Shown here: one piece after another, positions 1-64,000 of the stretch
How positions within the stretch are numbered: the first letter of the stretch is position 1
Layout of the letters: each line of letters starts with the position of its first letter
Assembly: GCF_000380165.1 (NCBI RefSeq)
Contig: NZ_KB904636.1
Coordinates: forward strand, 1-64,000
Length of the DNA stretch: 64,000 nucleotides
Direction of reading: 5' to 3'
Origin: Wenjunlia vitaminophila DSM 41686
GTDB taxonomy: Bacteria; Actinomycetota; Actinomycetes; Streptomycetales; Streptomycetaceae
Position numbers and translations under genes: made by a program
The notes under the pieces: model-generated
The model's database searches: none
Told to the model about the DNA's origin: nothing
The model's input: only the letters and a program-made list of their open reading frames with translations

Positions 1-933
1 ATGCCGAGGACGCGGGCGATACCGGCTGATGCCATGTCCGCAACGCCGGGCCACGACCGAGTACCCAAAGCACCCCACGACAGGATCGCGAGCTGCACGC
101 ATTGCCGGTCGCGGCCCTGGGTCTTGCGGTAGATCCTGGCCCACGGGCCGAACCCGCGCTGTGTGAGCGGCCGCTTCGCGCGAGCTACCTGTTTGACGGC
201 CGGGTGGTCCCCGGGCAGGCGCAGGGAGCGGCGCTGCTCGTGGCCCTCCAGGCGCTCCGGCAGCCCCAGCTTCACCGCGGCCGCCGCGGTGAGGACGATC
301 AGCGGGTCGGAGTCCTTGCCGTGCCGGTTGAGCTTGGTGGCGCCGAGGGCGGACTCCTTGAGGGTCCACTCCACCAGCTGCGGCACGGTGGTGGCTGGGC
401 AGTCCAGCACGATCCCGTCGACGCCGTACGCGGACCCGTCGCCGTCCAGCACCGCGAGCGGACCGTGCGGGAACCACGGATCCACCGCGGGCCTGGCAGT
501 CTTCCCCGCGGCCGGACCACGCGGCGACATCGCCGGGCCGCGGCCGGCGGGACGCTCGGGGGTGGCCTGGACAGCCGGGGGCCTCGGCCCTCACCGGCAC
601 TGCGGTCTCCGACTTGGTTGGCCCGGGCGCGGCCGGGCCCGTGAACGCAGCTGGCATCTCAGGCTGTGGTGCGGCGACAGGGACGGGCGTAGCCACCGGG
701 GCCAAGACGGCGGGGGCGCCGTGCGGGGGGTACTTCGCTGCCCAGCCGTTCAGCAGCCGCTGGTACGCCTCCAGACGTGGCGGCTTCGGCTCGGAGCGGC
801 CGTTCTCCCAGTTCCTCACGGTCTGTGTTGTGGACTTCAGGGCCTGCGTGATGCCGGCGGCCTCATGTAGCCGGGCGCACTCCGCCGGCGGCGGAAGCTG
901 AGGCTCCTCCGCCAACAGCGCGCCAAACCCCAC
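1..933 (-). pseudogene. tap: Tap-like telomere-associated protein, 5' part, frameshifted
   Basis: On the minus strand, conceptual translation gives blocks I recognise from Streptomyces Tap, the protein that recruits terminal protein Tpg to linear replicon ends. An N-terminal helix-turn-helix region includes NWENGRSEPKPPRLEAYQRL. An Ala/Pro linker follows, then a core with PHGPLAVLDGDG, QLVEWTLKESALGATKLNRH and FGPWARIYRKTQGRDRQC. The HTH part (roughly 933-600) and the core (roughly 560-1) are in different frames. The shift falls in a C-rich stretch of the linker near 570-580. The HTH also looks about four residues short between ITQ and ALKSTTQTV. The likely start is a GTG at 931-933. The gene continues past the left edge, so its 3' end and any tpg neighbour are not visible. 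It is probably a decayed copy, but a single homopolymer sequencing error could also explain the frameshift. Confidence 0.62.
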
Positions 934-1029
934 ACCACACCAGCACAACCCAACGGCCAGCTAACCGGCTCGCCCGCGAAGCCGCGTCGAACTCGGCGCA
1001 GGGGTAGGCGGGGGGCGCCTGGCGAACGG

Positions 1030-1064
1030 AAAGGGCCCCTGCTCATCGAGCAGGGGCCCTTTTT
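1030..1064. terminator. Strong hairpin terminator
   Basis: A 15-bp perfect stem (AAAGGGCCCCTGCTC at 1030-1044 pairing with 1048-1062) has a 3-nt loop, followed by a run of T on the plus strand. It lies just beyond the stop of the large glycosidase gene that ends at 1093 on the minus strand, and it separates that gene from tap. Confidence 0.8.
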
Positions 1065-1092
1065 GCCACAGCGAACGGAGTAGTCAGCCCGG

Positions 1093-4000
1093 CTACTCGT
1101 CGGTCACGGTGACGACCGCTCGCGGCTTGACCGATGTATCGGCGACCGCTCCAGCCACGGTGAACCATCCCTCGCTGGCCACATCGTCCTCCGAGATGGG
1201 ATCCCAGGTCACATCGACCGACCTGGTCGTGCCGTCGCTGTAGACGGCCTCCGTCTGCGCAGGCAGCGTCGGCACGACGCCGACCTTCGTGTCGACGGCA
1301 ACGGTCTTGAAGTCGACGATGGACGTCGCCTTCTGCGCCTCGTATACCTCAAACTCGGCCAAACCGCACTCCGCACCGGCTGGGTTTTCGTACTTGCCTT
1401 CGGGATCGATGGTGAATTTCACCCAGCGGGTCTCGATGGGAGCATCAAGCTTCACCACATTGTCTGGTTGGCCATCCCACTGGATATCGGTGACCCGCTT
1501 GCTGCCACCCTCCCATTCTAGGACTCCTTCCACGATCCGGTCGCCAGATCCTCCGCGATCGATCAGGTTGATGCGATCAACCTTCACCGCAGAGGGGAAG
1601 TCGAGTTTGATCCAGGGAGTCCGGTCGCTCTTCCGCGCCGCCCAGGACGTGGCTTTGGAACCGTCGATCGCCTTCGTAGCGAGATAGCGGTCGTCTTGAT
1701 CGTCGCCGTCCGGGTCGCCGTTTCGATCTCGGACCGAGGAGACCGTCACCTGTGCCTGAGTGGCAATGTTGGTGCTGTGCGCAACGATCGCTTCTCGGCT
1801 CGACCGCACCTCCACCCCATCCAACGTCACGACAGCTTCCGCAGTCGCCTGGAATGTGCTGGCGATCGGCTCATTCAACACGATGGTGTTACTGCCCGGC
1901 ACGTTCTCCAGACGGTCATCGCTGAACACGTAGGCGATCTTCGCTTTCGAAAGGTTAGCCTTCTCACCAGTGCTCAGAGTTCCCTCAACCGCTCCGATAA
2001 TGGGCTCATTCGTCTTGATGTCGCTCTTGTTGAGCGACAGTTTCACTCCCCTGAGAAATGCCGGCAGGGACAGCTGGCCGGATGCGTCCACGTCGACGTA
2101 GAAATGATCACTTGCGCGGTACCCGTCCAAGTCCGCGGTCACACTGATCTTGGTACGCCCCTTACCGGCAGCCGATACCACGCCGTCGGCCCCGACTTCG
2201 GCCACGGACGGATCACCGCTGGTGAAAGCAAGCTTGGCATCTCCCAGGTCGATTGACTGGCCGAGGAAGGAGAATCCTGCTACCTCGATCGCGGCGGAGC
2301 GGCCATCCGCATCGACCTTTGGATCCAGTTTGATGCTGCCGAGTGCGGTAAGATCCCTCAACGAGAAGGCCTGGACTTCGAGCACGTCGATCGGGCTCCC
2401 GTTCTGGCCACCACCGGGGAACGAGACTCTCACATAGCGCGCCCGCACACTGGACTTGTCCGGATCGACTGGATAGTTGTAGTAGAGGCCTTCCTGTTCC
2501 CAGGCATACAGTGTCGCGTCGCTCTCGGGAACGGCCTGCGTGTCCCTCGACGTCGGCAAACCCGCCCCAGACAGGACCGACGTTTCGTTACCCGAGGTCC
2601 ACTTGACACCATCTTCGCTGTACTCGATCTTGACCTTCTTCGGCACGTTGTAGTAGGTCACATTGTCGGCATTCGGCATGCGATGGTTGAAGAAGACGTT
2701 GACGCGAGTGAGCTCTTGCATCTTCCGCAAGTCGTAAGTGATGCTCGAAGATTCATCTCCGGCTGGTGCGACCCACTTTACGGAATTGCCTCCCGCTGCA
2801 TCATTGATAGTGCCATCGGACAACGTGCTCGCGTGCTCGCTGTCGGTGGAAACCTCCGGCACGATCCCCCGCGTGACGTTGAAATCAGGAATGAGCGTGA
2901 CGTAGTTCCGGGTTGAGGTATAGGTCTTCCCATCCACCGTGATGTCTGCCCAGTAGCTGTACATCGTCGGCTTGGCGACCTTACCGGTGAACTTCATGGT
3001 CTTGCCTTCGACGACGAATGGTGATTCGTCGGCCGGTACCTCGGTGACCACGATCTTTCCGGAAGCGTTGTCGCGCTTGCCATCAACGGTTGCGTAGTGG
3101 TACCTGATCTTCGAAGGATTGAGGATGTCGACCGCGCCGCCCTTGCGGGTGAAGGCTTTGAAGGACACAGGGACGTCCTCGTTCGTCGAGAACTGACCCC
3201 AGAACATCGCCCCGTCCGTAAGCATGTTCACGCCGACAAGCGGGAGTGCCGGCGAGATCTCGCCGTCGCGGACCTTGACCGGATAGGTGTCGGTCTTGAC
3301 TTGGAGATCATTCACACCGTCGTCATAGGTTGCGGTCACCGTGATGGTCGCGGTCCCGTCGCCGACAGCACTGACCCGGCCGGAGCCGCCCACTGTCGCG
3401 ACCCGCTTGTTGTCGCTGGTGAACTTGAGCTTCGCCGGCGCGAAGACGTTGGTGTAGTCGTTCATGTAGCTTTCGGCCCTGAGCTGCAGGGCTTCTGTCG
3501 AGGTCTGGCTGCTGAACAGCTTGACGCTCGTCATCTTGTAGTCCCTGACCGGGCTCTTCGTCCTGATCTTGATGATCGTGTCGATTGGATCAGCGGTCAC
3601 TTCGGACGTGTCAATGTTGATGTAGTACTTACTGCCGGCCCGCTCCATGGTGAACGGCAGCTCGATGCCCTCGTTCAGCCACTCCACGGCAGCGACCTTG
3701 TAGTCGAACGGACCGATCCGGCTCATCTGATCCTGGCCGCCGAAGCCCGACTTTGCTACGCCGGAGATCTGGTTTTTGATCATATGCATGTAGACGTACT
3801 GGTCACGGGCCATGGCGTAGCCCCACTCGGGACCCTGGCCGTGAGCGATAGCCTTCTGCGGATCCGTGTACCAGCCTGGTTTGAGCGTGTAGTCCATGGT
3901 GTACGGTGTGGTGCCGTACATGGACTCGCGCAGATCAGGCCCGGCGCGGTTGTCCATCCACTTCACGATCGACGCACGCATATCCGACAGTTGCTGTGAG

Positions 4001-5934
4001 GAGATCGGCACCATCGAGAAGATGTTGGTGTTGTCCAGGTTGCTGCTCAGGTTGTCCATGCCACGGGTCACGGTGACCGAGGAGTCATAGTTCATGACGT
4101 AGCCGTGACCGTATTGGTTGATCAGCTCCTTTGTCGCTTCGGCCCAGTTGTCCCGCTCATTGCCCTTGGCGTATTGGGTCCAGATGTCCAGGGCCGTGGT
4201 GTAGGGGTCATTCCATTCCTCATGGGCGACCTTCCTTCCCTGCGGCAAGATTCCGGTACGCCAGCCGCCGTTCGTGTACGGTTCGCTGTTCCAGAACGGT
4301 CGTTCGTGCAGAGTGATGTCCTGATCGCCGGTTTGCGCATTCGGGTTCGCATCTATGAGTACCCGATCGTTGTAGTTGCGGGCAGAGCTCCATGCGACGT
4401 CAGTGTTGGAGTACGACTCGGGGCCGCCATCAGCGAACACGTACCACGGGTCGTATCGCGCAACCAAACTTTGGATGTCGCTTTCAAGAATCTCGGATCC
4501 CTCGTACAGCGATGAGAGGTAGACACCGAACTTCAAACCGTAACGTTCGGCAGCCTCCTTGGCCTGCTTCACGCGGTCCTTCACATGCCAGGTGCCGTCA
4601 TCGGCCCGGTACAGCGCGTTGTACTTGTACAGCTTGTTGCTGTCGCTCGGGGTCAGGTTCGCGTTCGGCGACGGCCAGTAGTAGATGGTGTTCTGAATGC
4701 TTTCCGTCGAAAGCATGGTCATGCCCATCTCTTTGGCCTTCTGGGCCCATTCATCGTAGTTGTAGTTCGGGTCGTACAGGTTCGGCATGGTCCCTGTGGT
4801 GTGCGACAGCGCCGCCATCTTCCCGTTAATGAACCAATCGACCGGGTTCCTCTTGACCGTGATGGTGTACTGCTTTGTTGCGGAGGCGCCCTGAGCGTCA
4901 GTCACCTTCACCGTGAAGGTATAATCTTTCTGCGTCTTGCCTTGTGCACCGTCTGAGACCGTGCCGTCGATGTGACCGTCGGCTGCCAGTGTGAGCCCGG
5001 GGGGCAGTTGGCCATCGGCGACGGTCCACGAGTACCCGGGAGCTCCACCGGCGGCCTGGAAGGTGAACGGAGCGGCTTGCGGGGCGATACTCGACGTGTT
5101 TCGTTTGCCGTCGATTGTTGCGACCATTCCGACGTACGGGTTCTCGTCGTAGGCGTACGGCAAGGTGTTGGACGGGTAGTCGTTCGCCGGCACGCTCGCG
5201 TTGCGTTCCACGAAGGCACGCCGATCTACACTGAGGCCCGTCGTCACAACGGAGAGCTGATCGTTGGACATATTCGGACCCGCCACCGAGTGCGTCAGGT
5301 CGGGGATGAGGTCTCCGTTGCCATCGCACAGTCGCGTGTAGAAGCCGAGGAAGTTCTTGTTCTTGCTGTTCTTGTGCTGAATTTCGATCAGAAGTTTGTT
5401 CCAGCCCTGCTTCAGGTGCACGGGGTACTTCGTCCCGTTCTTGTTGACCCTGTTCACGGCGCTGCCTTGCTGACCAACCGGAGCGTCGTTTGCGAACAGC
5501 CGGTACACACCCGAGCCGCCAACCTGCCACTGAACGTCCTGCGTGGTCGGGCTGTAGACGTAGCTTGCTGCCAAAACCCACTTATTGACTGTGGATTGGC
5601 CTTGCTTGACGTCGAAGTAGCCCATCAGATCGTTGTAGTCGTCGTAGTTCCGATTGAAGATGCGATCGTCGAAGTACTGCCAGGTTGACGACTCGTTGCT
5701 GCTCGGGTCCGCAAGAGATGTGCCGATGGCAGGGACAACGGGTACAGAAGACTGCTCGACCACCGGATTGGAATAGGGACCGGAGACCACCCATTGGTTC
5801 AGGTACGGCGCGGTACCTCCGGTTTGAGCTGCGTGGGCTTGCGGCCCCGTGAGTGCACCGCCAACCGCAAGGGCTGCCGCGAGCGCGGTCGCGGCAGCGA
5901 CGACGCTGCACTGGATCTTGCGCAATCTCTTCAT
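1093..5934 (-). CDS. Secreted multidomain GH29-type alpha-L-fucosidase-like protein
   Basis: A 1613-residue exported enzyme. The chosen start is ATG 5934, which has AAGGA upstream and begins a clear signal peptide (MKRLRK, then an Ala-rich core, cleavage near AHA-A35). Longer upstream starts would spoil the signal. Visible domains are an N-terminal PA14-like or jelly-roll region (about 40-230), a putative Ig domain (about 288-364), a GH29-like barrel from about 366, then Ig-like domains, a first F5/8 type C-like module, a second one near 1380-1530, and a C-terminal Ig-like (Big_4-type) tail. The YDPWYVFADGGPES segment fits the GH29 nucleophile region, making Asp502 the candidate nucleophile. 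It is paralogous to the protein at 14790-19037, sharing the YFDDRI-NRNYDDY block. A candidate operator lies about 175 bp upstream. The fucosidase substrate is inferred from the family, and the true linkage cleaved is unknown. Confidence 0.78.
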   Translation of the reverse strand: MKRLRKIQCSVVAAATALAAALAVGGALTGPQAHAAQTGGTAPYLNQWVVSGPYSNPVVEQSSVPVVPAIGTSLADPSSNESSTWQYFDDRIFNRNYDDYNDLMGYFDVKQGQSTVNKWVLAASYVYSPTTQDVQWQVGGSGVYRLFANDAPVGQQGSAVNRVNKNGTKYPVHLKQGWNKLLIEIQHKNSKNKNFLGFYTRLCDGNGDLIPDLTHSVAGPNMSNDQLSVVTTGLSVDRRAFVERNASVPANDYPSNTLPYAYDENPYVGMVATIDGKRNTSSIAPQAAPFTFQAAGGAPGYSWTVADGQLPPGLTLAADGHIDGTVSDGAQGKTQKDYTFTVKVTDAQGASATKQYTITVKRNPVDWFINGKMAALSHTTGTMPNLYDPNYNYDEWAQKAKEMGMTMLSTESIQNTIYYWPSPNANLTPSDSNKLYKYNALYRADDGTWHVKDRVKQAKEAAERYGLKFGVYLSSLYEGSEILESDIQSLVARYDPWYVFADGGPESYSNTDVAWSSARNYNDRVLIDANPNAQTGDQDITLHERPFWNSEPYTNGGWRTGILPQGRKVAHEEWNDPYTTALDIWTQYAKGNERDNWAEATKELINQYGHGYVMNYDSSVTVTRGMDNLSSNLDNTNIFSMVPISSQQLSDMRASIVKWMDNRAGPDLRESMYGTTPYTMDYTLKPGWYTDPQKAIAHGQGPEWGYAMARDQYVYMHMIKNQISGVAKSGFGGQDQMSRIGPFDYKVAAVEWLNEGIELPFTMERAGSKYYINIDTSEVTADPIDTIIKIRTKSPVRDYKMTSVKLFSSQTSTEALQLRAESYMNDYTNVFAPAKLKFTSDNKRVATVGGSGRVSAVGDGTATITVTATYDDGVNDLQVKTDTYPVKVRDGEISPALPLVGVNMLTDGAMFWGQFSTNEDVPVSFKAFTRKGGAVDILNPSKIRYHYATVDGKRDNASGKIVVTEVPADESPFVVEGKTMKFTGKVAKPTMYSYWADITVDGKTYTSTRNYVTLIPDFNVTRGIVPEVSTDSEHASTLSDGTINDAAGGNSVKWVAPAGDESSSITYDLRKMQELTRVNVFFNHRMPNADNVTYYNVPKKVKIEYSEDGVKWTSGNETSVLSGAGLPTSRDTQAVPESDATLYAWEQEGLYYNYPVDPDKSSVRARYVRVSFPGGGQNGSPIDVLEVQAFSLRDLTALGSIKLDPKVDADGRSAAIEVAGFSFLGQSIDLGDAKLAFTSGDPSVAEVGADGVVSAAGKGRTKISVTADLDGYRASDHFYVDVDASGQLSLPAFLRGVKLSLNKSDIKTNEPIIGAVEGTLSTGEKANLSKAKIAYVFSDDRLENVPGSNTIVLNEPIASTFQATAEAVVTLDGVEVRSSREAIVAHSTNIATQAQVTVSSVRDRNGDPDGDDQDDRYLATKAIDGSKATSWAARKSDRTPWIKLDFPSAVKVDRINLIDRGGSGDRIVEGVLEWEGGSKRVTDIQWDGQPDNVVKLDAPIETRWVKFTIDPEGKYENPAGAECGLAEFEVYEAQKATSIVDFKTVAVDTKVGVVPTLPAQTEAVYSDGTTRSVDVTWDPISEDDVASEGWFTVAGAVADTSVKPRAVVTVTDE

Positions 5935-6462
5935 GCTACGTCCTTGCACTTGTCGAGATAGCTGATGCCCTGTCGTTGCAGACCTCCAGCAGCCCATCCG
6001 CCCGCACGGCCGTCTTCAAGTCGCGGGGCCGAAGCCTCCCCCTGCCTACACCACCGCATCAGAGATACGAGGATGTTTCGCATGCAACCTAAGGCAGCGA
6101 GAAGTAGATCAGATCTATTCTTGCCTGGCAAGGGTTCTTGCAGACGAACACGTGGCGCGCCGGCAAGCAGCGTCCCCAGGCAATGGTCGGGCGCCCACAA
6201 CGGCCCCATGCCGCACGATCGTCGACTCGTGATGGGCTTCCATGCCCTCGTGCGCCGAGTATTGATCGGATCCATGCCCGGCACCGACAGGCGCCGTCGC
6301 CCTATGCAGCTGATCAATCCAGCAGCCTGCTGGCCCCTCGGCGTCCGGGGGTGGAGGGCCCGTGACCACCTGATCCTCGCTGTTGTCGATGCAACGGGAT
6401 GGAAAGGTGGCCACGGCCTCATGGGAGACGGCATGACGTTCGGCTAGGACTTGTCCGGCCGA
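5935..6462. other. Intergenic region upstream of the GH29-like gene
   Basis: No convincing gene. It holds the ribosome binding site and presumably the promoter of the minus-strand GH29-like gene, plus the palindrome at 6105-6117. The right end merges into an IS5-type relic. Confidence 0.5.
6105..6117. promoter_or_regulatory. Candidate GntR operator, site A
   Basis: The perfect 6-1-6 inverted repeat TAGATC-A-GATCTA lies about 171-183 bp upstream of the GH29-like start. On the minus strand it reads TAGATCTGATCTA. Eleven of 13 positions match site B (9403-9415) and eleven of 13 match site D (11046-11058). Binding by the local GntR regulator is inferred from this sharing. Confidence 0.55.
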
Positions 6463-6868
6463 TCATGCACGGAGCCAGATGACGAGGGCTGCGGTGGTCG
6501 CGGTCCCGAGGAAGACGTAGCCGCGCTTGTCGTAGCGGGTGGCCACTGCTCTGGCGTGCTTGAGTCGGTTGACCGCCCGTCCGACAGTGTTGCGCTTCTT
6601 GTGCCGTTCTTCGTCGAAGCCTGGCGGCCGTCCGCCGCGTGCCCCTTTGCGCAGGCGGGCGGCCTGGCTGTCGGTCTTCTCCGGAATCGTGTGCCGGATG
6701 CCCCGGCGCCGTGGATACTCGCGGCACGGGCCGTTGCTGTAAGCCTTGTCCGCCGCGAGGATGTCAGGCTTCTTGCGCGGCCTACCCGGCCCGATCCGCG
6801 GGACGCGAATCCTTTCCAGCACGCGCGTGAACTGCGTGCAATCCGCCCTCTGCCCCGGTGTGACGATC
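6463..6868 (-). mobile_element. IS5-family transposase, C-terminal fragment
   Basis: The minus-strand frame encodes the C-terminal half of an IS5-type DDE transposase: VTPGQRADCTQF, then ADKAYSNGPCREYPRRRGI, IPEKTDSQAAR, and the terminal ATRYDKRGYVFLGTATTAAL block with its stop at 6463. The catalytic N-terminal part is missing. Similarity stops abruptly near 6866, where a second, oppositely oriented transposase fragment begins. It is a non-functional relic. No complete terminal inverted repeats were identified. Confidence 0.75.
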
Positions 6869-6955
6869 AGGGACAAGCAGCGCAACGTGGTCGAACGCAG
6901 CTTCAACCGCCTGAAGCAGTGGCGAGGCATCGCCACCCGCTACGACAAGACCGCT
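6863..6955 (+). mobile_element. Second IS5-type transposase relic, opposite orientation
   Basis: A short plus-strand stretch translates to RDKQRNVVERSFNRLKQWRG followed by IATRYDKTAD, the terminal block of an IS5-type transposase. It abuts the minus-strand fragment at 6463-6868 head to head. Beyond 6955 no transposase similarity continues. About 290 bp between here and the GH35 stop at 7255 hold nothing I recognise. Confidence 0.6.
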
Positions 6956-7254
6956 GATTCCTCGCAGCGGCCAGGCCGGACCTCCATCTTCGGCACAACG
7001 CACGACCCGCAGGCCCGCCCATTGATCGGGCCCTTCCGCAACCCCCCCGACACGGACGCGCGAAGGCCGAAACCGCAACTCTTGACCATTGCTCCCGCCG
7101 CCCGCACCGACCAAGCGACAGAGTGCCGATCGACACTTCTCGGCGCATCAGAAACCGACCGCGTTCATCCGTACGCGAGTGGGGGCGTCAGGTGTACACC
7201 GGCAGTACTGGCCCGGATAAGAACGTACCCGAAGCTATCCCGTCGGTCCGAGGC

Positions 7255-9024
7255 TCAGCCCGTGGGGCCCAAGTCCGCTGTGTCGCGGATCTCGATCCGC
7301 CCACCAGATCTGTGCAGTTCCAGGATCACGAGTTCGTTGCGGCCAGCCCGCCACACCGGAGCAGGCGCGTAAAGGGTGCGCTGCGGGCCTCGATCCCAAT
7401 AGCGGCCGAGTGCGAAGCCGTTCAGCCAGACCTGTCCCTTGGTCCAGCCTGGCAGGGCGAGAAAGCCGTCGGCTGGGTCTGGGATCTCCACTTCTGCACG
7501 ATGAAAAGCCGGGCCTTCGATGGCTTCGGCTGCCCCGTACCGCAGGGGGGACAGATCGGTCAGCGGGAGGGGGCGGATCTCCCAGTCGAACTGGTACTGG
7601 GTGTCGATCCGAACCCCTCCGCTGATGCCCTTGCGGTCCTCCAACCACGGACCGTAGTTGACCCGCCCCATGTTCTCTACCAGCAAGTCGAGCTCGCCTC
7701 CGGTCTCGGGGACACTAATCGACAGCGCGTCCAGCGACCCCGTTCGCTCCAGGATGCCAAGCGGCTCGCCGTCCAGGAAAACCTGGGCCCGGTCGGCGAG
7801 GCCGTGCACGCGCAGAGTCGAGTCACGGAAGGGGCCGCGAAGCCGCGTGCGGTAGTGGATCAGTCCGAATGACTGGCCCAGAGCCTCCATCGGCTCGGGC
7901 GAGAGCCGCTGCTGGGGGGTGGACAACGCGTCCAAGCAGTACGCCAGCGCCACCGTACCGTTTGGGTGCACCACCTGCGGGGCGAGCCGTTCCGGCGGCT
8001 CGGGCACCTCGTACCCGATCGGGCCGCGATACCGCTGGATCACCTCACGGAAGGCGTAGAACTTCTCGGTCAGTTCTCCTGCCTCGCCGACCGGCGCGTC
8101 GTAGTCGTAGCTGGTGCAGGTCGGCTGGTACTCGGTCTCGTCGTGGTTCGCGCCGTTCCACCAGCCGAAGTTCGTGCCGCCATGGCCCATGTAGATGTTG
8201 ACCGAGACGCCGCGGGCCAGCATCCACTCCAGGTCCGCGGCGGCCTCGCCTGCGTCCCGCACGTGGTGGTGCTCACCCCAGTGGTCGAACCATCCGTGCC
8301 AGTACTCGGAGCACACCAGCGGCCCGGCCGGCTGATGGCGGCGCAGTGTGGCGAGCGACTCCTTCGGCCGCGAGCCGAATGTGGCGGTCGCCAAGGTGCC
8401 AGGCAGGACGCCGCCACGCAACACGCCGTCGGTGGCGCCGTCGGCGGTGAAGAGTGGGCAGTCCACGCCTCGTCGGATCAGCCCTTGGCGCAGGTGGTCG
8501 AGGTAAGCGGTGTCGTGGCCGTAGCTGCCGTACTCGTTCTCGACCTGGACGGCGACCACCGGTCCGCCGTGACTGGCCAGCAGCGGACGCAGGACCGGGA
8601 CCAATTGGTCGAACCAGGCGTCCACGGCGTCCAGGTAGCGCTTGTCGGTACGGCGCAGACGCAGCCCAGGGTCGGCCAGCAACCAGGCCGGGAGGCCACC
8701 GAACTCCCACTCGGCACAGATATAGGGCCCGGGCCGCACGATCACGTCCAGGTCGAGCTGTGCGGCGGTGCGGATGAAGCGGGTGACATCTGCTGGACCG
8801 GAGAAGTCGGCCTGGTCGGGAGTCGGCTGGTGGAGGTTCCAGGCGATATAGGTCTCGACGGTGTTGACGCCCATGGCGCGCAGGCGAAGCAACCGGTCCT
8901 CCCACAGCTCGGGGTGGACGCGGAAGTAGTGGATGGCGGCGGAGATGATCTGGTGGGGCTGACCGGCGCGCAGGAAACCGTGCTCGGTCACGGTCAGCTC
9001 GGCGACGGCGCGGGGATTGGTCAC
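7255..9024 (-). CDS. GH35 beta-galactosidase, intracellular
   Basis: A 589-residue glycoside hydrolase family 35 enzyme without signal peptide, predicted to remove terminal beta-galactosyl residues from imported oligosaccharides. The barrel starts at once with ISAAIHYFRVHPELW and VIVRPGPYICAEWEFGGLP. VENEYGSYG carries the acid/base Glu164, and VCSEYWHGWFDHWG carries the nucleophile Glu240. The N-terminal barrel is followed by galactose-binding-like beta domains (about 390-589). The start is a GTG at 9024 with a modest GGGAA upstream. It reads divergently from the gntR gene at 9730, and two candidate GntR operators lie in the gap. Its place between two GH29-like genes and an ABC transporter suggests that the imported glycan carries galactose as well as fucose. 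Confidence 0.88.
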   Translation of the reverse strand: MTNPRAVAELTVTEHGFLRAGQPHQIISAAIHYFRVHPELWEDRLLRLRAMGVNTVETYIAWNLHQPTPDQADFSGPADVTRFIRTAAQLDLDVIVRPGPYICAEWEFGGLPAWLLADPGLRLRRTDKRYLDAVDAWFDQLVPVLRPLLASHGGPVVAVQVENEYGSYGHDTAYLDHLRQGLIRRGVDCPLFTADGATDGVLRGGVLPGTLATATFGSRPKESLATLRRHQPAGPLVCSEYWHGWFDHWGEHHHVRDAGEAAADLEWMLARGVSVNIYMGHGGTNFGWWNGANHDETEYQPTCTSYDYDAPVGEAGELTEKFYAFREVIQRYRGPIGYEVPEPPERLAPQVVHPNGTVALAYCLDALSTPQQRLSPEPMEALGQSFGLIHYRTRLRGPFRDSTLRVHGLADRAQVFLDGEPLGILERTGSLDALSISVPETGGELDLLVENMGRVNYGPWLEDRKGISGGVRIDTQYQFDWEIRPLPLTDLSPLRYGAAEAIEGPAFHRAEVEIPDPADGFLALPGWTKGQVWLNGFALGRYWDRGPQRTLYAPAPVWRAGRNELVILELHRSGGRIEIRDTADLGPTG

Positions 9025-9402
9025 GGCTGTTCCCGGGTGCTCAGACGGTGGTGGTCGTGGCGGCGAGGAGGGTGGCGACCGCCCACTGGGTCTTCAGAAG
9101 GCTGGGCGCAGGTGCTGAAGGCAGCGTGGCGTCTGGGTCGGAGGAGGTGCAGGGCATGTATTTGGCGGTTCCTAGGCCAGTCGGTTGTTGGCGCGATCGG
9201 CGGTGGACAAGGCCCGGCGACCACCTGGAGGCCGGCCTTGATCCCCTTCTCTCTCGCACTGAAGGCGTCGGTGGGAGAGCCCCCTTCGGGGAGATGTCGG
9301 TGGGTAACCGCTGCTCCCATCGGCGACTGGTTGCTGGGCCCGATGAGCGGCCCCGGCGTGCAGGGACCAGTTACTCAGTCACGCACACGATGCACGGATA
9401 GA

Positions 9403-9415
9403 TAGATATGATATA
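9403..9415. promoter_or_regulatory. Candidate GntR operator, site B
   Basis: TAGATATGATATA in an AT-rich island. It differs from the minus-strand reading of site A at only two of 13 positions, both C to A. It lies about 380 bp upstream of GH35 and 315 bp upstream of the gntR start. Confidence 0.5.
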
Positions 9416-9648
9416 TGTCCGATGGTGGTGGTGGATAGGGCTGGCTTCTCCGGGGGTCCCCTGGAGGGGTCCGTTGCGGTCGCGGGGTCGAGGTGGGTGG
9501 CCGTCTGGGGATGCTCCCGCGGCAGGGCGGGAAGGGGGAAGGTCACGGTGGGGGCGGGGTAGGGAGGTCTCGCTGGGACAGGGAAGAGTCTGCGGTCACT
9601 GGATCCTGGCGTCAAGGGTTTGAATGTGATTCACTGACCCCGGAACAC

Positions 9649-9661
9649 TTGATATATCAGA
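9649..9661. promoter_or_regulatory. Candidate GntR operator, site C (autoregulation)
   Basis: The perfect 10-bp palindrome TGATATATCA (9650-9659) sits about 70-80 bp upstream of the gntR TTG start. It shares TGATATAT with site B, and its reverse strand reads TCTGATATAT, close to TCTGATCTAT at site D. Its position suggests that the regulator controls its own gene. Confidence 0.5.
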
Positions 9662-9729
9662 AACATCCAGTGGGGGTTGAGGCTGGCGCGACGAACGGCG
9701 GCCTCAAGAGCGAAGCAAGGGGGAAGCCG

Positions 9730-10506
9730 TTGACCGGCCCAGAAAAGACCACCGCGCCCGCGTCCGCGCCCGAGGGCACAGAGCGTGGTTACCGTCCCGG
9801 GTACGAGGTCGCGGCGGAGCGCATCCTCGAGTACGTCATCCAGGCGGGCCTTCAGCCCGGCGCCCGGCTCCCCACCGAAAAAGACCTCGCAGACGAGGTA
9901 CAGATGAGCCGGACCGTCGTCCGGGAAGCGGTGAAAATCCTCTCCGCCCTGGGGCGACTGTCCGTACACAAGGGCCGCGGCATCTACGTGGCCGAACCCG
10001 ACCAGTCCTCCTGGCAACAGTCACTCGCCAACTTCCTCCCCGCAGACCTGCGCCAAGTGGACGAACTCTTCGAGTTCCGCCGCCACCTGGAAACCACCAC
10101 CGCCCACCTGGCCGCACAACGAGCCACCCCCGCACAGGTCAAAGCAGTACGCGAAGCCGCACAACAGTCCGCCCAAGCCGCACAACAAGACAACATCGAC
10201 GCCTTCACCCGCGCCGACGAAGCCTTCCACACCGGCATCGCCACCGCCGCCGGAAACATGTTCTTCGCCGCCACCGTCGACGCCATGCGACGCCTCCAAC
10301 GCCAGGTCACCACCATAGGACTAGCCGGCATCGCAGGCGGATCCCTCCACGTCGCAGCCACCCAACACCAAGCCATCGCCGAAGCCATCGCCACCGGAGA
10401 AACCAACCGCGCCCAAACCCTGATGGCCGAACACATCGACCTGACCGCCCAGCAATTCCAACAAGAGATCTGGCGCCGCGTCACACCCGACAACACCCAC
10501 CCCTAA
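9730..10506 (+). CDS. FadR-subfamily GntR transcriptional regulator
   Basis: About 258 residues. The winged helix at about 20-85 has the FadR-type pattern LPTEKDLADEVQMSRTVVREAVKIL, with a wing GRGIYVAEP. An all-helical FCD effector domain (about 100-245) follows, with the DELFEFRRHLE and FHTGIATAAGN segments typical of the family. The TTG at 9730 is preferred because AAGGGGGAA sits six bases upstream; longer frames to 9493 have no coding look. It sits between the GH35 gene and the ABC transporter operon and is flanked by related AT-rich palindromes. It is therefore the likely sugar-responsive regulator of the locus, and repression relieved by an imported sugar acid or oligosaccharide is the usual mode for this family. 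Confidence 0.85.
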   Translation: MTGPEKTTAPASAPEGTERGYRPGYEVAAERILEYVIQAGLQPGARLPTEKDLADEVQMSRTVVREAVKILSALGRLSVHKGRGIYVAEPDQSSWQQSLANFLPADLRQVDELFEFRRHLETTTAHLAAQRATPAQVKAVREAAQQSAQAAQQDNIDAFTRADEAFHTGIATAAGNMFFAATVDAMRRLQRQVTTIGLAGIAGGSLHVAATQHQAIAEAIATGETNRAQTLMAEHIDLTAQQFQQEIWRRVTPDNTHP

Positions 10507-11045
10507 ACCCAAGTCCCCGGGAAGCGCGGGGCCAAAGGACGCGCCGCAGCTCCGCATGGCGGATCGATGCGGGCGTGCAGCTAGCCGCATTTTGACATGC
10601 TCGCGCCATGTCGCTCCTCTCCGGGGGTACGCGCTTGGCCACCGCGTTCACCACAGCCCAACCCCACGGACTCATCGCCGTCCCGCCTGACCGAGGCGAT
10701 CCACCAGCGGCCACCCAACGTCTTTCGGGTAGGCGACTGCTGTTCGTGTGCCACGTCGAGCTCTTCCACGGACGGGGACAGGGCTGCTTCCACCGGCGGG
10801 TCCGCGAGCGCGACCAGGGTCGAACGGTCGGAGCGCTCGACGAGTTCCACGGGGAGGCGGCGGCGCAGGCGGCCGGAGCCTGCAGCGGAGCACCCACGGA
10901 ACTCTGGAGCACCTTCTGGCGGTGTGGACACCCGCCCGAGCATGAGGATCCTCCCCCTCGGCGCCCCTACGAAGGGGCGGACTGGCTGACTACAGAGACC
11001 GCGCTGGAGGCAATGTTCCACATCTATTGCCCTCAAGCCCCTCAG
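10507..11045. other. Intergenic stretch without recognisable gene
   Basis: No RNA gene or protein family recognised. Overlapping frames are open on both strands, as usual at this G+C content, but none has a convincing start, ribosome binding site or domain. Confidence 0.4.
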
Positions 11046-11058
11046 TGAATCTGATCTA
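11046..11058. promoter_or_regulatory. Candidate GntR operator, site D
   Basis: TGAATCTGATCTA matches site A (read on the minus strand) at 11 of 13 positions, including the run ATCTGATCTA. It ends 5 bp before a consensus-like -35 element, a position suited to control of the transporter operon. Confidence 0.55.
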
Positions 11059-11063
11059 TAGCC

Positions 11064-11092
11064 TTGACGTCTCCAGGGCCACACAAGATACT
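11064..11092 (+). promoter_or_regulatory. Likely promoter of the ABC transporter operon
   Basis: TTGACG (11064-11069) and GATACT (11087-11092) are 17 bp apart, a good housekeeping-sigma-factor pattern, about 160 bp upstream of the binding-protein start. Candidate operator D lies immediately upstream. Confidence 0.5.
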
Positions 11093-11252
11093 GAGCCTCA
11101 CCGTGACACGGGCGCTGAGTTGCTGAATATTGCTACGCCCGCAGGAGCACAGCCTCGTCACGTGACCTTCGAACCGAAGCCCGGCCGCGCAGTCTAGGCC
11201 ACTGGAGAGTCGGATTCATCGACGGAGATCCGCAACAGGAAGGCATACTTGG

Positions 11253-12635
11253 ATGCTAGCTAAGTTGGCCATGTGGTCTGGCCGGACATGCGACGGGGTG
11301 AGGGAGCGGCGTCCGCTTCGGCGGCAGCCATCAGTTACGGGCAAGAAGCCGTTCAGGCTGCGGGCCCTGATCGGAAGCCTGACCGCGGCCACCCTGGTAC
11401 TACCGTTGGCCGCCTGCGGGGGGAGCGGCGACGACAAGTCCGCCGATGGCACTGTCCACTTGGAGTTCTGGGGCTGGGCCCCCGGATACGACAAATCGGT
11501 TGATTTGTTCAATTCTACTCACAAGGACATCCAAGTCACCTTCAAGACGTTGCCCTCCGGTAGCCAGGGTGGGTACGACAAGATGCTCTCGGCGGTGAAG
11601 GCAGGCAATGCCCCCTGCCTGGCGCAGGTCGGCTTCGAGTCCGTGCCCACTCTCCTGATCGAGGGTGCCCTGGAGGACGTCACCGAGGCGGCCGCCGGCG
11701 CAAAGGACAAGTTCGTCCCGTGGACGTGGAACCAGGTCACCGTCGCCGGCAAGACCTATGGCATCCCGGTCGACACGGGCCCCATGGCGATGTACTACCG
11801 CAAGGACGTCTTTGACAAGTACGGCATCGCGGTACCGACGACCTGGGACGAGTACGCCGAGGCGGCCGAAAAGCTGCACAAGGCCGACCCGGATACGTAC
11901 ATCGTGAACCTGCGGGCGATCACGCTGTCCGGACTGGCCTGGCAGAAGGGTGCCAAGTGGTTCAGCACCGAAGGCGATACGTGGCGGGTCGCCGTCAATG
12001 ATCCCCAGACCCAGCAACTGGCGGACTACTGGCAAGGCCTAGTGGACAAGAAGCTGGTCGCCACGGATCAGGGCTACAGCCCCCAGTGGTGGAGCAAGCT
12101 GCAGTCCGGCAAGGTGGCCACGGCGATCGGGGCGGTGTGGCTGAACCCGCTGATAACACAGAACGCTCCCAAGGCCGAGGGCAAGTTCGCCGTCGCCCCG
12201 ATGCCGCAGTGGACGAAGGGTGAGAAGAAGTTCGGCAACGACGGTGGCGGCAGCACGGCCGTGCTCAAGGGCTGCCAGTACAAGGACGAAGCGGTCGAAT
12301 TCGCCACCTGGATGAGTACCAACCCCGACAGCCTGAAGAACCTGATCACCAAGACCGGCATCTACCCGGCCGCCACCGCCGGACTCCAACTGCCCGAGGT
12401 GAGCGCAGGGGTGGAGTACTACGGCGGCCAGAACATCTACGAGGTGTTCGCCGAGGCCGCCCAGAACACCGACGTGAACTGGCAGTGGGGTCCCACGCAA
12501 TCACAGTTCGGCACCGACCTGGACGAGGCGACCAGCAAGGCGTACGCCGGTAGTGGCACACTGCCCGACGCATTCGACAGCGTGCAGGAGAAGACGCTCG
12601 CGGCGATCAAGTCGAAGGGCCTGAAGACGGGATGA
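11253..12635 (+). CDS. CUT1 ABC transporter sugar-binding lipoprotein
   Basis: A 460-residue extracellular solute-binding protein of the carbohydrate uptake family 1. A lipoprotein signal ends with LPLAAC-GGSG, so the Cys would be lipidated and the protein held on the outer face of the membrane. The mature part starts VHLEFWGWAPGYDKSVDLFN and shows the usual two-lobe pattern, with GIPVDTGPMAMYYRKDVF in the first lobe. ATG 11253 has AGGAAGG nine bases upstream but gives an unusually long, Arg-rich region before the signal core. An internal GTG near 11297 is the alternative. The stop overlaps the start of the first permease (ATGA), so the genes are one operon. Substrate is not readable from sequence; context suggests a fucose- or galactose-containing oligosaccharide. 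Confidence 0.87.
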   Translation: MLAKLAMWSGRTCDGVRERRPLRRQPSVTGKKPFRLRALIGSLTAATLVLPLAACGGSGDDKSADGTVHLEFWGWAPGYDKSVDLFNSTHKDIQVTFKTLPSGSQGGYDKMLSAVKAGNAPCLAQVGFESVPTLLIEGALEDVTEAAAGAKDKFVPWTWNQVTVAGKTYGIPVDTGPMAMYYRKDVFDKYGIAVPTTWDEYAEAAEKLHKADPDTYIVNLRAITLSGLAWQKGAKWFSTEGDTWRVAVNDPQTQQLADYWQGLVDKKLVATDQGYSPQWWSKLQSGKVATAIGAVWLNPLITQNAPKAEGKFAVAPMPQWTKGEKKFGNDGGGSTAVLKGCQYKDEAVEFATWMSTNPDSLKNLITKTGIYPAATAGLQLPEVSAGVEYYGGQNIYEVFAEAAQNTDVNWQWGPTQSQFGTDLDEATSKAYAGSGTLPDAFDSVQEKTLAAIKSKGLKTG

Positions 12636-13648
12636 CCCGCGACGTCGATTCCCTTCCGGGGCCGGTCGTGCACCCTCCAACGCAATCAGAGGGTCACGGC
12701 CGGCCCCGGCTACCCACCGCCCCGGGGCGGAAGCGGCGGCCGGCCGGCAGCCGGACCCGCAACATGCTCGAGAGCCGACGCAACCGGGCCGCCGGTGTGC
12801 TGCTCGCACCGTTCGCCGTGCTGTTCCTGGCTGTGTTCGTAGTCCCGATCGGATACGCCGTGTACCAGAGCCTGTTCCGGGTGCAGCGCTCCGGACTCGG
12901 GCTCGAACCACCTAAGACCGTGTTCGCCGGCCTGGACAACTACACGCGGGTGCTCGCCGACGACTCTTTCCTCACAGGCGTGGGCAGAGTTCTGGCGTTC
13001 GGCGTGGTCCAGGTGCCGATCATGCTGGGGCTGGCCCTGCTGCTGGCCCTGCTGCTGGATTCCAGAGTGGCACGCCTCAAGCGCTTCTTCCGCCTGGCGT
13101 ACTTCCTGCCGTTCGCGATACCCGGTGTGATCGCGGCGATTCTGTGGGCCTTCCTGTACGTGCCCGGCATCAGCCCGCTGAATGATCTCGGCAAGAGCGT
13201 GGGCGCCGACGTCGACTTCCTCTCCGCCGACATGATCCTCTTCTCGATCGGCAACATCGTCACCTGGTCCTGGACCGGCTACAACATGCTGATCCTCTAC
13301 ACCTCGCTGCAGTCCGTCCCTCAGGAGCTGTACGAGGCGGCCGAGCTGGACGGGTGCTCCGGCTTTCAGATCGCCTGGCACATCAAGGTGCCTCTGGTAC
13401 GCCCGGCACTCACCCTGACCGGCGTCTTCTCCATCATCGGCACGCTACAGCTGTTCGGCGAACCGATGGTGCTACGCCCCATGACGTCCGCGATCAGCAC
13501 CGACTACACCCCGGTGATGCTCTCCTACCAGGCGGCCTTCGGCCTCAACGACTACAACTTCGCCGCCGCTGTCGCGGTGGTCCTCGCCCTCGCGACGTTC
13601 ACCCTGTCCTACGGTTTCCTGCGCCTGAGCACACGAGGATCACGATGA
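12632..13648 (+). CDS. CUT1 ABC transporter permease, MalF/UgpA type
   Basis: A 338-residue inner-membrane permease. A positively charged N-terminus (about 1-45) is followed by six predicted helices. The EAA loop that contacts the ATPase reads ELYEAAELDGCSGFQIAWHI near residue 240. It overlaps the binding-protein gene by ATGA and in turn overlaps the next permease by ATGA, so the three genes are translationally coupled. No ATPase is encoded nearby, as is usual in Streptomyces, where a shared MsiK-type ATPase serves CUT1 systems (established for the genus, inferred here). Confidence 0.88.
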   Translation: MTRDVDSLPGPVVHPPTQSEGHGRPRLPTAPGRKRRPAGSRTRNMLESRRNRAAGVLLAPFAVLFLAVFVVPIGYAVYQSLFRVQRSGLGLEPPKTVFAGLDNYTRVLADDSFLTGVGRVLAFGVVQVPIMLGLALLLALLLDSRVARLKRFFRLAYFLPFAIPGVIAAILWAFLYVPGISPLNDLGKSVGADVDFLSADMILFSIGNIVTWSWTGYNMLILYTSLQSVPQELYEAAELDGCSGFQIAWHIKVPLVRPALTLTGVFSIIGTLQLFGEPMVLRPMTSAISTDYTPVMLSYQAAFGLNDYNFAAAVAVVLALATFTLSYGFLRLSTRGSR

Positions 13649-14553
13649 GCAAGCAGTCCACAGCCCCTCACCGCCGGTCCGGCCCGGGGCGTCCGGCGCT
13701 GCCCGCCCGTCGCCGTGGCTCACCAGCCGCCCAACTGAGCACCACCGTCCTGCTGCTCGCGGTCGCGGGCTACTTCCTGATGCCGATCTGGTGGCTGTTG
13801 GTCTCGTCGACGAAATCCAGCGGTGATCTGTTCGGCACCAACGGCTTCTGGTTCGGCTCGAGCATCCGCATTGGCGATAACCTGTCCAAGGTCTTCCACC
13901 ACAGCGACGGCGCCTTCACCGGCTGGCTCCTCAACAGTCTGCTGTACTGCGGTGCCGGGGCCCTGGTGGCCACACTCACCGCCGGGATGGCCGGGTACGC
14001 CTTGGCCAAGTACCCCTTCAAAGGTCGAGAAGGCGTTTTCGCGCTGATCCTTGGCGCGGTGCTGATCCCACCGCCGCTGCTCGCCCTTCCGCTGTACCTG
14101 CTCGCCTCAGCAACCGGCATCGCCAACACGTACTGGGCGGTGCTGATTCCGAGCGCCGTAACGCCCTTCGGGGTCTACCTCGCCCGCGTGTACGCTGCGG
14201 CCTCCGTACCCGACGAGCTGACCGACGCCGCCCGGGTTGACGGTGCGGGCGAACTTCGGATCTTCTTCACCATCGGGCTGCGGTTGATGTCTCCCGCTCT
14301 GGTCACCATCTACCTCTTCCAGTTCGTTGGGATCTGGAACAACTTCTTCCTGCCGCTGATGATGCTCGCGGACGACAAACTCTGGCCGCTCACCCTGGGG
14401 CTCTACTACTGGAACAGCCAGCTTCGATCCCAACCCTGGTACGACATCGTGGTCACGGGCTCGCTGATTTCGGTAGTTCCCCTCGTGATCGCATTCCTCA
14501 CCCTGCAGCGGTTCTGGCGCTCAGGACTGTCCGCCGGAAGCCTCAAGACCTGA
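13645..14553 (+). CDS. CUT1 ABC transporter permease, MalG/UgpE type
   Basis: A 302-residue second permease subunit. ATG 13645 overlaps the previous stop and follows ACGAGGAT. The EAA loop reads DELTDAARVDGAGELRIFFT near residue 195, and IWNNFFLPLMML is characteristic of MalG-type subunits. It should pair with the 12632 permease to form the membrane channel. The gene ends about 236 bp before the second GH29-like gene on the same strand; I saw no terminator hairpin between them, so readthrough is possible. Confidence 0.88.
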   Translation: MSKQSTAPHRRSGPGRPALPARRRGSPAAQLSTTVLLLAVAGYFLMPIWWLLVSSTKSSGDLFGTNGFWFGSSIRIGDNLSKVFHHSDGAFTGWLLNSLLYCGAGALVATLTAGMAGYALAKYPFKGREGVFALILGAVLIPPPLLALPLYLLASATGIANTYWAVLIPSAVTPFGVYLARVYAAASVPDELTDAARVDGAGELRIFFTIGLRLMSPALVTIYLFQFVGIWNNFFLPLMMLADDKLWPLTLGLYYWNSQLRSQPWYDIVVTGSLISVVPLVIAFLTLQRFWRSGLSAGSLKT

Positions 14554-14789
14554 CGCCGCGCGCAGGACCTCCGGCGATGGGCGTCGGTGACCCGCGCTTG
14601 GCCATGGTTCGTGCTCGCCGCGGGGGCGGGCGCGCTGGTGACCTCCGAGGCTGCGTCCAGCACTGGGACGGCGGAACTGCGGTACGTCCCGGGCACGGTG
14701 AAAGCGGTCGGGATGCGTCGAGCTCCTGCACGCTGACGGTAACGCCTGCAATCCGGAATAGCGGAGCATCGCATAGAAAGGTCCTCGAA

Positions 14790-17700
14790 ATGACCAAGCG
14801 ATATCGTAGTACTGCATTTCTCCTAGGGCTGATGATAATCGCATCATTCCTTTTCAGCGTACCCACAGCCAAGCAGGCAGACGCGCAGCAGGTCACGGGG
14901 AACGCTCCGTTCATCAACTCGTGGCTCGTGTCGGGGCCGTTTGAGGCGCCGGTCGTCGACAAGCAGTATGAGTGCGAAGCCGGAACGCTGCCGGTCGACG
15001 GGAAGACGAAGATCACTCCGAAGACCGGTGAATCGCTGGCCTTCGGCGACGAAAGCAGGAAGTGGGAGTACTTCGACGACCGTATCTACAACCGGAACTA
15101 CGACGACTACCAGGATCTCTACGGGTACTACGCCGTCAAGAAGGGCGTCGACACCAGGAACAAGTACGTGTACGCGCACACGTACGTCTACAGCCCAGTC
15201 GAGCAGCAGGCATATTTCAACGTCGGGGCGAGTGGTTCGTACCGGCTGTATGTGAACGACAGGTGTCTGACGGGCCCAAGCACTCCGGTGGAAGTGCAGA
15301 AGGACCTGACGAAGCAGGCAGTCCAGCTACAGGCGGGCTGGAACAGGCTGATGATTCAGATCAAGCACACCTACACGGAGGACGTGAATTCAAACGGTGT
15401 GCCGATTGCCAAGGACCAGAACGTTGCCTATCTCGGGTTCTACGGCCGGGTGGCGGATCGGTCCGGCAACAAGATCAATGGTCTGGTGAACTCCGTGACA
15501 GGGCCGTCGGGAAACCTGCAGATCGTGACGCAGGGTCTCTCGACTGACGATGCGATCGAGACGCCGCTCCCAAAGGGCGACATGCCGGTCGGCTACAAGG
15601 AGTGGCCGTACGTCTGGAACAAGTCGGTGACCAACAACAAGTACGGCGTCGCTGCTTCGACTTTCCAGTTCATGGCTGCTGGTGGGGCGCCGGGCTATAC
15701 GTGGAAGATCGTCGATGGGGCATTGCCCGATGGTCTGGAGCTGAATCCTGACGGGTCAATCGCGGACGGGCTGGTCGACGGGAAAGTCGCTCTGAACAGC
15801 ACCAAGGGAGTCGTCAGCATCAACGCCAAACCAGGCGACTACCCCTTCACTGTCCAGGTGGCTGACAAGGAAGGGACCACTGCTTCGAAAGACTTCACCA
15901 TCACGGTGAAGGAACGTCCCAACAAGTGGTTCGAAGAAGGCAGGGTCGGCGCATTGACCCATGCCACCCCGACCTACAACTACTACGTGGACCCGAACTA
16001 CTCCGTTGATCGATGGGCAGCGAGAGCAAAAAGTCAAGGGCACTCGCTGGTGTCAGTCGAAGCGCTGCAGCAGAACTACAACTGGCCGTCCAAGTTCGCA
16101 GATCCGAAGCATATCAGAGCGGAATACGTCCCCAAGGATGAGAATGGCAAGGTAGTAGACGGGCTGAAGCCGTTCGAGGAAGCGGTGAAACGTCACGGCA
16201 TGAAGTTCGGCTTGTACTACGCAACCGAGGGTGGCGGCTTGCAGCACTACTCCACTGACGTGTTTATGCAGAATGTGGAGGACCTTATTCTCCGTTACGC
16301 TCCGGAGTACCTGTACTTCGACGGTCCACAGGCAATGCCAAATGCAAACTACGACGTGATGTACAGCGTGGTACGCGATTACAGCGATGGCATCATCGTG
16401 AACTCAAACGCGTGGGGGGTGGAGTACGGCGATCCGGACCTGAGAACCGACGAGGCATCTGGTATCTATTCCAATACGGGGCCGAATCATCTTCTGAAGC
16501 GGACGTCCATGGAACCGTGGAAGATGATCCACACGAAGAACATGATGTCGCCTTACTACGGTAAGCGCGACGACTTCAGGCAGGTCTCGAAGGAGATGCT
16601 GAGTAATGCCGGTCGGGGCAATGTCGACAACAACGATCAGTCGGTTCTCGACAGTCGGGGACCGAACTGGGACTCTCCTCAAGAGATCGCCACGAGGTAC
16701 CCGAAGGCAGTCCAGGAGTTCATCGACGTAAGAGAGAACCTCGCTGACTGGTTCGAGGGAAAGCGCGGGGCGGAGAGGCACGAGTCCACGACGGGCACGA
16801 CGCCGTACTTCCTGGCGGGCTACGGCTACGAGGACGATGGACGTGGAAATTATGAAAAGTTCGCTCACCCGAACAGCGCGACTGGTCCGCAATGGGGATA
16901 CGCAACCGCCAGGGACAACAACATCTACCTTCACATCATGAAGGGGCCGGACGGCAAGAAGGGCTTCGACGCGCTTATCAACAACTCCTTGACCATCCGT
17001 CCGGTCAACGATCGTGTGACGTCCGTGAGATGGTTGAACAGCGACGTCCCGGTCACGTCGTTCAGCCAGAAGGGCGACAGTCTGACCATCAGCCTGGCCG
17101 ACGTCCAGGAAGATCCGATCGACACGATCATCAAGATCGTGACCGACAGTCCTGAGCGCAAGTACAAGTTGACCAACGTCGATGTGACCGGTGAGCAGCT
17201 GGCGCAGGGGGCGTTGAAGGTCAAGGCCGAGGGCTACATGACGTACCCCGCGCTGAAAGCCAAGCTTTCAGGCGTGACCTACAGCAGCGCGAATCCTGGG
17301 GTAGCGGCGGTCAAGCCTAGTGGAATCGTGCATCCTGTGTCGGACGGGACAACGAGCATCACAGTACGAGGCACTCATGAGGGCGTGACCAAGCAAGGCA
17401 CGTTGAAGGTGAAGGTCAGAGACGGCCTCGTCTATGTCCCCGACATGATCGGCGCATCGTTGCTGGTGGAAGGCAAGGAGGCCTACGGTGAGTTCGGCCT
17501 GAACGACGGGCTCAAGTACGAGATCGAAGGCAGGTCGGCCACGGGTGGTCCCATCGGTTTGGATGCGGCACAGATCAAATGGCATGGCGGCATCGTCGAT
17601 CTGGCTGGCGGTGATAAATACGAGCCGGTTGCCATCAAGGAAGTAGACACGTTCGCGTTCGAGAAGAACAAGGTCATCACCCCGCAGGTCGACGCGCCCA

Positions 17701-19037
17701 GGAGGGGAGTCATCTGGGCAGACGTGACACTGGACGGTAAGACCTTCACCACGAACAGGGTCTTCCTGGACCTGTTGCCGTACCGCAACCTCGCGAGAGG
17801 CGCCGAAATCACTGCCAGCCAGCAGCAGGATGTGGTGTCGAACCTCACCGACGGTGACCTTATCGACGCCGAACACCACGATCAGTCAAAGTGGTCGGTG
17901 CCAGGAAGCGAGAAGACCTGGATTCAGTTCAAGCTTCCAGTAAAGTCCGAGATCTCGAACATCGACATCAACTTCAACACGCTGGAACAGCGGTACATCA
18001 ACACGCCCAGGACAATCAAGATCCAAACCAGTGACGACGGCGTGGCCTGGAATGACGCCGGCACCGTCAACGGCCCCACCGGCAGTGCCTATTTCGGGTT
18101 CTACGACCAGTACCCGCTCAGCGCACAGGCCCAGTACGTGAAGCTGGTGTTCGACGGCGGCTCCAACGGGGCAGTGATCGACCTGCTCGAGGTGGCCATC
18201 AACGGGGGTCGCCTGCGGCCGAAGACCGCCCTGACGGTGAGCCCGAGTGAAGCTGACGCGCAACCGGGCCGAGCCATCGACCTGAGCGGCACTTTCACCA
18301 TGGCGGACAACGGGTGGGCGCCCGCGAACACGCCGATCACCGATGTGGAGCTCAGCGTGATGCCGCCCTCCGGGTGGCAGGTCGACGGTGCGACGGTGTC
18401 GAAGCCGTCCATGCAGGTCGGATCGTCCCTCGAGGGCCGGTGGGCGATCACGCCACCGGAGAAGTTTGACCCGGGGTACGTCGACGTGCCACTCGTAGCC
18501 ACCTACCATTTCCAGTTCCCTGATGATGCGGTGGACCACCTGGTGCGTCTGGAACGGTCAGTGAGGGTGTTCCTTCCGCCTACCACCCCCACCCCGAGCG
18601 GAACCGCACATGTCAGCGACCTGCCGTTCATGAGCGCATCCAACGGGTGGGGCCCGGTCGAGCGTGACAAGTCCAACGGTGAGGCCGGCGCCGGCGATGG
18701 CGCAACCCTGACCCTCAGCGGGAAGACGTACGCCAAGGGCCTTGGGACGCATTCAAAGAGCGAGGTCACAGTCTGGCTCGGCCGTACTTGTCGCACCTTC
18801 CATGCTGAGGTTGGTGTCGATGACGAGGTGGCCCAGAGAGGATCGGTGGCGTTTCAGGTCCTCGGCGACGGCCGAGAAATCATCAACACCCCTGTCGTCC
18901 GCGGCCCCGACAACGCCCGCCCCGTCGATGCCGACGTAGCGGGGGTCAGGATACTGACGCTGCGGGTCACCGACGGCGGTGACGGAAACGGCTCCGACCA
19001 CGCCGACTGGGCTGACGCCCGGGTGATCTGCGACTGA
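14790..19037 (+). CDS. Secreted multidomain GH29-type alpha-L-fucosidase-like protein with NPCBM tail
   Basis: A 1415-residue exported protein. ATG 14790 follows AAAGG and begins a signal peptide (MTKRYRS, hydrophobic core, cleavage near ADA-Q33). Earlier in-frame starts lack a signal. The order is an N-terminal jelly-roll domain (about 35-230), an Ig-like insert (about 290-375), a GH29-like barrel from about 379, Ig-like linkers, an F5/8 type C-like module (about 1010-1140), a NEW3-like alpha-galactosidase-associated domain and a C-terminal NPCBM domain (about 1270-1415, WGPVERDKSNGE and KGLGTHSKSEV). YLYFDGPQ gives Asp511 as candidate nucleophile. It is paralogous to the 1093-5934 product over the N-terminal domain and barrel but has different carbohydrate-binding modules, so the two may attack different parts of one glycan. 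Confidence 0.8.
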   Translation: MTKRYRSTAFLLGLMIIASFLFSVPTAKQADAQQVTGNAPFINSWLVSGPFEAPVVDKQYECEAGTLPVDGKTKITPKTGESLAFGDESRKWEYFDDRIYNRNYDDYQDLYGYYAVKKGVDTRNKYVYAHTYVYSPVEQQAYFNVGASGSYRLYVNDRCLTGPSTPVEVQKDLTKQAVQLQAGWNRLMIQIKHTYTEDVNSNGVPIAKDQNVAYLGFYGRVADRSGNKINGLVNSVTGPSGNLQIVTQGLSTDDAIETPLPKGDMPVGYKEWPYVWNKSVTNNKYGVAASTFQFMAAGGAPGYTWKIVDGALPDGLELNPDGSIADGLVDGKVALNSTKGVVSINAKPGDYPFTVQVADKEGTTASKDFTITVKERPNKWFEEGRVGALTHATPTYNYYVDPNYSVDRWAARAKSQGHSLVSVEALQQNYNWPSKFADPKHIRAEYVPKDENGKVVDGLKPFEEAVKRHGMKFGLYYATEGGGLQHYSTDVFMQNVEDLILRYAPEYLYFDGPQAMPNANYDVMYSVVRDYSDGIIVNSNAWGVEYGDPDLRTDEASGIYSNTGPNHLLKRTSMEPWKMIHTKNMMSPYYGKRDDFRQVSKEMLSNAGRGNVDNNDQSVLDSRGPNWDSPQEIATRYPKAVQEFIDVRENLADWFEGKRGAERHESTTGTTPYFLAGYGYEDDGRGNYEKFAHPNSATGPQWGYATARDNNIYLHIMKGPDGKKGFDALINNSLTIRPVNDRVTSVRWLNSDVPVTSFSQKGDSLTISLADVQEDPIDTIIKIVTDSPERKYKLTNVDVTGEQLAQGALKVKAEGYMTYPALKAKLSGVTYSSANPGVAAVKPSGIVHPVSDGTTSITVRGTHEGVTKQGTLKVKVRDGLVYVPDMIGASLLVEGKEAYGEFGLNDGLKYEIEGRSATGGPIGLDAAQIKWHGGIVDLAGGDKYEPVAIKEVDTFAFEKNKVITPQVDAPRRGVIWADVTLDGKTFTTNRVFLDLLPYRNLARGAEITASQQQDVVSNLTDGDLIDAEHHDQSKWSVPGSEKTWIQFKLPVKSEISNIDINFNTLEQRYINTPRTIKIQTSDDGVAWNDAGTVNGPTGSAYFGFYDQYPLSAQAQYVKLVFDGGSNGAVIDLLEVAINGGRLRPKTALTVSPSEADAQPGRAIDLSGTFTMADNGWAPANTPITDVELSVMPPSGWQVDGATVSKPSMQVGSSLEGRWAITPPEKFDPGYVDVPLVATYHFQFPDDAVDHLVRLERSVRVFLPPTTPTPSGTAHVSDLPFMSASNGWGPVERDKSNGEAGAGDGATLTLSGKTYAKGLGTHSKSEVTVWLGRTCRTFHAEVGVDDEVAQRGSVAFQVLGDGREIINTPVVRGPDNARPVDADVAGVRILTLRVTDGGDGNGSDHADWADARVICD

Positions 19038-19057
19038 GCCACCCGCCGGCCACATGC

Positions 19058-19091
19058 GCGTGTTGCCTCCCCCTCCGGGGAGGCAACACGC
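19058..19091 (+). terminator. Hairpin terminator after GH29-like gene
   Basis: A perfect 15-bp stem (GCGTGTTGCCTCCCC at 19058-19072 with 19077-19091) and a 4-nt loop begin 20 bp after the stop. There is no T-run, as is common for actinomycete terminators. Confidence 0.75.
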
Positions 19092-19749
19092 GGCGTTCCA
19101 TGCCTGGTGCCCACGAAGGAGGAAGGAGGAGCATCGAGCAATCAACCTGCTAGCCGCATAGCAACATCCGCTTGGTCACCGCATGACAGCGACCACAGCC
19201 CCCGTCCCGCACCTGCTACCAGGGCACCCACACCGATCCCGCTGACGCCCATCCACTGCCACCCCACCGCGGACTCACACCCTCAGCACGGAACGCATAA
19301 CCCCAGCTCACGCACCCCGACCACCTCGATCAAAGCGCCCATTTGCACCTCTCAGCGAACCAGCAACACGCCAGGCCAGCAGCCGCCCTGTGCACCAACA
19401 AGCCCCCTCGGGGCGTCAGCAGCTGGGCGTACACGGTCGCTTCGACGCCGAGGCCGACCGGGTTACCCCAGACGGGGAAGACGGCGCGGATACGGGCGGG
19501 GGCATCCGCCTGCAGCCGCGGGCCGCCGTGCAGAAGCTGTGGGACCCGGGCAAGTCGGCGCTCGCCGGCCGGCTTCAGGAAGCTGGCGGACTTGGCGGGG
19601 CTGAGAACCGAGTGGACGTACGGCAACATCCGACCGTATGTTCCGGTGTCCGCGCGCGTCTTCGCACGCGCGCCGGCACCAGTGCACGCGCGCCGGTTCG
19701 GGGAGAACCGCGCGCCGGCTCGATCTCGTCTTCTCGGGGGGACTTTCTC
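19092..19749. other. Non-coding stretch before DUF4328 gene
   Basis: No supported gene. The part around 19297-19410 is repeated imperfectly at 20712-20826 on the other side of the DUF4328 gene. Just upstream of that gene is a run of GCGCGC-rich inverted motifs (about 19650-19720) that could form secondary structure. Confidence 0.45.
19361..19380 (+). repeat. Direct repeat, left copy
   Basis: An exact 20-bp block identical to 20774-20793, within about 110 bp of imperfect similarity (roughly 19297-19410 and 20712-20826). The copies lie in the same orientation on both sides of the DUF4328 gene. Confidence 0.7.
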
Positions 19750-20454
19750 GTGACCACGCCCATGCCGGCTCCGCCGTACGCTGCCCCGCCCGGCGCCTGG
19801 CTGCGCTCGCCGGCCGTGCTCGGCCGGGCCACCGCCGTGCTGCTCGGCCTCGTCATCGCCACCGACCTGTTCGCCTGCTACGCGGACCTGCTGGAGATGG
19901 ACGTCACCGGCGACCTGGCCGACGGCGTCACCGGCGTCGGCGTGATCGACCGGGCGGACCACGCGGACGCCCTCTATGGCATCGCCGGCATCGCGCAGCT
20001 TGTCGCGCTGGTGACCACGGCCGTCGTCTACCTGTGCTGGCTGTGGCGGATCCGGGTGAACGCCGAGGTGTTCGACGCCTCACGGCATCGCATGAAGCGC
20101 GGCTGGGCCATCGGCGCCTGGTTCTGCCCGGTGGTGAACCTGTGGTTCCCGCGCCGGATCGTCGTGGACAGCTGGGACGCCAGCGCTCCCTGGGGCTCAC
20201 GGTCCGGGCACACGCTGGTCAACGCCTGGTGGACGCTGTGGATCGTCAGCCTCTTAGTGGGCCGGTTCGCCGACCGCAGCTCCCGGCAGGCCGAGACGGC
20301 GGACGAACTGCGCGGGGCCGCCAGGACGATGCTGTTCTCCGACTGCCTCGACATCGCGGCCGCGGTCCTCGCCATCATGGTGGTCGTCCGCCTGACCCGG
20401 ATGCAGGAGCGCAAGGTCCTCTCCGGCGAGGTGCCGGCTCCCGCACTTGGCTGA
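19750..20454 (+). CDS. DUF4328 family membrane protein
   Basis: A 234-residue membrane protein of the DUF4328 family, common in Streptomyces and of unknown function. A Pro-rich N-terminus is followed by about five hydrophobic segments (about 25-48, 72-95, 118-135, 158-176, 200-218). The family-like motif RMKRGWAIGAWFCPVVNLWF is followed by WWTLWIVSLL. The GTG at 19750 is chosen as start because a CGGGGGGAC stretch precedes it and a Pro-rich cytosolic tail is typical. It stands alone between the paired direct repeats, so it may have moved or been duplicated as a cassette. Confidence 0.8.
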   Translation: MTTPMPAPPYAAPPGAWLRSPAVLGRATAVLLGLVIATDLFACYADLLEMDVTGDLADGVTGVGVIDRADHADALYGIAGIAQLVALVTTAVVYLCWLWRIRVNAEVFDASRHRMKRGWAIGAWFCPVVNLWFPRRIVVDSWDASAPWGSRSGHTLVNAWWTLWIVSLLVGRFADRSSRQAETADELRGAARTMLFSDCLDIAAAVLAIMVVVRLTRMQERKVLSGEVPAPALG

Positions 20455-20933
20455 AATCCCATGGCTGTGACACTCCTGCCCTGGTCGTACCGCCGCCGCT
20501 CCACTGCCATCAGCGACGGCACCGAACGCATCACCAGAATCACACTCGAAGCCATCCGCCTCGACCACCTCGCCGAAACCCACCACCGCCCCACCCGAAC
20601 CCACCAACCCCAACCATCGAGCGGGCCGAGCATCCCTGACCAGCGCAAATGCGCGCCGAGCCTTTTCACGCCGGCGATATCTACAACCAACCAGGCCCCA
20701 CTCAGAGCACAAGACCCCAGCTCACCCACCCCGGCCTCCCGGCCCGAACCACTCACCTCGCATCTCAACCAATCAGCAACACGCCAGGCCAGCCACCACC
20801 CCGCACACCAACAAACCCCCTCCGAGCCTCATCGCTGAACTCGGACTGGAGTGGGCGACGGTGTAGAACGCATCCGACACTGAGTCAGAACGATTGCTTA
20901 GTCGCGGTGACAACCCAGCCCTGCGGGCTCGGG
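20455..20933. other. Non-coding stretch after DUF4328 gene
   Basis: Contains the right direct repeat (20774-20793). An open frame from 20461 encodes a low-complexity, Pro/His/Thr-rich peptide that I do not consider a supported gene. Confidence 0.4.
20774..20793 (+). repeat. Direct repeat, right copy
   Basis: Identical 20-bp block to 19361-19380, 1.4 kb apart. No transposase or terminal inverted repeat accompanies it. Confidence 0.7.
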
Positions 20934-20972
20934 CCGAGGTGTTGTGCTCGCGGCGTGAGCACAACACCTCGG
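20934..20972. terminator. Hairpin terminator
   Basis: A perfect 16-bp stem (CCGAGGTGTTGTGCTC with 20957-20972) and a 7-nt loop, 30 bp beyond the stop of the minus-strand HNH gene. Confidence 0.72.
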
Positions 20973-21001
20973 GTGGGAAGGGACCTGGGAGGCGAGACCG
21001 G

Positions 21002-21549
21002 TCAGGGTCCGATCTGCACAGTGATCACGCGGTTGGGGCACGCTGCGGCCACGTCGGTCAGCACCTGGTGCTCGGCGTGGGTGCACCGCGCTTCCTTCCG
21101 TGGCGGCCAGTCTGTGGGGTCCTGGTCGGCCTTCCGCCGGTTCGACCGCGCGGAGACCGCCGCCAGCGCCCGGTCGTCACCGAGATCGTTGGCGTACGCC
21201 TGCCGGCGCTGCGCGGTCCAGGGGTAGCCGCCGGAGTCGTGCGCCTCGGCCAGGGGAACCATGTGGTCGATATCGATGCCGCGGGCGCTGGTGATGGTGG
21301 CGTCGTCGTACCAGGAGTACCAGGCCGCGCCGGTGAGCCGGCATCGGCCCGTCATCGGAGGCGGCTGGACCGCTTCGTCCAAGAGCACCTCGGCGCGGTG
21401 GAGCAGCCGTCGTGGTCGTTGTCGGTCCAGCGTCGGTACAGGTCCCGGTCGTAGCCCTCGCGGTGTTCATCGGCGACCGGTGGCCAAGCCACCATTCGCC
21501 GCAGCGGCCGCGTCACCTCCGCCGCGGCGTGCCCCGGCGCCGGCAGCAT
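21002..21549 (-). pseudogene. HNH endonuclease family (DUF1524-like), frameshifted
   Basis: Two overlapping minus-strand frames together encode one actinomycete HNH family protein. The upstream frame (21549-21352) gives ADEHREGYDRDLYRRWTDND and HDGCST. The downstream frame gives VLLDEAVQPPPMTGRCRLTG, then the nuclease core GIDIDHMVPLAEAHDSGG with the catalytic His, then RSNRRKADQDP and a Cys-containing tail. The frames join if one C is restored near 21385. This is either a one-base deletion that inactivates the gene or a sequencing slip in a GC run. The family is usually a secreted or cytosolic non-specific nuclease. A terminator hairpin follows at once. Confidence 0.7.
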
Positions 21550-21803
21550 GAGCCACCGGCATCTCCATCACCAGACCAGCAGCGGCCAGCACTTAGCAGC
21601 CGCGCGCACGGATGGCGTCTCCGTCATATGAACGTGCTACCGGCACGGTGATCGGTCAGGAACGAAACCGCCTGGTCGTCACCCACCGGGCGAGCCCTCG
21701 ACACCGCGTGCCCGAGAGCGATCGCGGGGCTGTTACCCAGACCGTTCCACCTCAAGCCCACGTCCAGTCCCCGGGCGCGGTGTCCGCGGTCCTGGACGTG
21801 GGC

Positions 21804-22383
21804 ATGGCTGAGAAGGCCACGGAGTTGGTTGAGGAGTTCCGGGCGTCGGCGGCCGCATACCGGCGGGCTGGGCACCGGGATCGAGGTAGTCGCGTTGGCG
21901 ACCGCAAAGGCGCTCAGCCAGCTCGGGGTCCCGGACCGCTTCGTCTCGGCGGCGACGGGCGGGCCTGGCGGCCGGTACGTGTCGTGGGACAACCACGACG
22001 CCTGCGCGCGGCGCATGCTCGCCACCCTCGCGGTCATCGAGGCCGAGCGGCTGGTCGACCGCGTCACCGTCGCGCGACGCGACGGGACTGTGCCCTACGC
22101 CAACGAACTCCTCGACGGCCAGTGGCGGCGCGGGGCCGCGGCCGACACGGCGGGAGCCTCTGAGCGCGTTCGGCCCTGGAGTGCCCGAGAGACCGAAGTC
22201 TTCCGTCGCGACCTTGCACGGACGGACCAGCGTCTGCACCAGGACCTGGCCTGTGAGGAACAACGTTTGGCGGTCCAGCGGGACGCCGAGCGCGCTGCCG
22301 CGCTCGCCGAGCCCGGTCCGCCGCACCGCGCAACCCCGCCGCCGGGCACCCGGCGTTCGACTCCCACCGGCTTCGCCCGCTGA
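21804..22383 (+). pseudogene. Zeta-toxin-linked upstream gene remnant, frameshifted
   Basis: From ATG 21804 the frame MAEKATELVEEFRASAAAYR looks coding, then the signal moves to another frame (GIEVVALATAKALSQLGVPD onwards) near 21875. The later part, VTVARRDGTVPYANELLDGQ, ERVRPWSARETEVF and an Arg/Glu-rich helical tail, resembles sequences found in or next to Streptomyces zeta-toxin genes. It runs directly into the zeta relic at 22386. The exact function is unknown; it could be an antitoxin-like partner. The frameshift makes it non-functional as read. Confidence 0.4.
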
Positions 22384-22385
22384 AC

Positions 22386-23190
22386 ACCGATGGATTTTCG
22401 AGGAGCTGATCGCGCCGTCGTACCTGAACCAGATCATCTTCCGCGACGACCCGCGGGCGGTGTGCGTGCTGGGACAGCCCGGCGCAGGCAAGCTGGCGGT
22501 CTCCAGCAGGATCAAGAGGACGATGCGGCCGGGCGCCACCCGGCTGGAAGGCGACGACTTCAAGGCCTCACACCCGGAGCACTTCCAGCTGCTCTCTTCC
22601 GATCCCCGTAACGCCGGCGCGGCGATCCGGTTCGACTACCGTGCCTGGTTCGCTCAGGCCGAGGCGTCGTGCGCGACCGGCGCGGTGACGTCCTCATCTA
22701 GGCCGCATCCGGCAGCGCCCGAGAGTTCTTGGATAGAGCGTTGCCTTTCGCCGTCGCCGGCTACCCGATCGAGGTCGTGGTCCTGGCGGTGCGTAGGGCC
22801 GACAGCCGCCTCGCCACCGTCCTGCGCTACGCCCGCGCCCTGCAGGTCGGGGCCGGCCGGTTCACCTCCCAGGCTGGCCACGACCAGTGCTTCAACGCCC
22901 TGCCTGATGTCGTCGCCCTCGCCGAGGAGCATCCGGCCATCACCGCCGTCACGGTGATCCGCCGGGACGGCCGAGCCCTGCTCCGGCACGAGGCCGGCAG
23001 CCCGGGACGGGCCCGCTGGATGCTGGAGTCGGAGCGGAACCGCCCCTACACCGAGCAGGAGGGCGCCGCCTTCTTCGCCCTGTACCGGGGGCTGCGGCAG
23101 GCTCTGCCCCAGCTCGCCATGAGCTGGACGACATCGCGGGGCTCGCCCGCCCGTTGATGCCCGCCGCGATGCGGTCGGCCCGCGTAGACG
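22386..23190 (+). pseudogene. Zeta-toxin (UDP-GlcNAc kinase-like) gene, decayed
   Basis: The order of recognisable blocks is that of a zeta toxin: RWIFEELIAPSYLNQIIF, the P-loop region VCVLGQPGAGKLAV, EGDDFKASHPEH with the acidic residue after the Walker A helix, then VRDRRGDVLI, FAVAGYPIEVVVLAVRRADS and GRFTSQAGHDQCFNALPDVV. The Walker A Thr/Ser after GK is Leu here. The frame shifts near 22670, a TAG stands where Glu is expected just after DVLI (near 22708), and a second shift near 23115 separates the ELDDIAGLARPLMPAAM tail. Three lesions plus the altered P-loop make it a clear pseudogene. Confidence 0.65.
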
Positions 23191-23426
23191 GCCGCGATCC
23201 GAGCGATCTCCTGCGGCCCCGCGGTTTCCAGCCGCGCCTGGTCCTCGACAGCGGCCTGCCGCGCGGCCTTCAGCTCACCGGTGCGGTCCTCGTCGGGCAC
23301 TGGTACCCGACGCTCGGCCGTGATCTGGGCGCTGTACCAGGCCACCACCGGGTGGACCGGCGTCGGCCGACATCTGACCGCATCGATCACGCCACCGAAG
23401 GGACCATTACCGATCCGGACCATCAC
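23046..23426 (-). CDS. Hypothetical protein coupled to DUF1963 gene, C-terminus doubtful
   Basis: The start (GTG 23426 or ATG 23423) overlaps the stop of the DUF1963 gene, so translation could be coupled. Residues about 28-80 look like a genuine helical, charged segment (WYSAQITAERRVPVPDEDR, then KAARQAAVEDQARLE). The last third is antisense to the decayed zeta-toxin tail and is unlikely to be native. It may be the truncated 5' part of a gene joined to foreign sequence. No family recognised. Confidence 0.35.
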   Translation of the reverse strand: MMVRIGNGPFGGVIDAVRCRPTPVHPVVAWYSAQITAERRVPVPDEDRTGELKAARQAAVEDQARLETAGPQEIARIAAVYAGRPHRGGHQRAGEPRDVVQLMASWGRACRSPRYRAKKAAPSCSV

Positions 23427-24274
23427 CAGATGTCCGGTGTCGGGATTGCTTGGCTGAAGTCACCGGACCTGAGTGCTTCGGTAGGAATCGACCAGTGCAT
23501 CCAGCCGCCGTCTCCGCCGATGCGCCACTCGTCCTGATCAGATAGCTGAAGCAAGTGATGGTAGAGGTTTGGGTCCTGACCATTGCGGCGGGTCGGAGAG
23601 CCTCCTGTCGGGAAGACTGACCAACCGAAGGCGAGGTTCTCCGCGAGGATGTGATCCGGCCGCGACACCCAGTCGTTGTCCGGATCGAGGTTCGAGATAC
23701 TCACATAGTCACGGATGTACTCGATATCCTCGTCGTAGATGCCCGGTTCCACCCGGAGTGTTCCCCATGCCGGGTCATAAGTGTCAGGGAAGGCAAATCC
23801 GGGTGAGGCCGCCCAGGGTATCGGTGTGAATACGCTGGAGCGGGCGGGGGGGTCCGTCTCCACAGCGCGTCCGGAACGGGCGGCGATCACCGCACCCAAT
23901 TCCTGGGCATCACAGAAGAACTCGCTCGCGACCTCGGCTGCAGCAGGGTCGCACAGCTCGGATTCGGAATCGAGGTAGAAGAAGTTGAGCAGGCCCGTTC
24001 CAGCGGGGATGAGACCATCGAGCCAGGGAGCCAGAGCATCGGTGTCGAGGACCGCGAACAGACTGAGTGGAACGCCTTCACAAGTAGGCCAAGGCGTTCC
24101 CGGCTCAAGCATGGGATGACCACCGAATCGACTGTTCCCAGCCGCGTCCCCCGGCGCAGCTCTGGTCAACTCGAACCCAGGCCTGGCAAGGCTGACGACG
24201 CGGGTGGCGAGCTCCGCGCCAAAGAGGGCAGTGCAGAATTCGTGCAGGGCGGCACGTGTTGTCGTTGGCTCCAC
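23423..24274 (-). CDS. DUF1963 (YwqG-like) protein
   Basis: A 283-residue cytosolic protein of the DUF1963/YwqG family, whose biochemical role is unknown. Typical marks are SRFGGHPMLEPGTPWPTC (about 48-65), AGTGLLNFFYLDSESELCD (about 92-110) and the C-terminal HHLLQLSDQDEWRIGGDGG block (about 245-265). The start is GTG 24274, with no better upstream codon. It stands within degenerate sequence but is itself intact, and a short frame of unknown function overlaps its stop. Confidence 0.78.
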   Translation of the reverse strand: MEPTTTRAALHEFCTALFGAELATRVVSLARPGFELTRAAPGDAAGNSRFGGHPMLEPGTPWPTCEGVPLSLFAVLDTDALAPWLDGLIPAGTGLLNFFYLDSESELCDPAAAEVASEFFCDAQELGAVIAARSGRAVETDPPARSSVFTPIPWAASPGFAFPDTYDPAWGTLRVEPGIYDEDIEYIRDYVSISNLDPDNDWVSRPDHILAENLAFGWSVFPTGGSPTRRNGQDPNLYHHLLQLSDQDEWRIGGDGGWMHWSIPTEALRSGDFSQAIPTPDIW

Positions 24275-24550
24275 ACGGGCATCTAAGCATCCGCCTGTGA
24301 CAACCCGCTGTCACCCTACTGAGGGCGCCTCCAAAGCGAGACCGTTGGGCTGGGTAATCAGGTGGCCGTCACTGTAGAAATTACTCTCAGTCTGGTCTGT
24401 GCTCACTCTGGATCCGCTCACTCATCAGAAGGTGCACGCGTTCAGAAACACACACTAAGAGGTCATCTCGTTTGGGACTCCGCTTCCTGTCGGCGGCTCT
24501 CAACAAGAGTGCACATCCGGGGCTCGCGCTCCTCGACATACGATGCCGAC

Positions 24551-25090
24551 ATGCACGCAGACAGCACGCGGAGCGCTCAGGCCCTGCTGATCAACGGCGC
24601 CGTCGGTGTAGGCAAGACCACCCTTGCCGAAGCGGTGGGCGACCTTCTCGCCGACGCCGGGATCCCTCATGCCGTGCTCGACCTCGACTGGCTGAGGCAG
24701 TCGTGGCCCGCTCCTCCCGGTGACCGTTTCAACTTCGGGCTGCTGCTGCGGAACCTTCGGAGCATCGCCAGCAACTACCTCGAAGTAGGAGTGACACGCC
24801 TCGTACTGGCTGGCGTGGTCGAGCACCAGGACGAGCGGAAACAACTGGCCGATGCCGTAGGTGTTGATCTCACGGTGTGCTGGCTGCGGGCGGAGTTGCC
24901 GGTCATCCACCAGCGTCTGGCGCACCGCCACGCCCGCGAGCCTGAAGCCCTGCAATGGCACCTGGACCGGTCCACTGAACTGGACGGAATCCTCGGCCGG
25001 GCCGCGGTCGACGACTTCATCATCGATACCACCACAGGCTCCGTCTCCGACGCCGCCGCATCTGTGATCAAAGCAGCCAACTGGCAGTGA
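24551..25090 (+). CDS. Small P-loop kinase (AAA_33-like)
   Basis: A 179-residue nucleotide-binding protein. LINGAVGVGKTTLAEAVGDL (about 13-32) is a clear Walker A motif, and VLDLDWLRQSWP supplies an acidic residue at the position where small-molecule kinases bind Mg or substrate. RLAHRHAREPEALQWH looks like a lid region with basic residues. This resembles the adenylylsulfate-kinase/gluconate-kinase-like group of stand-alone kinases; the substrate cannot be told from sequence. The start is ATG 24551, with no strong ribosome binding site. It is monocistronic, between DUF1963 and an IS5-type relic. Confidence 0.7.
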   Translation: MHADSTRSAQALLINGAVGVGKTTLAEAVGDLLADAGIPHAVLDLDWLRQSWPAPPGDRFNFGLLLRNLRSIASNYLEVGVTRLVLAGVVEHQDERKQLADAVGVDLTVCWLRAELPVIHQRLAHRHAREPEALQWHLDRSTELDGILGRAAVDDFIIDTTTGSVSDAAASVIKAANWQ

Positions 25091-25127
25091 GCAAAACGGA
25101 CTACTGGGGCGTCGCACGCCTGGTCAG

Positions 25128-25865
25128 GTCGCCAGTATGCGGTAACAGATCAGGGCGGCGGCGATGCCGGTGAAGGCGAGGAAGTGCTTGGCCTTGCGCT
25201 CGTAGCGGCGGTGCAGACGGCGGCACCCGGCAAGCCACGCCACCGTCCGCTCCACGGTCCAACGGTGACGGCCCAGCCGCTGAGAGGACTCGACGCCTTT
25301 GCGGGCGATGCGCGGGGTGAAGTTCCGGGAGCGCAGCCACCGGCGGAGGTGGTTCTAGTCGTACCCCTTGTCGCCGTGCAGCTTGGCGGGCCGCCGCCGT
25401 GGTCCGCGACGGGAGCGGATCGGCGGGATACCGCGCACAAGGGGTTCGAGCCCCTAACTGTCGTGGGTGTTCGCGGCGGTGATCCCGATCGAGCGGGGCA
25501 GACCGGCTCGGTGATCAAGTGGATCTTTGTTCCCTTCTTGCCGCGATCTTCGGGATTCGGACCTGTCAGATCCCCCCTTTCAGGGGCCGCATATTCACTG
25601 CGCCGATCGCGCACCAGGACCAGTCCAGGGCGCCACTCGCACCGAGCTCGTCCAGGACCAGGTGGTGGAGCTTGCCCCACGGAGCTTGCCCCACACCCTG
25701 GCCCGGCTCCACTCAGTGAACCGCCGGCGCGCGGTCGGCCCGGAGAGGCCGAAGCCCGGCGGCAGTTGCCGCCACGTACAGCCGGTCGTGGCCACGAACA
25801 GGATCGCCGCCAGCACCTGCCGGTCCCCATACCGGCGTCGGCCACCACCCTGCGGGCGCGCACCG
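25128..25865 (-). mobile_element. IS5-family (IS427-like) transposase relic
   Basis: On the minus strand, several frames are needed to follow one transposase. Its order is RPQGGGRRRYGDRQVLAAIL, TTGCTWRQLPPGFGLSGPTA, then GDLTGPNPEDRGKKGTKIHL, then HRWTVERTVAWLAGCRRLH and a C-terminal FTGIAAALICYRIL. The N-terminal 30-40 residues are missing. A tandem duplication of about 14 bp (AGCTTGCCCCACGG, near 25670-25697) is one cause of the frameshifts. The C-terminal WTVERT block with the DDE glutamate is still visible. It cannot make an active protein. Confidence 0.72.
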
Positions 25866-25883
25866 GAGCTCCGTCACGGTGCT

Positions 25884-26087
25884 CACTGCGGGCTCCCCGC
25901 TGCGCCAGGCAACTGTCACCTTGAGGGTCGCCTTGCCCCCGGCCTCGGTCACGACGCTGACCAGTTGGCCGCTCTTGACTGCGATTTCGATGCCGAATTC
26001 GAGCGTCACTTCGTCCGGGGCCGCGGTTCTGACGCTGCGCATGACGGTCTCCAGGGTCTGGGAAAGATCTTTGGGCTGCCGTGACAT
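25884..26087 (-). pseudogene. Trypsin-co-occurring domain (trypco1)-like fragment
   Basis: From ATG 26087 the minus frame reads MSRQPKDLSQTLETVMRSVR, then APDEVTLEFGIEIAVKSGQL, ending near KVTVAW. This pattern (PDEVxxEFGIxxxxKxG, then a beta strand) fits the trypco1/CU044_2847 domain, a small domain found beside trypsin-like and caspase-like proteins in actinomycetes. The frame then runs into the IS5 relic without a natural end, so the 3' part is probably lost. The assignment rests on pattern memory only. Confidence 0.35.
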
Positions 26088-26299
26088 ACGGTCACCGAGG
26101 GCGGCCCGCCGTCGTCGACGCCGACCACCCGCGGCGCGGGCGCCTCCGGCTCGGGCAGGGCATCGACCAGGCGCAGGACCGTGCTCCGGACCGCCACCGG
26201 GCACGGAGCCGGACGCCTCAGGCATCGCCGGCAGCGCCGGGTACTCGTCCACCGGCAGGGTGTGGAGGGTGAACCGGGAGCTGCCGCAGACGACGTTGA

Positions 26300-26740
26300 C
26301 CCGACACGCTGGGCGGTCTTCCCATCGGGAAGGACGCCCTGGGCCGGGTCAAGCGCCAGTGCGGCCTCCATGTCAGCCTCACCCCGACCAGCAGCACCTG
26401 CTCGCCGCCATCGGCATCACCCGCGAAGCCGCCCGAGCGCGGGTCGCCCCCACGTGACTCCCGCCGATTGACCACCGCTCCCCGCTTCGACACCGACGTC
26501 GCCCACGCCCGCTCCTACAGGGCCTTGCACGGACACCTCGCCGCCCACGTCCGCGACCAGCACGAAGGGGTTCCCCATCGGGCGCTGGCTCGTCGAACAC
26601 CGAACACGACGAGGTCGCACAGGGCTTCCGCGGTACTACGAGCAGGTGCGCAGGGACTGGAACGACCCCGAAGACGTGCTGTGGCAGCTCCAGACCAGAC
26701 TCTCGGCCCCGGTGCCCTTGGGGGTCGTCCGGAGTGGCGC
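26300..26740 (+). pseudogene. Helicase-associated-domain protein, scrambled fragment
   Basis: Pieces in three plus-strand frames recall the repeated helicase-associated (HA) domains of large Streptomyces DEAD/DEAH proteins: DQQHLLAAIGITREAARARV (near 26390-26450), then RALHGHLAAHVRDQHEG with a WLVEH-like continuation (near 26515-26600), then RRDWNDPEDVLWQLQTRL (near 26646-26705). The pieces are in the right order but not one frame, so this is a decayed C-terminal segment. Confidence 0.4.
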
Positions 26741-26806
26741 GAGTGCGGGGCGGTGCGGGGACCGGCCGAGGACGGCAAGGCGGTCCCCTGTCAACCGCTC
26801 CACCGA

Positions 26807-26850
26807 CACTCCGGTGCCCGCGCCGTCCCCGGCGAGCGGGCACCGGAGTG
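26807..26850. terminator. Hairpin terminator after secreted GH35 gene
   Basis: A 15-bp perfect stem (CACTCCGGTGCCCGC at 26807-26821 with 26836-26850) and a 14-nt loop, 14 bp beyond the stop of the minus-strand GH35 gene. Confidence 0.75.
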
Positions 26851-26863
26851 CTGTGACCTGCGG

Positions 26864-29800
26864 TCAGTCCCTTGCGTCAGGTGCCTTCCCGCCGTGGACG
26901 GCGCGGTAATCGGGCGATGGGTTCTGCCCGCCGTCGACCCCGCCGAGTACGGTCCCGCGGTCTACGAGCCGGACCGCGTCCGGCCCGGCACCGGGCTGCT
27001 CAGCGGTCACCGCGAGAGCAATCGTGTTGGTCCCGCGGGCCTTGAGGAAGCCGGACGGGATGACGAACTCGTTCTGCGGGCCGACGTTGTTGACGTACTG
27101 TCCGGTGTTCCAGCCGTTGACGAAGATTTGGACGCGGTACTTCGCCGCACGTCCGGACGCGTCCTCGATTCGCAGGCCGACGGCGGTGTCGGTGTCGCGG
27201 GCCAGGTTCAGGTCGACGCTGGTGGTGTACCAGCGCACGCCCGGACGGTCGCTCTTCAGCGAGGTGGTCGTGGCCCACGCGGCGGTGGGGGCGCCCGGCA
27301 GGTGCCAGCCCTGCCGTTCGCCGTGCAGACCGCCGTTGTTGTAGAGGCCGCGCACGGGATCGACCGGGTTGGGGCCGCCGGCCGCACCCTGTATTCGCCA
27401 TGCGACCTCGCCGGAGCCGGGCACACTCACGTCGGCCAGGCCCCGGCCGCCCTTGGAGCGTCCGTCGGCGGACCAGTCCTCGTACTGGCCCATGTTGCGG
27501 ACCAGGACGGCGAGCACGGCGGGCTTGCCGGGTTCGGTCACGCCGGCCGGGACGGTGTGGGTGGCGGCGCCGTCGCCTTGGGCGCCGAGGTAGGTGCCGT
27601 TGAGCCACACCAGTGCGTTGCCGGCGGTGCCGGTGCGGGCGGTGACCGTCACCGTGCTGCTTGCCGTCGTGGGTGTGTAGTGGCCGCGGTACCAGGTGTC
27701 GCCCTCGTGGAAGCCGTACTCGTCGGTGTCGAGGACCACGCCCGAGGCCGTGCCCGGACCGTGCGAGGGATTGTCGGCCGTGGTGCGGTCGGCCTTCGTC
27801 CAGCCCGAGTCGTCGAAGCCGGGTATGCGTTCGGGGTCGGACGCGGCCGTCTTCCAGGACGTGATCGTGGGCGTGGCTGGGGCGTTCGGCCGGGGCAGGG
27901 AGGCCACCAGGGCGCCGGCTGCGTCGCGCTGGGCGGAGACATTGCGGCCGTTCCAGGTGAGCACGGTGATGTTGCGCGGTGCGAAGACCCGTACCTGGAC
28001 GGCGTCGGTGGTGTCACCGGTCAGGTCGAGCCGGGCGCCGGTGATGCGGGCGGTGCGGGCGAGGTCGGGCCCCGTCACCAGGACCTTGTCCGCGCCGGTG
28101 TCCAGCTGCCAGGTGGTGGCCACCGCGTCGCGGTCGGTGAGCAGGACGGTCAGGTCGTGGCCGTCGCCGCTGATGCGCACGGTGGCGGTGCCGCCGTGGG
28201 TGTAGTTGAGCCGCAGGTCGCCGCGGGCTGCGTCCCAGGTCGTGGTGACGGGAGCGCCGTCCAGCTGGGTGACCTTCGGCTCGGAGGAGTAGCGCAGCAC
28301 GGTCTCGCCGTCTTCGCTCCTGGTGCCGTCGAGCACCAGCAGGTCGCTGCCCGCCGAGAGCTGGGTGAGCACCTGCGAGGTGGAGTACACCAGCCGATGC
28401 GGGCCGAAGGCCCAGTCGGCGACGAGGGCCTTGGCGTCGCGTCCGTCCAGGGTGATGGCGGTGCCGGGCTGTTGGGGGACGCGCGGGTAGGCGGTGGCGG
28501 AGGGCGGTGGTGCGGGCGGGTCGGTGGGGGTGGTGTCGATGGCGTCGACGGAGACGAAGGTGCCCTGGGAGGCCGGGTCGCCCTTCTTGCCCGTGACGAC
28601 GATCTTCAGGGTGTGCTGGCCCGGGCCGAGGTCGTTTGCCTCGTACTTGACCTGCTGGTAGGCCACGGAGAAGGAGTAGCTGTCGACGGTGGCCTTTTTG
28701 ACGCCGTCGATGTAGACGTCGGCGGTGCCGTGGTTGACCGAGTCCGGCCCGATCCAGCGCACCACTGGTCCGTCGAAGGTGACCTCCAGGCTGTCGCCGG
28801 CCTGGTCGGAGAAGGTCTCGTCGTCCTTGTGGTCGCCGCTGGTCCAGGCCTGGCCGGCGGCGTGCTGCCAGGAGCCTGTGTACGTGAGGGCGTCCGTGTC
28901 GGAGTCGTTCCAGCGGTAGGAGGGGGCTCCTTCGACCGGGCCGGGCACAGTGCCGAGGTCCAGCGGGAAGCTCACCTCGCTGGTCGAGGTGTCGTTGCTG
29001 TCGGCGTGGCGCAGGGTGATCAGCCGGGCGCCGTGCCCGGAGACGGAGGAGGCGGCTGCGTCCTCGGCGGACAGCCGTTGCCCGATGGCGACCTTCCCTC
29101 CGGTGGCGGTGACTGGGGGTGCGGTGACCGCGCGTGCGGAGGAGAGCGGGGTGACGGCCTGCTGGAGGTAGCCGAACTCCTTCTGCACCGCCAGCTTCGG
29201 GGTGATCCGCCGGTCTTCGGAGATCGCGGCGCCGTAGTCGTAGGAGGTGAAACCGGAGCCGGGGTCCCCGGTCCAGCCCCAGTTGGTGCCGCCGTACTCC
29301 ATGTAGTAGTTGAACATGGTGACGCCGTTGGCCAGGTTGTTCACCGCGAACTGCCGGGTGAACGCCGGGTCGGCGAACTTTGCGCACTCGCTGGTCTGGA
29401 AGTCCCGTCCCCAGGCGGTGAACGCGCCGCCTTGACCCTCCGCGATGAACACGGGCGTGTTCGGCGAGTACGAGCGGATACGGGACTCGAAGTTGCTGAG
29501 CCGCCCGCGGTTTCCCTTGCAGTCGAAGCCGAGGGGGTAGGTGTCGAAGGCGTACAGGTCGAGCTTGGAACCTCCGGGCTTGCCGGGCACGTTCCAACCG
29601 TGCCCGTCTCCGTAGTCGTTGTGGAACAGCGGCACGGTGATGCCGTCGTCCCGTACGGCGGCCTGGAGTTTCTCGATGTAGTCGATCTGTTTGGCAGAGT
29701 TGCCGATCTGCTCGTTCTCGACCTGGTAGGCGATGACGCTGCCTCCGCCGTCGGTGATCTGGTGCCGGGCGATGATGTTGTTGACGGTGTTCAGCCACTC

Positions 29801-30394
29801 CAGGTCCGCGGCCAGGTTCTGCGGGTCGGAGGTGCGCGAGTCGCCGCCGTAGGTGGTGGTGTACGGCGGCAGGCCCCCCATGGACGTCTCTGCGTTGATG
29901 TACGGGCCTGGGCGGGCAATGACGTACAGGCCCTCCTGCTCGGCCATCGTGAGCAGGCGGTCGACGTCGCGGACGCCGGTGAAGTCATAGGAGCCCGGCT
30001 TGCTGGAGTGGTAGCCCCAGAAGAAGTACAGCGAGACGGCGTTGAAGCCGGATGCCTTCATCTTCTGCAGGACGTCCTGCCACTGGTCGGGGCTGGGCAG
30101 TCGCCAGTAGTGGAACTCACCGGACCAGACGTTGAGTCGCTTGTCGTCGATCTTCAGGGAGTCAGCGTCCCAGGTGACCTCGTGTGGCTGGCCGTCGTTG
30201 CCAGCGAAGACCGGGGCGTGCTGTGCGACGGCGGGTGGCTGGGCTGGGGGTGCGGCTTCAGATCCAGCCGCCGTGATGGCGGTCGCGACCAGCGCCAGTG
30301 CGAGTCCGGCTGACAGACGGCGAACGGCCCGCCTTCGGGGCCGTTCGGGAAGGGGATGTGGGCTCGTGCCGTGCATGCCCGGGTCGTGAGTCAT
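26864..30394 (-). CDS. Secreted multidomain GH35 beta-galactosidase
   Basis: About 1176 residues. ATG 30394 follows GGAAGG. The N-terminus RPRRRAVRRLSAGLALALVA is a signal with paired arginines (Sec, possibly Tat), cleaved near SEA-APP (about 47). The GH35 barrel (about 75-420) includes VIARPGPYINAETSMGGLPP, the acid/base Glu228 in AYQVENEQIG and the nucleophile Glu319 in VFIAEGQGG. Beta-galactosidase domain 2 and 3 regions follow, and the C-terminal jelly rolls carry the YRGHY and WYTTSVDL motifs of the domain 4/5 type. It probably releases galactose from polymers outside the cell. It stands alone between a terminator and a long upstream region with a DasR-like site. It is a different subfamily from the intracellular GH35 at 7255-9024. 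Confidence 0.9.
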   Translation of the reverse strand: MTHDPGMHGTSPHPLPERPRRRAVRRLSAGLALALVATAITAAGSEAAPPAQPPAVAQHAPVFAGNDGQPHEVTWDADSLKIDDKRLNVWSGEFHYWRLPSPDQWQDVLQKMKASGFNAVSLYFFWGYHSSKPGSYDFTGVRDVDRLLTMAEQEGLYVIARPGPYINAETSMGGLPPYTTTYGGDSRTSDPQNLAADLEWLNTVNNIIARHQITDGGGSVIAYQVENEQIGNSAKQIDYIEKLQAAVRDDGITVPLFHNDYGDGHGWNVPGKPGGSKLDLYAFDTYPLGFDCKGNRGRLSNFESRIRSYSPNTPVFIAEGQGGAFTAWGRDFQTSECAKFADPAFTRQFAVNNLANGVTMFNYYMEYGGTNWGWTGDPGSGFTSYDYGAAISEDRRITPKLAVQKEFGYLQQAVTPLSSARAVTAPPVTATGGKVAIGQRLSAEDAAASSVSGHGARLITLRHADSNDTSTSEVSFPLDLGTVPGPVEGAPSYRWNDSDTDALTYTGSWQHAAGQAWTSGDHKDDETFSDQAGDSLEVTFDGPVVRWIGPDSVNHGTADVYIDGVKKATVDSYSFSVAYQQVKYEANDLGPGQHTLKIVVTGKKGDPASQGTFVSVDAIDTTPTDPPAPPPSATAYPRVPQQPGTAITLDGRDAKALVADWAFGPHRLVYSTSQVLTQLSAGSDLLVLDGTRSEDGETVLRYSSEPKVTQLDGAPVTTTWDAARGDLRLNYTHGGTATVRISGDGHDLTVLLTDRDAVATTWQLDTGADKVLVTGPDLARTARITGARLDLTGDTTDAVQVRVFAPRNITVLTWNGRNVSAQRDAAGALVASLPRPNAPATPTITSWKTAASDPERIPGFDDSGWTKADRTTADNPSHGPGTASGVVLDTDEYGFHEGDTWYRGHYTPTTASSTVTVTARTGTAGNALVWLNGTYLGAQGDGAATHTVPAGVTEPGKPAVLAVLVRNMGQYEDWSADGRSKGGRGLADVSVPGSGEVAWRIQGAAGGPNPVDPVRGLYNNGGLHGERQGWHLPGAPTAAWATTTSLKSDRPGVRWYTTSVDLNLARDTDTAVGLRIEDASGRAAKYRVQIFVNGWNTGQYVNNVGPQNEFVIPSGFLKARGTNTIALAVTAEQPGAGPDAVRLVDRGTVLGGVDGGQNPSPDYRAVHGGKAPDARD

Positions 30395-31089
30395 CGATGG
30401 CCTTCCGACGGGTTGGGGATGCGAAGGGGGGCTGCGCGGTGCAGCGCGGCGTTGTCGCGCCTCTTGCACGGCCAGGGTCTACGGATTCGCGGTGTCGAGG
30501 TCGCGCGGTACTGCCGCCGGGCCGGGTACGGCTGGGCGTGATCGACGTCGCCCGTTCGGGCGGGCGGCGGAGCGGTCGTACGGGGTGGGGTCCTCGGACG
30601 TCGATAAACGGTAGGGAGCCGCTTCTTCGCGGTCAAGCACGGGAACCAGCAAACAACAAATTCCCACAGTGCAGAACGCGTTGACCTCGGTGGCTCCGGC
30701 AGTGAGACCAGGATGTTGGCCTGAGCTGGTGGTCTAGACAACATGTTCTGTTGTGTGCAACTGTGGTGATCGGGCCACCACTCGTTCAGAACTGTCCGTC
30801 AACCAGACAGAGATCTACAGGGTTCGACGCACTGCCGGATCATGCAGCGCCCGTTCCGGCGGGCGGCCGTCATCGGATCTTGCCGTGCCGTCCTTCCCGT
30901 TCAGCTCGGCCAAAGTGCCGGCGACCGCCCGCTGGTGAACGGCACTGGCGCATCCGGGGTCTTGGGGCGCACGTCGTCCAGGAACCGTCGCATGCCTGTG
31001 GGGCGCGGGGTGCGGCGGCGGTGTGTCCGGTGGGGTCCTGAGCCGGTGGTGGCGTCGTTGCGTATCGCGTCGGGGGACGTAAAGGGCGG
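30395..31089. other. Long upstream region of secreted GH35, no supported gene
   Basis: Nearly 700 bp between the GH35 start and arsC stop. I recognise only the regulatory palindromes near 30729-30754. Open frames on both strands look like composition artefacts. Confidence 0.45.
30729..30754. promoter_or_regulatory. Candidate DasR (dre) site with overlapping inverted repeat
   Basis: TGGTCTAGACAAC (30730-30742) differs at one of 13 positions from the TGGTCTAGACCAC core of the DasR-responsive element known in Streptomyces. Overlapping it is ACAAC-N7-GTTGT (30738-30754). It lies about 340 bp upstream of the secreted GH35 gene, far for a simple operator, so function is unproven. Confidence 0.4.
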
Positions 31090-31509
31090 TCACGTTCCCC
31101 GCGTGGCGTAGATCTCGGCGATGAGGGCCTCAACCCGGGTTCTGATCTGGTCGCGGATGGGGCGGACGGCCTCGACGCCCTTGCCTGCGGGATCGTCGAG
31201 GTTCCAGTCGAGGTAGTGCTTGCCGGGGAAGACGGGGCAGGCGTCGCCGCAGCCCATGGTGATGACGTAGTCGGATTCCTGGACGGCCTCGGGGGTGAGC
31301 ACCGTGGGTGTGGCGCCGGTGATGTCGACGCCGACCTCACGCATGGCCTCGATGGCGGCCGGGTTGACCTGGTCGGCGGGCAGGGAGCCGGCGGAGCGGA
31401 CCTTGATGCGGTCGCCCGCGAGGTGGGAGAGGAAGCCGGCGGCCATCTGGGAACGGCCCGCGTTGTGGACGCAGACGAACAGCACGGAGGCGAGTGGGGC
31501 AGCGGGCAT
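31090..31509 (-). CDS. arsC: Arsenate reductase, thioredoxin-coupled ArsC
   Basis: A 139-residue low-molecular-weight-phosphatase-fold arsenate reductase. It reduces As(V) to As(III) for export. The P-loop CVHNAGRS places the nucleophile at Cys13 and Arg at 19. Two further cysteines in MGCGDACPVFPGKHYLDW (Cys87 and Cys91) fit the thioredoxin- or mycothiol-linked class. ATG 31509 follows GAAGGAAAG; the longer frame to 31551 adds a non-conserved tail. It is transcribed divergently from the arsR-acr3-flavoprotein operon, and the 92-bp shared gap holds an inverted repeat at 31582-31597. Confidence 0.9.
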   Translation of the reverse strand: MPAAPLASVLFVCVHNAGRSQMAAGFLSHLAGDRIKVRSAGSLPADQVNPAAIEAMREVGVDITGATPTVLTPEAVQESDYVITMGCGDACPVFPGKHYLDWNLDDPAGKGVEAVRPIRDQIRTRVEALIAEIYATRGT

Positions 31510-31581
31510 GGGGCTTTCCTTCGCAGCGGGACGGCGAGCGCACAGGGCCACAGGTCAGTCGTGACTGGCGTCAGCGCCCAG

Positions 31582-31597
31582 TGATATGAAAATATCA
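31582..31597. promoter_or_regulatory. Candidate ArsR operator between arsC and arsR
   Basis: The perfect inverted repeat TGATAT-GAAA-ATATCA sits 5 bp before the arsR start and 73 bp from arsC. It is the typical size and AT-richness of ArsR/SmtB operators and could control both directions. Confidence 0.6.
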
Positions 31598-31601
31598 GTT
31601 T

Positions 31602-31916
31602 ATGCTGACGTCAGTCGACACTGAGTTGATGCGGGTGCTGGCCGACCCGCTCAGGTTGAAGATCGTGACCCTGCTGGCCCGCGAGATCCTGTGCACCACG
31701 CATCTGGTGGAGGAGACCGGCGCGAAGCAGACCAACCTCTCCAACCACCTGAAGGTCCTGCGTGAGGCCGGGGTCGTCGAAACCGAGCCGTGCGGGCGCT
31801 TCACCTATTACCGGCTCCGCCCGGACGTCATCGCCTCCCTCGCGGGCCGGTTCGCCGAGCTCGCCGAGACCGCCCAGGTCACCGCCGCCACCGATACCAA
31901 GAGGACCTGTCCGTGA
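31602..31916 (+). CDS. arsR: ArsR-family regulator (first copy)
   Basis: A 104-residue winged-helix repressor. The fold is nearly the whole protein: ADPLRLKIVTLLAREILCTT, recognition helix TGAKQTNLSNHLKVLREAG, and beta wing ETEPCGRFTYYRLRPD. Cys residues at ILCTTHL and EPCGRF are candidate arsenite ligands, unlike the CVCD motif of the third copy. ATG 31602 directly follows the inverted repeat and lacks a Shine-Dalgarno sequence, so the message may be leaderless. The stop overlaps the GTG of acr3, so repressor and pump are co-translated. Confidence 0.88.
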   Translation: MLTSVDTELMRVLADPLRLKIVTLLAREILCTTHLVEETGAKQTNLSNHLKVLREAGVVETEPCGRFTYYRLRPDVIASLAGRFAELAETAQVTAATDTKRTCP

Positions 31917-33004
31917 CCAGTGTCGAAGCACCCGCGGAGCCCGAAGGTGGCTCCGTCGTCGGCAAGCTCTCCACCCTGGACCGCTACCTCGCCGTGTGGA
32001 TCCTCGCCGCGATGGCCGCCGGGCTCGGCCTCGGCCGGGCGATCCCCGGCCTCAACGACGCCCTCGCCGCGGTGGAGATCGGCGGCGTCTCCCTGCCGAT
32101 CGCCCTCGGTCTGCTGGTGATGATGTACCCGGTGCTGGCCAAGGTCCGCTACGACAAACTGGACGCCGTCACCGGCGACCGACGACTCATGGCGTCCTCG
32201 CTGGTCCTCAACTGGGCCCTGGGGCCCGCGGTGATGTTCACGCTGGCCTGGGTCTTCCTGTCGGACCTGCCGGAGTACCGCACCGGTTTGATCATCGTCG
32301 GTCTGGCCCGCTGCATCGCCATGGTCATCATCTGGAACGACCTCGCGTGCGGCGACCGGGAGGCAACTGCCGTCCTGGTCGCGTTGAACTCCGTCTTCCA
32401 GGTCCTGGCCTTCGGCCTGCTCGGCTGGTTCTACCTGGAGTTGCTGCCCGGGTGGCTCGGCCTGGGCGAGGGCGAGCACCTGGACGTCTCCGTGGGGAAG
32501 ATCGCCCTGAACGTGCTGGTCTTCCTCGGGGTCCCGCTCCTGGCGGGCTTCCTCACCCGCCGCGTCGGGGAACGCCGGCTCGGCCGCGAGAGGTACGAGC
32601 AGAACTTCCTGCCGAGCATCGGCCCCTGGGCGCTGTACGGGCTGCTGTTCACCATCGTCGTCCTGTTCGCCCTGCAAGGGGACACCATCACCGCGCAGCC
32701 GCTGGACGTCGCCCGTATCGCGGTGCCCCTGCTGGTGTACTTCGCGCTGATGTGGTTCGGCTCCTTCGCCCTCGGCAGGGCCATCGGCCTGCCCTACGAC
32801 CGCACCGTCACCCTCGCCTTCACCGCGGCCGGCAACAACTTCGAGCTGGCCATCGCGGTGGCCATCGCCACATTCGGGGTGACCTCCGGACAGGCCCTGT
32901 CCGGCGTCGTCGGCCCGCTCATCGAGGTCCCGGTGCTGGTGGGCCTGGTGTACGTCTCGCTGGCCTGGCGTCGGCGGTTCCCGGTCACGCGGCTGGGTTC
33001 GTGA
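31913..33004 (+). CDS. acr3: ACR3-family arsenite efflux permease
   Basis: A 363-residue membrane carrier that exports As(OH)3. The GTG at 31913 overlaps the arsR stop; an in-frame upstream ATG lies inside arsR and is not needed. About ten transmembrane helices are visible, beginning LDRYLAVWILAAMAAGLGLG. The family motif around LARCIAMVIIWNDLACGDRE contains the essential conserved Cys, and TLAFTAAGNNFELAIAVAIA matches the helix-9 signature. The start of the flavoprotein overlaps its stop. It is the pump of the island. Confidence 0.92.
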   Translation: MTSVEAPAEPEGGSVVGKLSTLDRYLAVWILAAMAAGLGLGRAIPGLNDALAAVEIGGVSLPIALGLLVMMYPVLAKVRYDKLDAVTGDRRLMASSLVLNWALGPAVMFTLAWVFLSDLPEYRTGLIIVGLARCIAMVIIWNDLACGDREATAVLVALNSVFQVLAFGLLGWFYLELLPGWLGLGEGEHLDVSVGKIALNVLVFLGVPLLAGFLTRRVGERRLGRERYEQNFLPSIGPWALYGLLFTIVVLFALQGDTITAQPLDVARIAVPLLVYFALMWFGSFALGRAIGLPYDRTVTLAFTAAGNNFELAIAVAIATFGVTSGQALSGVVGPLIEVPVLVGLVYVSLAWRRRFPVTRLGS

Positions 33005-34077
33005 TGGCCCGCGTGGACGTGGTGGTGATCGGTGGCGGCCAGGCCGGGTTCGCCGCCGGCTACCACCTGCGCCGCCAGAAAGTGGACTTCGTCATCCTCG
33101 ACGACCAGGCCACCCCCGGCGGGGCCTGGCAGCACACCTGGGACTCCCTGCACCTGTTCTCCCCGGCGGCCCACTCCTCCCTGCCCGGCCGTCCCATGCC
33201 CGCCCAGCCGGGACAGACGTACCCGGACGCCCGCCACGTGGTGGCCTACCTCACCGACTACGACCAACGCTACGACCTGCCCGTGCGCCGCGGCGTCCGG
33301 GTGAGGGCCGTCCGCGGCGACGGTGACCGGCTCCGGGTCGAAACCGACTCCGGTGACTGGCGGGCGCGGGCGGTCATCAGCGCCACCGGCACCTGGTCCC
33401 GTCCCTTCCTCCCTGCCGTACCCGGACGCGACACCTTCACCGGACGCCAACTGCACACCGTGGGCTACCGGCGCCCAGCCGACTTCGCCGGGCAGCGCGT
33501 CACCGTCGTCGGCGGCGGCAACTCCGCCGCGCAGATCGCCGCCGACCTGCTCCTCGACGGTGTCGAGGTGACGTGGGTGACCCAGCACCCGCCGCGTTTC
33601 CTGGCCGACGACGTCGACGGCCGGGCCCTGTTCGCCATCGCCACCGCCCGCCGCCGCGCCCTCGACGAGGGCCGCACCGACGCCGGTGGGGTGGCCCCGC
33701 TCGGCGACATCGTCGCCGTCCCTCCGGTACGCGCGGCCCGGGACTCCGGAAAACTGGTGGCCAGGCCGATGTTCACCCGACTCACCGCGACCGGGATCGA
33801 GTGGGCCGACGGCACCCGGGCCGACGCGGACGCGGTCATCTGGTGCACCGGCTTCCGCCCCGCCCTGGCTCACCTCGCCCCACTCGCCCTGCGCGGCCCG
33901 CAGCGGCACATCCCCACCGACGGCACCCGCGCGATCGGCGAGCCACGGCTGCACCTCCTCGGCTACGGCGACTGGACCGGCCCTGCCTCTGCCACCCTGA
34001 TCGGCGTCGGCCGGCCGGCCCGGGACGCCACCGCACAGATCACACGACTGCTGCGCGAAGGTGTGTCCCACACCTGA
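33004..34077 (+). CDS. ArsO-like flavin-dependent monooxygenase
   Basis: A 357-residue FAD/NADPH oxidoreductase of the flavin monooxygenase type found in ars operons (ArsO-like). VVIGGGQAGFAAGYHL (about 5-20) binds FAD, and VTVVGGGNSAAQIAADLLLD (about 165-184) binds NADPH. ATGTWSRPFLPAVPG between them and WCTGFRPAL near residue 283 are typical. The start is ATG 33004 (or the adjacent in-frame GTG 33001), overlapping the acr3 stop, so arsR-acr3-flavoprotein form one operon. The reaction in arsenic metabolism is not firmly established for this family. Confidence 0.85.
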   Translation: MARVDVVVIGGGQAGFAAGYHLRRQKVDFVILDDQATPGGAWQHTWDSLHLFSPAAHSSLPGRPMPAQPGQTYPDARHVVAYLTDYDQRYDLPVRRGVRVRAVRGDGDRLRVETDSGDWRARAVISATGTWSRPFLPAVPGRDTFTGRQLHTVGYRRPADFAGQRVTVVGGGNSAAQIAADLLLDGVEVTWVTQHPPRFLADDVDGRALFAIATARRRALDEGRTDAGGVAPLGDIVAVPPVRAARDSGKLVARPMFTRLTATGIEWADGTRADADAVIWCTGFRPALAHLAPLALRGPQRHIPTDGTRAIGEPRLHLLGYGDWTGPASATLIGVGRPARDATAQITRLLREGVSHT

Positions 34078-34149
34078 CCTGGGTGTGCTACTCGCCGGGC
34101 CAAAGGTAGGGCCAGACCACCACGGCGGCCCGTCGAGGACGTGCCCGTG

Positions 34150-34385
34150 GCGGCACGCACCAACGGCTCGGCTCGGTCGCAGATATCGCACACCCCTCCG
34201 GTCTGGTGCCTGGGCCGCGGCGGAGAACAGCCTGAGCCGGACGGGGTCGCCCAGCGCCCTGAACGCCCGCGGCTGTCTGCGCCTCCTCGGCGGTGAACGG
34301 CCGCTTTGTCAGCGACGGGCCGCCACGGCTCCGCGGAAGGACCGGAGGTGGGTTCCAGCAGCGGCAGCATCCCCAGCATTCGGCA
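34150..34385 (-). pseudogene. arsR remnant, multiply frameshifted
   Basis: Minus-strand pieces match the intact third ArsR (39297-39656) in order but not frame: LLEPTSG, then TKRPFTAEEAQTAA (compare TERPFTAVEAERAA), then in another frame AFRALGDPVRLRLFSAAA (compare MFKALGDPVRLRLFTAVA). The recognition helix is lost. It lies between two flavoprotein genes that converge here. Confidence 0.6.
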
Positions 34386-34431
34386 CGTCTCGGTACGTGT
34401 GTCGAAACCAGAGGTGTGGGTTCGTTGCCGT

Positions 34432-35490
34432 TCAGATGCGGGACACGTGAGAGGCCAGGTGTCGGGCCACGCGTGCGGCGTCCCGGCCGACTCCGCGCAG
34501 GGAGTTGGAGGAGGGGCTGCGCTGCCACTCCAGCCCGACGAACGCCAGACCAGGGTGGATTCGTGAGATTCCGTCACGGTGCAGCGGACGGCCTGCCGCG
34601 TCCACAGCGCCGAGGTTCGCCAGATACGGCAGGTCCGGGCGGTAGCCGGTGGCCAGGAGGATCGTGTCCACTTCCCGCGCGCTCCCGTCCGGCCAGGTCA
34701 CCTTGTGGTCCTCCACGGCCGCGAACACCTCTCGTCGGTCCGGAGCCCCGGCGGCGAGCGCGGCGCGGTAGCGGCCGTCGTCGAAGACGGGTTGGGTCGG
34801 CACGGCCCGGACGAAGCGGCCCAGGGGCGCGGTGTCGATTCCGGTCCACTTCAGCCAGAAGTGCAGGTCGCGACCGAAGGTGCGCTGCCGGAGGAACCTC
34901 ACCGGGCGGCGGGTGGCCAGGGTCACCTGCGCCACGGTGGCGAGCTCGGTGGCAATCTGCACCGCGGAGTTCCCCGCCCCCACCACCACGACCCGCTGCC
35001 CGACGAACGGCTCGGGGTTGCGGTATCCGGCAGCGTGCAGGACCTGACCGGAGAACCGGTCCAGGCCAGGCAGGTCCGGCCGGTAGGGGCAGCCGAAGGT
35101 GCCGGACGCCGCGACCACCGCCCTGGCCACCAACGTCCCCCCGCCGTCCAGGTCCACGGCGAACCCCGCCCCGTCCGCGCGCACAGCCGTCACGCGACTG
35201 CGGGTACGGACGTCGGCATCCAGGTGGGCGGCATAGGCAGTCAGGTAGGCGACGACCTCGTCGCGGCGCGGGTACCGGTCCAGGTCGCCGCCGGTGAAAC
35301 GCATACCGGGCAGGCCACTGTAACGGGCCGGCGAGAACAGAGTGAGACTGTCGTAGTACTGCGGCCAGGAGCCGGCCGCCCGCTCGGAGGCCTCCAGCAC
35401 CACCGGCCGCAGCCCCCGCCGCATCAGAGCGTGTGCCGTGGCCAGCCCGGACTGGCCACCCCCAACCACCACCACGTCAACGTCTCCCAT
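34432..35490 (-). CDS. ArsO-like flavin-dependent monooxygenase (second copy)
   Basis: A 352-residue homologue of the 33004-34077 product, on the opposite strand. FAD site VVVVGGGQSGLATAHALM, NADPH site VVVVGAGNSAVQIATEL, and late motif LLATGYRPDLPYL near residue 290. ATG 35490 follows AGGAGGGG. Immediately upstream is a long inverted repeat (35501-35538), so this gene has its own metal-responsive promoter rather than belonging to the acr3 operon. Sequence divergence from the first copy argues for separate acquisition rather than recent duplication. Confidence 0.82.
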   Translation of the reverse strand: MGDVDVVVVGGGQSGLATAHALMRRGLRPVVLEASERAAGSWPQYYDSLTLFSPARYSGLPGMRFTGGDLDRYPRRDEVVAYLTAYAAHLDADVRTRSRVTAVRADGAGFAVDLDGGGTLVARAVVAASGTFGCPYRPDLPGLDRFSGQVLHAAGYRNPEPFVGQRVVVVGAGNSAVQIATELATVAQVTLATRRPVRFLRQRTFGRDLHFWLKWTGIDTAPLGRFVRAVPTQPVFDDGRYRAALAAGAPDRREVFAAVEDHKVTWPDGSAREVDTILLATGYRPDLPYLANLGAVDAAGRPLHRDGISRIHPGLAFVGLEWQRSPSSNSLRGVGRDAARVARHLASHVSRI

Positions 35491-35500
35491 GAACCCCTCC

Positions 35501-35538
35501 TGATTAGATGAATCTCTATGTTGATATTCATCAAATCA
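35501..35538. promoter_or_regulatory. ArsR-type operator at second flavoprotein promoter
   Basis: Arms TGATTAGATGAAT (35501-35513) and ATTCATCAAATCA (35526-35538) pair at 12 of 13 positions around a 12-bp spacer. Nested inside is TTGAT-ATTC-ATCAA. It starts 10 bp upstream of the ATG on the minus strand. The left arm and spacer recur at 37080-37102. Confidence 0.65.
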
Positions 35539-36020
35539 GAGGAGTGGTGGCCACGCAAGGATTGACAGATGCCGAAATATCCCAGGGGCTGCAAGAAGTT
35601 GCCGACCCCGCCGAGTTGCCCGTGGTCGCGATCAGGAGCGGCCCTGTGGGCCGGCCACCCGGACCGCGGTCACTCGGGTCCACGGCAGCTACCTGCGGGC
35701 TCCGGCCGCGTCGAGCGGGCGGCGAACGTTCGCCGAGCAAGCGCAGGGGCTGACCCGCCGGCCCTTGGGCCTGACGCCAGGTCGGGAAGCCTCCAGCTTC
35801 CCCTCCCCACATGACTGCCGAGCGACCCGGGAACGGGCGCTCTTCTTCCTGTGCTCCCCGGCTTGTTCGCCGCGGTTGGCCTTGCAGCGCCGGTGCTACG
35901 CGGCATCCGGGACGCGCACCGCGGTGGGCCGAACCCGGCACCAGCCCACGGGCCACCGAGAATGCCGACCCGCCGCCGGGCCTTCCCGCCGCACACTTCA
36001 TCGTCTATCGTCGATCATCG
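35539..36020. other. Intergenic stretch in ars island
   Basis: About 480 bp. A plus-strand frame starting inside the operator (35508) encodes an 81-residue peptide of no recognised family. Otherwise nothing is seen until the palindrome at 35997-36025. Confidence 0.4.
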
Positions 36021-36025
36021 ATGAA
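35997..36025. promoter_or_regulatory. Inverted repeat over second arsR start
   Basis: TTCATCG (35997-36003) and CGATGAA (36019-36025) form an inverted repeat spanning the start codon at 36021, suited to autorepression. Confidence 0.45.
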
Positions 36026-36356
36026 TGAGGAAGTGCGTGGCCCAGCGCCACTGACGGACGAGGACGCCGCCATGTACGCCAGTTGGTTCAGGGCCCTGGC
36101 CGAGCCGGCCCGGGCCCGGCTGCTGAACCTGCTGGCCATCGAGCGCAGGCCGATGGCCGTACGGGAGATCGTGGAGTGCTGCACGATCGGCCAGTCCACC
36201 GTGTCACATCACCTGAAGATCCTGACCGAGGCGAGGTTCGTCCTCTCCGAGCGGCGCGGCACCTCGACCCTCTACAGGGTCAACGAAACCTGCCTGGAGC
36301 GCCTCCCTGCCGCCGTGCGCACCATCATGGGACAGGAACCCCACCGTGCCCGCTGA
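36021..36356 (+). CDS. arsR: ArsR-family regulator (second copy)
   Basis: A 111-residue winged-helix regulator. MYASWFRALAEPARARLLNL starts the DNA-binding domain, followed by VREIVECCTIGQSTVSHHLK with paired Cys directly before the recognition helix, and wing SERRGTSTLYRVN. The vicinal Cys-Cys is a candidate arsenite- or metal-sensing site different from the other two ArsR proteins here. No ribosome binding site precedes ATG 36021. The stop lies inside the acetyltransferase gene, whose GTG starts 11 bases earlier, so the pair is coupled. Confidence 0.87.
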   Translation: MNEEVRGPAPLTDEDAAMYASWFRALAEPARARLLNLLAIERRPMAVREIVECCTIGQSTVSHHLKILTEARFVLSERRGTSTLYRVNETCLERLPAAVRTIMGQEPHRAR

Positions 36357-36852
36357 GCAGCCGCTGATCATTCCCATGACCCCCGCCCACGCGGCGTCGG
36401 TGCTCGGGATCTACCAGTTGGGGATCGATGAGGGGAACGCCACCTTCGAGACCCAGGCGCCGAACTGGGCCGCTTTCGACGCGGCCAGGTTGCCCCGACA
36501 CCGTTTCGTGGCCGTGGAGCCCGGCGGCGAGCAGGTTCTGGGCTGGGTTGCCGCGAGCAGGGTCTCCGACCGGTGCGCGTACGCGGGGGTGGTCGAGCAC
36601 TCGGTGTACGTGCACCCCACAGCCCGCCGCCGGGGTGTCGCCCGGGCCCTGCTCAACGCCCTCATCACCTCCACCGAGACGGCGGGCGTCTGGACCATCC
36701 AGTCCGGAGTCTTCCCGGAGAACGCGGCCAGCCTCGCCGTCCACGCCCGCGCGGGTTTCCGCGCCATCGGTACCCGTGAACGCATCGGCCGTCACCACGG
36801 CACCTGGCGCGACGTGATCCTCGTCGAGCGCCGAAGCCCACATATCGCGTAG
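36346..36852 (+). CDS. arsN: ArsN/PAT-type GNAT acetyltransferase
   Basis: A 168-residue GNAT enzyme resembling phosphinothricin acetyltransferase and ArsN1, which acetylates the arsenical antibiotic arsinothricin. GIYQLGIDEGNATFETQAP near the N-terminus is the family signature. The acetyl-CoA pyrophosphate loop is VYVHPTARRRGVARALL (about 85-101), and GFRAIGTRERIG follows. GTG 36346 overlaps the second arsR. Coupling to an arsenic repressor favours an arsenical over phosphinothricin as substrate, but this is inference; both are chemically similar. Confidence 0.8.
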   Translation: MPAEQPLIIPMTPAHAASVLGIYQLGIDEGNATFETQAPNWAAFDAARLPRHRFVAVEPGGEQVLGWVAASRVSDRCAYAGVVEHSVYVHPTARRRGVARALLNALITSTETAGVWTIQSGVFPENAASLAVHARAGFRAIGTRERIGRHHGTWRDVILVERRSPHIA

Positions 36853-37174
36853 GGCCCGAAGCCCTCTCCCCCTCAGGGGCAGAGCACACAGGCGTGGCCG
36901 CCGAGGGCTGCGGGAGACGGCGGCCGGTTCCCGGGCGGGGCGTGCGTGAGTACCGCCTCGCCGCCAGGTGCGCCGTGGCGCCGGTCGGGCCCGTCCACGT
37001 GGAAAGAGAGGCCGGAAGAGCGCGAGTGGGGACTGGCGGTTGCCATCACGGCGATGCGGAGGCGCCCCAGGACTAGTTCGATTAGATGAATGTCTATGTT
37101 GACGCTCATTGATGCAGGTGTCATGCTGGCCACAGAGTCCATTGATGGTTGTCGAAATACATGAGGGAGTGGCC
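36853..37174. other. Upstream region of Cys-tailed flavoprotein gene
   Basis: About 320 bp with no gene. Contains the shared motif at 37080-37102 just ahead of the flavoprotein start. Confidence 0.45.
37080..37102. promoter_or_regulatory. Second copy of the ArsR-type operator motif
   Basis: GATTAGATGAAT followed by one variable base and TCTATGTTGA: 22 of 23 positions identical to 35502-35524. Here the opposite palindrome arm is poorly kept. Confidence 0.55.
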
Positions 37175-38575
37175 GTGACCGTGCTTGCCACCACCGAGCT
37201 GCCCGTCGTCGTGGTCGGAGCTGGGCCCTCCGGTCTGGCTGCTGCCGCCCACCTGATCGACCGGGGCATCGAGCCCTTGGTCCTGGAGGCTGGGCAGGCC
37301 GCCGGGGCGGCGGTGCGCGACTGGTCGCACGTGCGGCTGTTCTCCACGTGGGGCGAGGTCGTCGACCCCGCTGCCGAGAAGCTCCTGGCACCCACCGGCT
37401 GGGTCAAGCCCGACCCAGCGACCCATCCTTCCGGCGGGGACTGGGCCGATACGTACTTGCAGCCGCTCGCCGACGTCCTTGGCGACCGCGTCCGCTTCGG
37501 CGCCACTGTCACCGGCGTCTCGCGCGCCGGCCGGGACCGGATCGTCGACGCCGACCGCGAAGCACAGCCGTTCGTCGTTCACGTCAGCCACGCCGATGGC
37601 CGCGAGGAACGGGCCCTGGCCCGGGCGGTCATCGACGCCTCCGGCACGTGGAGTACCCCCAGCCCCGCCGGGGCCAGCGGCCTGCCTGCCCTGGGGGAGC
37701 GCACCGCCGCCGACCGGATCACCTATCGCGTGCCGGACTTCAAGGACCACGCCGTCCAGGCCCGGTACGCGGGCAAGCGCACCGCGGTGATCGGCTCCGG
37801 CGCCTCCGCCTTCACCGCTCTGGCCCACCTCGCCGACCTCGCCACGTCCAAGGAAGGCGCCGGGACCAAGGCCGTGTGGATCCTGCGCCGGGGCATCTCC
37901 GGCTCCACCTTCGGGGGCGGCACCGCCGACCAGTTGCCCGCTCGCGGCGCCCTGGGGCTCGCGGCGAAGGCCGCCGTCGACAACGGGCACGCCGACGCGG
38001 TCACGGGGTTCCGGACCGAGGCGATCGAGCGCGACGCCGACGGCCGCTTGGTCATCGTCGCCGAAGACCGCCGGCGCCTCGACCCCGTCGACGAGGTGAT
38101 CGTGCTGACCGGTTTCCGCCCCGACCTCAGTTTCCTGTCCGAGCTCCGGCTCGTTCTCGACGAACGCCTCCAGGCCCCGGTCCAGCTCGCCCCCCTCATC
38201 GATCCCAACCAGCACTCCTGTGGCACCGTCTACCCCCACGGTCACCGCGAGCTCTCCCACCCCGAACAGGGCGTCTACCTCGTCGGGATGAAGTCCTACG
38301 GCCGCGCCCCCACCTTCTTGGCCATGACCGGTTACGAGCAGGTCCGCTCCGTCGCCGCCGCGCTCGCCGGTGACTTCGACTCCGCCGACAACGTCGAACT
38401 CACCCTGCCCGAGACCGGGGTCTGCGGCGGCGCCGGACTGTTCGACACCCCCGACGCCCAGCAGGCCGACGGTGGCGGCTGCTGCGCCGCGCCCGAACTC
38501 GCGCAGCTCGGCGCCCCGGCCGCGGTAGCGACGGCCACCCGGGAGGCGCCAGCGGGTGGCTGCTGCGGCTCGTGA
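37175..38575 (+). CDS. FAD-dependent oxidoreductase with Cys-Cys tail (ars-linked)
   Basis: A 466-residue flavoprotein. VVVVGAGPSGLAAAAHLIDR binds FAD near the N-terminus, and AVIGSGASAFTALAHLADLA near 210 is the second dinucleotide fold. VRLFSTWGEVVDPAAEKLL and YLVGMKSYGRAPTFL are further blocks. The C-terminus is unusual: CGGAGLF, then GGGCCAAPE and a final GGCCGS, giving five Cys in the last 55 residues, a plausible thiol site for As(III). GTG 37175 is preferred because GAGGGAG lies five bases upstream; earlier in-frame ATGs (37145) lack one. It is controlled from the motif at 37080-37102. The reaction is unknown; it is a distant relative of the two shorter flavoproteins. Confidence 0.8.
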   Translation: MTVLATTELPVVVVGAGPSGLAAAAHLIDRGIEPLVLEAGQAAGAAVRDWSHVRLFSTWGEVVDPAAEKLLAPTGWVKPDPATHPSGGDWADTYLQPLADVLGDRVRFGATVTGVSRAGRDRIVDADREAQPFVVHVSHADGREERALARAVIDASGTWSTPSPAGASGLPALGERTAADRITYRVPDFKDHAVQARYAGKRTAVIGSGASAFTALAHLADLATSKEGAGTKAVWILRRGISGSTFGGGTADQLPARGALGLAAKAAVDNGHADAVTGFRTEAIERDADGRLVIVAEDRRRLDPVDEVIVLTGFRPDLSFLSELRLVLDERLQAPVQLAPLIDPNQHSCGTVYPHGHRELSHPEQGVYLVGMKSYGRAPTFLAMTGYEQVRSVAAALAGDFDSADNVELTLPETGVCGGAGLFDTPDAQQADGGGCCAAPELAQLGAPAAVATATREAPAGGCCGS

Positions 38576-38839
38576 CCACCCCGGCAGCACCCACACGCGG
38601 GACCGCGACCAGGCCAGGACACCGGTCGCGGCCCCCGCACCACCCTGCTCGTCCTTCGCATCACGCCTCGCCGGCGCACTGGTGACCTACGTCTTCACAC
38701 ACGCCCCGGCGCTGCACGCACCGTGGCCCCGCGCCCGGACCCGGCCGGGCGTTCCTGCTGCCCGCGGTCGCCTTCACTGGGCCGGCCTTCGCAACGTTCG
38801 TGGTTGTCCTCGAACGCGGGAACACCGCCCAGCAGGGCA
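38576..38839. other. Possible transporter fragment downstream of flavoprotein
   Basis: Plus-strand codons around 38740-38815 read FLLPAVAFTGPAFATFVVVL, which looks like one or two helices of a membrane transporter without a frame around it. Nothing else is recognised. Confidence 0.3.
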
Positions 38840-39120
38840 GCAGCTTCGACCAACGACCCCAGGTACGCCCACTGCGCACCCGTGGGACAGCCGGCAAGGT
38901 CCGGGCCAACCCCAGCCGGTAGACCCCAGCAGCTTCCCGACAGCCGGATCGACCAGCCCACCCCAGGTGGAGAGCAACCCCACATGCCCCCACTCCCCCA
39001 CCCGCACCGGACCCGGCCCCCACAACCAGCAGCCCCCACCCAACAACGTGAGCCGCAGCAGCCAGCCCGACAGGACCGGCACCAACAGCGACAACCGGCA
39101 GACCAGCGCGCTCGGACACG
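38840..39120 (-). pseudogene. Inverted remnant of the Cys-tailed flavoprotein N-terminus
   Basis: On the minus strand, LPVVAVGAGPVGLAAAAHVV corresponds to LPVVVVGAGPSGLAAAAHLI of the intact gene at 37175. In a second frame, HVGLLSTWGGLVDPAVGKLL corresponds to HVRLFSTWGEVVDPAAEKLL, followed by GSTGW. Spacing and order are kept, but the frame is broken and the rest of the gene is missing. It faces the intact gene, so it is an inverted, decayed second copy. Confidence 0.65.
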
Positions 39121-39273
39121 AACACCCTCACCGATTCACAGGTCATCGACGGGCCGCACGCCACCCCCCACTTTGACTCACTCAGAACAGATATCTCTCG
39201 AAGCAAAGGTGGCGGTGTACGCAGAGGGGGGCGGTGCGAGCGGCCCGCGACGCTCCTTGCTCCCCCCATTGCT

Positions 39274-39287
39274 TTGACATATGTCAA
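39274..39287. promoter_or_regulatory. Perfect palindromic operator of third arsR
   Basis: TTGACATATGTCAA, a 14-bp perfect palindrome ending 9 bp before ATG 39297. Its placement fits autorepression by the ArsR protein. Confidence 0.65.
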
Positions 39288-39296
39288 CATAGGCGT

Positions 39297-39656
39297 ATGT
39301 CCACCACCAGGCAGCTCCAGGTACTCCAGTCGGGCGTCGAGCCGTGCTGCCCACCGCTGACCGAACGCCCCTTCACCGCCGTGGAGGCCGAACGCGCCGC
39401 CGCGATGTTCAAGGCCCTGGGTGATCCGGTTCGCCTGCGACTGTTCACCGCGGTCGCCTCGCACGAGAACGGGGAGGCGTGCGTGTGCGACATCTCCGAC
39501 GTGGGCGTCTCCCAGCCGACCGTCTCCCACCACCTGAAGAAGCTCAAAGAAGCCGGCCTGCTCACCTCCGAACGCCGCGGCACCTGGGTCTTCTACCGCG
39601 TGGAGCCCTCCGTCCTGGCCGCGATGAGTCACCTGTTCGCCATCCCCGCCACGTAA
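39297..39656 (+). CDS. arsR: ArsR-family regulator (third copy, CVCD type)
   Basis: A 119-residue repressor. FKALGDPVRLRLFTAVA starts the fold. ACVCDISDVGVSQPTVSHHL joins the classic ELCVCDL-like arsenite-binding pair to the recognition helix. An additional CC pair at about residues 18-19 may complete a three-thiol site. The wing is ERRGTWVFYRVEP. ATG 39297 is chosen because the palindrome at 39274-39287 lies just upstream; a longer frame adds nothing conserved. A short frame of unknown function follows three bases after the stop. Confidence 0.9.
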   Translation: MSTTRQLQVLQSGVEPCCPPLTERPFTAVEAERAAAMFKALGDPVRLRLFTAVASHENGEACVCDISDVGVSQPTVSHHLKKLKEAGLLTSERRGTWVFYRVEPSVLAAMSHLFAIPAT

Positions 39657-39658
39657 AG

Positions 39659-39934
39659 ATGGCGCCGCCCCCCGCACTGCTCGCCTCCTTGCCCGCAGGC
39701 CGGTTGGCGGACTGGCACTTCGCCCGGCTCGCCGCCACCCGCGGGGCCGGTCTCGCGGCCGGCGACGAACTGGTCGAGGTCGCGATGATGGAGACACTGC
39801 ACGGAGAAGGGGGCGGCGACTCCGAAGGCAGTTACCGCGTGCACGACCCTCGGCGACGACAGCCGCTGAGTGGGTCGCCAAAGAGCAGAAGCGTCTTGTC
39901 TGGGCGATCGACCGTGCGCGAAACCTCGGACTGA
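39659..39934 (+). CDS. Short frame coupled to arsR, probably truncated
   Basis: A 91-residue frame starting two bases after the arsR stop. The first 50 residues (ALLASLPAGRLADWHFARLA, then AGDELVEVAMMETLHGEG) look coding and helical. After about residue 55 the composition changes where the TPR-regulator fragment begins in another frame. Most likely it is the 5' end of an arsR-linked gene cut by a recombination junction near 39850. Family unknown. Confidence 0.35.
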   Translation: MAPPPALLASLPAGRLADWHFARLAATRGAGLAAGDELVEVAMMETLHGEGGGDSEGSYRVHDPRRRQPLSGSPKSRSVLSGRSTVRETSD

Positions 39935-41174
39935 TCACAGTGGCGGCGGAGATCGGGGAGGCGCTGTCGTACTTCCTCGACGACATCACTCTGGACCCGA
40001 ACTCCGCCGACTGGCTCTTCAACGCTCCCGGGGAGAGACGGCCGCGGGTGCTGGCCGGGCTCCGCAGGGCACGCGCGAGGGATGCCCTGGCCGAGGGTCA
40101 CCCGGACAGGGCGCTTTCGCTGCTGGCCTCGAACAGCGAAGATGCAGCGGAGAGCTCCGGGGACCGGGTCTCATGGGCCCGGGACGCGATGGTCGTCGCC
40201 CGGGCGCACTCCGTGAAGGGCGACTACCGGGCCGCCCTCGACCGCATGACGATCGCCGCGGACCGGCTCCGCTCGCTGGCGACTCCTGGCACACCCTCGG
40301 AGACCTTGAGCTGATGGGCGAGTTGCAGCGCTGGCGTGGGAAACCGGAGCTGGGCGAGCAGAGCCAGCGGGGGGCACTGCGAGTCGCCGAACACGCGGGT
40401 GACCTGAGGGCTCAGGCACCTCTGCGGCGCACCCTGGCTGAGACACTGGGCTGTCTGCGCCGTCCGTCGGAGGCGGCCCCGCTGCTGGAGTCGGCCAGGG
40501 ACGACTCCAGGCTCCTCGGCGACCGCCGCTGGGAAGGCGCCACCGAGTACGCCCTCGGCAAGATCTACCGGCTCCTCGGAGAGCGTCAGAAGGCAGTCGA
40601 CTGCTACAGCAGGGCAGAGGGCATCTTCGGCCCGATGGGCGAGCGGCTGTGGGTCGGCCGAGTGAACAACACCCGCATTCGCGTCCTCGCCGGCATGGGA
40701 CAGCTCGATGACGCCGCCGCCACCGCCCGCGAGGCGATCGCGCTGTTCGAGCAGCTCGGCAACGAAATGTGGGTGGCGCACACCCAGCGGGACGTCGGCT
40801 GGCTGCACCTGCGCGCTGGGCGTCCCCAGGACGCCGACGCCGAGGCACCGCTCACTCACGCCGTGGACGCCTGTGCCGTGGCTGGCGATGCCTACGCGGG
40901 CGCCATGGCGCGTCACCTGCGCGGTGTGGCCTACCGCGAAGTCGGCCGGTACCCGGAGGCCCATGCCGACTTCGACGCCGCGCTGGAGGTCTACAGGTCC
41001 GGCTCGTACGAGTGGAACGAGGCCCCGGTCGCCCACGACGTGATCCGCACCCTCCGGGTGGAAGGCCGCACCGAGGAGGCCGACGTCATGCACCGGGAGA
41101 CCTCCGTCGCCAACCCGATCTTTGACCGCACGCACGGCCGGGACGGAGCTGTCGCGGTGCCGGACGAGGACTGA
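39860..41174 (+). pseudogene. TPR-rich regulator, C-terminal part, frameshifted
   Basis: The coding signal starts abruptly with EWVAKEQKRLVWAIDRARNL in one frame and continues as SADWLFNAPGERRPRVLAG and helical hairpins. It then switches frame near 40285, where one missing G turns RSLGDSWHTLGDLELMG into two frames. The rest is an array of TPR-like repeats (YALGKIYRLLGERQKAVDCY, VLAGMGQLDDAAATAREAIA, GVAYREVGRYPEAHADFDAA), ending at a natural stop at 41174. This is the C-terminal module of an AfsR/NB-ARC-type regulator; the DNA-binding and ATPase parts are absent. Confidence 0.6.
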
Positions 41175-41216
41175 ACCAGCCGGAGACTGAACGTCCTGGT
41201 CCTACCGCGGGGCCAT

Positions 41217-41251
41217 GGTGCCCCGGGGCCAGCCAACGCCCCCGGGGCACC
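41217..41251. terminator. Hairpin between convergent genes
   Basis: A 12-bp perfect stem (GGTGCCCCGGGG with 41240-41251) and an 11-nt loop, between the TPR fragment and the convergent CGNR gene. Confidence 0.6.
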
Positions 41252-41433
41252 GGGCACCAATGCGACGAGGCTGCCGGCCCTCCGCCTCCACGACCCGCCC
41301 GGGCCCGGCGAAACGAGTACCGGGCCGCAGGTGGGGTCTGGCCGTAGACGGCGCGAACACCACTACAACACCGCGGGTATCGCCCTGTTGGCCCAGGTCA
41401 CCGGGCACACCGGCGGCACGGTCGAGAGCGCCC

Positions 41434-42084
41434 TCAGGGCCTGGCCTGAGCCATGCCGCCGGCCCGTTTCCTCTGGTAGTGGGTTCGGCCCTTGGCGGAA
41501 TTCCCGCAGGTGGCCATGTCGCACCATCGGCGGCGGCCACCCCGGGAACTGTCGATGAACACCCAGCCGCATCGCAGCCCGGGGCAGACACGGGTGCGTT
41601 CCAGTGGCAGCGCCCGGAGCAGATCGAATGCCTGTAGGGCCAGTTCGTGGTTGAGGTACTCGGCCCCGGACGTCCCGACGCTGACCTGGAGCTGCGGCCC
41701 GGTCCCGCGGACGGTGAGACGCGCACTGGCGACCGCGTGCTTCCAGTGGTCCTCGAACTGCTCAACCGCCCCCGCGGGATCTGGAGCGCCTTCGTGGATC
41801 AGCGCCGTGATCAGGTCGTGCAGAGCCTCGCGCAGCTCGCGGGTGCGGTCCAGGGCCAGCTTGGCCCTGCCGGGCTCGGTCTCGGCCAGCCGACGCAGGT
41901 CAGTGAGGTCGTCCGGGGTGAAGTGACCAGTGAGGGCGGCCCATTCCAGGACGCGCGGGTAGCCGTCGAGCCAGTCGATCGGCTCCGCGTCACGCGCCGT
42001 GACCGTGTTCACCAGGTCGATGACGATATGCCCGCCGACCAGGTCACGACTCCTGAAGGTGTGAGGCTGGATGTTTCCCGTCAC
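41434..42084 (-). CDS. CGNR zinc-finger (ABATE domain) putative regulator
   Basis: A 216-residue protein. The N-terminal ABATE domain (GGHIVIDLVNTVTARDAEPI, DWLDGYPRVLEWAALTG) is followed by a C-terminal CGNR zinc finger with RVCPGLRCGWVFIDSSRGG and RRWCDMATCGN; the four Cys coordinate Zn. Proteins of this build are presumed stress-linked transcription factors. GTG 42084 is preferred: GAGGAGGGC lies upstream and the longer frame adds an Arg-rich tail. It is divergent from the arginase-like gene with a 95-bp gap, so it may regulate that pair. Confidence 0.85.
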   Translation of the reverse strand: MTGNIQPHTFRSRDLVGGHIVIDLVNTVTARDAEPIDWLDGYPRVLEWAALTGHFTPDDLTDLRRLAETEPGRAKLALDRTRELREALHDLITALIHEGAPDPAGAVEQFEDHWKHAVASARLTVRGTGPQLQVSVGTSGAEYLNHELALQAFDLLRALPLERTRVCPGLRCGWVFIDSSRGGRRRWCDMATCGNSAKGRTHYQRKRAGGMAQARP

Positions 42085-42179
42085 GCGTGACCGCCCTCCT
42101 CGAGCTTGCCTCATTCCATCCAACCAGTGTACTGATGTTATCCGGTTTGAATACCTCGCTCAGCTGACAGGAGACACCC

Positions 42180-43097
42180 ATGGCTGCCGCCGTCGAGCTC
42201 ATCGCGGCCCCCTGGAATATCGGCCTACGACCGCCCTGGCCGGGGCGTGAACCCGGAACGTGGCGGACCCCCCAAGCACTGCTGTCGGCGGGGCTGGAAG
42301 CACGTCTGCGGCCGGCCCGGGTGGCACAGCTCGACCGTCCGCCCTACGAGTTCGACGCGCAGCCGGCGACCCGCATCCGCAACGGGGTGACCATCCGCGA
42401 GCACGCGCTGCGGCTCGGCGAGGCGGTCCAGTCCGCGCTCGCCGCCTCCCGGTTCGCGCTCGTGCTGGGCGGCGACTGCAGCATCCTGCTGGGGTGCCTG
42501 CTGGGGGCCCGGCGTCAGGGGCGCTGCGGCCTGGTTCACCTCGACGGACACAGCGACTTCCGTCACCCCGGCAACTACGACACCGCTTCGTCCCTCGGCT
42601 CGGCGGCTGGAATGGACCTGGCCCTGGCCACCGGCCGTGGTGAGCTGCTGCTCACCCACTGGCCGGTGGTGGGCCGACCACTGGTCGCCGACCAGGACGT
42701 GATCCAGATCGGCGACCGGGAGGAGGCGGAGGAGGAGGCACCCCCGGTCACCCGGTTCACCGCCCAGGAGATCCAGCGGATCGGCATCGCCGATCTGGGC
42801 GAGCGGGTCATCCGCCGCCTGGAGCAGCGCGAGCTCGACCGCGTCTGGCTCCACCTCGACCTCGATGTGCTCGACGAACGCGTCCTGCCTGCGGTGGACT
42901 CCCCGGGGCGTCCGGGCCTGGACTTCCCCCAGCTCGCCGAACTCCTCTCGACCCTCACCGGCACCGGCCGGGTGGTAGGGCTCGACGTCGCCATCTACGA
43001 TCCGGAACTCGACCCGGACGGTGCCCACGCCGCTCCCATCGTCGACTGCCTCGCCTCCGCCCTGACCCCGCTCACGACCGTGGGGACGCACACGTGA
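42180..43097 (+). CDS. Arginase/agmatinase-superfamily protein
   Basis: A 305-residue ureohydrolase-fold protein. Metal-binding motifs are present in altered form: LGGDCS (about 98-103) where most members have GGDHS, VHLDGHSDF (about 120-128) where most have DAHxD, and LHLDLDVLD (about 220-228) for SxDxDxxDP. The His-to-Cys change may alter metal preference or signal a special subfamily. ATG 42180 follows CAGGAGA. The stop overlaps the GTG of the next gene, so both are co-translated. Substrate unknown; guanidino or formimino compounds are the family norm. Confidence 0.82.
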   Translation: MAAAVELIAAPWNIGLRPPWPGREPGTWRTPQALLSAGLEARLRPARVAQLDRPPYEFDAQPATRIRNGVTIREHALRLGEAVQSALAASRFALVLGGDCSILLGCLLGARRQGRCGLVHLDGHSDFRHPGNYDTASSLGSAAGMDLALATGRGELLLTHWPVVGRPLVADQDVIQIGDREEAEEEAPPVTRFTAQEIQRIGIADLGERVIRRLEQRELDRVWLHLDLDVLDERVLPAVDSPGRPGLDFPQLAELLSTLTGTGRVVGLDVAIYDPELDPDGAHAAPIVDCLASALTPLTTVGTHT

Positions 43098-43603
43098 AGA
43101 CGCTGCTCGCCGACGGCCCCAGCAACCTGTACGCGACCGAGATGGAACAGTTCGGGCGTCTGACTGGACACTGGGCAACCGAGATCACTTACTACCCCAC
43201 CAACGGCTCACCAGCCCGCCGCGTCAGCGGCGAATGGGAGTTCAGCTACGCGCTGGAGGGCAGAGCCGTCCTGGATGTCTGGCAATGGCCAGCGCGCGAG
43301 GAAATCCTCACCGCGGACCGCGCCGCGGACCAGGAGTGCGGGCTGTGCGTACGCATCTGGGATCCGCGCCTACAACTGTGGCGGTTCACCTTCCACGGCA
43401 CCGCCCACGGCGACCAGGTCCACATGTACGCCCGCCAGATCGACGACGAGATCGTCATGGAACGCGCCGTTGGCAGCGACCTCATCCGCTGGACCTTCAC
43501 CGACATCACCACCGGCACCTTCCACTGGCGCAACGAACGATCAACCGACGGCGGACACACCTGGCGGCTCGACCAGGAGGTCAGCGCCCGCCGCCTGCAC
43601 TGA
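43094..43603 (+). CDS. DUF1579-like hypothetical protein
   Basis: A 169-residue soluble protein coupled to the arginase-like gene by a GTGA overlap. It reads as a beta-barrel with repeated Trp and charged strands: EQFGRLTGHWATEITYYP, GEWEFSYALEGRAVLDVW, RIWDPRLQLWRFTF, FHWRNERSTDGGHTWRL. This pattern recalls DUF1579 and related lipocalin-like proteins. No catalytic motif is seen. Its role is probably tied to the arginase-like enzyme. Confidence 0.7.
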   Translation: MKTLLADGPSNLYATEMEQFGRLTGHWATEITYYPTNGSPARRVSGEWEFSYALEGRAVLDVWQWPAREEILTADRAADQECGLCVRIWDPRLQLWRFTFHGTAHGDQVHMYARQIDDEIVMERAVGSDLIRWTFTDITTGTFHWRNERSTDGGHTWRLDQEVSARRLH

Positions 43604-44019
43604 CGGACCCCGGCGCAACGGTCAGGGCCACCATCGGCGGGGGGCGCCACGCATCGACGGTTCTGCTCGACGCTCCAGGTGGCCGTCTCGGCCCGCGCAC
43701 ACCACTTCCCGGGGTTTCGCCAACGTCTCCTGGCGCGTCGATCGTGCCGAGACCGCGGGGGAACTCGCGAGCTCCGCCGCAGAACAGGTCCGGCAGCACA
43801 TCGCGCAGGCACAGCGCCTGGCACAGTCGCCGGACGGCCCCGGATGTGACGTAGCCGTTGCGGTGAGCGGCACGTGGCGGCCGGTGCCGCCGGTCGATCG
43901 GCGCCGGCGCGCACGGGCCCCTACAACGCCGGAGTTCAGCAGCGTCACCACACCGACCAGCCTGACGGCACTGGATCTTCCCCACCGGTGACGTCGAAGC
44001 GACACCGGCGCCTGGCTCG
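43604..44019. other. Intergenic stretch without recognisable gene
   Basis: About 415 bp between the DUF1579-like gene and the convergent membrane-protein pair. Open frames exist on both strands but no family, start signal or hairpin could be supported. Confidence 0.4.
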
Positions 44020-45141
44020 TCACCGCCTGTCCCACACCACCGGGCCGGAACAGCCGTGCCGCCGCGCCGAGCGCTCGGCGAAGGACTCCAGCACCTCTGC
44101 CAGCTCCTGGTCGTGCGGTAGGAGCCGGCTCGAGTGCTCGGCGTCCCTGACGGCGGACCGCACCGTGTAGACCGCCGTACCCATGCCCGGGCACTGAGCG
44201 GTCATCACCCGCACCTGCTGCTGACGCAACAGCTCCCGGCTCTCTGTGTCGTTCCGGCCCGCCGGGAGGAACTCCAGGGCGGCGGCACCGTACGGGCCGT
44301 AGGCCGCCTCCATCGTGTACAGCGGCGCGCCCCGCCAGCCCCGCAGGGCGCAGTCCTCCAGGACGCCCCGCTCCGCGGCCGTCTCGGAGACGTTGCGGAC
44401 GCCGAGTCGGGCCGCGGTGGCACGATCGAGCAACCCGGCACAGGTGCCGTCCGCCCGTTCCAGGTCCTCGTACTCCCAGACACGCGGAACACGGGGAACG
44501 TCCGGCGCCGACTGCCCAACGCCTCGGCCACAGTCCTCGCGCTCGCTGAGATTGCGTGCGGTCGCGGTGGCGAGCGCGGCCAGTTCCCGACGCTTCCCCC
44601 GGTCCTCGAAGGTCTCCTCCTCCAGGGTGGCCGTGACGGTGAGCAGCAGACCGTCCCACCCGAACGAGGCGAACCCCTCTTCATCACAGCCGAGCAGGAC
44701 CGTCACCATCCCAGTGTGCGCGTCCTGCGAGTTCCGGAAGAACGATCCGGTCCACTGCCCGCCGAGCGGCGCGTGTTCCGGCTCTCCCCGGGGACCACTG
44801 TGGAACGTCGGGACGCCTACTTCGAAGAACAGGTCGGGAATGTCCTGTTCACTTCCACGCTCCCGGAACCGGCACCAGGTCCCGTTGGCCCTCATGTGGT
44901 CGTTCCACCGTGCCAGCTCCACCCCGTCGAAGAGCAGCATCGCCTCGTCAACCGCGATCACGCCGCCGCACCCGCGGCCCAGCGCCTCGCGGGGGCTGAC
45001 CGCGTCCCCGCCGTCCACAAGTCCGCTGACCAGCCATGCCACCCCACCGGCGACCAGGAAGCCCACCAGGGCCAGCACCGCGTTGCGCCGCCGGTGCCCC
45101 CGGTACCACCACCGCAGTTCCGAATCGTCGGTCACTGCCAT
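44020..45141 (-). CDS. Membrane-anchored protein of unknown function
   Basis: A 373-residue protein with a short charged cytosolic tail (RWWYRGHRRRN), one transmembrane helix (about 19-42, AVLALVGFLVAGGVAWLVSG) and a large exported domain with about eight Cys, suggesting disulfides. Two similar halves may exist: a Cys-Arg-Phe motif TWCRFRE near 90 and DGTCAGLLDRATAARLG near 232. The latter recalls the Streptomyces protein pattern CxxLxxxxxA. ATG 45141 follows GGGGAGGGG and overlaps the end of the next upstream gene by 10 bp. No known family recognised. Confidence 0.72.
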   Translation of the reverse strand: MAVTDDSELRWWYRGHRRRNAVLALVGFLVAGGVAWLVSGLVDGGDAVSPREALGRGCGGVIAVDEAMLLFDGVELARWNDHMRANGTWCRFRERGSEQDIPDLFFEVGVPTFHSGPRGEPEHAPLGGQWTGSFFRNSQDAHTGMVTVLLGCDEEGFASFGWDGLLLTVTATLEEETFEDRGKRRELAALATATARNLSEREDCGRGVGQSAPDVPRVPRVWEYEDLERADGTCAGLLDRATAARLGVRNVSETAAERGVLEDCALRGWRGAPLYTMEAAYGPYGAAALEFLPAGRNDTESRELLRQQQVRVMTAQCPGMGTAVYTVRSAVRDAEHSSRLLPHDQELAEVLESFAERSARRHGCSGPVVWDRR

Positions 45142-46457
45142 CCCCTCCCCAGCGGGTGGACCTCGCCGCAGTCAGCCCGCCGTGGCCAGCTCCCCGCGTG
45201 TGCCAGGTACTGGCTCGTAACGGCGTCGGCCAGGTCCGGCAGCGCCTTCGTGTGCCGGCCGCTCACCGTGATCCGGTGCAGCCCCGGAGCGCCGCCGCAG
45301 CGGGTCTCCAGCCACACCACGTACAGCGGGGTGAGGGAGGGGTCCCGCCGCCCGGGGTCCGGCTCGTCATCCGGCGGCTCGGGAGGGGACACCACGCGAC
45401 CGTCCCCCAGCTCCGCCAGTTCCTTCCCGTGCTCGATGCGGGCCTGTTGTGCCGCGGCCCCGGCCCAACTCCCCACGGTCACCTCCGGCTCGTCGTCAGG
45501 CTCCCGCCTACCCAACGTGTCCAAGGACACGTGGGCGAGCACGCACCCGTTGCCCCAGGTCAGCTCCCCCGAGGCGGCGGCTTCCCACCGGATGTCCACC
45601 GGTGGGTCCTGCTCGATCACCGCCGGCGCCCCCGGCAGCACCGGGTCGGGGGCCAGGCCCAACGGCCCCGGGGCGAACCAGCCGCAGGAAGCCCGCACCC
45701 GGCCCGCCATCCGCCGCGCCTCCGCCACCTCCTCGTCCACCCTGGCGACCGGAACCACCCGTACCCGTGAGGCCTCCACCCGGGGGGCGACACAGCCCAC
45801 GGCCCGGCGCACCCGGTTCGCCGCATCCACCGCCAGCCTGGACTCGGCGGCCCTGGCGGCGTCCGCTGAGGACCCGACGTCCGCGCTGACCTCGAACGTG
45901 TCGACGGCTCCCGGGTGGCCGGGCAGCGGCTCGGCGCACCGCACCCGCACCGAGGCGGTGCCTTGTTGGGGGGCGTTCTCCTTCCGGTCGTCGGCGACCA
46001 GTGACGTCACCCCCACTCCGGGGAGCGCCGGGACAGCCACGCGAGTCACGGTGACCTGCACGTAGGGGTCGCCCTCGGCATCGCTGTCCGTGCCCAGGTA
46101 CAGCTCGCAGGACAGGTAGGTTTCGGCGCCGACCACCCCGTACCCCTCGAGGACGGCGCCGGAGGAGGTGCTCGACCACCGTTCGTCGTGGGCCTCTTCA
46201 CCGTCAGGCAACGCGCTGGCGATCCCGGCCCGGTCCAGCATGCCGTCACATGCCTGGCGCAGCACCTGCTGGTTGTCCGCCCGTCTCTCGGCCTCCCGCC
46301 AGGTCCGGACAGCCGTACACCCCCCGGCCGTTCCCAGTAAGAGCACTCCCACCAGGGCCTTGTCGAACCATGCGCTGCGCACTGCGCGACGCCACCACGC
46401 GGCTCGTTCCGCCCCAGCGGCGTCCTTGTCGGTACCCGCTTCCCCCACTGAGTGCAC
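45132..46457 (-). CDS. Membrane-anchored protein of unknown function, partner of the preceding
   Basis: A 441-residue protein with an N-terminal cytosolic segment, one hydrophobic helix (about 33-48, ALVGVLLLGTAGGCTAV) and a long exported part. A Cys directly after the helix could be a lipidation site but the context is not a clean lipobox. Scattered Cys and the motifs YLSCELYLG, RRAVGCVAPRV, GNGCVLAHVS resemble its downstream neighbour in style, and the two share a 10-bp overlap, so they are probably made together as a surface complex. The start is a GTG at 46457. Family unknown. Confidence 0.7.
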   Translation of the reverse strand: MHSVGEAGTDKDAAGAERAAWWRRAVRSAWFDKALVGVLLLGTAGGCTAVRTWREAERRADNQQVLRQACDGMLDRAGIASALPDGEEAHDERWSSTSSGAVLEGYGVVGAETYLSCELYLGTDSDAEGDPYVQVTVTRVAVPALPGVGVTSLVADDRKENAPQQGTASVRVRCAEPLPGHPGAVDTFEVSADVGSSADAARAAESRLAVDAANRVRRAVGCVAPRVEASRVRVVPVARVDEEVAEARRMAGRVRASCGWFAPGPLGLAPDPVLPGAPAVIEQDPPVDIRWEAAASGELTWGNGCVLAHVSLDTLGRREPDDEPEVTVGSWAGAAAQQARIEHGKELAELGDGRVVSPPEPPDDEPDPGRRDPSLTPLYVVWLETRCGGAPGLHRITVSGRHTKALPDLADAVTSQYLAHAGSWPRRADCGEVHPLGRGWQ

Positions 46458-46505
46458 GGACAGTGTCGCCTCCCCTGCGCTACGTATCCGGAACCGCTGG
46501 GGACC

Positions 46506-46990
46506 CTACCAACACGGTCGCCAGCACCTGAGGACCCGACCGCTACGGAGGTGCGTTTCGGCCAGGACGGGGCCGATCCCCTCGTTCACCGTGCGGCCCG
46601 CGTTGAGGATTTCGCGGCGGACGCCGTCGTAGGCGATGGACGAATAGGGGCGGTCGACGTCGGAGGAGGGGAGGGTGAGCAACAGGCTGTCGAAGTCGGG
46701 GTCTATGAGGCCGTGGCCCGAGTAGTACACGAGCAGGGTGTCCGTGGCACGACGCGCTGCGGTGCGGATCGTGTCGAGGACCTGCTCGGCGGACGACGGC
46801 TGCGACAGACGCAGGCAGTGGCCGGGTGGCAGCCCCCAGACCGCCGGGGCCCGGGGCCGTCCTCTCACGCCGTGGGTCAGCGTGACGTTGATGACGTCCA
46901 GCGCGCCCGTGGCGCCCGGCACCCCGGAACCGGGTCCGCCGCCCCCAACCGGGCGGCCCCGGCGAACACCAGGCCCGCTCCGCGAGCACA
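46506..46990 (-). pseudogene. Caspase-like (peptidase C14) fragment
   Basis: The central part reads VWGLPPGHCLRLSQPSSAEQ, then TLLVYYSGHGLIDPDFDSLL with the catalytic His, and then SSIAYDGVRREILNAG. This is the p20 region of Streptomyces caspase-like proteins. The segment that should follow, with the catalytic Cys (usually LDCCYSG), is absent; the frame ends in unrelated sequence. The N-terminal nucleoside-like start is also lost. It is a truncated relic upstream of the membrane-protein pair. Confidence 0.6.
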
Positions 46991-47026
46991 TGGAAACACA
47001 TCCGTGTCATCCTCGTCACAGCGTTC

Positions 47027-47040
47027 TGGGAGCGCTCTCA
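47027..47040. promoter_or_regulatory. CebR-type box upstream of lacI-family gene
   Basis: TGGGAGCGCTCTCA differs at one position from the TGGGAGCGCTCCCA CebR operator known in Streptomyces. It lies about 90 bp before the regulator start, suggesting autorepression. Confidence 0.7.
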
Positions 47041-47125
47041 AAAATCGGAGGGTAGCGTTTATCCTGATCCGCGTCGGATCAGCGGCGCGGCCCAGGCCGC
47101 GGATGAAGACGAGGAGTTGGCCGCC

Positions 47126-48154
47126 TTGCCCGAGCAGACCACTGGGGCGTCCCGCCCCACGCTGGAAGCCGTTGCGGCGCACGCCGGCGTGTCCCGGGCG
47201 ACGGTCTCGCGGGTCGTCAACGGCGGTGCGGGCGTGCGTCAGCATCTGGTGGACAAGGTTCGCAAGGCGGTCGAGGACCTGGGTTATGTGCCGAATCACG
47301 CGGCTCGTTCGCTGGTCACTCGGCGTCATGGCGCGGTGGCCGTCATCATCGCGGAACCGGAGTTCCGGGTCTTCTCCGACCCGTTCTTCGAGCAGCAGGT
47401 GCGCGGGATCAGCCGGGAGCTGACCGCTCATGACTCGCAGATGGTGCTGCTGTGGGTGGAGGGTGTCGGCGATCACCAGCGGATCGCGCGCTACTTGGAC
47501 GGAGGGCATGTGGACGGCGCGCTCGCCTTCTCCCTGCACAGCGACGACCGGTTGCCGGCGCTGATCGCCCGGAGCAGTGTCCAGGCGGTGTTCGGAGGAC
47601 GCCCGCCGGTGGGCTCGGGCCTGAGCGTGCCGTTCGTCGACTGCGACAATCGCGGCGGGGCCCGGGAGGCAGTACGGCACCTGGTGTCCCTGGGGCGCCG
47701 GTGCGTCGCGCACATCGCGGGCCCGCGTGACCAGACCTCCGCGCTGGACCGGATCGCGGGCTACCACGACGTGCTGGTCGACCCCGATCCGGCGCTGCTG
47801 TGCCAGGGCGACTTCACCCGGGAGAGCGGGGCCCGCGCCATGGCCGAGCTGCTGGACCGGCGGCCGGAACTGGACGCGGTTTTCGCTGCCAACGACCTGA
47901 TGGCCGCGGGTGCGCTGCACACTCTGCGGGAGCGCCGACTTCGGGTGCCGGAGGACATCGCAGTGGTTGGCTTCGACGACATGGATTCGGTGGTAAGAGA
48001 CACCGAACCGGCACTCACCACGGTGCGTCAGGACATCGAGGGCATGGGTCGGCTCATGGTGAAGCTCCTGATGCGTCTGCTGCAGGGACGGAGTGATGCG
48101 GCACCAGCATCTGTGATCACGCAGACGAGTCTGGTCCGGCGGGCGTCGGCATGA
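47126..48154 (+). CDS. LacI-family repressor, CebR-like
   Basis: A 342-residue regulator. The N-terminal helix-turn-helix is TLEAVAAHAGVSRATVSRVV, and the hinge helix is NHAARSLVTRR. A periplasmic-binding-protein-like sensor domain (about 65-335) has VDCDNRGGAREAVRHLVSLG and AAGALHTLRERRLRVPEDIA. TTG 47126 is favoured since GAGGAG sits nine bases upstream; a TTG at 47117 is too close to it. Three palindromes of the GAGAGCGCTCTC type lie before this gene, the GH81 gene and the binding-protein gene, so it most likely represses them until a beta-glucoside, perhaps laminaribiose or cellobiose, binds. Confidence 0.88.
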   Translation: MPEQTTGASRPTLEAVAAHAGVSRATVSRVVNGGAGVRQHLVDKVRKAVEDLGYVPNHAARSLVTRRHGAVAVIIAEPEFRVFSDPFFEQQVRGISRELTAHDSQMVLLWVEGVGDHQRIARYLDGGHVDGALAFSLHSDDRLPALIARSSVQAVFGGRPPVGSGLSVPFVDCDNRGGAREAVRHLVSLGRRCVAHIAGPRDQTSALDRIAGYHDVLVDPDPALLCQGDFTRESGARAMAELLDRRPELDAVFAANDLMAAGALHTLRERRLRVPEDIAVVGFDDMDSVVRDTEPALTTVRQDIEGMGRLMVKLLMRLLQGRSDAAPASVITQTSLVRRASA

Positions 48155-48188
48155 GGCGGCGGCTGGGGCCCGGGCCCCAGCCGCCGCC
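48155..48188. terminator. Long perfect palindrome, bidirectional terminator
   Basis: Two 17-base arms (GGCGGCGGCTGGGGCCC at 48155-48171 and its complement at 48172-48188) with no unpaired loop bases. It begins right after the lacI-family stop and lies 24 bp from the convergent GH81 stop. Confidence 0.75.
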
Positions 48189-48211
48189 CCTCAGGGGGTC
48201 GTCCGGTTGCG

Positions 48212-50974
48212 TCAGTCGTACGGGATGACCAGTACGGCGGTGTCCGTACCCGTCTGGAGACGGGAGTCCGCGTTGCCGATCGCGCTCCAGACCTCCAGGC
48301 GTATCGTTCCGCCGCGCAGGTCACCGAGGGCGCCGGTGGCGGACTTCAGGCCACGGGTCTGGTTGTACTCCTCCCAGCCCGGGAGTGGATCCGTGGCGAA
48401 GTAGTGGTACGTCTCCGTCCGGTCGAAGGTGCCGTCTCCGGTGAGGTCGTAGCTGATCCGGGCCTGTTGGCCGAGGCCAACGGCCGTACCGGCGTCCACC
48501 GGTAGGCGGAACGCGGTGGTACCGCCGGTTCTGAAGGTCGCGTTGACGCCCTTGGCCTCGTACACCAGCGGCTTGTTGGGGGTGCCGTCGTAGTTGGCGC
48601 CACCGGCCGAGGGGATGGTGTCGCTGCCGGGCGTGCCGCCGGTGGACGTGGTGAGGACGCCGCCGGAGCGAAGTTGGAAGGTGTTGCCGGTCGAGGGCTC
48701 CGGGTCGGGTCCCGAGCCGGTCGCGGTGGCGGTGGACCGGGCGGGTACGGCGAGGGCCTTGCCGTCGGAGAAGGTCACGGTGCGGGTTGCGGAGCCGTAG
48801 TTGTGAGCCACGTAGGTGCGGGTCCCGTCCTTGTCGAAGACCGCGGAGGTCGGGATGTCGCCGGTCACCGAGGTGTCGGGGGCGCCGAGGGCGTCCAGGC
48901 TGGTGATCCAGTGGTAGGTGTGCGCCTTGGACTCCCCCGTCTCCGGGGTGTACTGGGCGTGGCCCACGTCCCATTTCGCCCTTGCGGCCGTCGGGTCGGC
49001 GAGGGACTCGAACTCCCAGAGGATGTCGCGCCATTCAACGGCTGGTCCGCCGTTCTCCCGCTCCATTTCGGCGATGTTGCGCCGGATCGCGGCCTGGTGG
49101 CCGCCGAGGTGGAGTGAGCCGCCGGTGACCGGGAGGGCGTTGATGCCGTGGATCTCCTCGGGGTTGGCGGTCCACCAGGTGGCGTAGGCGGCGCCGCTTC
49201 CCCACACCATACCGGCGGTGTCGTGGCCGAAGGAGTCCGGGAAGACCTGCTGGTCGGAGTCGAACCAGTACTGGGCGATGGCCTCGCTCTCGGTGGCCAG
49301 CAGGTAGCTGCCGAGGTCACGCAGAGCGGCGTCGTCGGTGGCCGAGCCCCAAAGTACGAGGGCGGCGCTGAGGTTGGTGGACTCCGAGGAGGACTCCTGG
49401 TTGTTGCCCGCGGCGAAGCCCTGGTGGCCGGAGGCCCAGCTGTGTCCGGCGTAGACGTCGAAGCCCCGCAGGAAGGGGAAGGCGGTGTCGGTGCGGCTGG
49501 GGTTGGCGGTGTCGCGGACGAGGGTCTTGACCATGCCTCCCCAGGCGGAGTCGGCGGCCCAGTCCGCGTCGTACTGGGCGATGATCGCGGCCGCGTAGAC
49601 GTAGTAACCGTAGTGGAAGTGGTGGTCGTTGAGCTCGGTGTCGCTGCCGTAGGAGGCGGGGTAGCCGGTGAGGGTCTTCCAGTCGCGGTCATAGGAGAAC
49701 TCGTTCGCTCCGCCCGCGGCGAACCAGTCCTGGAGGCGGCCCTTGAGGAGGGCGAGAAGCTTGTCGCGGGTCGCGGTCTCGCCTATTTGGTCAGCGAGCG
49801 ACACCAGTTGGGCGAGTCTGCCGAGCGCCTTGCCGGTCCAGTAGGTGTCGACGGCTCCGGAGAACGGGTCGGAGGAGGAGACGACCTCATTCAGGTACCC
49901 GCGCAGCCTCGCGGCGTCGATGGCGCTGGTTCGGGGCAGGCCGGGCAGGACCGGGGCTGCCTTCTGGACGGTGGTGAAGGCCGTGCCCTCACGGACCTTC
50001 ATGGTTCCGCGCGGCGAGACGTAGGTGTAGGAGGTGAGGGGGTCGGTGGTGTGCAGCCACTGGTGCCGGTAGAGGGCCTGGAGGGTACCGCTTCCCGTGC
50101 CTTCCTTGGCCTGTGTGGTGAGGCTGTAGGTAGCGCGGACGGTGCCGTCGCTGGTGTCCCAGTCAACCCGGGATCCGGTGACGAAGTTGAAGGCGTACTT
50201 CCGGTACGTCGCGAGCGCCTCGGTGGAGGGCAGGACGGCGAGGGAGAAGTAGTCCTTGCCGCCGAGGCCGGCGCTGATCGTGGAACCGGAGACGTTCCAG
50301 TCGCTGCCGGTGGGGGCGAAGAGGGCATAGTGGTGGCCGGCGACGGTGATGCCCAGGATGTTGCCCTCGTCGGCGAAGACGGCGGCGGTGCCCGCGGTGG
50401 TGATCTGGGCGTTGCCGCCGGATCCCTGGGCGTACACGAAGGGCAGGCCGTGCCCGATGGTGGTGCGCAGGGTGTGGGTGCCGTCGGACCAGTAGGGGGT
50501 GACGGTCCAGTCGGACCATGCGTCGGCCTTGGTGTCAGGCGAGTTCAGCCCGGCCACGCCGAGGGTGAGGTCCCGCTTGTGGGCGAACTCGTACTGGCGG
50601 CCGTCCCCGACGATGGCGGGGTTGGTGGGGTAGCCGATTTCCAGTCCGCCCGCGACCGCCTGGTAGGTGAGGGGATGGCCGTACATGGGGGTGGAGTACG
50701 GGTTGTCGCCGTAGCGCTGGAAGGCGAGCGAGGACCACCAGTCGTTGGTGGGTACCGGCCGGTCCTTGGCAGCGGCAGTGAGCTTGGGCGTCACGGGTGT
50801 GCCTGTGTTCGTGGTGGGGCCGGAGGTGCCGGCGGGCCGGGTGTCGGAGTAGCTGCCGGCCCCTACGGGGACGGTGGCGGCCGCGGCGGAGGGCGCCAGC
50901 GGACCGAGTCCGACGGCCGCCAGCGCGGCAGCTAGTGCCAGCGCGGCGGCTGAGCGCGGGCGAGGGACTGGCAT
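48212..50974 (-). CDS. Secreted GH81 endo-beta-1,3-glucanase with CBM56-like tail
   Basis: A 920-residue exported enzyme that cuts beta-1,3-glucans such as laminarin or fungal wall glucan. ATG 50974 follows GAGGTG; the signal peptide (RPRSAAALALAAALAAVGLG) is cleaved near AAA-TVP. The GH81 barrel includes the hallmark DTELNDHHFHYGYYVYAAAI, then GFDVYAGHSWASGHQGFAAG and NNQESSSESTNLSAALVLWG, whose acidic residues form the active site. A linker near 760 leads to a C-terminal module with YDLTGDGTFDRTETYHYFAT that looks like CBM56, a beta-1,3-glucan binder. It is transcribed away from the transporter operon, from a promoter carrying a CebR-type box. Confidence 0.9.
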   Translation of the reverse strand: MPVPRPRSAAALALAAALAAVGLGPLAPSAAAATVPVGAGSYSDTRPAGTSGPTTNTGTPVTPKLTAAAKDRPVPTNDWWSSLAFQRYGDNPYSTPMYGHPLTYQAVAGGLEIGYPTNPAIVGDGRQYEFAHKRDLTLGVAGLNSPDTKADAWSDWTVTPYWSDGTHTLRTTIGHGLPFVYAQGSGGNAQITTAGTAAVFADEGNILGITVAGHHYALFAPTGSDWNVSGSTISAGLGGKDYFSLAVLPSTEALATYRKYAFNFVTGSRVDWDTSDGTVRATYSLTTQAKEGTGSGTLQALYRHQWLHTTDPLTSYTYVSPRGTMKVREGTAFTTVQKAAPVLPGLPRTSAIDAARLRGYLNEVVSSSDPFSGAVDTYWTGKALGRLAQLVSLADQIGETATRDKLLALLKGRLQDWFAAGGANEFSYDRDWKTLTGYPASYGSDTELNDHHFHYGYYVYAAAIIAQYDADWAADSAWGGMVKTLVRDTANPSRTDTAFPFLRGFDVYAGHSWASGHQGFAAGNNQESSSESTNLSAALVLWGSATDDAALRDLGSYLLATESEAIAQYWFDSDQQVFPDSFGHDTAGMVWGSGAAYATWWTANPEEIHGINALPVTGGSLHLGGHQAAIRRNIAEMERENGGPAVEWRDILWEFESLADPTAARAKWDVGHAQYTPETGESKAHTYHWITSLDALGAPDTSVTGDIPTSAVFDKDGTRTYVAHNYGSATRTVTFSDGKALAVPARSTATATGSGPDPEPSTGNTFQLRSGGVLTTSTGGTPGSDTIPSAGGANYDGTPNKPLVYEAKGVNATFRTGGTTAFRLPVDAGTAVGLGQQARISYDLTGDGTFDRTETYHYFATDPLPGWEEYNQTRGLKSATGALGDLRGGTIRLEVWSAIGNADSRLQTGTDTAVLVIPYD

Positions 50975-51142
50975 GCGGAACACCTCATATCATCACGATG
51001 GGCAGAGCGGCTCAACAGCGATACGGCTGCGGCAGGCCGCCGAGCACCGCGGTCGAAGCCAGCGGTGCCCGGCGCATACGGCGATGTACGGCGGTGCAGG
51101 CGGGAACGCGCGGAGTGCGGTTGGTTGTCTCCGGACTCAATC

Positions 51143-51156
51143 CGAGAGCGCTCTCA
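51143..51156. promoter_or_regulatory. CebR-type box at GH81 promoter
   Basis: Perfect 12-bp palindrome GAGAGCGCTCTC (51144-51155), just downstream of the -10 of the minus-strand promoter, around the likely transcription start. Confidence 0.75.
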
Positions 51157-51166
51157 GATGGCCTGA

Positions 51167-51196
51167 AACGTAGAACTCCTGAAACATGGCTGTCAA
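51167..51196 (-). promoter_or_regulatory. Promoter of the GH81 gene
   Basis: On the minus strand, TTGACA (51196-51191) and TACGTT (51172-51167) are 18 bp apart, close to the housekeeping consensus. The operator at 51143-51156 follows directly. Confidence 0.6.
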
Positions 51197-51293
51197 TACA
51201 GGGCGCACACCCGACACCTAGGCCGAATCAGACCTGTTAAGTGTTCAAGTCTTGACGGATCGTGCGCTTCACAGGCAGGCTCCCCTGGCATGC

Positions 51294-51307
51294 TGAGAGC
51301 GCTCTCA
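51294..51307. promoter_or_regulatory. CebR-type box before the ABC transporter operon
   Basis: Perfect 14-bp palindrome TGAGAGCGCTCTCA, 40 bp upstream of the binding-protein ATG and downstream of a TTGACG -35-like element at about 51252. Confidence 0.78.
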
Positions 51308-51347
51308 CGTTGCGCTCGTGCGACCCCCGAGCCAAGGGAGGCTTCCC

Positions 51348-52649
51348 ATGCCCACTGCCCGAGCCGCCAAGAGAGCCGCATTCCGCTTGGGGGCGGTCGT
51401 GCTCGCCGGGGCCTTGCTCGCTGCTTGCGGGGGGTCGTCGGATGGCGCCTCTGACAGCGCTAACGGGAAGGTCACGATCACTGTCGACCTGTTTGGCTCC
51501 TTTGGCTACAAGGAGGCCGGGCTCTACGCCGAGTACGAAAGGCTCCACCCCAATGTGACGATCAAGCAGACGGACACCGAGGACGAGGCCGACTACTGGA
51601 GGTCGCTGCAGACCCGGCTCGCCGGGGGCGCCGGCCTCGCCGATGTCCAGGGCGTCGAGGTGGGCCGGATCGCCTCCGTCACCCAGCAGCAGGCCGACAA
51701 GTTCGAGGATCTCCGGAAGTACGGCGCCGACGCGCTCAAGGGGCAGTTCGCCGAGGCCAAGTGGGCCGCTGCCACAGGGCGGAACGGCGAGGTGCTCGGT
51801 CTCGGCACCGATGTCGGCCCGGAGGCGATGTGTTACCGCACCGACCTCCTCAAGCAGGCGGGACTGCCCACTGACCGCGAGGTACTGTCGAAGCGTTGGG
51901 CCACCTGGGACGGCTACCTGGAGCTCGGCAGGCAGTACAAGGCGAAGGCTCCGAGCAAGAGCGCCTGGCTGGACAGCGTCGGCAGCCTCTTCTCGATCAT
52001 GATCGGGCAAGAGGAGGAGCGCTACTACGACGACTCGGGCGCGCTGATCTGGGAGACCAACCCGGCGATCGAGAACGCCTGGAACGCCTCCATCGAGGCG
52101 TCCGAGGCAGGTCTCAGCGCCAAGCTCGACCAGTGGTCGCCGCAGTGGAATCAGGCTTTCTCGGCCGGATCCTTCGCGACCCTCCCCTGCCCCGCGTGGA
52201 TGCTCGGCTACATCAAGGGCCAGGCCGGCGAGACGGGCAAGGGCAAGTGGGACATCGCCGCGCTTCCGGGCGGCGCCGGCAACTGGGGAGGCTCGTACCT
52301 CGCCGTCCCCCGCGCCGCCAAGCACAAGAAGGAGGCGTACGAGCTGATCAAGTGGCTCACGGCGCCCGAGCAACAGTCCAAGATCTTCGCCAAACAGGGC
52401 AACTTCCCGTCGGCCACCGCTGCCATCGCGCAGATCGCTGACGCGACGGATCCCTACTTTTCCGGTGCCCCGATCGGACGGATCTTCGGTGAGGCCGCCG
52501 AGGCCGCCCCCGTACAGGTTCTCGGCGTCCACGACCAGAACGTCGCCCAGCAGATCACCAATGCGCTGAGTGAGGTGGAGCGCAAGGGCACGAAGCCCGA
52601 CAAGGCATGGGAGAACGCCAAGAAGGGCGTCAAGAACATCATCGGGTGA
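51348..52649 (+). CDS. CebE-like sugar-binding lipoprotein
   Basis: A 433-residue CUT1 solute-binding protein. ATG 51348 follows AAGGGAGG. A lipoprotein signal ends in GALLAAC-GGSS, with lipidation at Cys26. The mature domain starts ITVDLFGSFGYKEAGLYAEY, and further family blocks are GLGTDVGPEAMCYRTDLLKQ and CPAWMLGYIKGQ. This resembles the cello-oligosaccharide binding protein CebE, but the GH81 partner suggests beta-1,3-gluco-oligosaccharides. It is the first gene of an operon with two permeases and a GH1 beta-glucosidase, under a CebR-type box. Confidence 0.88.
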   Translation: MPTARAAKRAAFRLGAVVLAGALLAACGGSSDGASDSANGKVTITVDLFGSFGYKEAGLYAEYERLHPNVTIKQTDTEDEADYWRSLQTRLAGGAGLADVQGVEVGRIASVTQQQADKFEDLRKYGADALKGQFAEAKWAAATGRNGEVLGLGTDVGPEAMCYRTDLLKQAGLPTDREVLSKRWATWDGYLELGRQYKAKAPSKSAWLDSVGSLFSIMIGQEEERYYDDSGALIWETNPAIENAWNASIEASEAGLSAKLDQWSPQWNQAFSAGSFATLPCPAWMLGYIKGQAGETGKGKWDIAALPGGAGNWGGSYLAVPRAAKHKKEAYELIKWLTAPEQQSKIFAKQGNFPSATAAIAQIADATDPYFSGAPIGRIFGEAAEAAPVQVLGVHDQNVAQQITNALSEVERKGTKPDKAWENAKKGVKNIIG

Positions 52650-52748
52650 CCAGTCACCTCCGCGCCGCGGTCCGGGCAACTCCTGCCCCGCCCGGACCGG
52701 CCCGGAGGGTCCCCGCCCCGGCACCGACTCCTCCCGAAGGGCCGCAAC

Positions 52749-53696
52749 GTGACCCTCACCGCATCCGCGCGACCGAACCCAGCGAGCCGGCCGTCCAGCA
52801 TCCGGCGCGTGTGGCGCCAGCTCTCCCCCTACGCCTACATCGCCCCCTTCTTCTCCCTGTTCGCCGCCTTCGGACTCTTCCCACTGATCTACACGGCCTA
52901 CGTGTCGCTGTACCGGGTGGAACTCCAGACGCCGGGCGACATGGAGTGGCGCGGGCTGGACAACTACACCGCGTTGCTGGCCGACGAGTTCTTCTGGACC
53001 TCGCTCCGCAACACCTTCACCATCGGGGTGCTGTCCACCGTCCCCCAACTGGTCATGGCGCTGGGCCTCGCGCACGTGCTCAACTACAAACTGCGCGGGC
53101 GGACGTTCTTCCGCACTGCGATCCTGCTTCCGTACGCGACCTCCGTCGCCGCCGCCACGCTCGTCTTCGCCCAGCTCTTCGGCCGTGACTTCGGCCTGAT
53201 CAACTACGGGCTCGGGCTCGTCGGCATCAGCCCGGTCGACTGGCAGACCGGCACGGTCGCCTCCCAGATCGCCGTCTCCACCATCGTCATCTGGCGCTGG
53301 ACCGGGTACAACGCCCTGATCTACCTGGCAGGCATGCAGTCCATACCGCACGAGCTCTACGAGGCCGCCGAGATGGACGGGGCATCACGCTGGCGGCAGT
53401 TCGTTCACGTCACCCTGCCGGGGCTGCGACCCACGATCGTCTTCACGGTCATCGTCTCCACGATCGGTGCCACCCAGCTCTTCGGCGAGCCGCTGCTCTT
53501 CGAGGGATCCGTCTCCGGCGGCATCTCACACCAGTACCAGACCCTCGGGCTCTACATGTACGAGCAGGGCTGGGGCTTCTTCCACCTGGGCCGGGCCGCC
53601 GCCATCGCCTGGGTGATGTTCCTGCTGATCCTGGCGCTCGTCGGGGCCAACGCCCTCATCACCCGCCGCCATTCCCGCAAGGAGGCCGGCCGATGA
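52749..53696 (+). CDS. CebF-like ABC transporter permease
   Basis: A 315-residue MalF-type permease with six membrane helices. GTG 52749 follows GAAGGG. EAA loop [20 protein letters not shown] near residue 215. It lies 99 bp after the binding-protein gene and overlaps the next permease by ATGA. No ATPase gene is present; a shared MsiK-type ATPase is expected from the genus. Confidence 0.88.
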
Positions 53697-54595
53697 CCGC
53701 GCTCACCGATCCGCCCGTCACGCACCCGGCCCCCGAACGGCCCGCCGCGCGCGGACGACGACGCTCGCAGGCAGGACGCACGATGCGGGGCGGGAAGCTC
53801 GCCTACGCGGTCCTGATCGTCGCCGTGCTCGTCTCGGCCTTCCCCTTCTACTGGACGATCGTCGCAGCCAGCCGCTCCAACGCCGACATGGCGCAGGTCC
53901 CGCCGGCGCTCCTGCCGGGCCCGAACCTGATGCAGAACTTCGAGGCCGTGATGGAGGAGGCCGACATCGGCACGGCACTCCTCAACTCCCTCATCGTGTC
54001 CGGGTCAATCACCCTCGGCACCGTGCTGTGCTGCACGCTCGCCGGGTTCGCCTTCGCCAAGCTCCGTTTCCGCGGCCGCGGGGCGCTGCTCGCCGTCACC
54101 GTGGGCACCATGATGATCCCGCCACAGCTCGGCGTCATCCCCCTGTTCATGCTGATCGCCGAACTGCAGTGGGTGAACCAGCTCCAGGCCGTCATCCTGC
54201 CGGGACTCGTCTCCGCCTTCGGTGTGTTCTTCATGCGGCAGTTCCTCGTGCAGTCGCTGCCGGACGAACTGATCGAGGCGGCCCGGGTCGACGGCGCATC
54301 GAGCGCACGGATCTTCTGGTCAATCGTGGTGCCGATCGCCCGGCCGGGCATGGCCGCCCTCGGCCTGCTGACCTTCATGGCCGCATGGAACGACTTCTTC
54401 TGGCCCATCGTCGCCCTCACCTCCTCCGAACCGACCGTCCAGGTCGCCCTGCGCCAGCTCGGCGGCGGCTACGTCAACGACCAGTCCGTGATCATGGCGG
54501 GCACCCTGCTCAGCACACTTCCGGTGCTGCTGGTCTTCGGCCTGCTGGGCCGGCAGATCGTCGGCGGGATCACACAGGGCGCGGTCAAGGGCTGA
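53693..54595 (+). CDS. CebG-like ABC transporter permease
   Basis: A 300-residue MalG-type permease. An Arg-rich N-terminal tail ([16 protein letters not shown]) precedes six helices. The EAA loop is [20 protein letters not shown] near residue 195, and [15 protein letters not shown] is the typical last block. ATG 53693 overlaps the CebF-like stop. The GH1 gene starts 87 bp after its stop. Confidence 0.88.
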
Positions 54596-54681
54596 CCACG
54601 CAGGGTGGGCTCCCGACACCGGCACGCCAGGCCCTGCGCCCTCCACACCACAGTCGTCTCACCCCCGGGAGTTCCACGCTC

Positions 54682-56082
54682 ATGTCCGCGCTCGACACCC
54701 GCCCCCGCACCGCCACGACGCTCCGGTTCCCCGAGGGCTTCCGTTGGGGCACCGCCACCGCCGCGTACCAGATCGAGGGCGCCGCCACCGAGGACGGCCG
54801 CACTCCATCCATCTGGGACACGTTCAGCCGCACCCCCGGCAAGGTGTGCAACGGCGACACCGGCGACATCGCCGCCGACCACTACCACCGGGTGAGCGAG
54901 GACATCGCGCTCATGCGGCGGCTCGGCGTGACCGACTACCGCTTCTCCATCGCCTGGCCCCGCGTCCAGCCGACCGGCCGGGGCAAGGCCGCCCGCAAGG
55001 GGCTGGACTTCTACCGACGGCTCACCGACGAGCTGCGGGACGCTGGTATCCGGCCGGTGGCCACGCTCTACCACTGGGATATGCCCCAGGAGCTGGAGAA
55101 CGCGGGCGGGTGGCCCCATCGGGAGACCGCGTACCACTTCGCTGAGTACGTCCGCCTCGTCGCCGAGGCACTCGGCGACCGCGTGGGGACCTGGACCACC
55201 CTCAACGAGCCCTGGTGCACGGCCTTCCTCGGCTATGGCAGCGGTGTGCACGCCCCCGGCCGTACCAGCGCCGTGGACTCTCTGCGTGCGGCGCACCACT
55301 TGAACCTGGCGCACGGCCTCGCGGTAGGGGCGCTGCGCGCGGCGCTGCCCACTCCGGCCGAGGTGTCCGTGACACTCAACCTCCACGCGGTACGCGCCCA
55401 CACCGACGCGCCGGGGGACCATGACGCGGCCCGCCGGATCGACGCCGTCGGCAACCGGATCTTCCTCGACCCGCTCTTCCACGGGCGGCTCCCTGAGGAC
55501 CTCATCCATGACACCGCGGCGATCACCGACTGGTCCTTCGTCAAGGACGGCGACCTCAAGACCGTGGCCGCGCCGCTCGACACGCTCGGTCTCAACTACT
55601 ACTCCCCCACCACGGTCGCCGCCGGCACCTCCGAGTCGCCGTCGCCGTGGGCGGGCGCGGAACAGCACGTGCGCTTCGTTCCCGCCCCCGGGCCCCGTAC
55701 GGCGATGGACTGGCCCGTCGACGCGGACGGACTGCACGAACTGCTGATCCGTCTCCGGGACGACCTGCCGGGCCTGCCACTGGTGGTCACCGAGAACGGC
55801 GCCGCCTACAACGACTACGCCGACCCGTCGGGCGCGGTGAAGGATCCCGAGCGGACGGCCTATCTGCACGCCCATCTGGCCGCCGTGCACCGGGCGATCA
55901 AGGACGGTGCTGACGTACGGGGCTACTTCCTGTGGTCCCTGCTCGACAACTTCGAGTGGGCCTACGGGTACAGCAAACGCTTCGGTATCGTCCATGTCGA
56001 CTTCGCAACTCAGCGCCGCACCTTCAAGTCCAGCGCCCACTGGTACGCGGACGTCATCGCCCGCGGCGGCATACCCGCGTGA
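54682..56082 (+). CDS. GH1 beta-glucosidase, BglC-like
   Basis: A 466-residue cytoplasmic family 1 glycosidase that should split imported beta-gluco-oligosaccharides to glucose. The N-terminal signature is [20 protein letters not shown]. The acid/base is Glu176 in [10 protein letters not shown] and the nucleophile Glu371 in [25 protein letters not shown] forms the aglycone site. There is no signal peptide. ATG 54682 has only a weak ribosome binding site (GGGAG ten bases upstream). It closes the operon with the transporter, matching the cebEFG-bglC order known in Streptomyces. Confidence 0.92.
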
Positions 56083-56564
56083 ACCCAGTCGGAGGCGGCC
56101 CCACAGCGGCGCTGGCCACCTGAGCTCGACCTGCCGGTACCCGCCCCCGCCGGCCTTCAGTTTCATCGAGCCGCTCGAGCTCCACCCCCAACAATCAATA
56201 CCGGTGCAGCTCCCCGGGGAGGTACGAGGGTCAGGGGGCCGAGGCTGGCTGGGTCACCAGCGGGAACGCGTCGATGCCGGAGCCGTCCGCACACGCCGCT
56301 CCGTAGGCGGGTCGCTCTGTATGGCGGGTCGCTCTCCCCGCCCCGGCGCCGCTCTCGAGGGCGGTCCGAACCGGACGGCGCGCACGTCCCACATGCTCGT
56401 CGCCCAGCGCGCGACGCCGCGATGAAGGGTTACCGCGTCCGGCGCACGCTCGCCACGAGCTCGTGAACGAGCTGGTCGCGCCCGCCGACGAGGAGCGACT
56501 GAGCAAGACCATCGCCCGCTGGGGTCTCGTCGGCGGACACGTGGTTCGCTCCGCGGGGGCCGGG
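56083..56564. other. Intergenic stretch without supported gene
   Basis: About 480 bp after bglC. One short helical segment (HELVNELVAPADEERLSKTI, near 56455-56515, plus strand) looks like leftover coding sequence without a frame. No hairpin terminator was found. Confidence 0.35.
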
Positions 56565-56957
56565 TCACCACCAGGTGGTGCAGGCGACTTCGGGATAGTT
56601 GCCGGCCTTGCCGCACGCTCGCATGAGATTCCCCTGGTTGTTGAAGGCGTGGGTGTGGTGGCCGCCGCCGGTCTCGATCCGGGTGATGCTGAGCTGCTGC
56701 CAGGTCCGCCCGCCGTCGGTGCTGCGGTCCACCCACACCAGGTCGCCCGGGGAGCCGAAGATCCTGCCCCACGCACATGTTCGGTTGGCCCGCAGCTCGA
56801 TTCCGCGGGATTTGATCGAGGTGGACGCGACCGTCCTGGCATTGTTGAAGTTGCAGCCCTCGTCGGCGTGAGCCGTGGTGGGAGTCACCGCGGTGAGCAG
56901 GGTTCCGGTGAGCCCTGCCGCGGCGACGGTTCCGAGGAGAGTCCTGCGCATACCCAT
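56565..56957 (-). CDS. Small secreted protein of unknown function
   Basis: A 130-residue exported protein. ATG 56957 follows AGGAAGGA. The signal peptide MGMRRTLLGTVAAAGLTGTL is cleaved near AHA-DEG (about 33). The mature domain has four Cys (EGCNF, NRTCAW, MRACGK, VACTTWW), likely forming two disulfides. GDLVWVDRSTDGGRTWQQL resembles a beta-strand pair. It stands alone and no family is recognised. Confidence 0.72.
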   Translation of the reverse strand: MGMRRTLLGTVAAAGLTGTLLTAVTPTTAHADEGCNFNNARTVASTSIKSRGIELRANRTCAWGRIFGSPGDLVWVDRSTDGGRTWQQLSITRIETGGGHHTHAFNNQGNLMRACGKAGNYPEVACTTWW

Positions 56958-57409
56958 GGCTGTCGTCCTTCCTGGTTGGTGGGTCCCCGGGATCGGCGGT
57001 GCGTGAGGGCGGACCAGCCGCATCCGATCCGGTTCACCCGGCGACGCTCCAGATGTAGCGCGAGCCTGTCGGGACCGGTCCCGACCGGGGCGGGTGAGAC
57101 GGTCACGGGGAGATCCGAGCCACTCACTCCGTCCTCCGGGCGCCTGTCGGTGGTCCGGCCGGGCGTGACCCCGGCGGCAACCCCGGTCGTCGCCGCGGCC
57201 CGGGTCAGGTCCTCGCGACCATGACCGGCCAGGTGTGGGGGGATTCCACCCACGGACCGAGGGGCACCGCGACCGCGGGTCCCCACTGTCGCCCCGCGGC
57301 ACACAGCGCCCCCGCCTGGGTCGGTAGCCGGTCGGCTTCCCCTGGCGCTCCGTGGGGGTTACGCCGGTTCCCAGCCTCGCCGTGTGACGTCATTGATAGC
57401 ATTGCCGTC
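56958..57409. other. Intergenic stretch between secreted protein and TA pair
   Basis: Divergent promoter region of about 450 bp without a supported gene. Directly before the antitoxin start it reads TGACGTCATTGATAGCATTG, with a repeated CATTG that might be an operator, but this is weak. Confidence 0.35.
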
Positions 57410-57679
57410 ATGGAGCAGAAGAGCCTGACGCTGCGTGTCCCCAAGGACGACGCCGAACGCATCAGCCGCCGCGCCGCCGAACTGGGGCTGTCGGTCAACG
57501 CGTACATGCACCAGACGGTCATGGCGGATGTGAATCAGGAGGTCGCCCGGTTCGCTGCGCCCACCCGCGAGATCCTGGACTGGCTCGGGGGCGACCCGGA
57601 GGCAGCCGACGTCCTTGACCGGCTGAACGCCGACATCGACCCGCGTCCGAAGGCGCAGCAGCGGGGTGCGGCGGCGTGA
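57410..57679 (+). CDS. Ribbon-helix-helix antitoxin
   Basis: An 89-residue small protein. The N-terminal SLTLRVPKDDAERISRRAAE, followed by LGLSVNAYMHQTVMAD, fits a ribbon-helix-helix DNA-binding fold as in many antitoxins. The C-terminal part (about 45-89), rich in Asp and Pro, is the probable toxin-neutralising tail. ATG 57410 is used. The stop overlaps the next gene's GTG, typical of toxin-antitoxin operons; it should repress its own promoter. Confidence 0.8.
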   Translation: MEQKSLTLRVPKDDAERISRRAAELGLSVNAYMHQTVMADVNQEVARFAAPTREILDWLGGDPEAADVLDRLNADIDPRPKAQQRGAAA

Positions 57680-58056
57680 GCGACCGGCTGACCGTCGCCC
57701 ACCTGTCCGCGGTCGCCCAGCAGATGCCCGGCGACCCCGCGGTGGATGACTGGGGCGTGCCGGCGGCGGCCATCGCCAGGTGCGAGGCCGTCGTCGCGGA
57801 GACGCCCGTCTACCAGGGACCCCGCGCCCAGGCGGCGGCTCTGTTCCACACCTTGCTGCGGCTGCCGATGCTGGAGCACTCCAACGGGCCGTTCGCCATC
57901 GCCGCGGCCATCGACCTCCTGCAGTATCACGGCATCGACGGAAAGTACGACGCCCTGGCCTGGGCCAACCTCGCCGTCGAGGTGGCTGAGGGACGCGCGA
58001 GCGTGAGCGATGTCCTGGCCACCATCCGCGGCTGGACCACGACCCCGGAGGGGTGA
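57676..58056 (+). CDS. Fic/Doc-type toxin with degenerate motif
   Basis: A 126-residue protein starting with a GTG that overlaps the antitoxin stop. It reads like a short Doc-family toxin: ALFHTLLRLPMLEHSNGPFA then AAIDLLQYHGID corresponds to the helix pair around the Fic motif. However, the HPFxDGNKR signature is replaced by LEHSNGPFA, so the AMP-transfer or kinase chemistry of Fic/Doc proteins may be lost or changed. The placement after an RHH antitoxin supports a toxin role. The same build occurs in other Streptomyces TA pairs, from memory. Confidence 0.65.
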   Translation: MSDRLTVAHLSAVAQQMPGDPAVDDWGVPAAAIARCEAVVAETPVYQGPRAQAAALFHTLLRLPMLEHSNGPFAIAAAIDLLQYHGIDGKYDALAWANLAVEVAEGRASVSDVLATIRGWTTTPEG

Positions 58057-58200
58057 ACGCCTGTTCTTGGTCTCGGGAACGTGAGGGGCTCGCCCGCAGC
58101 GGCCCTTCGCGTTCGGTGAGCCCGGCGGTTGGTGCGTTCTCCCGGAGGCGGCTGGCTGGCCGTTCACTCCACCGGCCCATCCGTTGGTACCTCGGAGGCC

Positions 58201-59232
58201 GTGCGCGGGTATGGGGACGGTGTGGCCTCGTCCTGTTGTTCGGTGCGCGAGCCGATGCTCGCTCGCGCCGTCGATCACCTGCCGGTAGCCGGCGCCCTTC
58301 CAGGCCAGTTGGTTTTCGAACCGAAGTGGGACGGCTACCGGACCCTGCTGTCCGTCCTCGACGAACGGGTGCGCCTGTGCTCCCGGACCGGCACCGACCT
58401 GACCGGCTGCTTCCCGGAGGTGGCCCGAGCGGCCACAGACCTCAACGAGGACGTCGTGGTCGACGGTGAGGTGGTGGTCTACACCGGCGGGCGCCTGGAG
58501 TTCACCGCGCTCCAGCACCGCCTGGGCCGCTCCTCCGCGACCGTCAGCCGCCTGGCCCGGACAGAGCCCGCGCACTTGATCGCCTTCGACCTCCTGCACC
58601 GCGCCGGCACCTGCCTGGTCCGCCGCCCGTACCGCGAACGCCGGAGGGCCCTCGAGGAGTTCTTCGCCGACCACCACCTGGTCGCGCCGTGGTCGCTCTG
58701 CCCAGCCAGCACCGACCGTCGACAGGCCGAGGAGTGGATGAGCCACTGGTCGGCCGTCGGTGTGGAAGGCGTCGTCGTCAAGGGCGCCGACCAGCAGTAC
58801 GAGCCCGGCCGCAGGGGGTGGCTGAAGGTGCGGTCGCGGCGGTCGACAGAGGCTTTGGCCGGCGCCGTCACCGGGCCCGTGCGCCTCCCGCACACCCTGC
58901 TGCTCGGACGGCACACCCCCGAGGGCCGACTGTGCCTGGTCGCCCGTACAACGCCACTGGCGGCGGCCCAACAGGCCGACCTGGGTCGGCTCCTCACCCC
59001 GGGCACTGCCGCACACCCATGGGAAGGGATGAGGGTCACGGCCCACTGGGGGTCACGCGACCTGCTGCGGTTCACCACCGTGGAGCCGGGGCTGGTGGTC
59101 GAGTTCGAAGGCGACACCGCCGTCGACCACGGTCGGTGGCGGCACCCCGTGCGCGTCCGCCGGCTCCGTCCCGACCTCGCCCCCGGCGACGTTCCACGGT
59201 TCGGAGCCGGTTACGAAACCACGCCGGGATGA
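58201..59232 (+). CDS. ATP-dependent DNA ligase (LigD/LigC-like)
   Basis: About 343 residues. The nucleotidyltransferase core shows motif I FEPKWDGYR, in which Lys42 would be adenylated; motif III/IIIa VVDGEVVV, and LIAFDLLH; motif IV GVEGVVVKG; and motif V WLKVRSRR. A C-terminal OB-fold-like part ends near PGDVPRFG. It has no primase or nuclease domain, so it is a stand-alone ligase of the type involved in repair or end joining in actinomycetes. The start is uncertain: GTG 58201 has GGAGG only two bases away, and GTG 58222 and 58243 are alternatives. Confidence 0.83.
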   Translation: MRGYGDGVASSCCSVREPMLARAVDHLPVAGALPGQLVFEPKWDGYRTLLSVLDERVRLCSRTGTDLTGCFPEVARAATDLNEDVVVDGEVVVYTGGRLEFTALQHRLGRSSATVSRLARTEPAHLIAFDLLHRAGTCLVRRPYRERRRALEEFFADHHLVAPWSLCPASTDRRQAEEWMSHWSAVGVEGVVVKGADQQYEPGRRGWLKVRSRRSTEALAGAVTGPVRLPHTLLLGRHTPEGRLCLVARTTPLAAAQQADLGRLLTPGTAAHPWEGMRVTAHWGSRDLLRFTTVEPGLVVEFEGDTAVDHGRWRHPVRVRRLRPDLAPGDVPRFGAGYETTPG

Positions 59233-59445
59233 TCCCGCGCGAGTGCCGCGGCAGAAGGCAGAAGGCAGAAGGGGGCAGGGTCGCACGGGCCCACGTCCTG
59301 GTCAGACCCGAGGAACCCTTGCGGCCACTGCCACGTCACGGCTGGCCGCCGATGACCAATCGGTGTGGCTCTCCTGCGGGAACCGTCCGAGCTGGGAACC
59401 TCCGCGCGGCAGAGCGAACACGGCCGGCGAAGCACCGGCCCGAGC

Positions 59446-59976
59446 TCAGGGCCTCAGCAGGCCGCCCACCCACCAGTCGTGCGGTGTGCCGTCGTTGGCG
59501 ATGCCTCTGCTGCGCAGTGTCCCTTCGACGGTGAAGCCGAGTTTCTCGGCGACGGCACGCGAGCCGGTGTTCCCGGTCATGGCCCACCACTCGATGCGGT
59601 GCACGTCGAGCGTGGCCCAACCCCAGTCGCACAGGGCCCGAGCGGCCTCCACCGAGTACCCGCGTCCGCGCTGCTCCTTGACCGCCCAGTAACCGAGCTC
59701 CCAGACGCCGCGGCTGATGAGGGTCAGGCAGTACGAGCCGACCAGGGCGCCGGTGTCCTTGCGGAACGCGCCGAGGGTGTAGTCCCTGTCCTCGGCCCAC
59801 TGAGCGGGAAGCTTCTCGCCGACGAACACCTCCGCGTCCGCACGCCGGTACGGCACCGACACCGGGGTGTAGAACTGGATGTCCTCGTCCTGGCAGGCTT
59901 CGTACACCGCGTCCACGTCGGCAGGTGTGAAGGCCCGCAGCACCAGACGGTCGGTCTCAAGAGTCACTGGATCCAT
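59446..59976 (-). CDS. GNAT N-acetyltransferase, RimJ/RimL type
   Basis: A 176-residue acetyltransferase. TLETDRLVLRAFTPADVDAV opens the fold; ELGYWAVKEQRGRGYSVEAA holds the acetyl-CoA binding loop (about 100-115), and NTGSRAVAEKLGFTVEGTLR is the usual late motif. ATG 59976 starts at the conserved TxRL region; the longer upstream frame has no family similarity. Substrate unknown: this group acetylates protein N-termini or small amines. Confidence 0.82.
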   Translation of the reverse strand: MDPVTLETDRLVLRAFTPADVDAVYEACQDEDIQFYTPVSVPYRRADAEVFVGEKLPAQWAEDRDYTLGAFRKDTGALVGSYCLTLISRGVWELGYWAVKEQRGRGYSVEAARALCDWGWATLDVHRIEWWAMTGNTGSRAVAEKLGFTVEGTLRSRGIANDGTPHDWWVGGLLRP

Positions 59977-60121
59977 CGCGGCAGTATGACCACCCGCGAT
60001 GAGCGGCGACCAGCGCATATCCCGTCCGGGCAACCACCCACGGCAACACCCCGGGCTGGTCAGCGGTCGTACACGTCATCTGGGGGGCTGGAGGGGGACG
60101 GAGAGTGGTCTCGTGTGGCGG

Positions 60122-60655
60122 TCAGGCGTGGAGGTTGAGGACGAGGTAGCCGTCGACGCGGCTGAGTCGGTCCGACGCGGGGTCGGGCGGGAGGGCGTGG
60201 CCGAGGTTGTCGGCGCGGACCTCGCTGATCCACTGGTCGTGCTGGTACTCGTGGTTAATCAGCGCGGTCAGCAGGTGCGTGGCGACGATGGTCATCTGGG
60301 TGGGGGCGCCGACGGCGCCGGCAGCGATGTCGCCGATGCGGGCGTGGACGCGTTCGGCGACGGTGTCGCGGAACGCGGCGAGCCGTTGGACCGTGGGGAG
60401 TGCGCCGCGGAACTTCTCCGGGTTCGCTGAGTCCATGAGCCCGTCCAGTTCCGGGTCGGGGCTGGGCTCGGCCGCGGTCAGGTTGCGGATCATGAAGTGG
60501 GCGACGTGGGCTTGGTGGCCGAGGTGCCAGCCGATGGCGCTGGAGTTCTCGTGTGGGCGCCAGGTCACCTCGTCCGGCGTGAGGTCTCGCCACAGGTCGT
60601 CGGTGTAGGCGCGGGCGCGGTCGTACTCATGCAGCAGGGCGCGTAGTTCGTGCAT
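60122..60655 (-). CDS. DinB-family metal-dependent protein
   Basis: A 177-residue four-helix protein of the DinB/YfiT superfamily. HLGHQAHVAHFM near residues 45-57 and HEYQHDQWISEV near 135-145 contain the His residues that usually bind a divalent metal, with TPDEVTWRPHENSSAIGWHL before them. ATG 60655 follows AGGTGGAG. Some members are thiol-dependent (mycothiol, bacillithiol) S-transferases; the substrate here is not known. Confidence 0.82.
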   Translation of the reverse strand: MHELRALLHEYDRARAYTDDLWRDLTPDEVTWRPHENSSAIGWHLGHQAHVAHFMIRNLTAAEPSPDPELDGLMDSANPEKFRGALPTVQRLAAFRDTVAERVHARIGDIAAGAVGAPTQMTIVATHLLTALINHEYQHDQWISEVRADNLGHALPPDPASDRLSRVDGYLVLNLHA

Positions 60656-60914
60656 GACTCCACCTGTCGGAGAGGGGGCGGGGCGAGGCGGTCGGCCGGG
60701 GGCGGCGGGTGGTCCGGGCATCCGAGGGATGGCGCGGGGGTGGCCCAGAGCAGCGGTTGCGGGAAGACCTGAGTGATCCGGTCGGTGGCGCCTCGCTCGT
60801 TGGGCAGGGAATGGGCTGGTGCGGCAGGGCCGCGAACCGTCTGCCAAGTTAGGCGCCCGCCCTGGGTCTCCGGTAGGGGATCTCGCTGAATCCAGAGATA
60901 AGTGATGCGTATGG

Positions 60915-61799
60915 CTAGTGGCGGGCGGGCGCGAGGCTGTCGGCGAGGTGGAGCAGGTCTGCGCCGAGCGGGGAGTCGCCGTTCCAGATCGCTTCGAAGG
61001 CGATCTGCACCTCGCGGCCGTCGTTCAGCAGCGGCCGGTGTGGCACGTCGGGCGAGGTGAGCTTGGAGCGGGGGACCATGGCCGAGCCCAGGCCCAGCTT
61101 CGTCCAGTCCTCCAGGACGCGGTAGCTGGCGGCTTCGCCCGGATAGGTACGCAGGGGCACCTGGTGCGCCTGGAAGAGCCGTGTGGTGAACGTGGTCAGG
61201 CCACAGGTGTCCGGCACGAGGATGAAGCATTCCTTGCCGGCTTCCTCGAGTTCGAGCGGAGCCGGGTCCGCGGTGTCGGGGCTGACCACGACGATCGGCT
61301 CGACGTCGATGACCCGGTGCTCGAAGCGTGGCACCGCTGCCACCGCCGGGATGAGGATGATGTCGAGTTCCCCGGCCAGCAGGCCCTCGCGCAGGTCCTG
61401 CATGTTCGCCTCGCGCAGCACGAGGTCGCGGGGCACGGGGAGGTCGCAGACCATGCTGAACGCCCGGGCGACCAGGTGCGAGCTGATCAGCGGCGAGACG
61501 CCCATGCGGATCTTGTGCTCGCCGGGTTCGTTCAGCCGCCGGGCCTCCGCTGCGACGGCATCGAGCGCGACCAAGGCGCGTTCGATCAGCGGCAGGATCC
61601 GGGTGCCGAAGGCGGTCTGGGTCACGCCGCGCGGGGAGCGGTCGAACAGCTTGTCGCCGAGGCGCTCCTCCAGCTTGGCGATGCCGTTGGACAGGGCGGG
61701 CTGCGTCACCCCGTAGGCGCGTGCGGCGGCACTGAACGACTTGGTCTCGGCGACGGCCTGCGTGTACCGGAGTCCTTCGAGGTTCAGGCGCTCAACCAT
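60915..61799 (-). CDS. LysR-family transcriptional regulator
   Basis: A 294-residue LysR regulator. The N-terminal winged helix reads RYTQAVAETKSFSAAARAYG, then VTQPALSNGIAKLEERLGDK. The effector domain (about 90-290) has GVSPLISSHLVARAF and LELEEAGKECFILVPDTCG. ATG 61799 is favoured over 61805 because AAGG lies seven bases upstream. It is divergent from the alcohol dehydrogenase at 61929 with a 129-bp gap, the classic layout in which a LysR protein activates its neighbour. Confidence 0.86.
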   Translation of the reverse strand: MVERLNLEGLRYTQAVAETKSFSAAARAYGVTQPALSNGIAKLEERLGDKLFDRSPRGVTQTAFGTRILPLIERALVALDAVAAEARRLNEPGEHKIRMGVSPLISSHLVARAFSMVCDLPVPRDLVLREANMQDLREGLLAGELDIILIPAVAAVPRFEHRVIDVEPIVVVSPDTADPAPLELEEAGKECFILVPDTCGLTTFTTRLFQAHQVPLRTYPGEAASYRVLEDWTKLGLGSAMVPRSKLTSPDVPHRPLLNDGREVQIAFEAIWNGDSPLGADLLHLADSLAPARH

Positions 61800-61928
61800 A
61801 ATCATGCCTTATCGCTGCATTCACGAAGATCCTCTACCGGGCCGCTCTTGCTGCGCCTACGGTGGGGTGCCTGCTGGTCCAGCATAACCAGCACCTATGA
61901 GAGTCGTTTCTGTCCAGGGAAGGGCGCC

Positions 61929-62957
61929 ATGTCAGACAGCGCTGTGGCCGTGGTCGTGACCGAACCGCGGGGCCCCCTGCGTCCGTCCGTGGCCAGGACG
62001 ACGGCGCCTGCGGGACGGTGGGTCCGCGTATCGGTCACGGCGAGCGGTGTGTGCCACGCCGACATCTCAACGGCTGCAGCCGCCGGCGCCGGCGTCTCCT
62101 TCCCGGTCACCCCGGGCCACGAGGTCGCGGGTGTGATCGCCGAGATGGGCGATCAGGTGGAGGGCTGGTCGGTCGGGGATCGGGTGGCCGTCGGCTGGTT
62201 CGGCGGGAGCTGCGGGCGCTGCGCCTCCTGCCGGGCGGGCGATGTCGTCCACTGCCCGGACCGCAAGATCCCCGGCCTGTCCTACCCGGGTGGCTGGGCG
62301 CAGAGCATCACCGTGCCCGCGGACGCGCTCGCGCGCGTCCCCGACGAGCTCGACCTGTTCGACGCGGCCCCGTTCGGCTGCGCGGGCGTGACCGCCTTCA
62401 ACGCGGTCCGCAACGCCGGCGTCCCCGCGGGCCGACGGGTCGCCGTGTTCGGTCTCGGCGGCCTGGGGCACTTCGCCGTCCAGTTCGCGGCGAAGCTCGG
62501 GTACGAGACCGTCGCCGTCGCCCGGGGGAACGACCGCGACCGGCTCGCCCGCGGCCTCGGCGCCCACCACTACATCGACAGCACCGCCCAGGCGCCGGGC
62601 GCCGCCCTGAAGGCACTCGGCGGCGCCGACCTCATCGTCCACACCGCCTCCTCCACCGCCCCCGTGGACGAACTCCTCTCCGGGCTCGACGTGCACGGGC
62701 GGCTCACCCTCGTCGGCGTCGACGCGGGGTCGGTGAGCCTGTCGGTGGCCCGGCTGGTCATGAACGGCCACACCCTCACCGGACACCTGACCGGCAGCCC
62801 ACGGGAAACCGAGGAGGCGATGCGGTTCGCCATCACCAACGGCGTCCGCCCCCTCATCGAGCGCATGCGACTGGAGCAGGCCGGTGAAGCGGTCGCCCGG
62901 CTGCGCTCCGGAGCTCCCCGGTTCCGCGTCGTCCTGGACACCGCCGCCGACGGCTGA
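61929..62957 (+). CDS. Zinc-dependent alcohol dehydrogenase
   Basis: A 342-residue medium-chain dehydrogenase. The catalytic zinc site is GVCHADIS plus GHEVAG; the structural zinc uses four Cys in SCGRCASCRAGDVVHC; FGLGGLGHFAVQ is the NAD(P) fold. The LSYPGGWAQSITVPADALAR stretch fits the AdhA/YahK-like group of primary alcohol or cinnamyl-type dehydrogenases. ATG 61929 follows AAGGG. It is divergent from the LysR gene and followed 109 bp later by an amine-oxidase-like gene on the same strand, suggesting oxidation of an amine or alcohol in sequence. Confidence 0.88.
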   Translation: MSDSAVAVVVTEPRGPLRPSVARTTAPAGRWVRVSVTASGVCHADISTAAAAGAGVSFPVTPGHEVAGVIAEMGDQVEGWSVGDRVAVGWFGGSCGRCASCRAGDVVHCPDRKIPGLSYPGGWAQSITVPADALARVPDELDLFDAAPFGCAGVTAFNAVRNAGVPAGRRVAVFGLGGLGHFAVQFAAKLGYETVAVARGNDRDRLARGLGAHHYIDSTAQAPGAALKALGGADLIVHTASSTAPVDELLSGLDVHGRLTLVGVDAGSVSLSVARLVMNGHTLTGHLTGSPRETEEAMRFAITNGVRPLIERMRLEQAGEAVARLRSGAPRFRVVLDTAADG

Positions 62958-63066
62958 CCAACCCCCGTTTCCACGTCTGCGTCCCGACGCGCAGCCGCCC
63001 GCCCCGGCTCCGACGGCACCCGCGCGCCCTCGAAGGGCGAGTGCCGGCCTGCAGAAAGGATTCCTC

Positions 63067-64000
63067 ATGTCCCACCGGCACAGTCACGACGTGATCGTCG
63101 TCGGCGCCGGCGCCTCCGGACTGGCCGCAGCCAGTTCGCTCCACGCCGCCGGTCTCGACACGGTCTGCCTGGAGGCACGTGCCCGCGTCGGCGGCCGCAT
63201 GCTCTCCGTGGCCACCTCGTACCCAGGGCGGGCTCTCGACCTGGGAGCCACCTGGTTCTGGGACGGCGAGGAGCGCATACGCACCCTCGCCGCGCGCAGC
63301 GGAATCGCGACCTTCGACCAGCACCTCGCCGGCGACACCCTCCTCCAGGAGACCACCGGCACCCGCCGGCTCACCGGCAACCTGCTCGACGCCCCCTCCC
63401 ACCGCTTCACCTCCGGGTCCCAGAGCGTGGCCACCGCCCTCGCCGGCACGCTGCCCGCCGAGTCCCTGCTGCTCAACACGCCGGTCACCGCCATCCGCCA
63501 GGTCAGCCAGCACAGGCTCACCGTGCTCACGCCAGCCGGCCCCTCACACGCCAGGCACGTCATCCTGGCCATTCCGCCGGCCCTGGCGCTGGAACGCATC
63601 GACTTCCACGACGCCCTCCCCGCTGACCTCGTGCGCCTCGCCCGGTCCACGCCGGTCTGGATGGGCACCGTCACCAAGGTGGTCGCCCACTACCCGGCCG
63701 TCTTCTGGCGCGAGCGGGGACTGGCCGGCGCGGTATTCAGCAGGACGGGTCCGCTCCAGGAGATCCACGACATGTCAGGGCCCGACGGGCGGCCCGCCGC
63801 ACTCCTCGGATTCGCCCACGCCCGCGCTGTCCGCCCAGGATTCGACAAGGCCGTCACCGGGCAGCTCGCGCGGCTCTTCGGTCCTGCCGCACCAGCCCCA
63901 GACGTCCTGCACGTGCAGGACTGGAGCACCGAACGCTGGACCGCCCCTCCCACCGTCCACCGCCTCACCGACTACTCCCTCCTCGGCCACGCCCTCTATC
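63067..64000 (+). CDS. Flavin-containing amine oxidase (3' end beyond window)
   Basis: At least 311 residues are encoded before the right edge. VIVVGAGASGLAAASSLHAA is the FAD-binding fold near the N-terminus, followed by LEARARVGGRMLSVATS, the GG-motif of monoamine-oxidase-type flavoenzymes, and LDLGATWFWDGEERI. HVILAIPPALALERIDFHD around residue 165 is the second FAD block. ATG 63067 follows AAAGGA. No stop occurs before 64000. It likely forms an operon with the preceding alcohol dehydrogenase. Substrate amine unknown. Confidence 0.87.
   Translation, partial: MSHRHSHDVIVVGAGASGLAAASSLHAAGLDTVCLEARARVGGRMLSVATSYPGRALDLGATWFWDGEERIRTLAARSGIATFDQHLAGDTLLQETTGTRRLTGNLLDAPSHRFTSGSQSVATALAGTLPAESLLLNTPVTAIRQVSQHRLTVLTPAGPSHARHVILAIPPALALERIDFHDALPADLVRLARSTPVWMGTVTKVVAHYPAVFWRERGLAGAVFSRTGPLQEIHDMSGPDGRPAALLGFAHARAVRPGFDKAVTGQLARLFGPAAPAPDVLHVQDWSTERWTAPPTVHRLTDYSLLGHALY

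Follow-up and report, generated by a model that had tools for sequence, protein, structure and literature searches.

At the left edge of the window, i.e., the 64,000-base stretch of DNA analyzed here, fragments of a gene for the telomere-associated protein (Tap) lie in two different reading frames. This raises the question of whether they are a decaying gene copy close to the end of a linear replicon, or a working gene split by an error in the sequence. The window spans positions 1–64,000 of the 182,126-base contig C3, in an assembly of 6.43 Mb and 111 contigs. A broken tap is represented by its N-terminal half at window positions 3–922, on the minus strand. It is very probable that this stretch is half of a tap pseudogene situated in subtelomeric DNA, with the intact tap–tpg pair of the same assembly most likely acting in trans.

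The NCBIfam profile telomere_Tap (NF047542) matched the first 948 bases of the window in two frames of the minus strand (Table 1), which places both pieces in this family. Their scores are below the family cut-off of 600 bits, and there is no single open frame. The first-pass annotation had noticed such Tap blocks in two frames without stating the strand. An intact 714-residue Tap from a linear Streptomyces uncialis plasmid was used as the reference for alignment, and the region in which the frame changes was found to include positions 570–580, where a frameshift had been noted earlier. Within this region, no homopolymer is longer than five bases, and the two of that length are G runs on the plus strand (558–562 and 577–581). 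The ancestral Tap of this relic is a putative binder of the telomeric 3′ overhang, as judged from its family, and would have been required for linear replication. A search of the window against Rfam gave no matches.

Table 1. Coordinates of the tap and tpg features in the window and on contigs C70, C3, and C30.
Feature	Position	Strand	Evidence or remark
Tap profile 8–144	window, query 1–948	minus	79 bits, E 3.2e-22
Tap profile 140–315	window, query 3–530	minus	251.6 bits, E 2e-74
Tap residues 13–141, first frame, with helix-turn-helix	window 541–921	minus	alignment to S. uncialis Tap and profile
Tap residues ~125–318, second frame	window 3–587	minus	S. uncialis Tap alignment and profile; continues on C70 23036–24118 (minus)
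Region of reading-frame change	window 541–587	minus	residues 13–141 end at 541; residues 125–318 begin at 587
In-frame 5-codon deletion inside the helix-turn-helix	window 838–843 (site 840/841)	minus	S. uncialis alignment
95-base contig overlap	window 1–95	.	identical to C70 24024–24118 and to the first 95 bases of C30; inner border of inferred repeat
Tap profile matches on C70	C70 23996–24118; 23455–23997; 23166–23459; 23027–23221	minus	profile search
Tpg relic	C70 21574–21967	minus	two stops and a frame break
Intact tap	C3 83238–85355	minus	1098 bits, cut-off 600
Intact tpg	C3 82677–83234	minus	284 bits, cut-off 90
Third tap–tpg pair, decayed	C30 ~6915–7954 (L028)	minus	profile and tblastn

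The relic leaves the contig at the left edge of the window, where the first 95 bases exactly repeat those at the right end of C70. Homology to tap is colinear over this C3/C70 join: nucleotides 36–954 of the S. uncialis gene were aligned on C3 and nucleotides 862–1940 on C70, the latter part with three gaps totalling three positions. Three frame changes occur on C70 in addition to the one in the window, making four overall, and the alignment stops at approximately residue 647 of 714, about 67 C-terminal residues being gone. Approximately 1.1 kb separate the tap remnant from a broken tpg downstream, and a further open reading frame (ORF) is called in this interval. For the broken tpg, the first 53 of 183 profile positions were not found, and its larger piece scores 137.6 bits, above the family cut-off of 90 despite two stops. 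The tap–tpg relic extends across C70 and C3 at 21.6–25 kb from the telomere described below and reads outward.

One intact tap–tpg pair was detected approximately 107 kb from the telomere, on C3 at 82,677–85,355, which agrees with the earlier suggestion that the broken copy is redundant. Residue 114 of the intact Tpg is threonine, as is residue 115, by plain count and not by alignment to the Tpg of S. lividans, for which T114 is given as the priming residue (PMC3572947). A third pair, on C30, is decayed, and its tpg and tap pieces are separated by an unrelated ORF of 130 residues for which neither Pfam nor NCBIfam gave a match at E 0.01. The Tap match of this pair is weak (15 bits), and searches at E values up to 10 gave weak Tap or Tpg matches in 12 of 14 control genomes, none of them above the cut-off; the C30 match was counted because it is backed by tblastn (58% identity over 52 residues, E 7e-10). 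All three copies are on the minus strand of C70 or of contigs whose left end joins C70, so that, provided these joins are correct, they point to the telomere. When the family was surveyed, Tap was matched in 90 of 121 genomes. Twelve one-contig genomes are among the survey matches listed, ten with copies within about 1.3 Mb of the record end and pointing outward (sizes rounded) and two (G057 and G104) with copies in mid-record. Partial copies, some with stops, also occur among the matches listed for other genomes (e.g., G117, G120, and G040), so this genome is not the only one with decayed copies. One scan placed relatives of the intact Tap at eight loci, five in Streptomyces and three in Streptacidiphilus. 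The surroundings of the intact pair were also inspected. A caspase-like protein (NF047832, EACC1-associated caspase, 240 bits) is encoded directly upstream of it on the minus strand (C3 85523–88132; L029 10523–13132), and a gyrB-type gene scoring above the gyrB equivalog cut-off, possibly a second gyrB on this arm, lies on the same strand approximately 3.4 kb upstream of the intact tap (C3 88707–90782; L029 13707–15782).

By sequence identity, the intact pair is of another lineage than the type I pair represented by plasmid pS1D4-14.1, to which its Tap and Tpg are 66% and 61% identical, respectively. The relic Tap is closer to type I in four of its five pieces, which are 80–90% identical to the Tap of pS1D4-14.1 and 61–80% identical to the intact Tap of its own genome. 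For the fifth, N-terminal piece, which was compared with two proteins only, identity was 64% to S. uncialis Tap and 46% to the own intact Tap. The Tpg relic on C70 (21574–21967) looks mosaic, one part being slightly nearer to the own intact Tpg and the end nearer to type I: for its larger piece, identity is 73% to the intact Tpg of this genome and 68% to type I, and for its end piece 53% and 80%, respectively. The slightly greater similarity of the larger piece to the own intact Tpg would speak against a clean, single-lineage origin of the broken pair.

If tap were intact and functional, the frameshift would be a sequencing or assembly error. The two runs of five G within the region of frame change and substitutions that are still gene-like are the observations that speak for such an error. 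Third codon positions account for 56–57% of the differences between the relic and the S. uncialis gene, for 55–61% in five related Taps (L060, L061, L066, L067, and L095, not all confirmed to have intact frames; L096 and L097, which gave no plus-strand match, were left out), and for 48% in the own intact Tap. Substitutions alone show no decay, whereas indels, stops, and truncation do. The three further frame changes on C70, the 5-codon deletion in the helix-turn-helix, the missing C-terminus, and the broken tpg downstream are what the error hypothesis leaves unexplained, and its probability is negligible. Because of the four frame changes, the deletion, the lost C-terminus, and the broken tpg, the tap relic is a pseudogene and not one misread base. 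The first-pass annotation had called it a decaying copy and had advised re-reading the raw data for a C-run; with several independent lesions that concern is moot, and a sequencing error in the run was rejected on the frame changes, the deletion, and the truncation. Selection seems to have still acted on the gene when most of the substitutions accumulated, and the breaks are probably recent. Alternatively, the relic might have arisen by duplication and decay of the genome's intact tap, as the two pairs share gene order and direction and the larger Tpg piece leans, by its 73% against 68%, toward the own intact Tpg. However, all four Tap pieces compared with both are closer to type I, and a duplicate was rejected on the Tap identities; only a very slim chance is left to it.

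C70 (24,118 bases) starts with a telomere, which consists of a terminal palindrome and CTTG-loop hairpins followed by an inward helicase gene. Its first bases, CCCGCGGAGCGGG, form a 13-base palindrome, the complement of which is the 13-nucleotide palindrome I quoted for a plasmid of S. dengpaensis and conserved in the archetypal telomere (PMC7205883). Six hairpins with a stem of at least 5 and a loop of 3 or 4 were found in the first 200 bases, three with CTTG on the 3′ strand and one with CAAG; the same script gave CTTG in four of seven hairpins at the end of pS1D4-14.1. The C70 telomere is in this respect of the CTTG-loop kind that PMC7205883 links to type I Tap–Tpg. When folded as single-stranded DNA, the start of C70 gave a z-score of −6.0, and none of 200 shuffled sequences was as stable. 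In the plasmid collection, 84 records matched its first 300 bases. Among the 60 listed, every match lay within 243 bases of the record end and 58 lay within 100, and base 1 of NZ_CP119146 aligned with base 1 of C70. Of these 60 listed records, 41 also belong to the 60 best for the Tap relic, which was matched in 342 records in total. The first 400 bases were matched in 6 of the 100 genomes searched, including the own genome. The helicase gene, which contains helicase-associated domains, begins at C70 542 and reads inward. It matched only one place in the assembly, as did the telomere sequence. Inward ttrA helicases are described at most such replicon ends (PMC8743542), and C70 shows the outer telomere with inward helicase expected of a Streptomyces terminal inverted repeat.

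Since C70 starts with a telomere, the window begins approximately 24 kb from it and is subtelomeric, as the first-pass annotation had supposed. To the left, where it had advised looking for tpg and terminal palindromes, C70 holds the Tpg relic and the 13-base palindrome. It had also named an intact frame and a location far from any replicon end as outcomes that would contradict it. Neither was found, the distant location being rejected on the telomere of C70. This placement helps readers treat the remaining window as subtelomeric DNA. G+C content is approximately 64% in window 1–20000 and 69–74% in the other 10-kb steps of C3, which suggests that this low-G+C part, just inside the inferred terminal repeat, is recently acquired DNA. 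Between 17.2 and 20.9 kb on C70 (L027 13025–16674), the DNA resembles a Tn7-like element of Streptomyces plasmids (TnsA-like protein, AAA ATPase, TniQ, and transposase), and is 3.6 kb long compared with 6.4 kb in the best match, NZ_CP107888.

The 95 bases at the join were matched on C3, at the end of C70, and at the start of C30, and nowhere else among the 40 first-look candidates scored per search. C30, at its right end, overlaps the beginning of C62 by exactly 95 bases as well, and 95 was therefore taken as the overlap length of the assembly. The simplest reading is that C70 is a collapsed terminal inverted repeat of approximately 24.1 kb, with C3 and C30 as its two arms; its two-copy state is read from these overlaps. 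The tap relic crosses the border of the repeat on the C3 side and ends at the border on the C30 side. Beyond it, C30 carries what looks like a truncated IS256-family element, of which the tail remains: C30 90–260 has matches in 61 plasmid records, and 6 of the 10 listed have an IS256 transposase annotated under the match. We infer that the repeat arose when the end of the C3 arm was copied onto an arm broken inside this element. The right end of C3 differs in its overlap: 202 of its bases recur in reverse orientation on C51, and C67 has a similar stretch, i.e., a repeat. A stretch of 300 bases is identical between C30 79898–80197 and C45 637–936. It lies in what looks by eye like an ispG gene and may reflect a recent duplication at this end of C30, its right end.

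Two points of this arrangement may be read otherwise. C70 might be single-copy and joined to C3 only, with no 24-kb inverted repeat, if C30 has the 95 bases for some other reason; a short contig leading into C30 may be absent from the assembly. An unrelated repeat would then have to be exactly as long as the assembly overlap, and the 95-base matches found are just those of C3, the C70 end, and the C30 start, which makes a single-copy C70 quite improbable. C70, C3, and C30 might also form a large linear plasmid, with the window near its end. C70-like telomeres and Taps of the relic type are frequent in Streptomyces plasmid records, a collection that holds no chromosomes and is hence biased, and the three plasmid records fetched are linear. 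On the other side, panD has its sole match in the assembly on C30, and the replicon is for this reason probably the chromosome. The terminal helicase and telomere each occur in one place, and the whole assembly has a single intact tap and a single intact tpg, so that a separate linear chromosome would show no end machinery of this kind. Taps of the relic type are not confined to plasmids: relatives were found in 181 of 297 genomes, and Taps 79–81% identical to the window piece are encoded on one-contig genomes of chromosome size (e.g., G009, G177, G208, and G263). A plasmid is accordingly unlikely, if slightly less so than a single-copy C70. A plasmid-like relic and telomere do not establish the integrated linear-plasmid end offered by the first-pass annotation, as the same type of Tap is carried by chromosome-sized genomes and the replicon is probably the chromosome. 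The preferred reading remains a chromosome end with a terminal inverted repeat.

According to the model in PMC3572947, replication leaves a 3′ overhang that folds and is bound by Tap. Tap recruits Tpg, and Tpg primes the fill-in of the end and remains linked to the 5′ end. The original pair with the type I-lineage Tap would have worked in this manner. This type I-like pair is now dead, and the telomere of C70 is most likely maintained in trans by the one intact tap–tpg pair. Type I Tap–Tpg is associated with CTTG loops, and how specific the association is was raised as a question in PMC7205883. Here, the CTTG telomere is kept and the only intact Tap–Tpg of the assembly is not type I. A linear chromosome may have lost the type I pair proposed to be specific for its CTTG-loop telomere and may now cap it with a divergent Tap–Tpg (66% and 61% identical to type I), a tentative proposal to which we give somewhat less than even chances. 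If true, telomere recognition would be looser than the proposed telomere–protein co-evolution requires, and the strain would offer a natural test. Whether a telomere type needs its own Tap–Tpg could be tested directly in this assembly, which combines a CTTG telomere with a dead type I-like pair and an intact one from a different lineage.

For these soil bacteria, a decayed tap near the chromosome end is nothing unusual; of mild interest is that the assembly has a CTTG telomere and that its sole intact Tap–Tpg is not type I. Pseudogenes of tpg in the terminal regions of Streptomyces replicons are already published (PMC3572947), and PMC7205883 describes a tap pseudogene that is truncated, exchange of telomeres with plasmids, and terminal repeats that have been homogenised. 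The tpg pseudogenes are likewise defective terminal-protein genes in exchange-prone ends, but those tested in PMC3572947 are lone tpg genes without tap, whereas tap and tpg decay together here. The type II set described in PMC7205883 likewise has a tap pseudogene, truncated to 92 residues, beside tpg; it differs in that a Tpg is retained and a ‘Tap-alt’ gene was proposed as the replacement. In the same paper, terminal repeats are proposed to be homogenised by a process like break-induced replication, of which the expected outcome is also a copied end of one arm with a sharp inner border. In the present case, the repeat is visible through assembly overlaps only and has an apparent truncated IS256-family tail at its C30-side border. 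The type I tap–tpg of pS1D4-14.1 and of sub-clade I Streptomyces chromosomes (PMC7205883) has the same tap-then-tpg order and also points outward. The end of pS1D4-14.1 is also a CTTG-loop telomere, to which C70 is 80.5% identical over 79% of 300 bases. Unlike in the type I pair of that plasmid, both genes are broken here, and tap extends over the inner edge of the inferred repeat.
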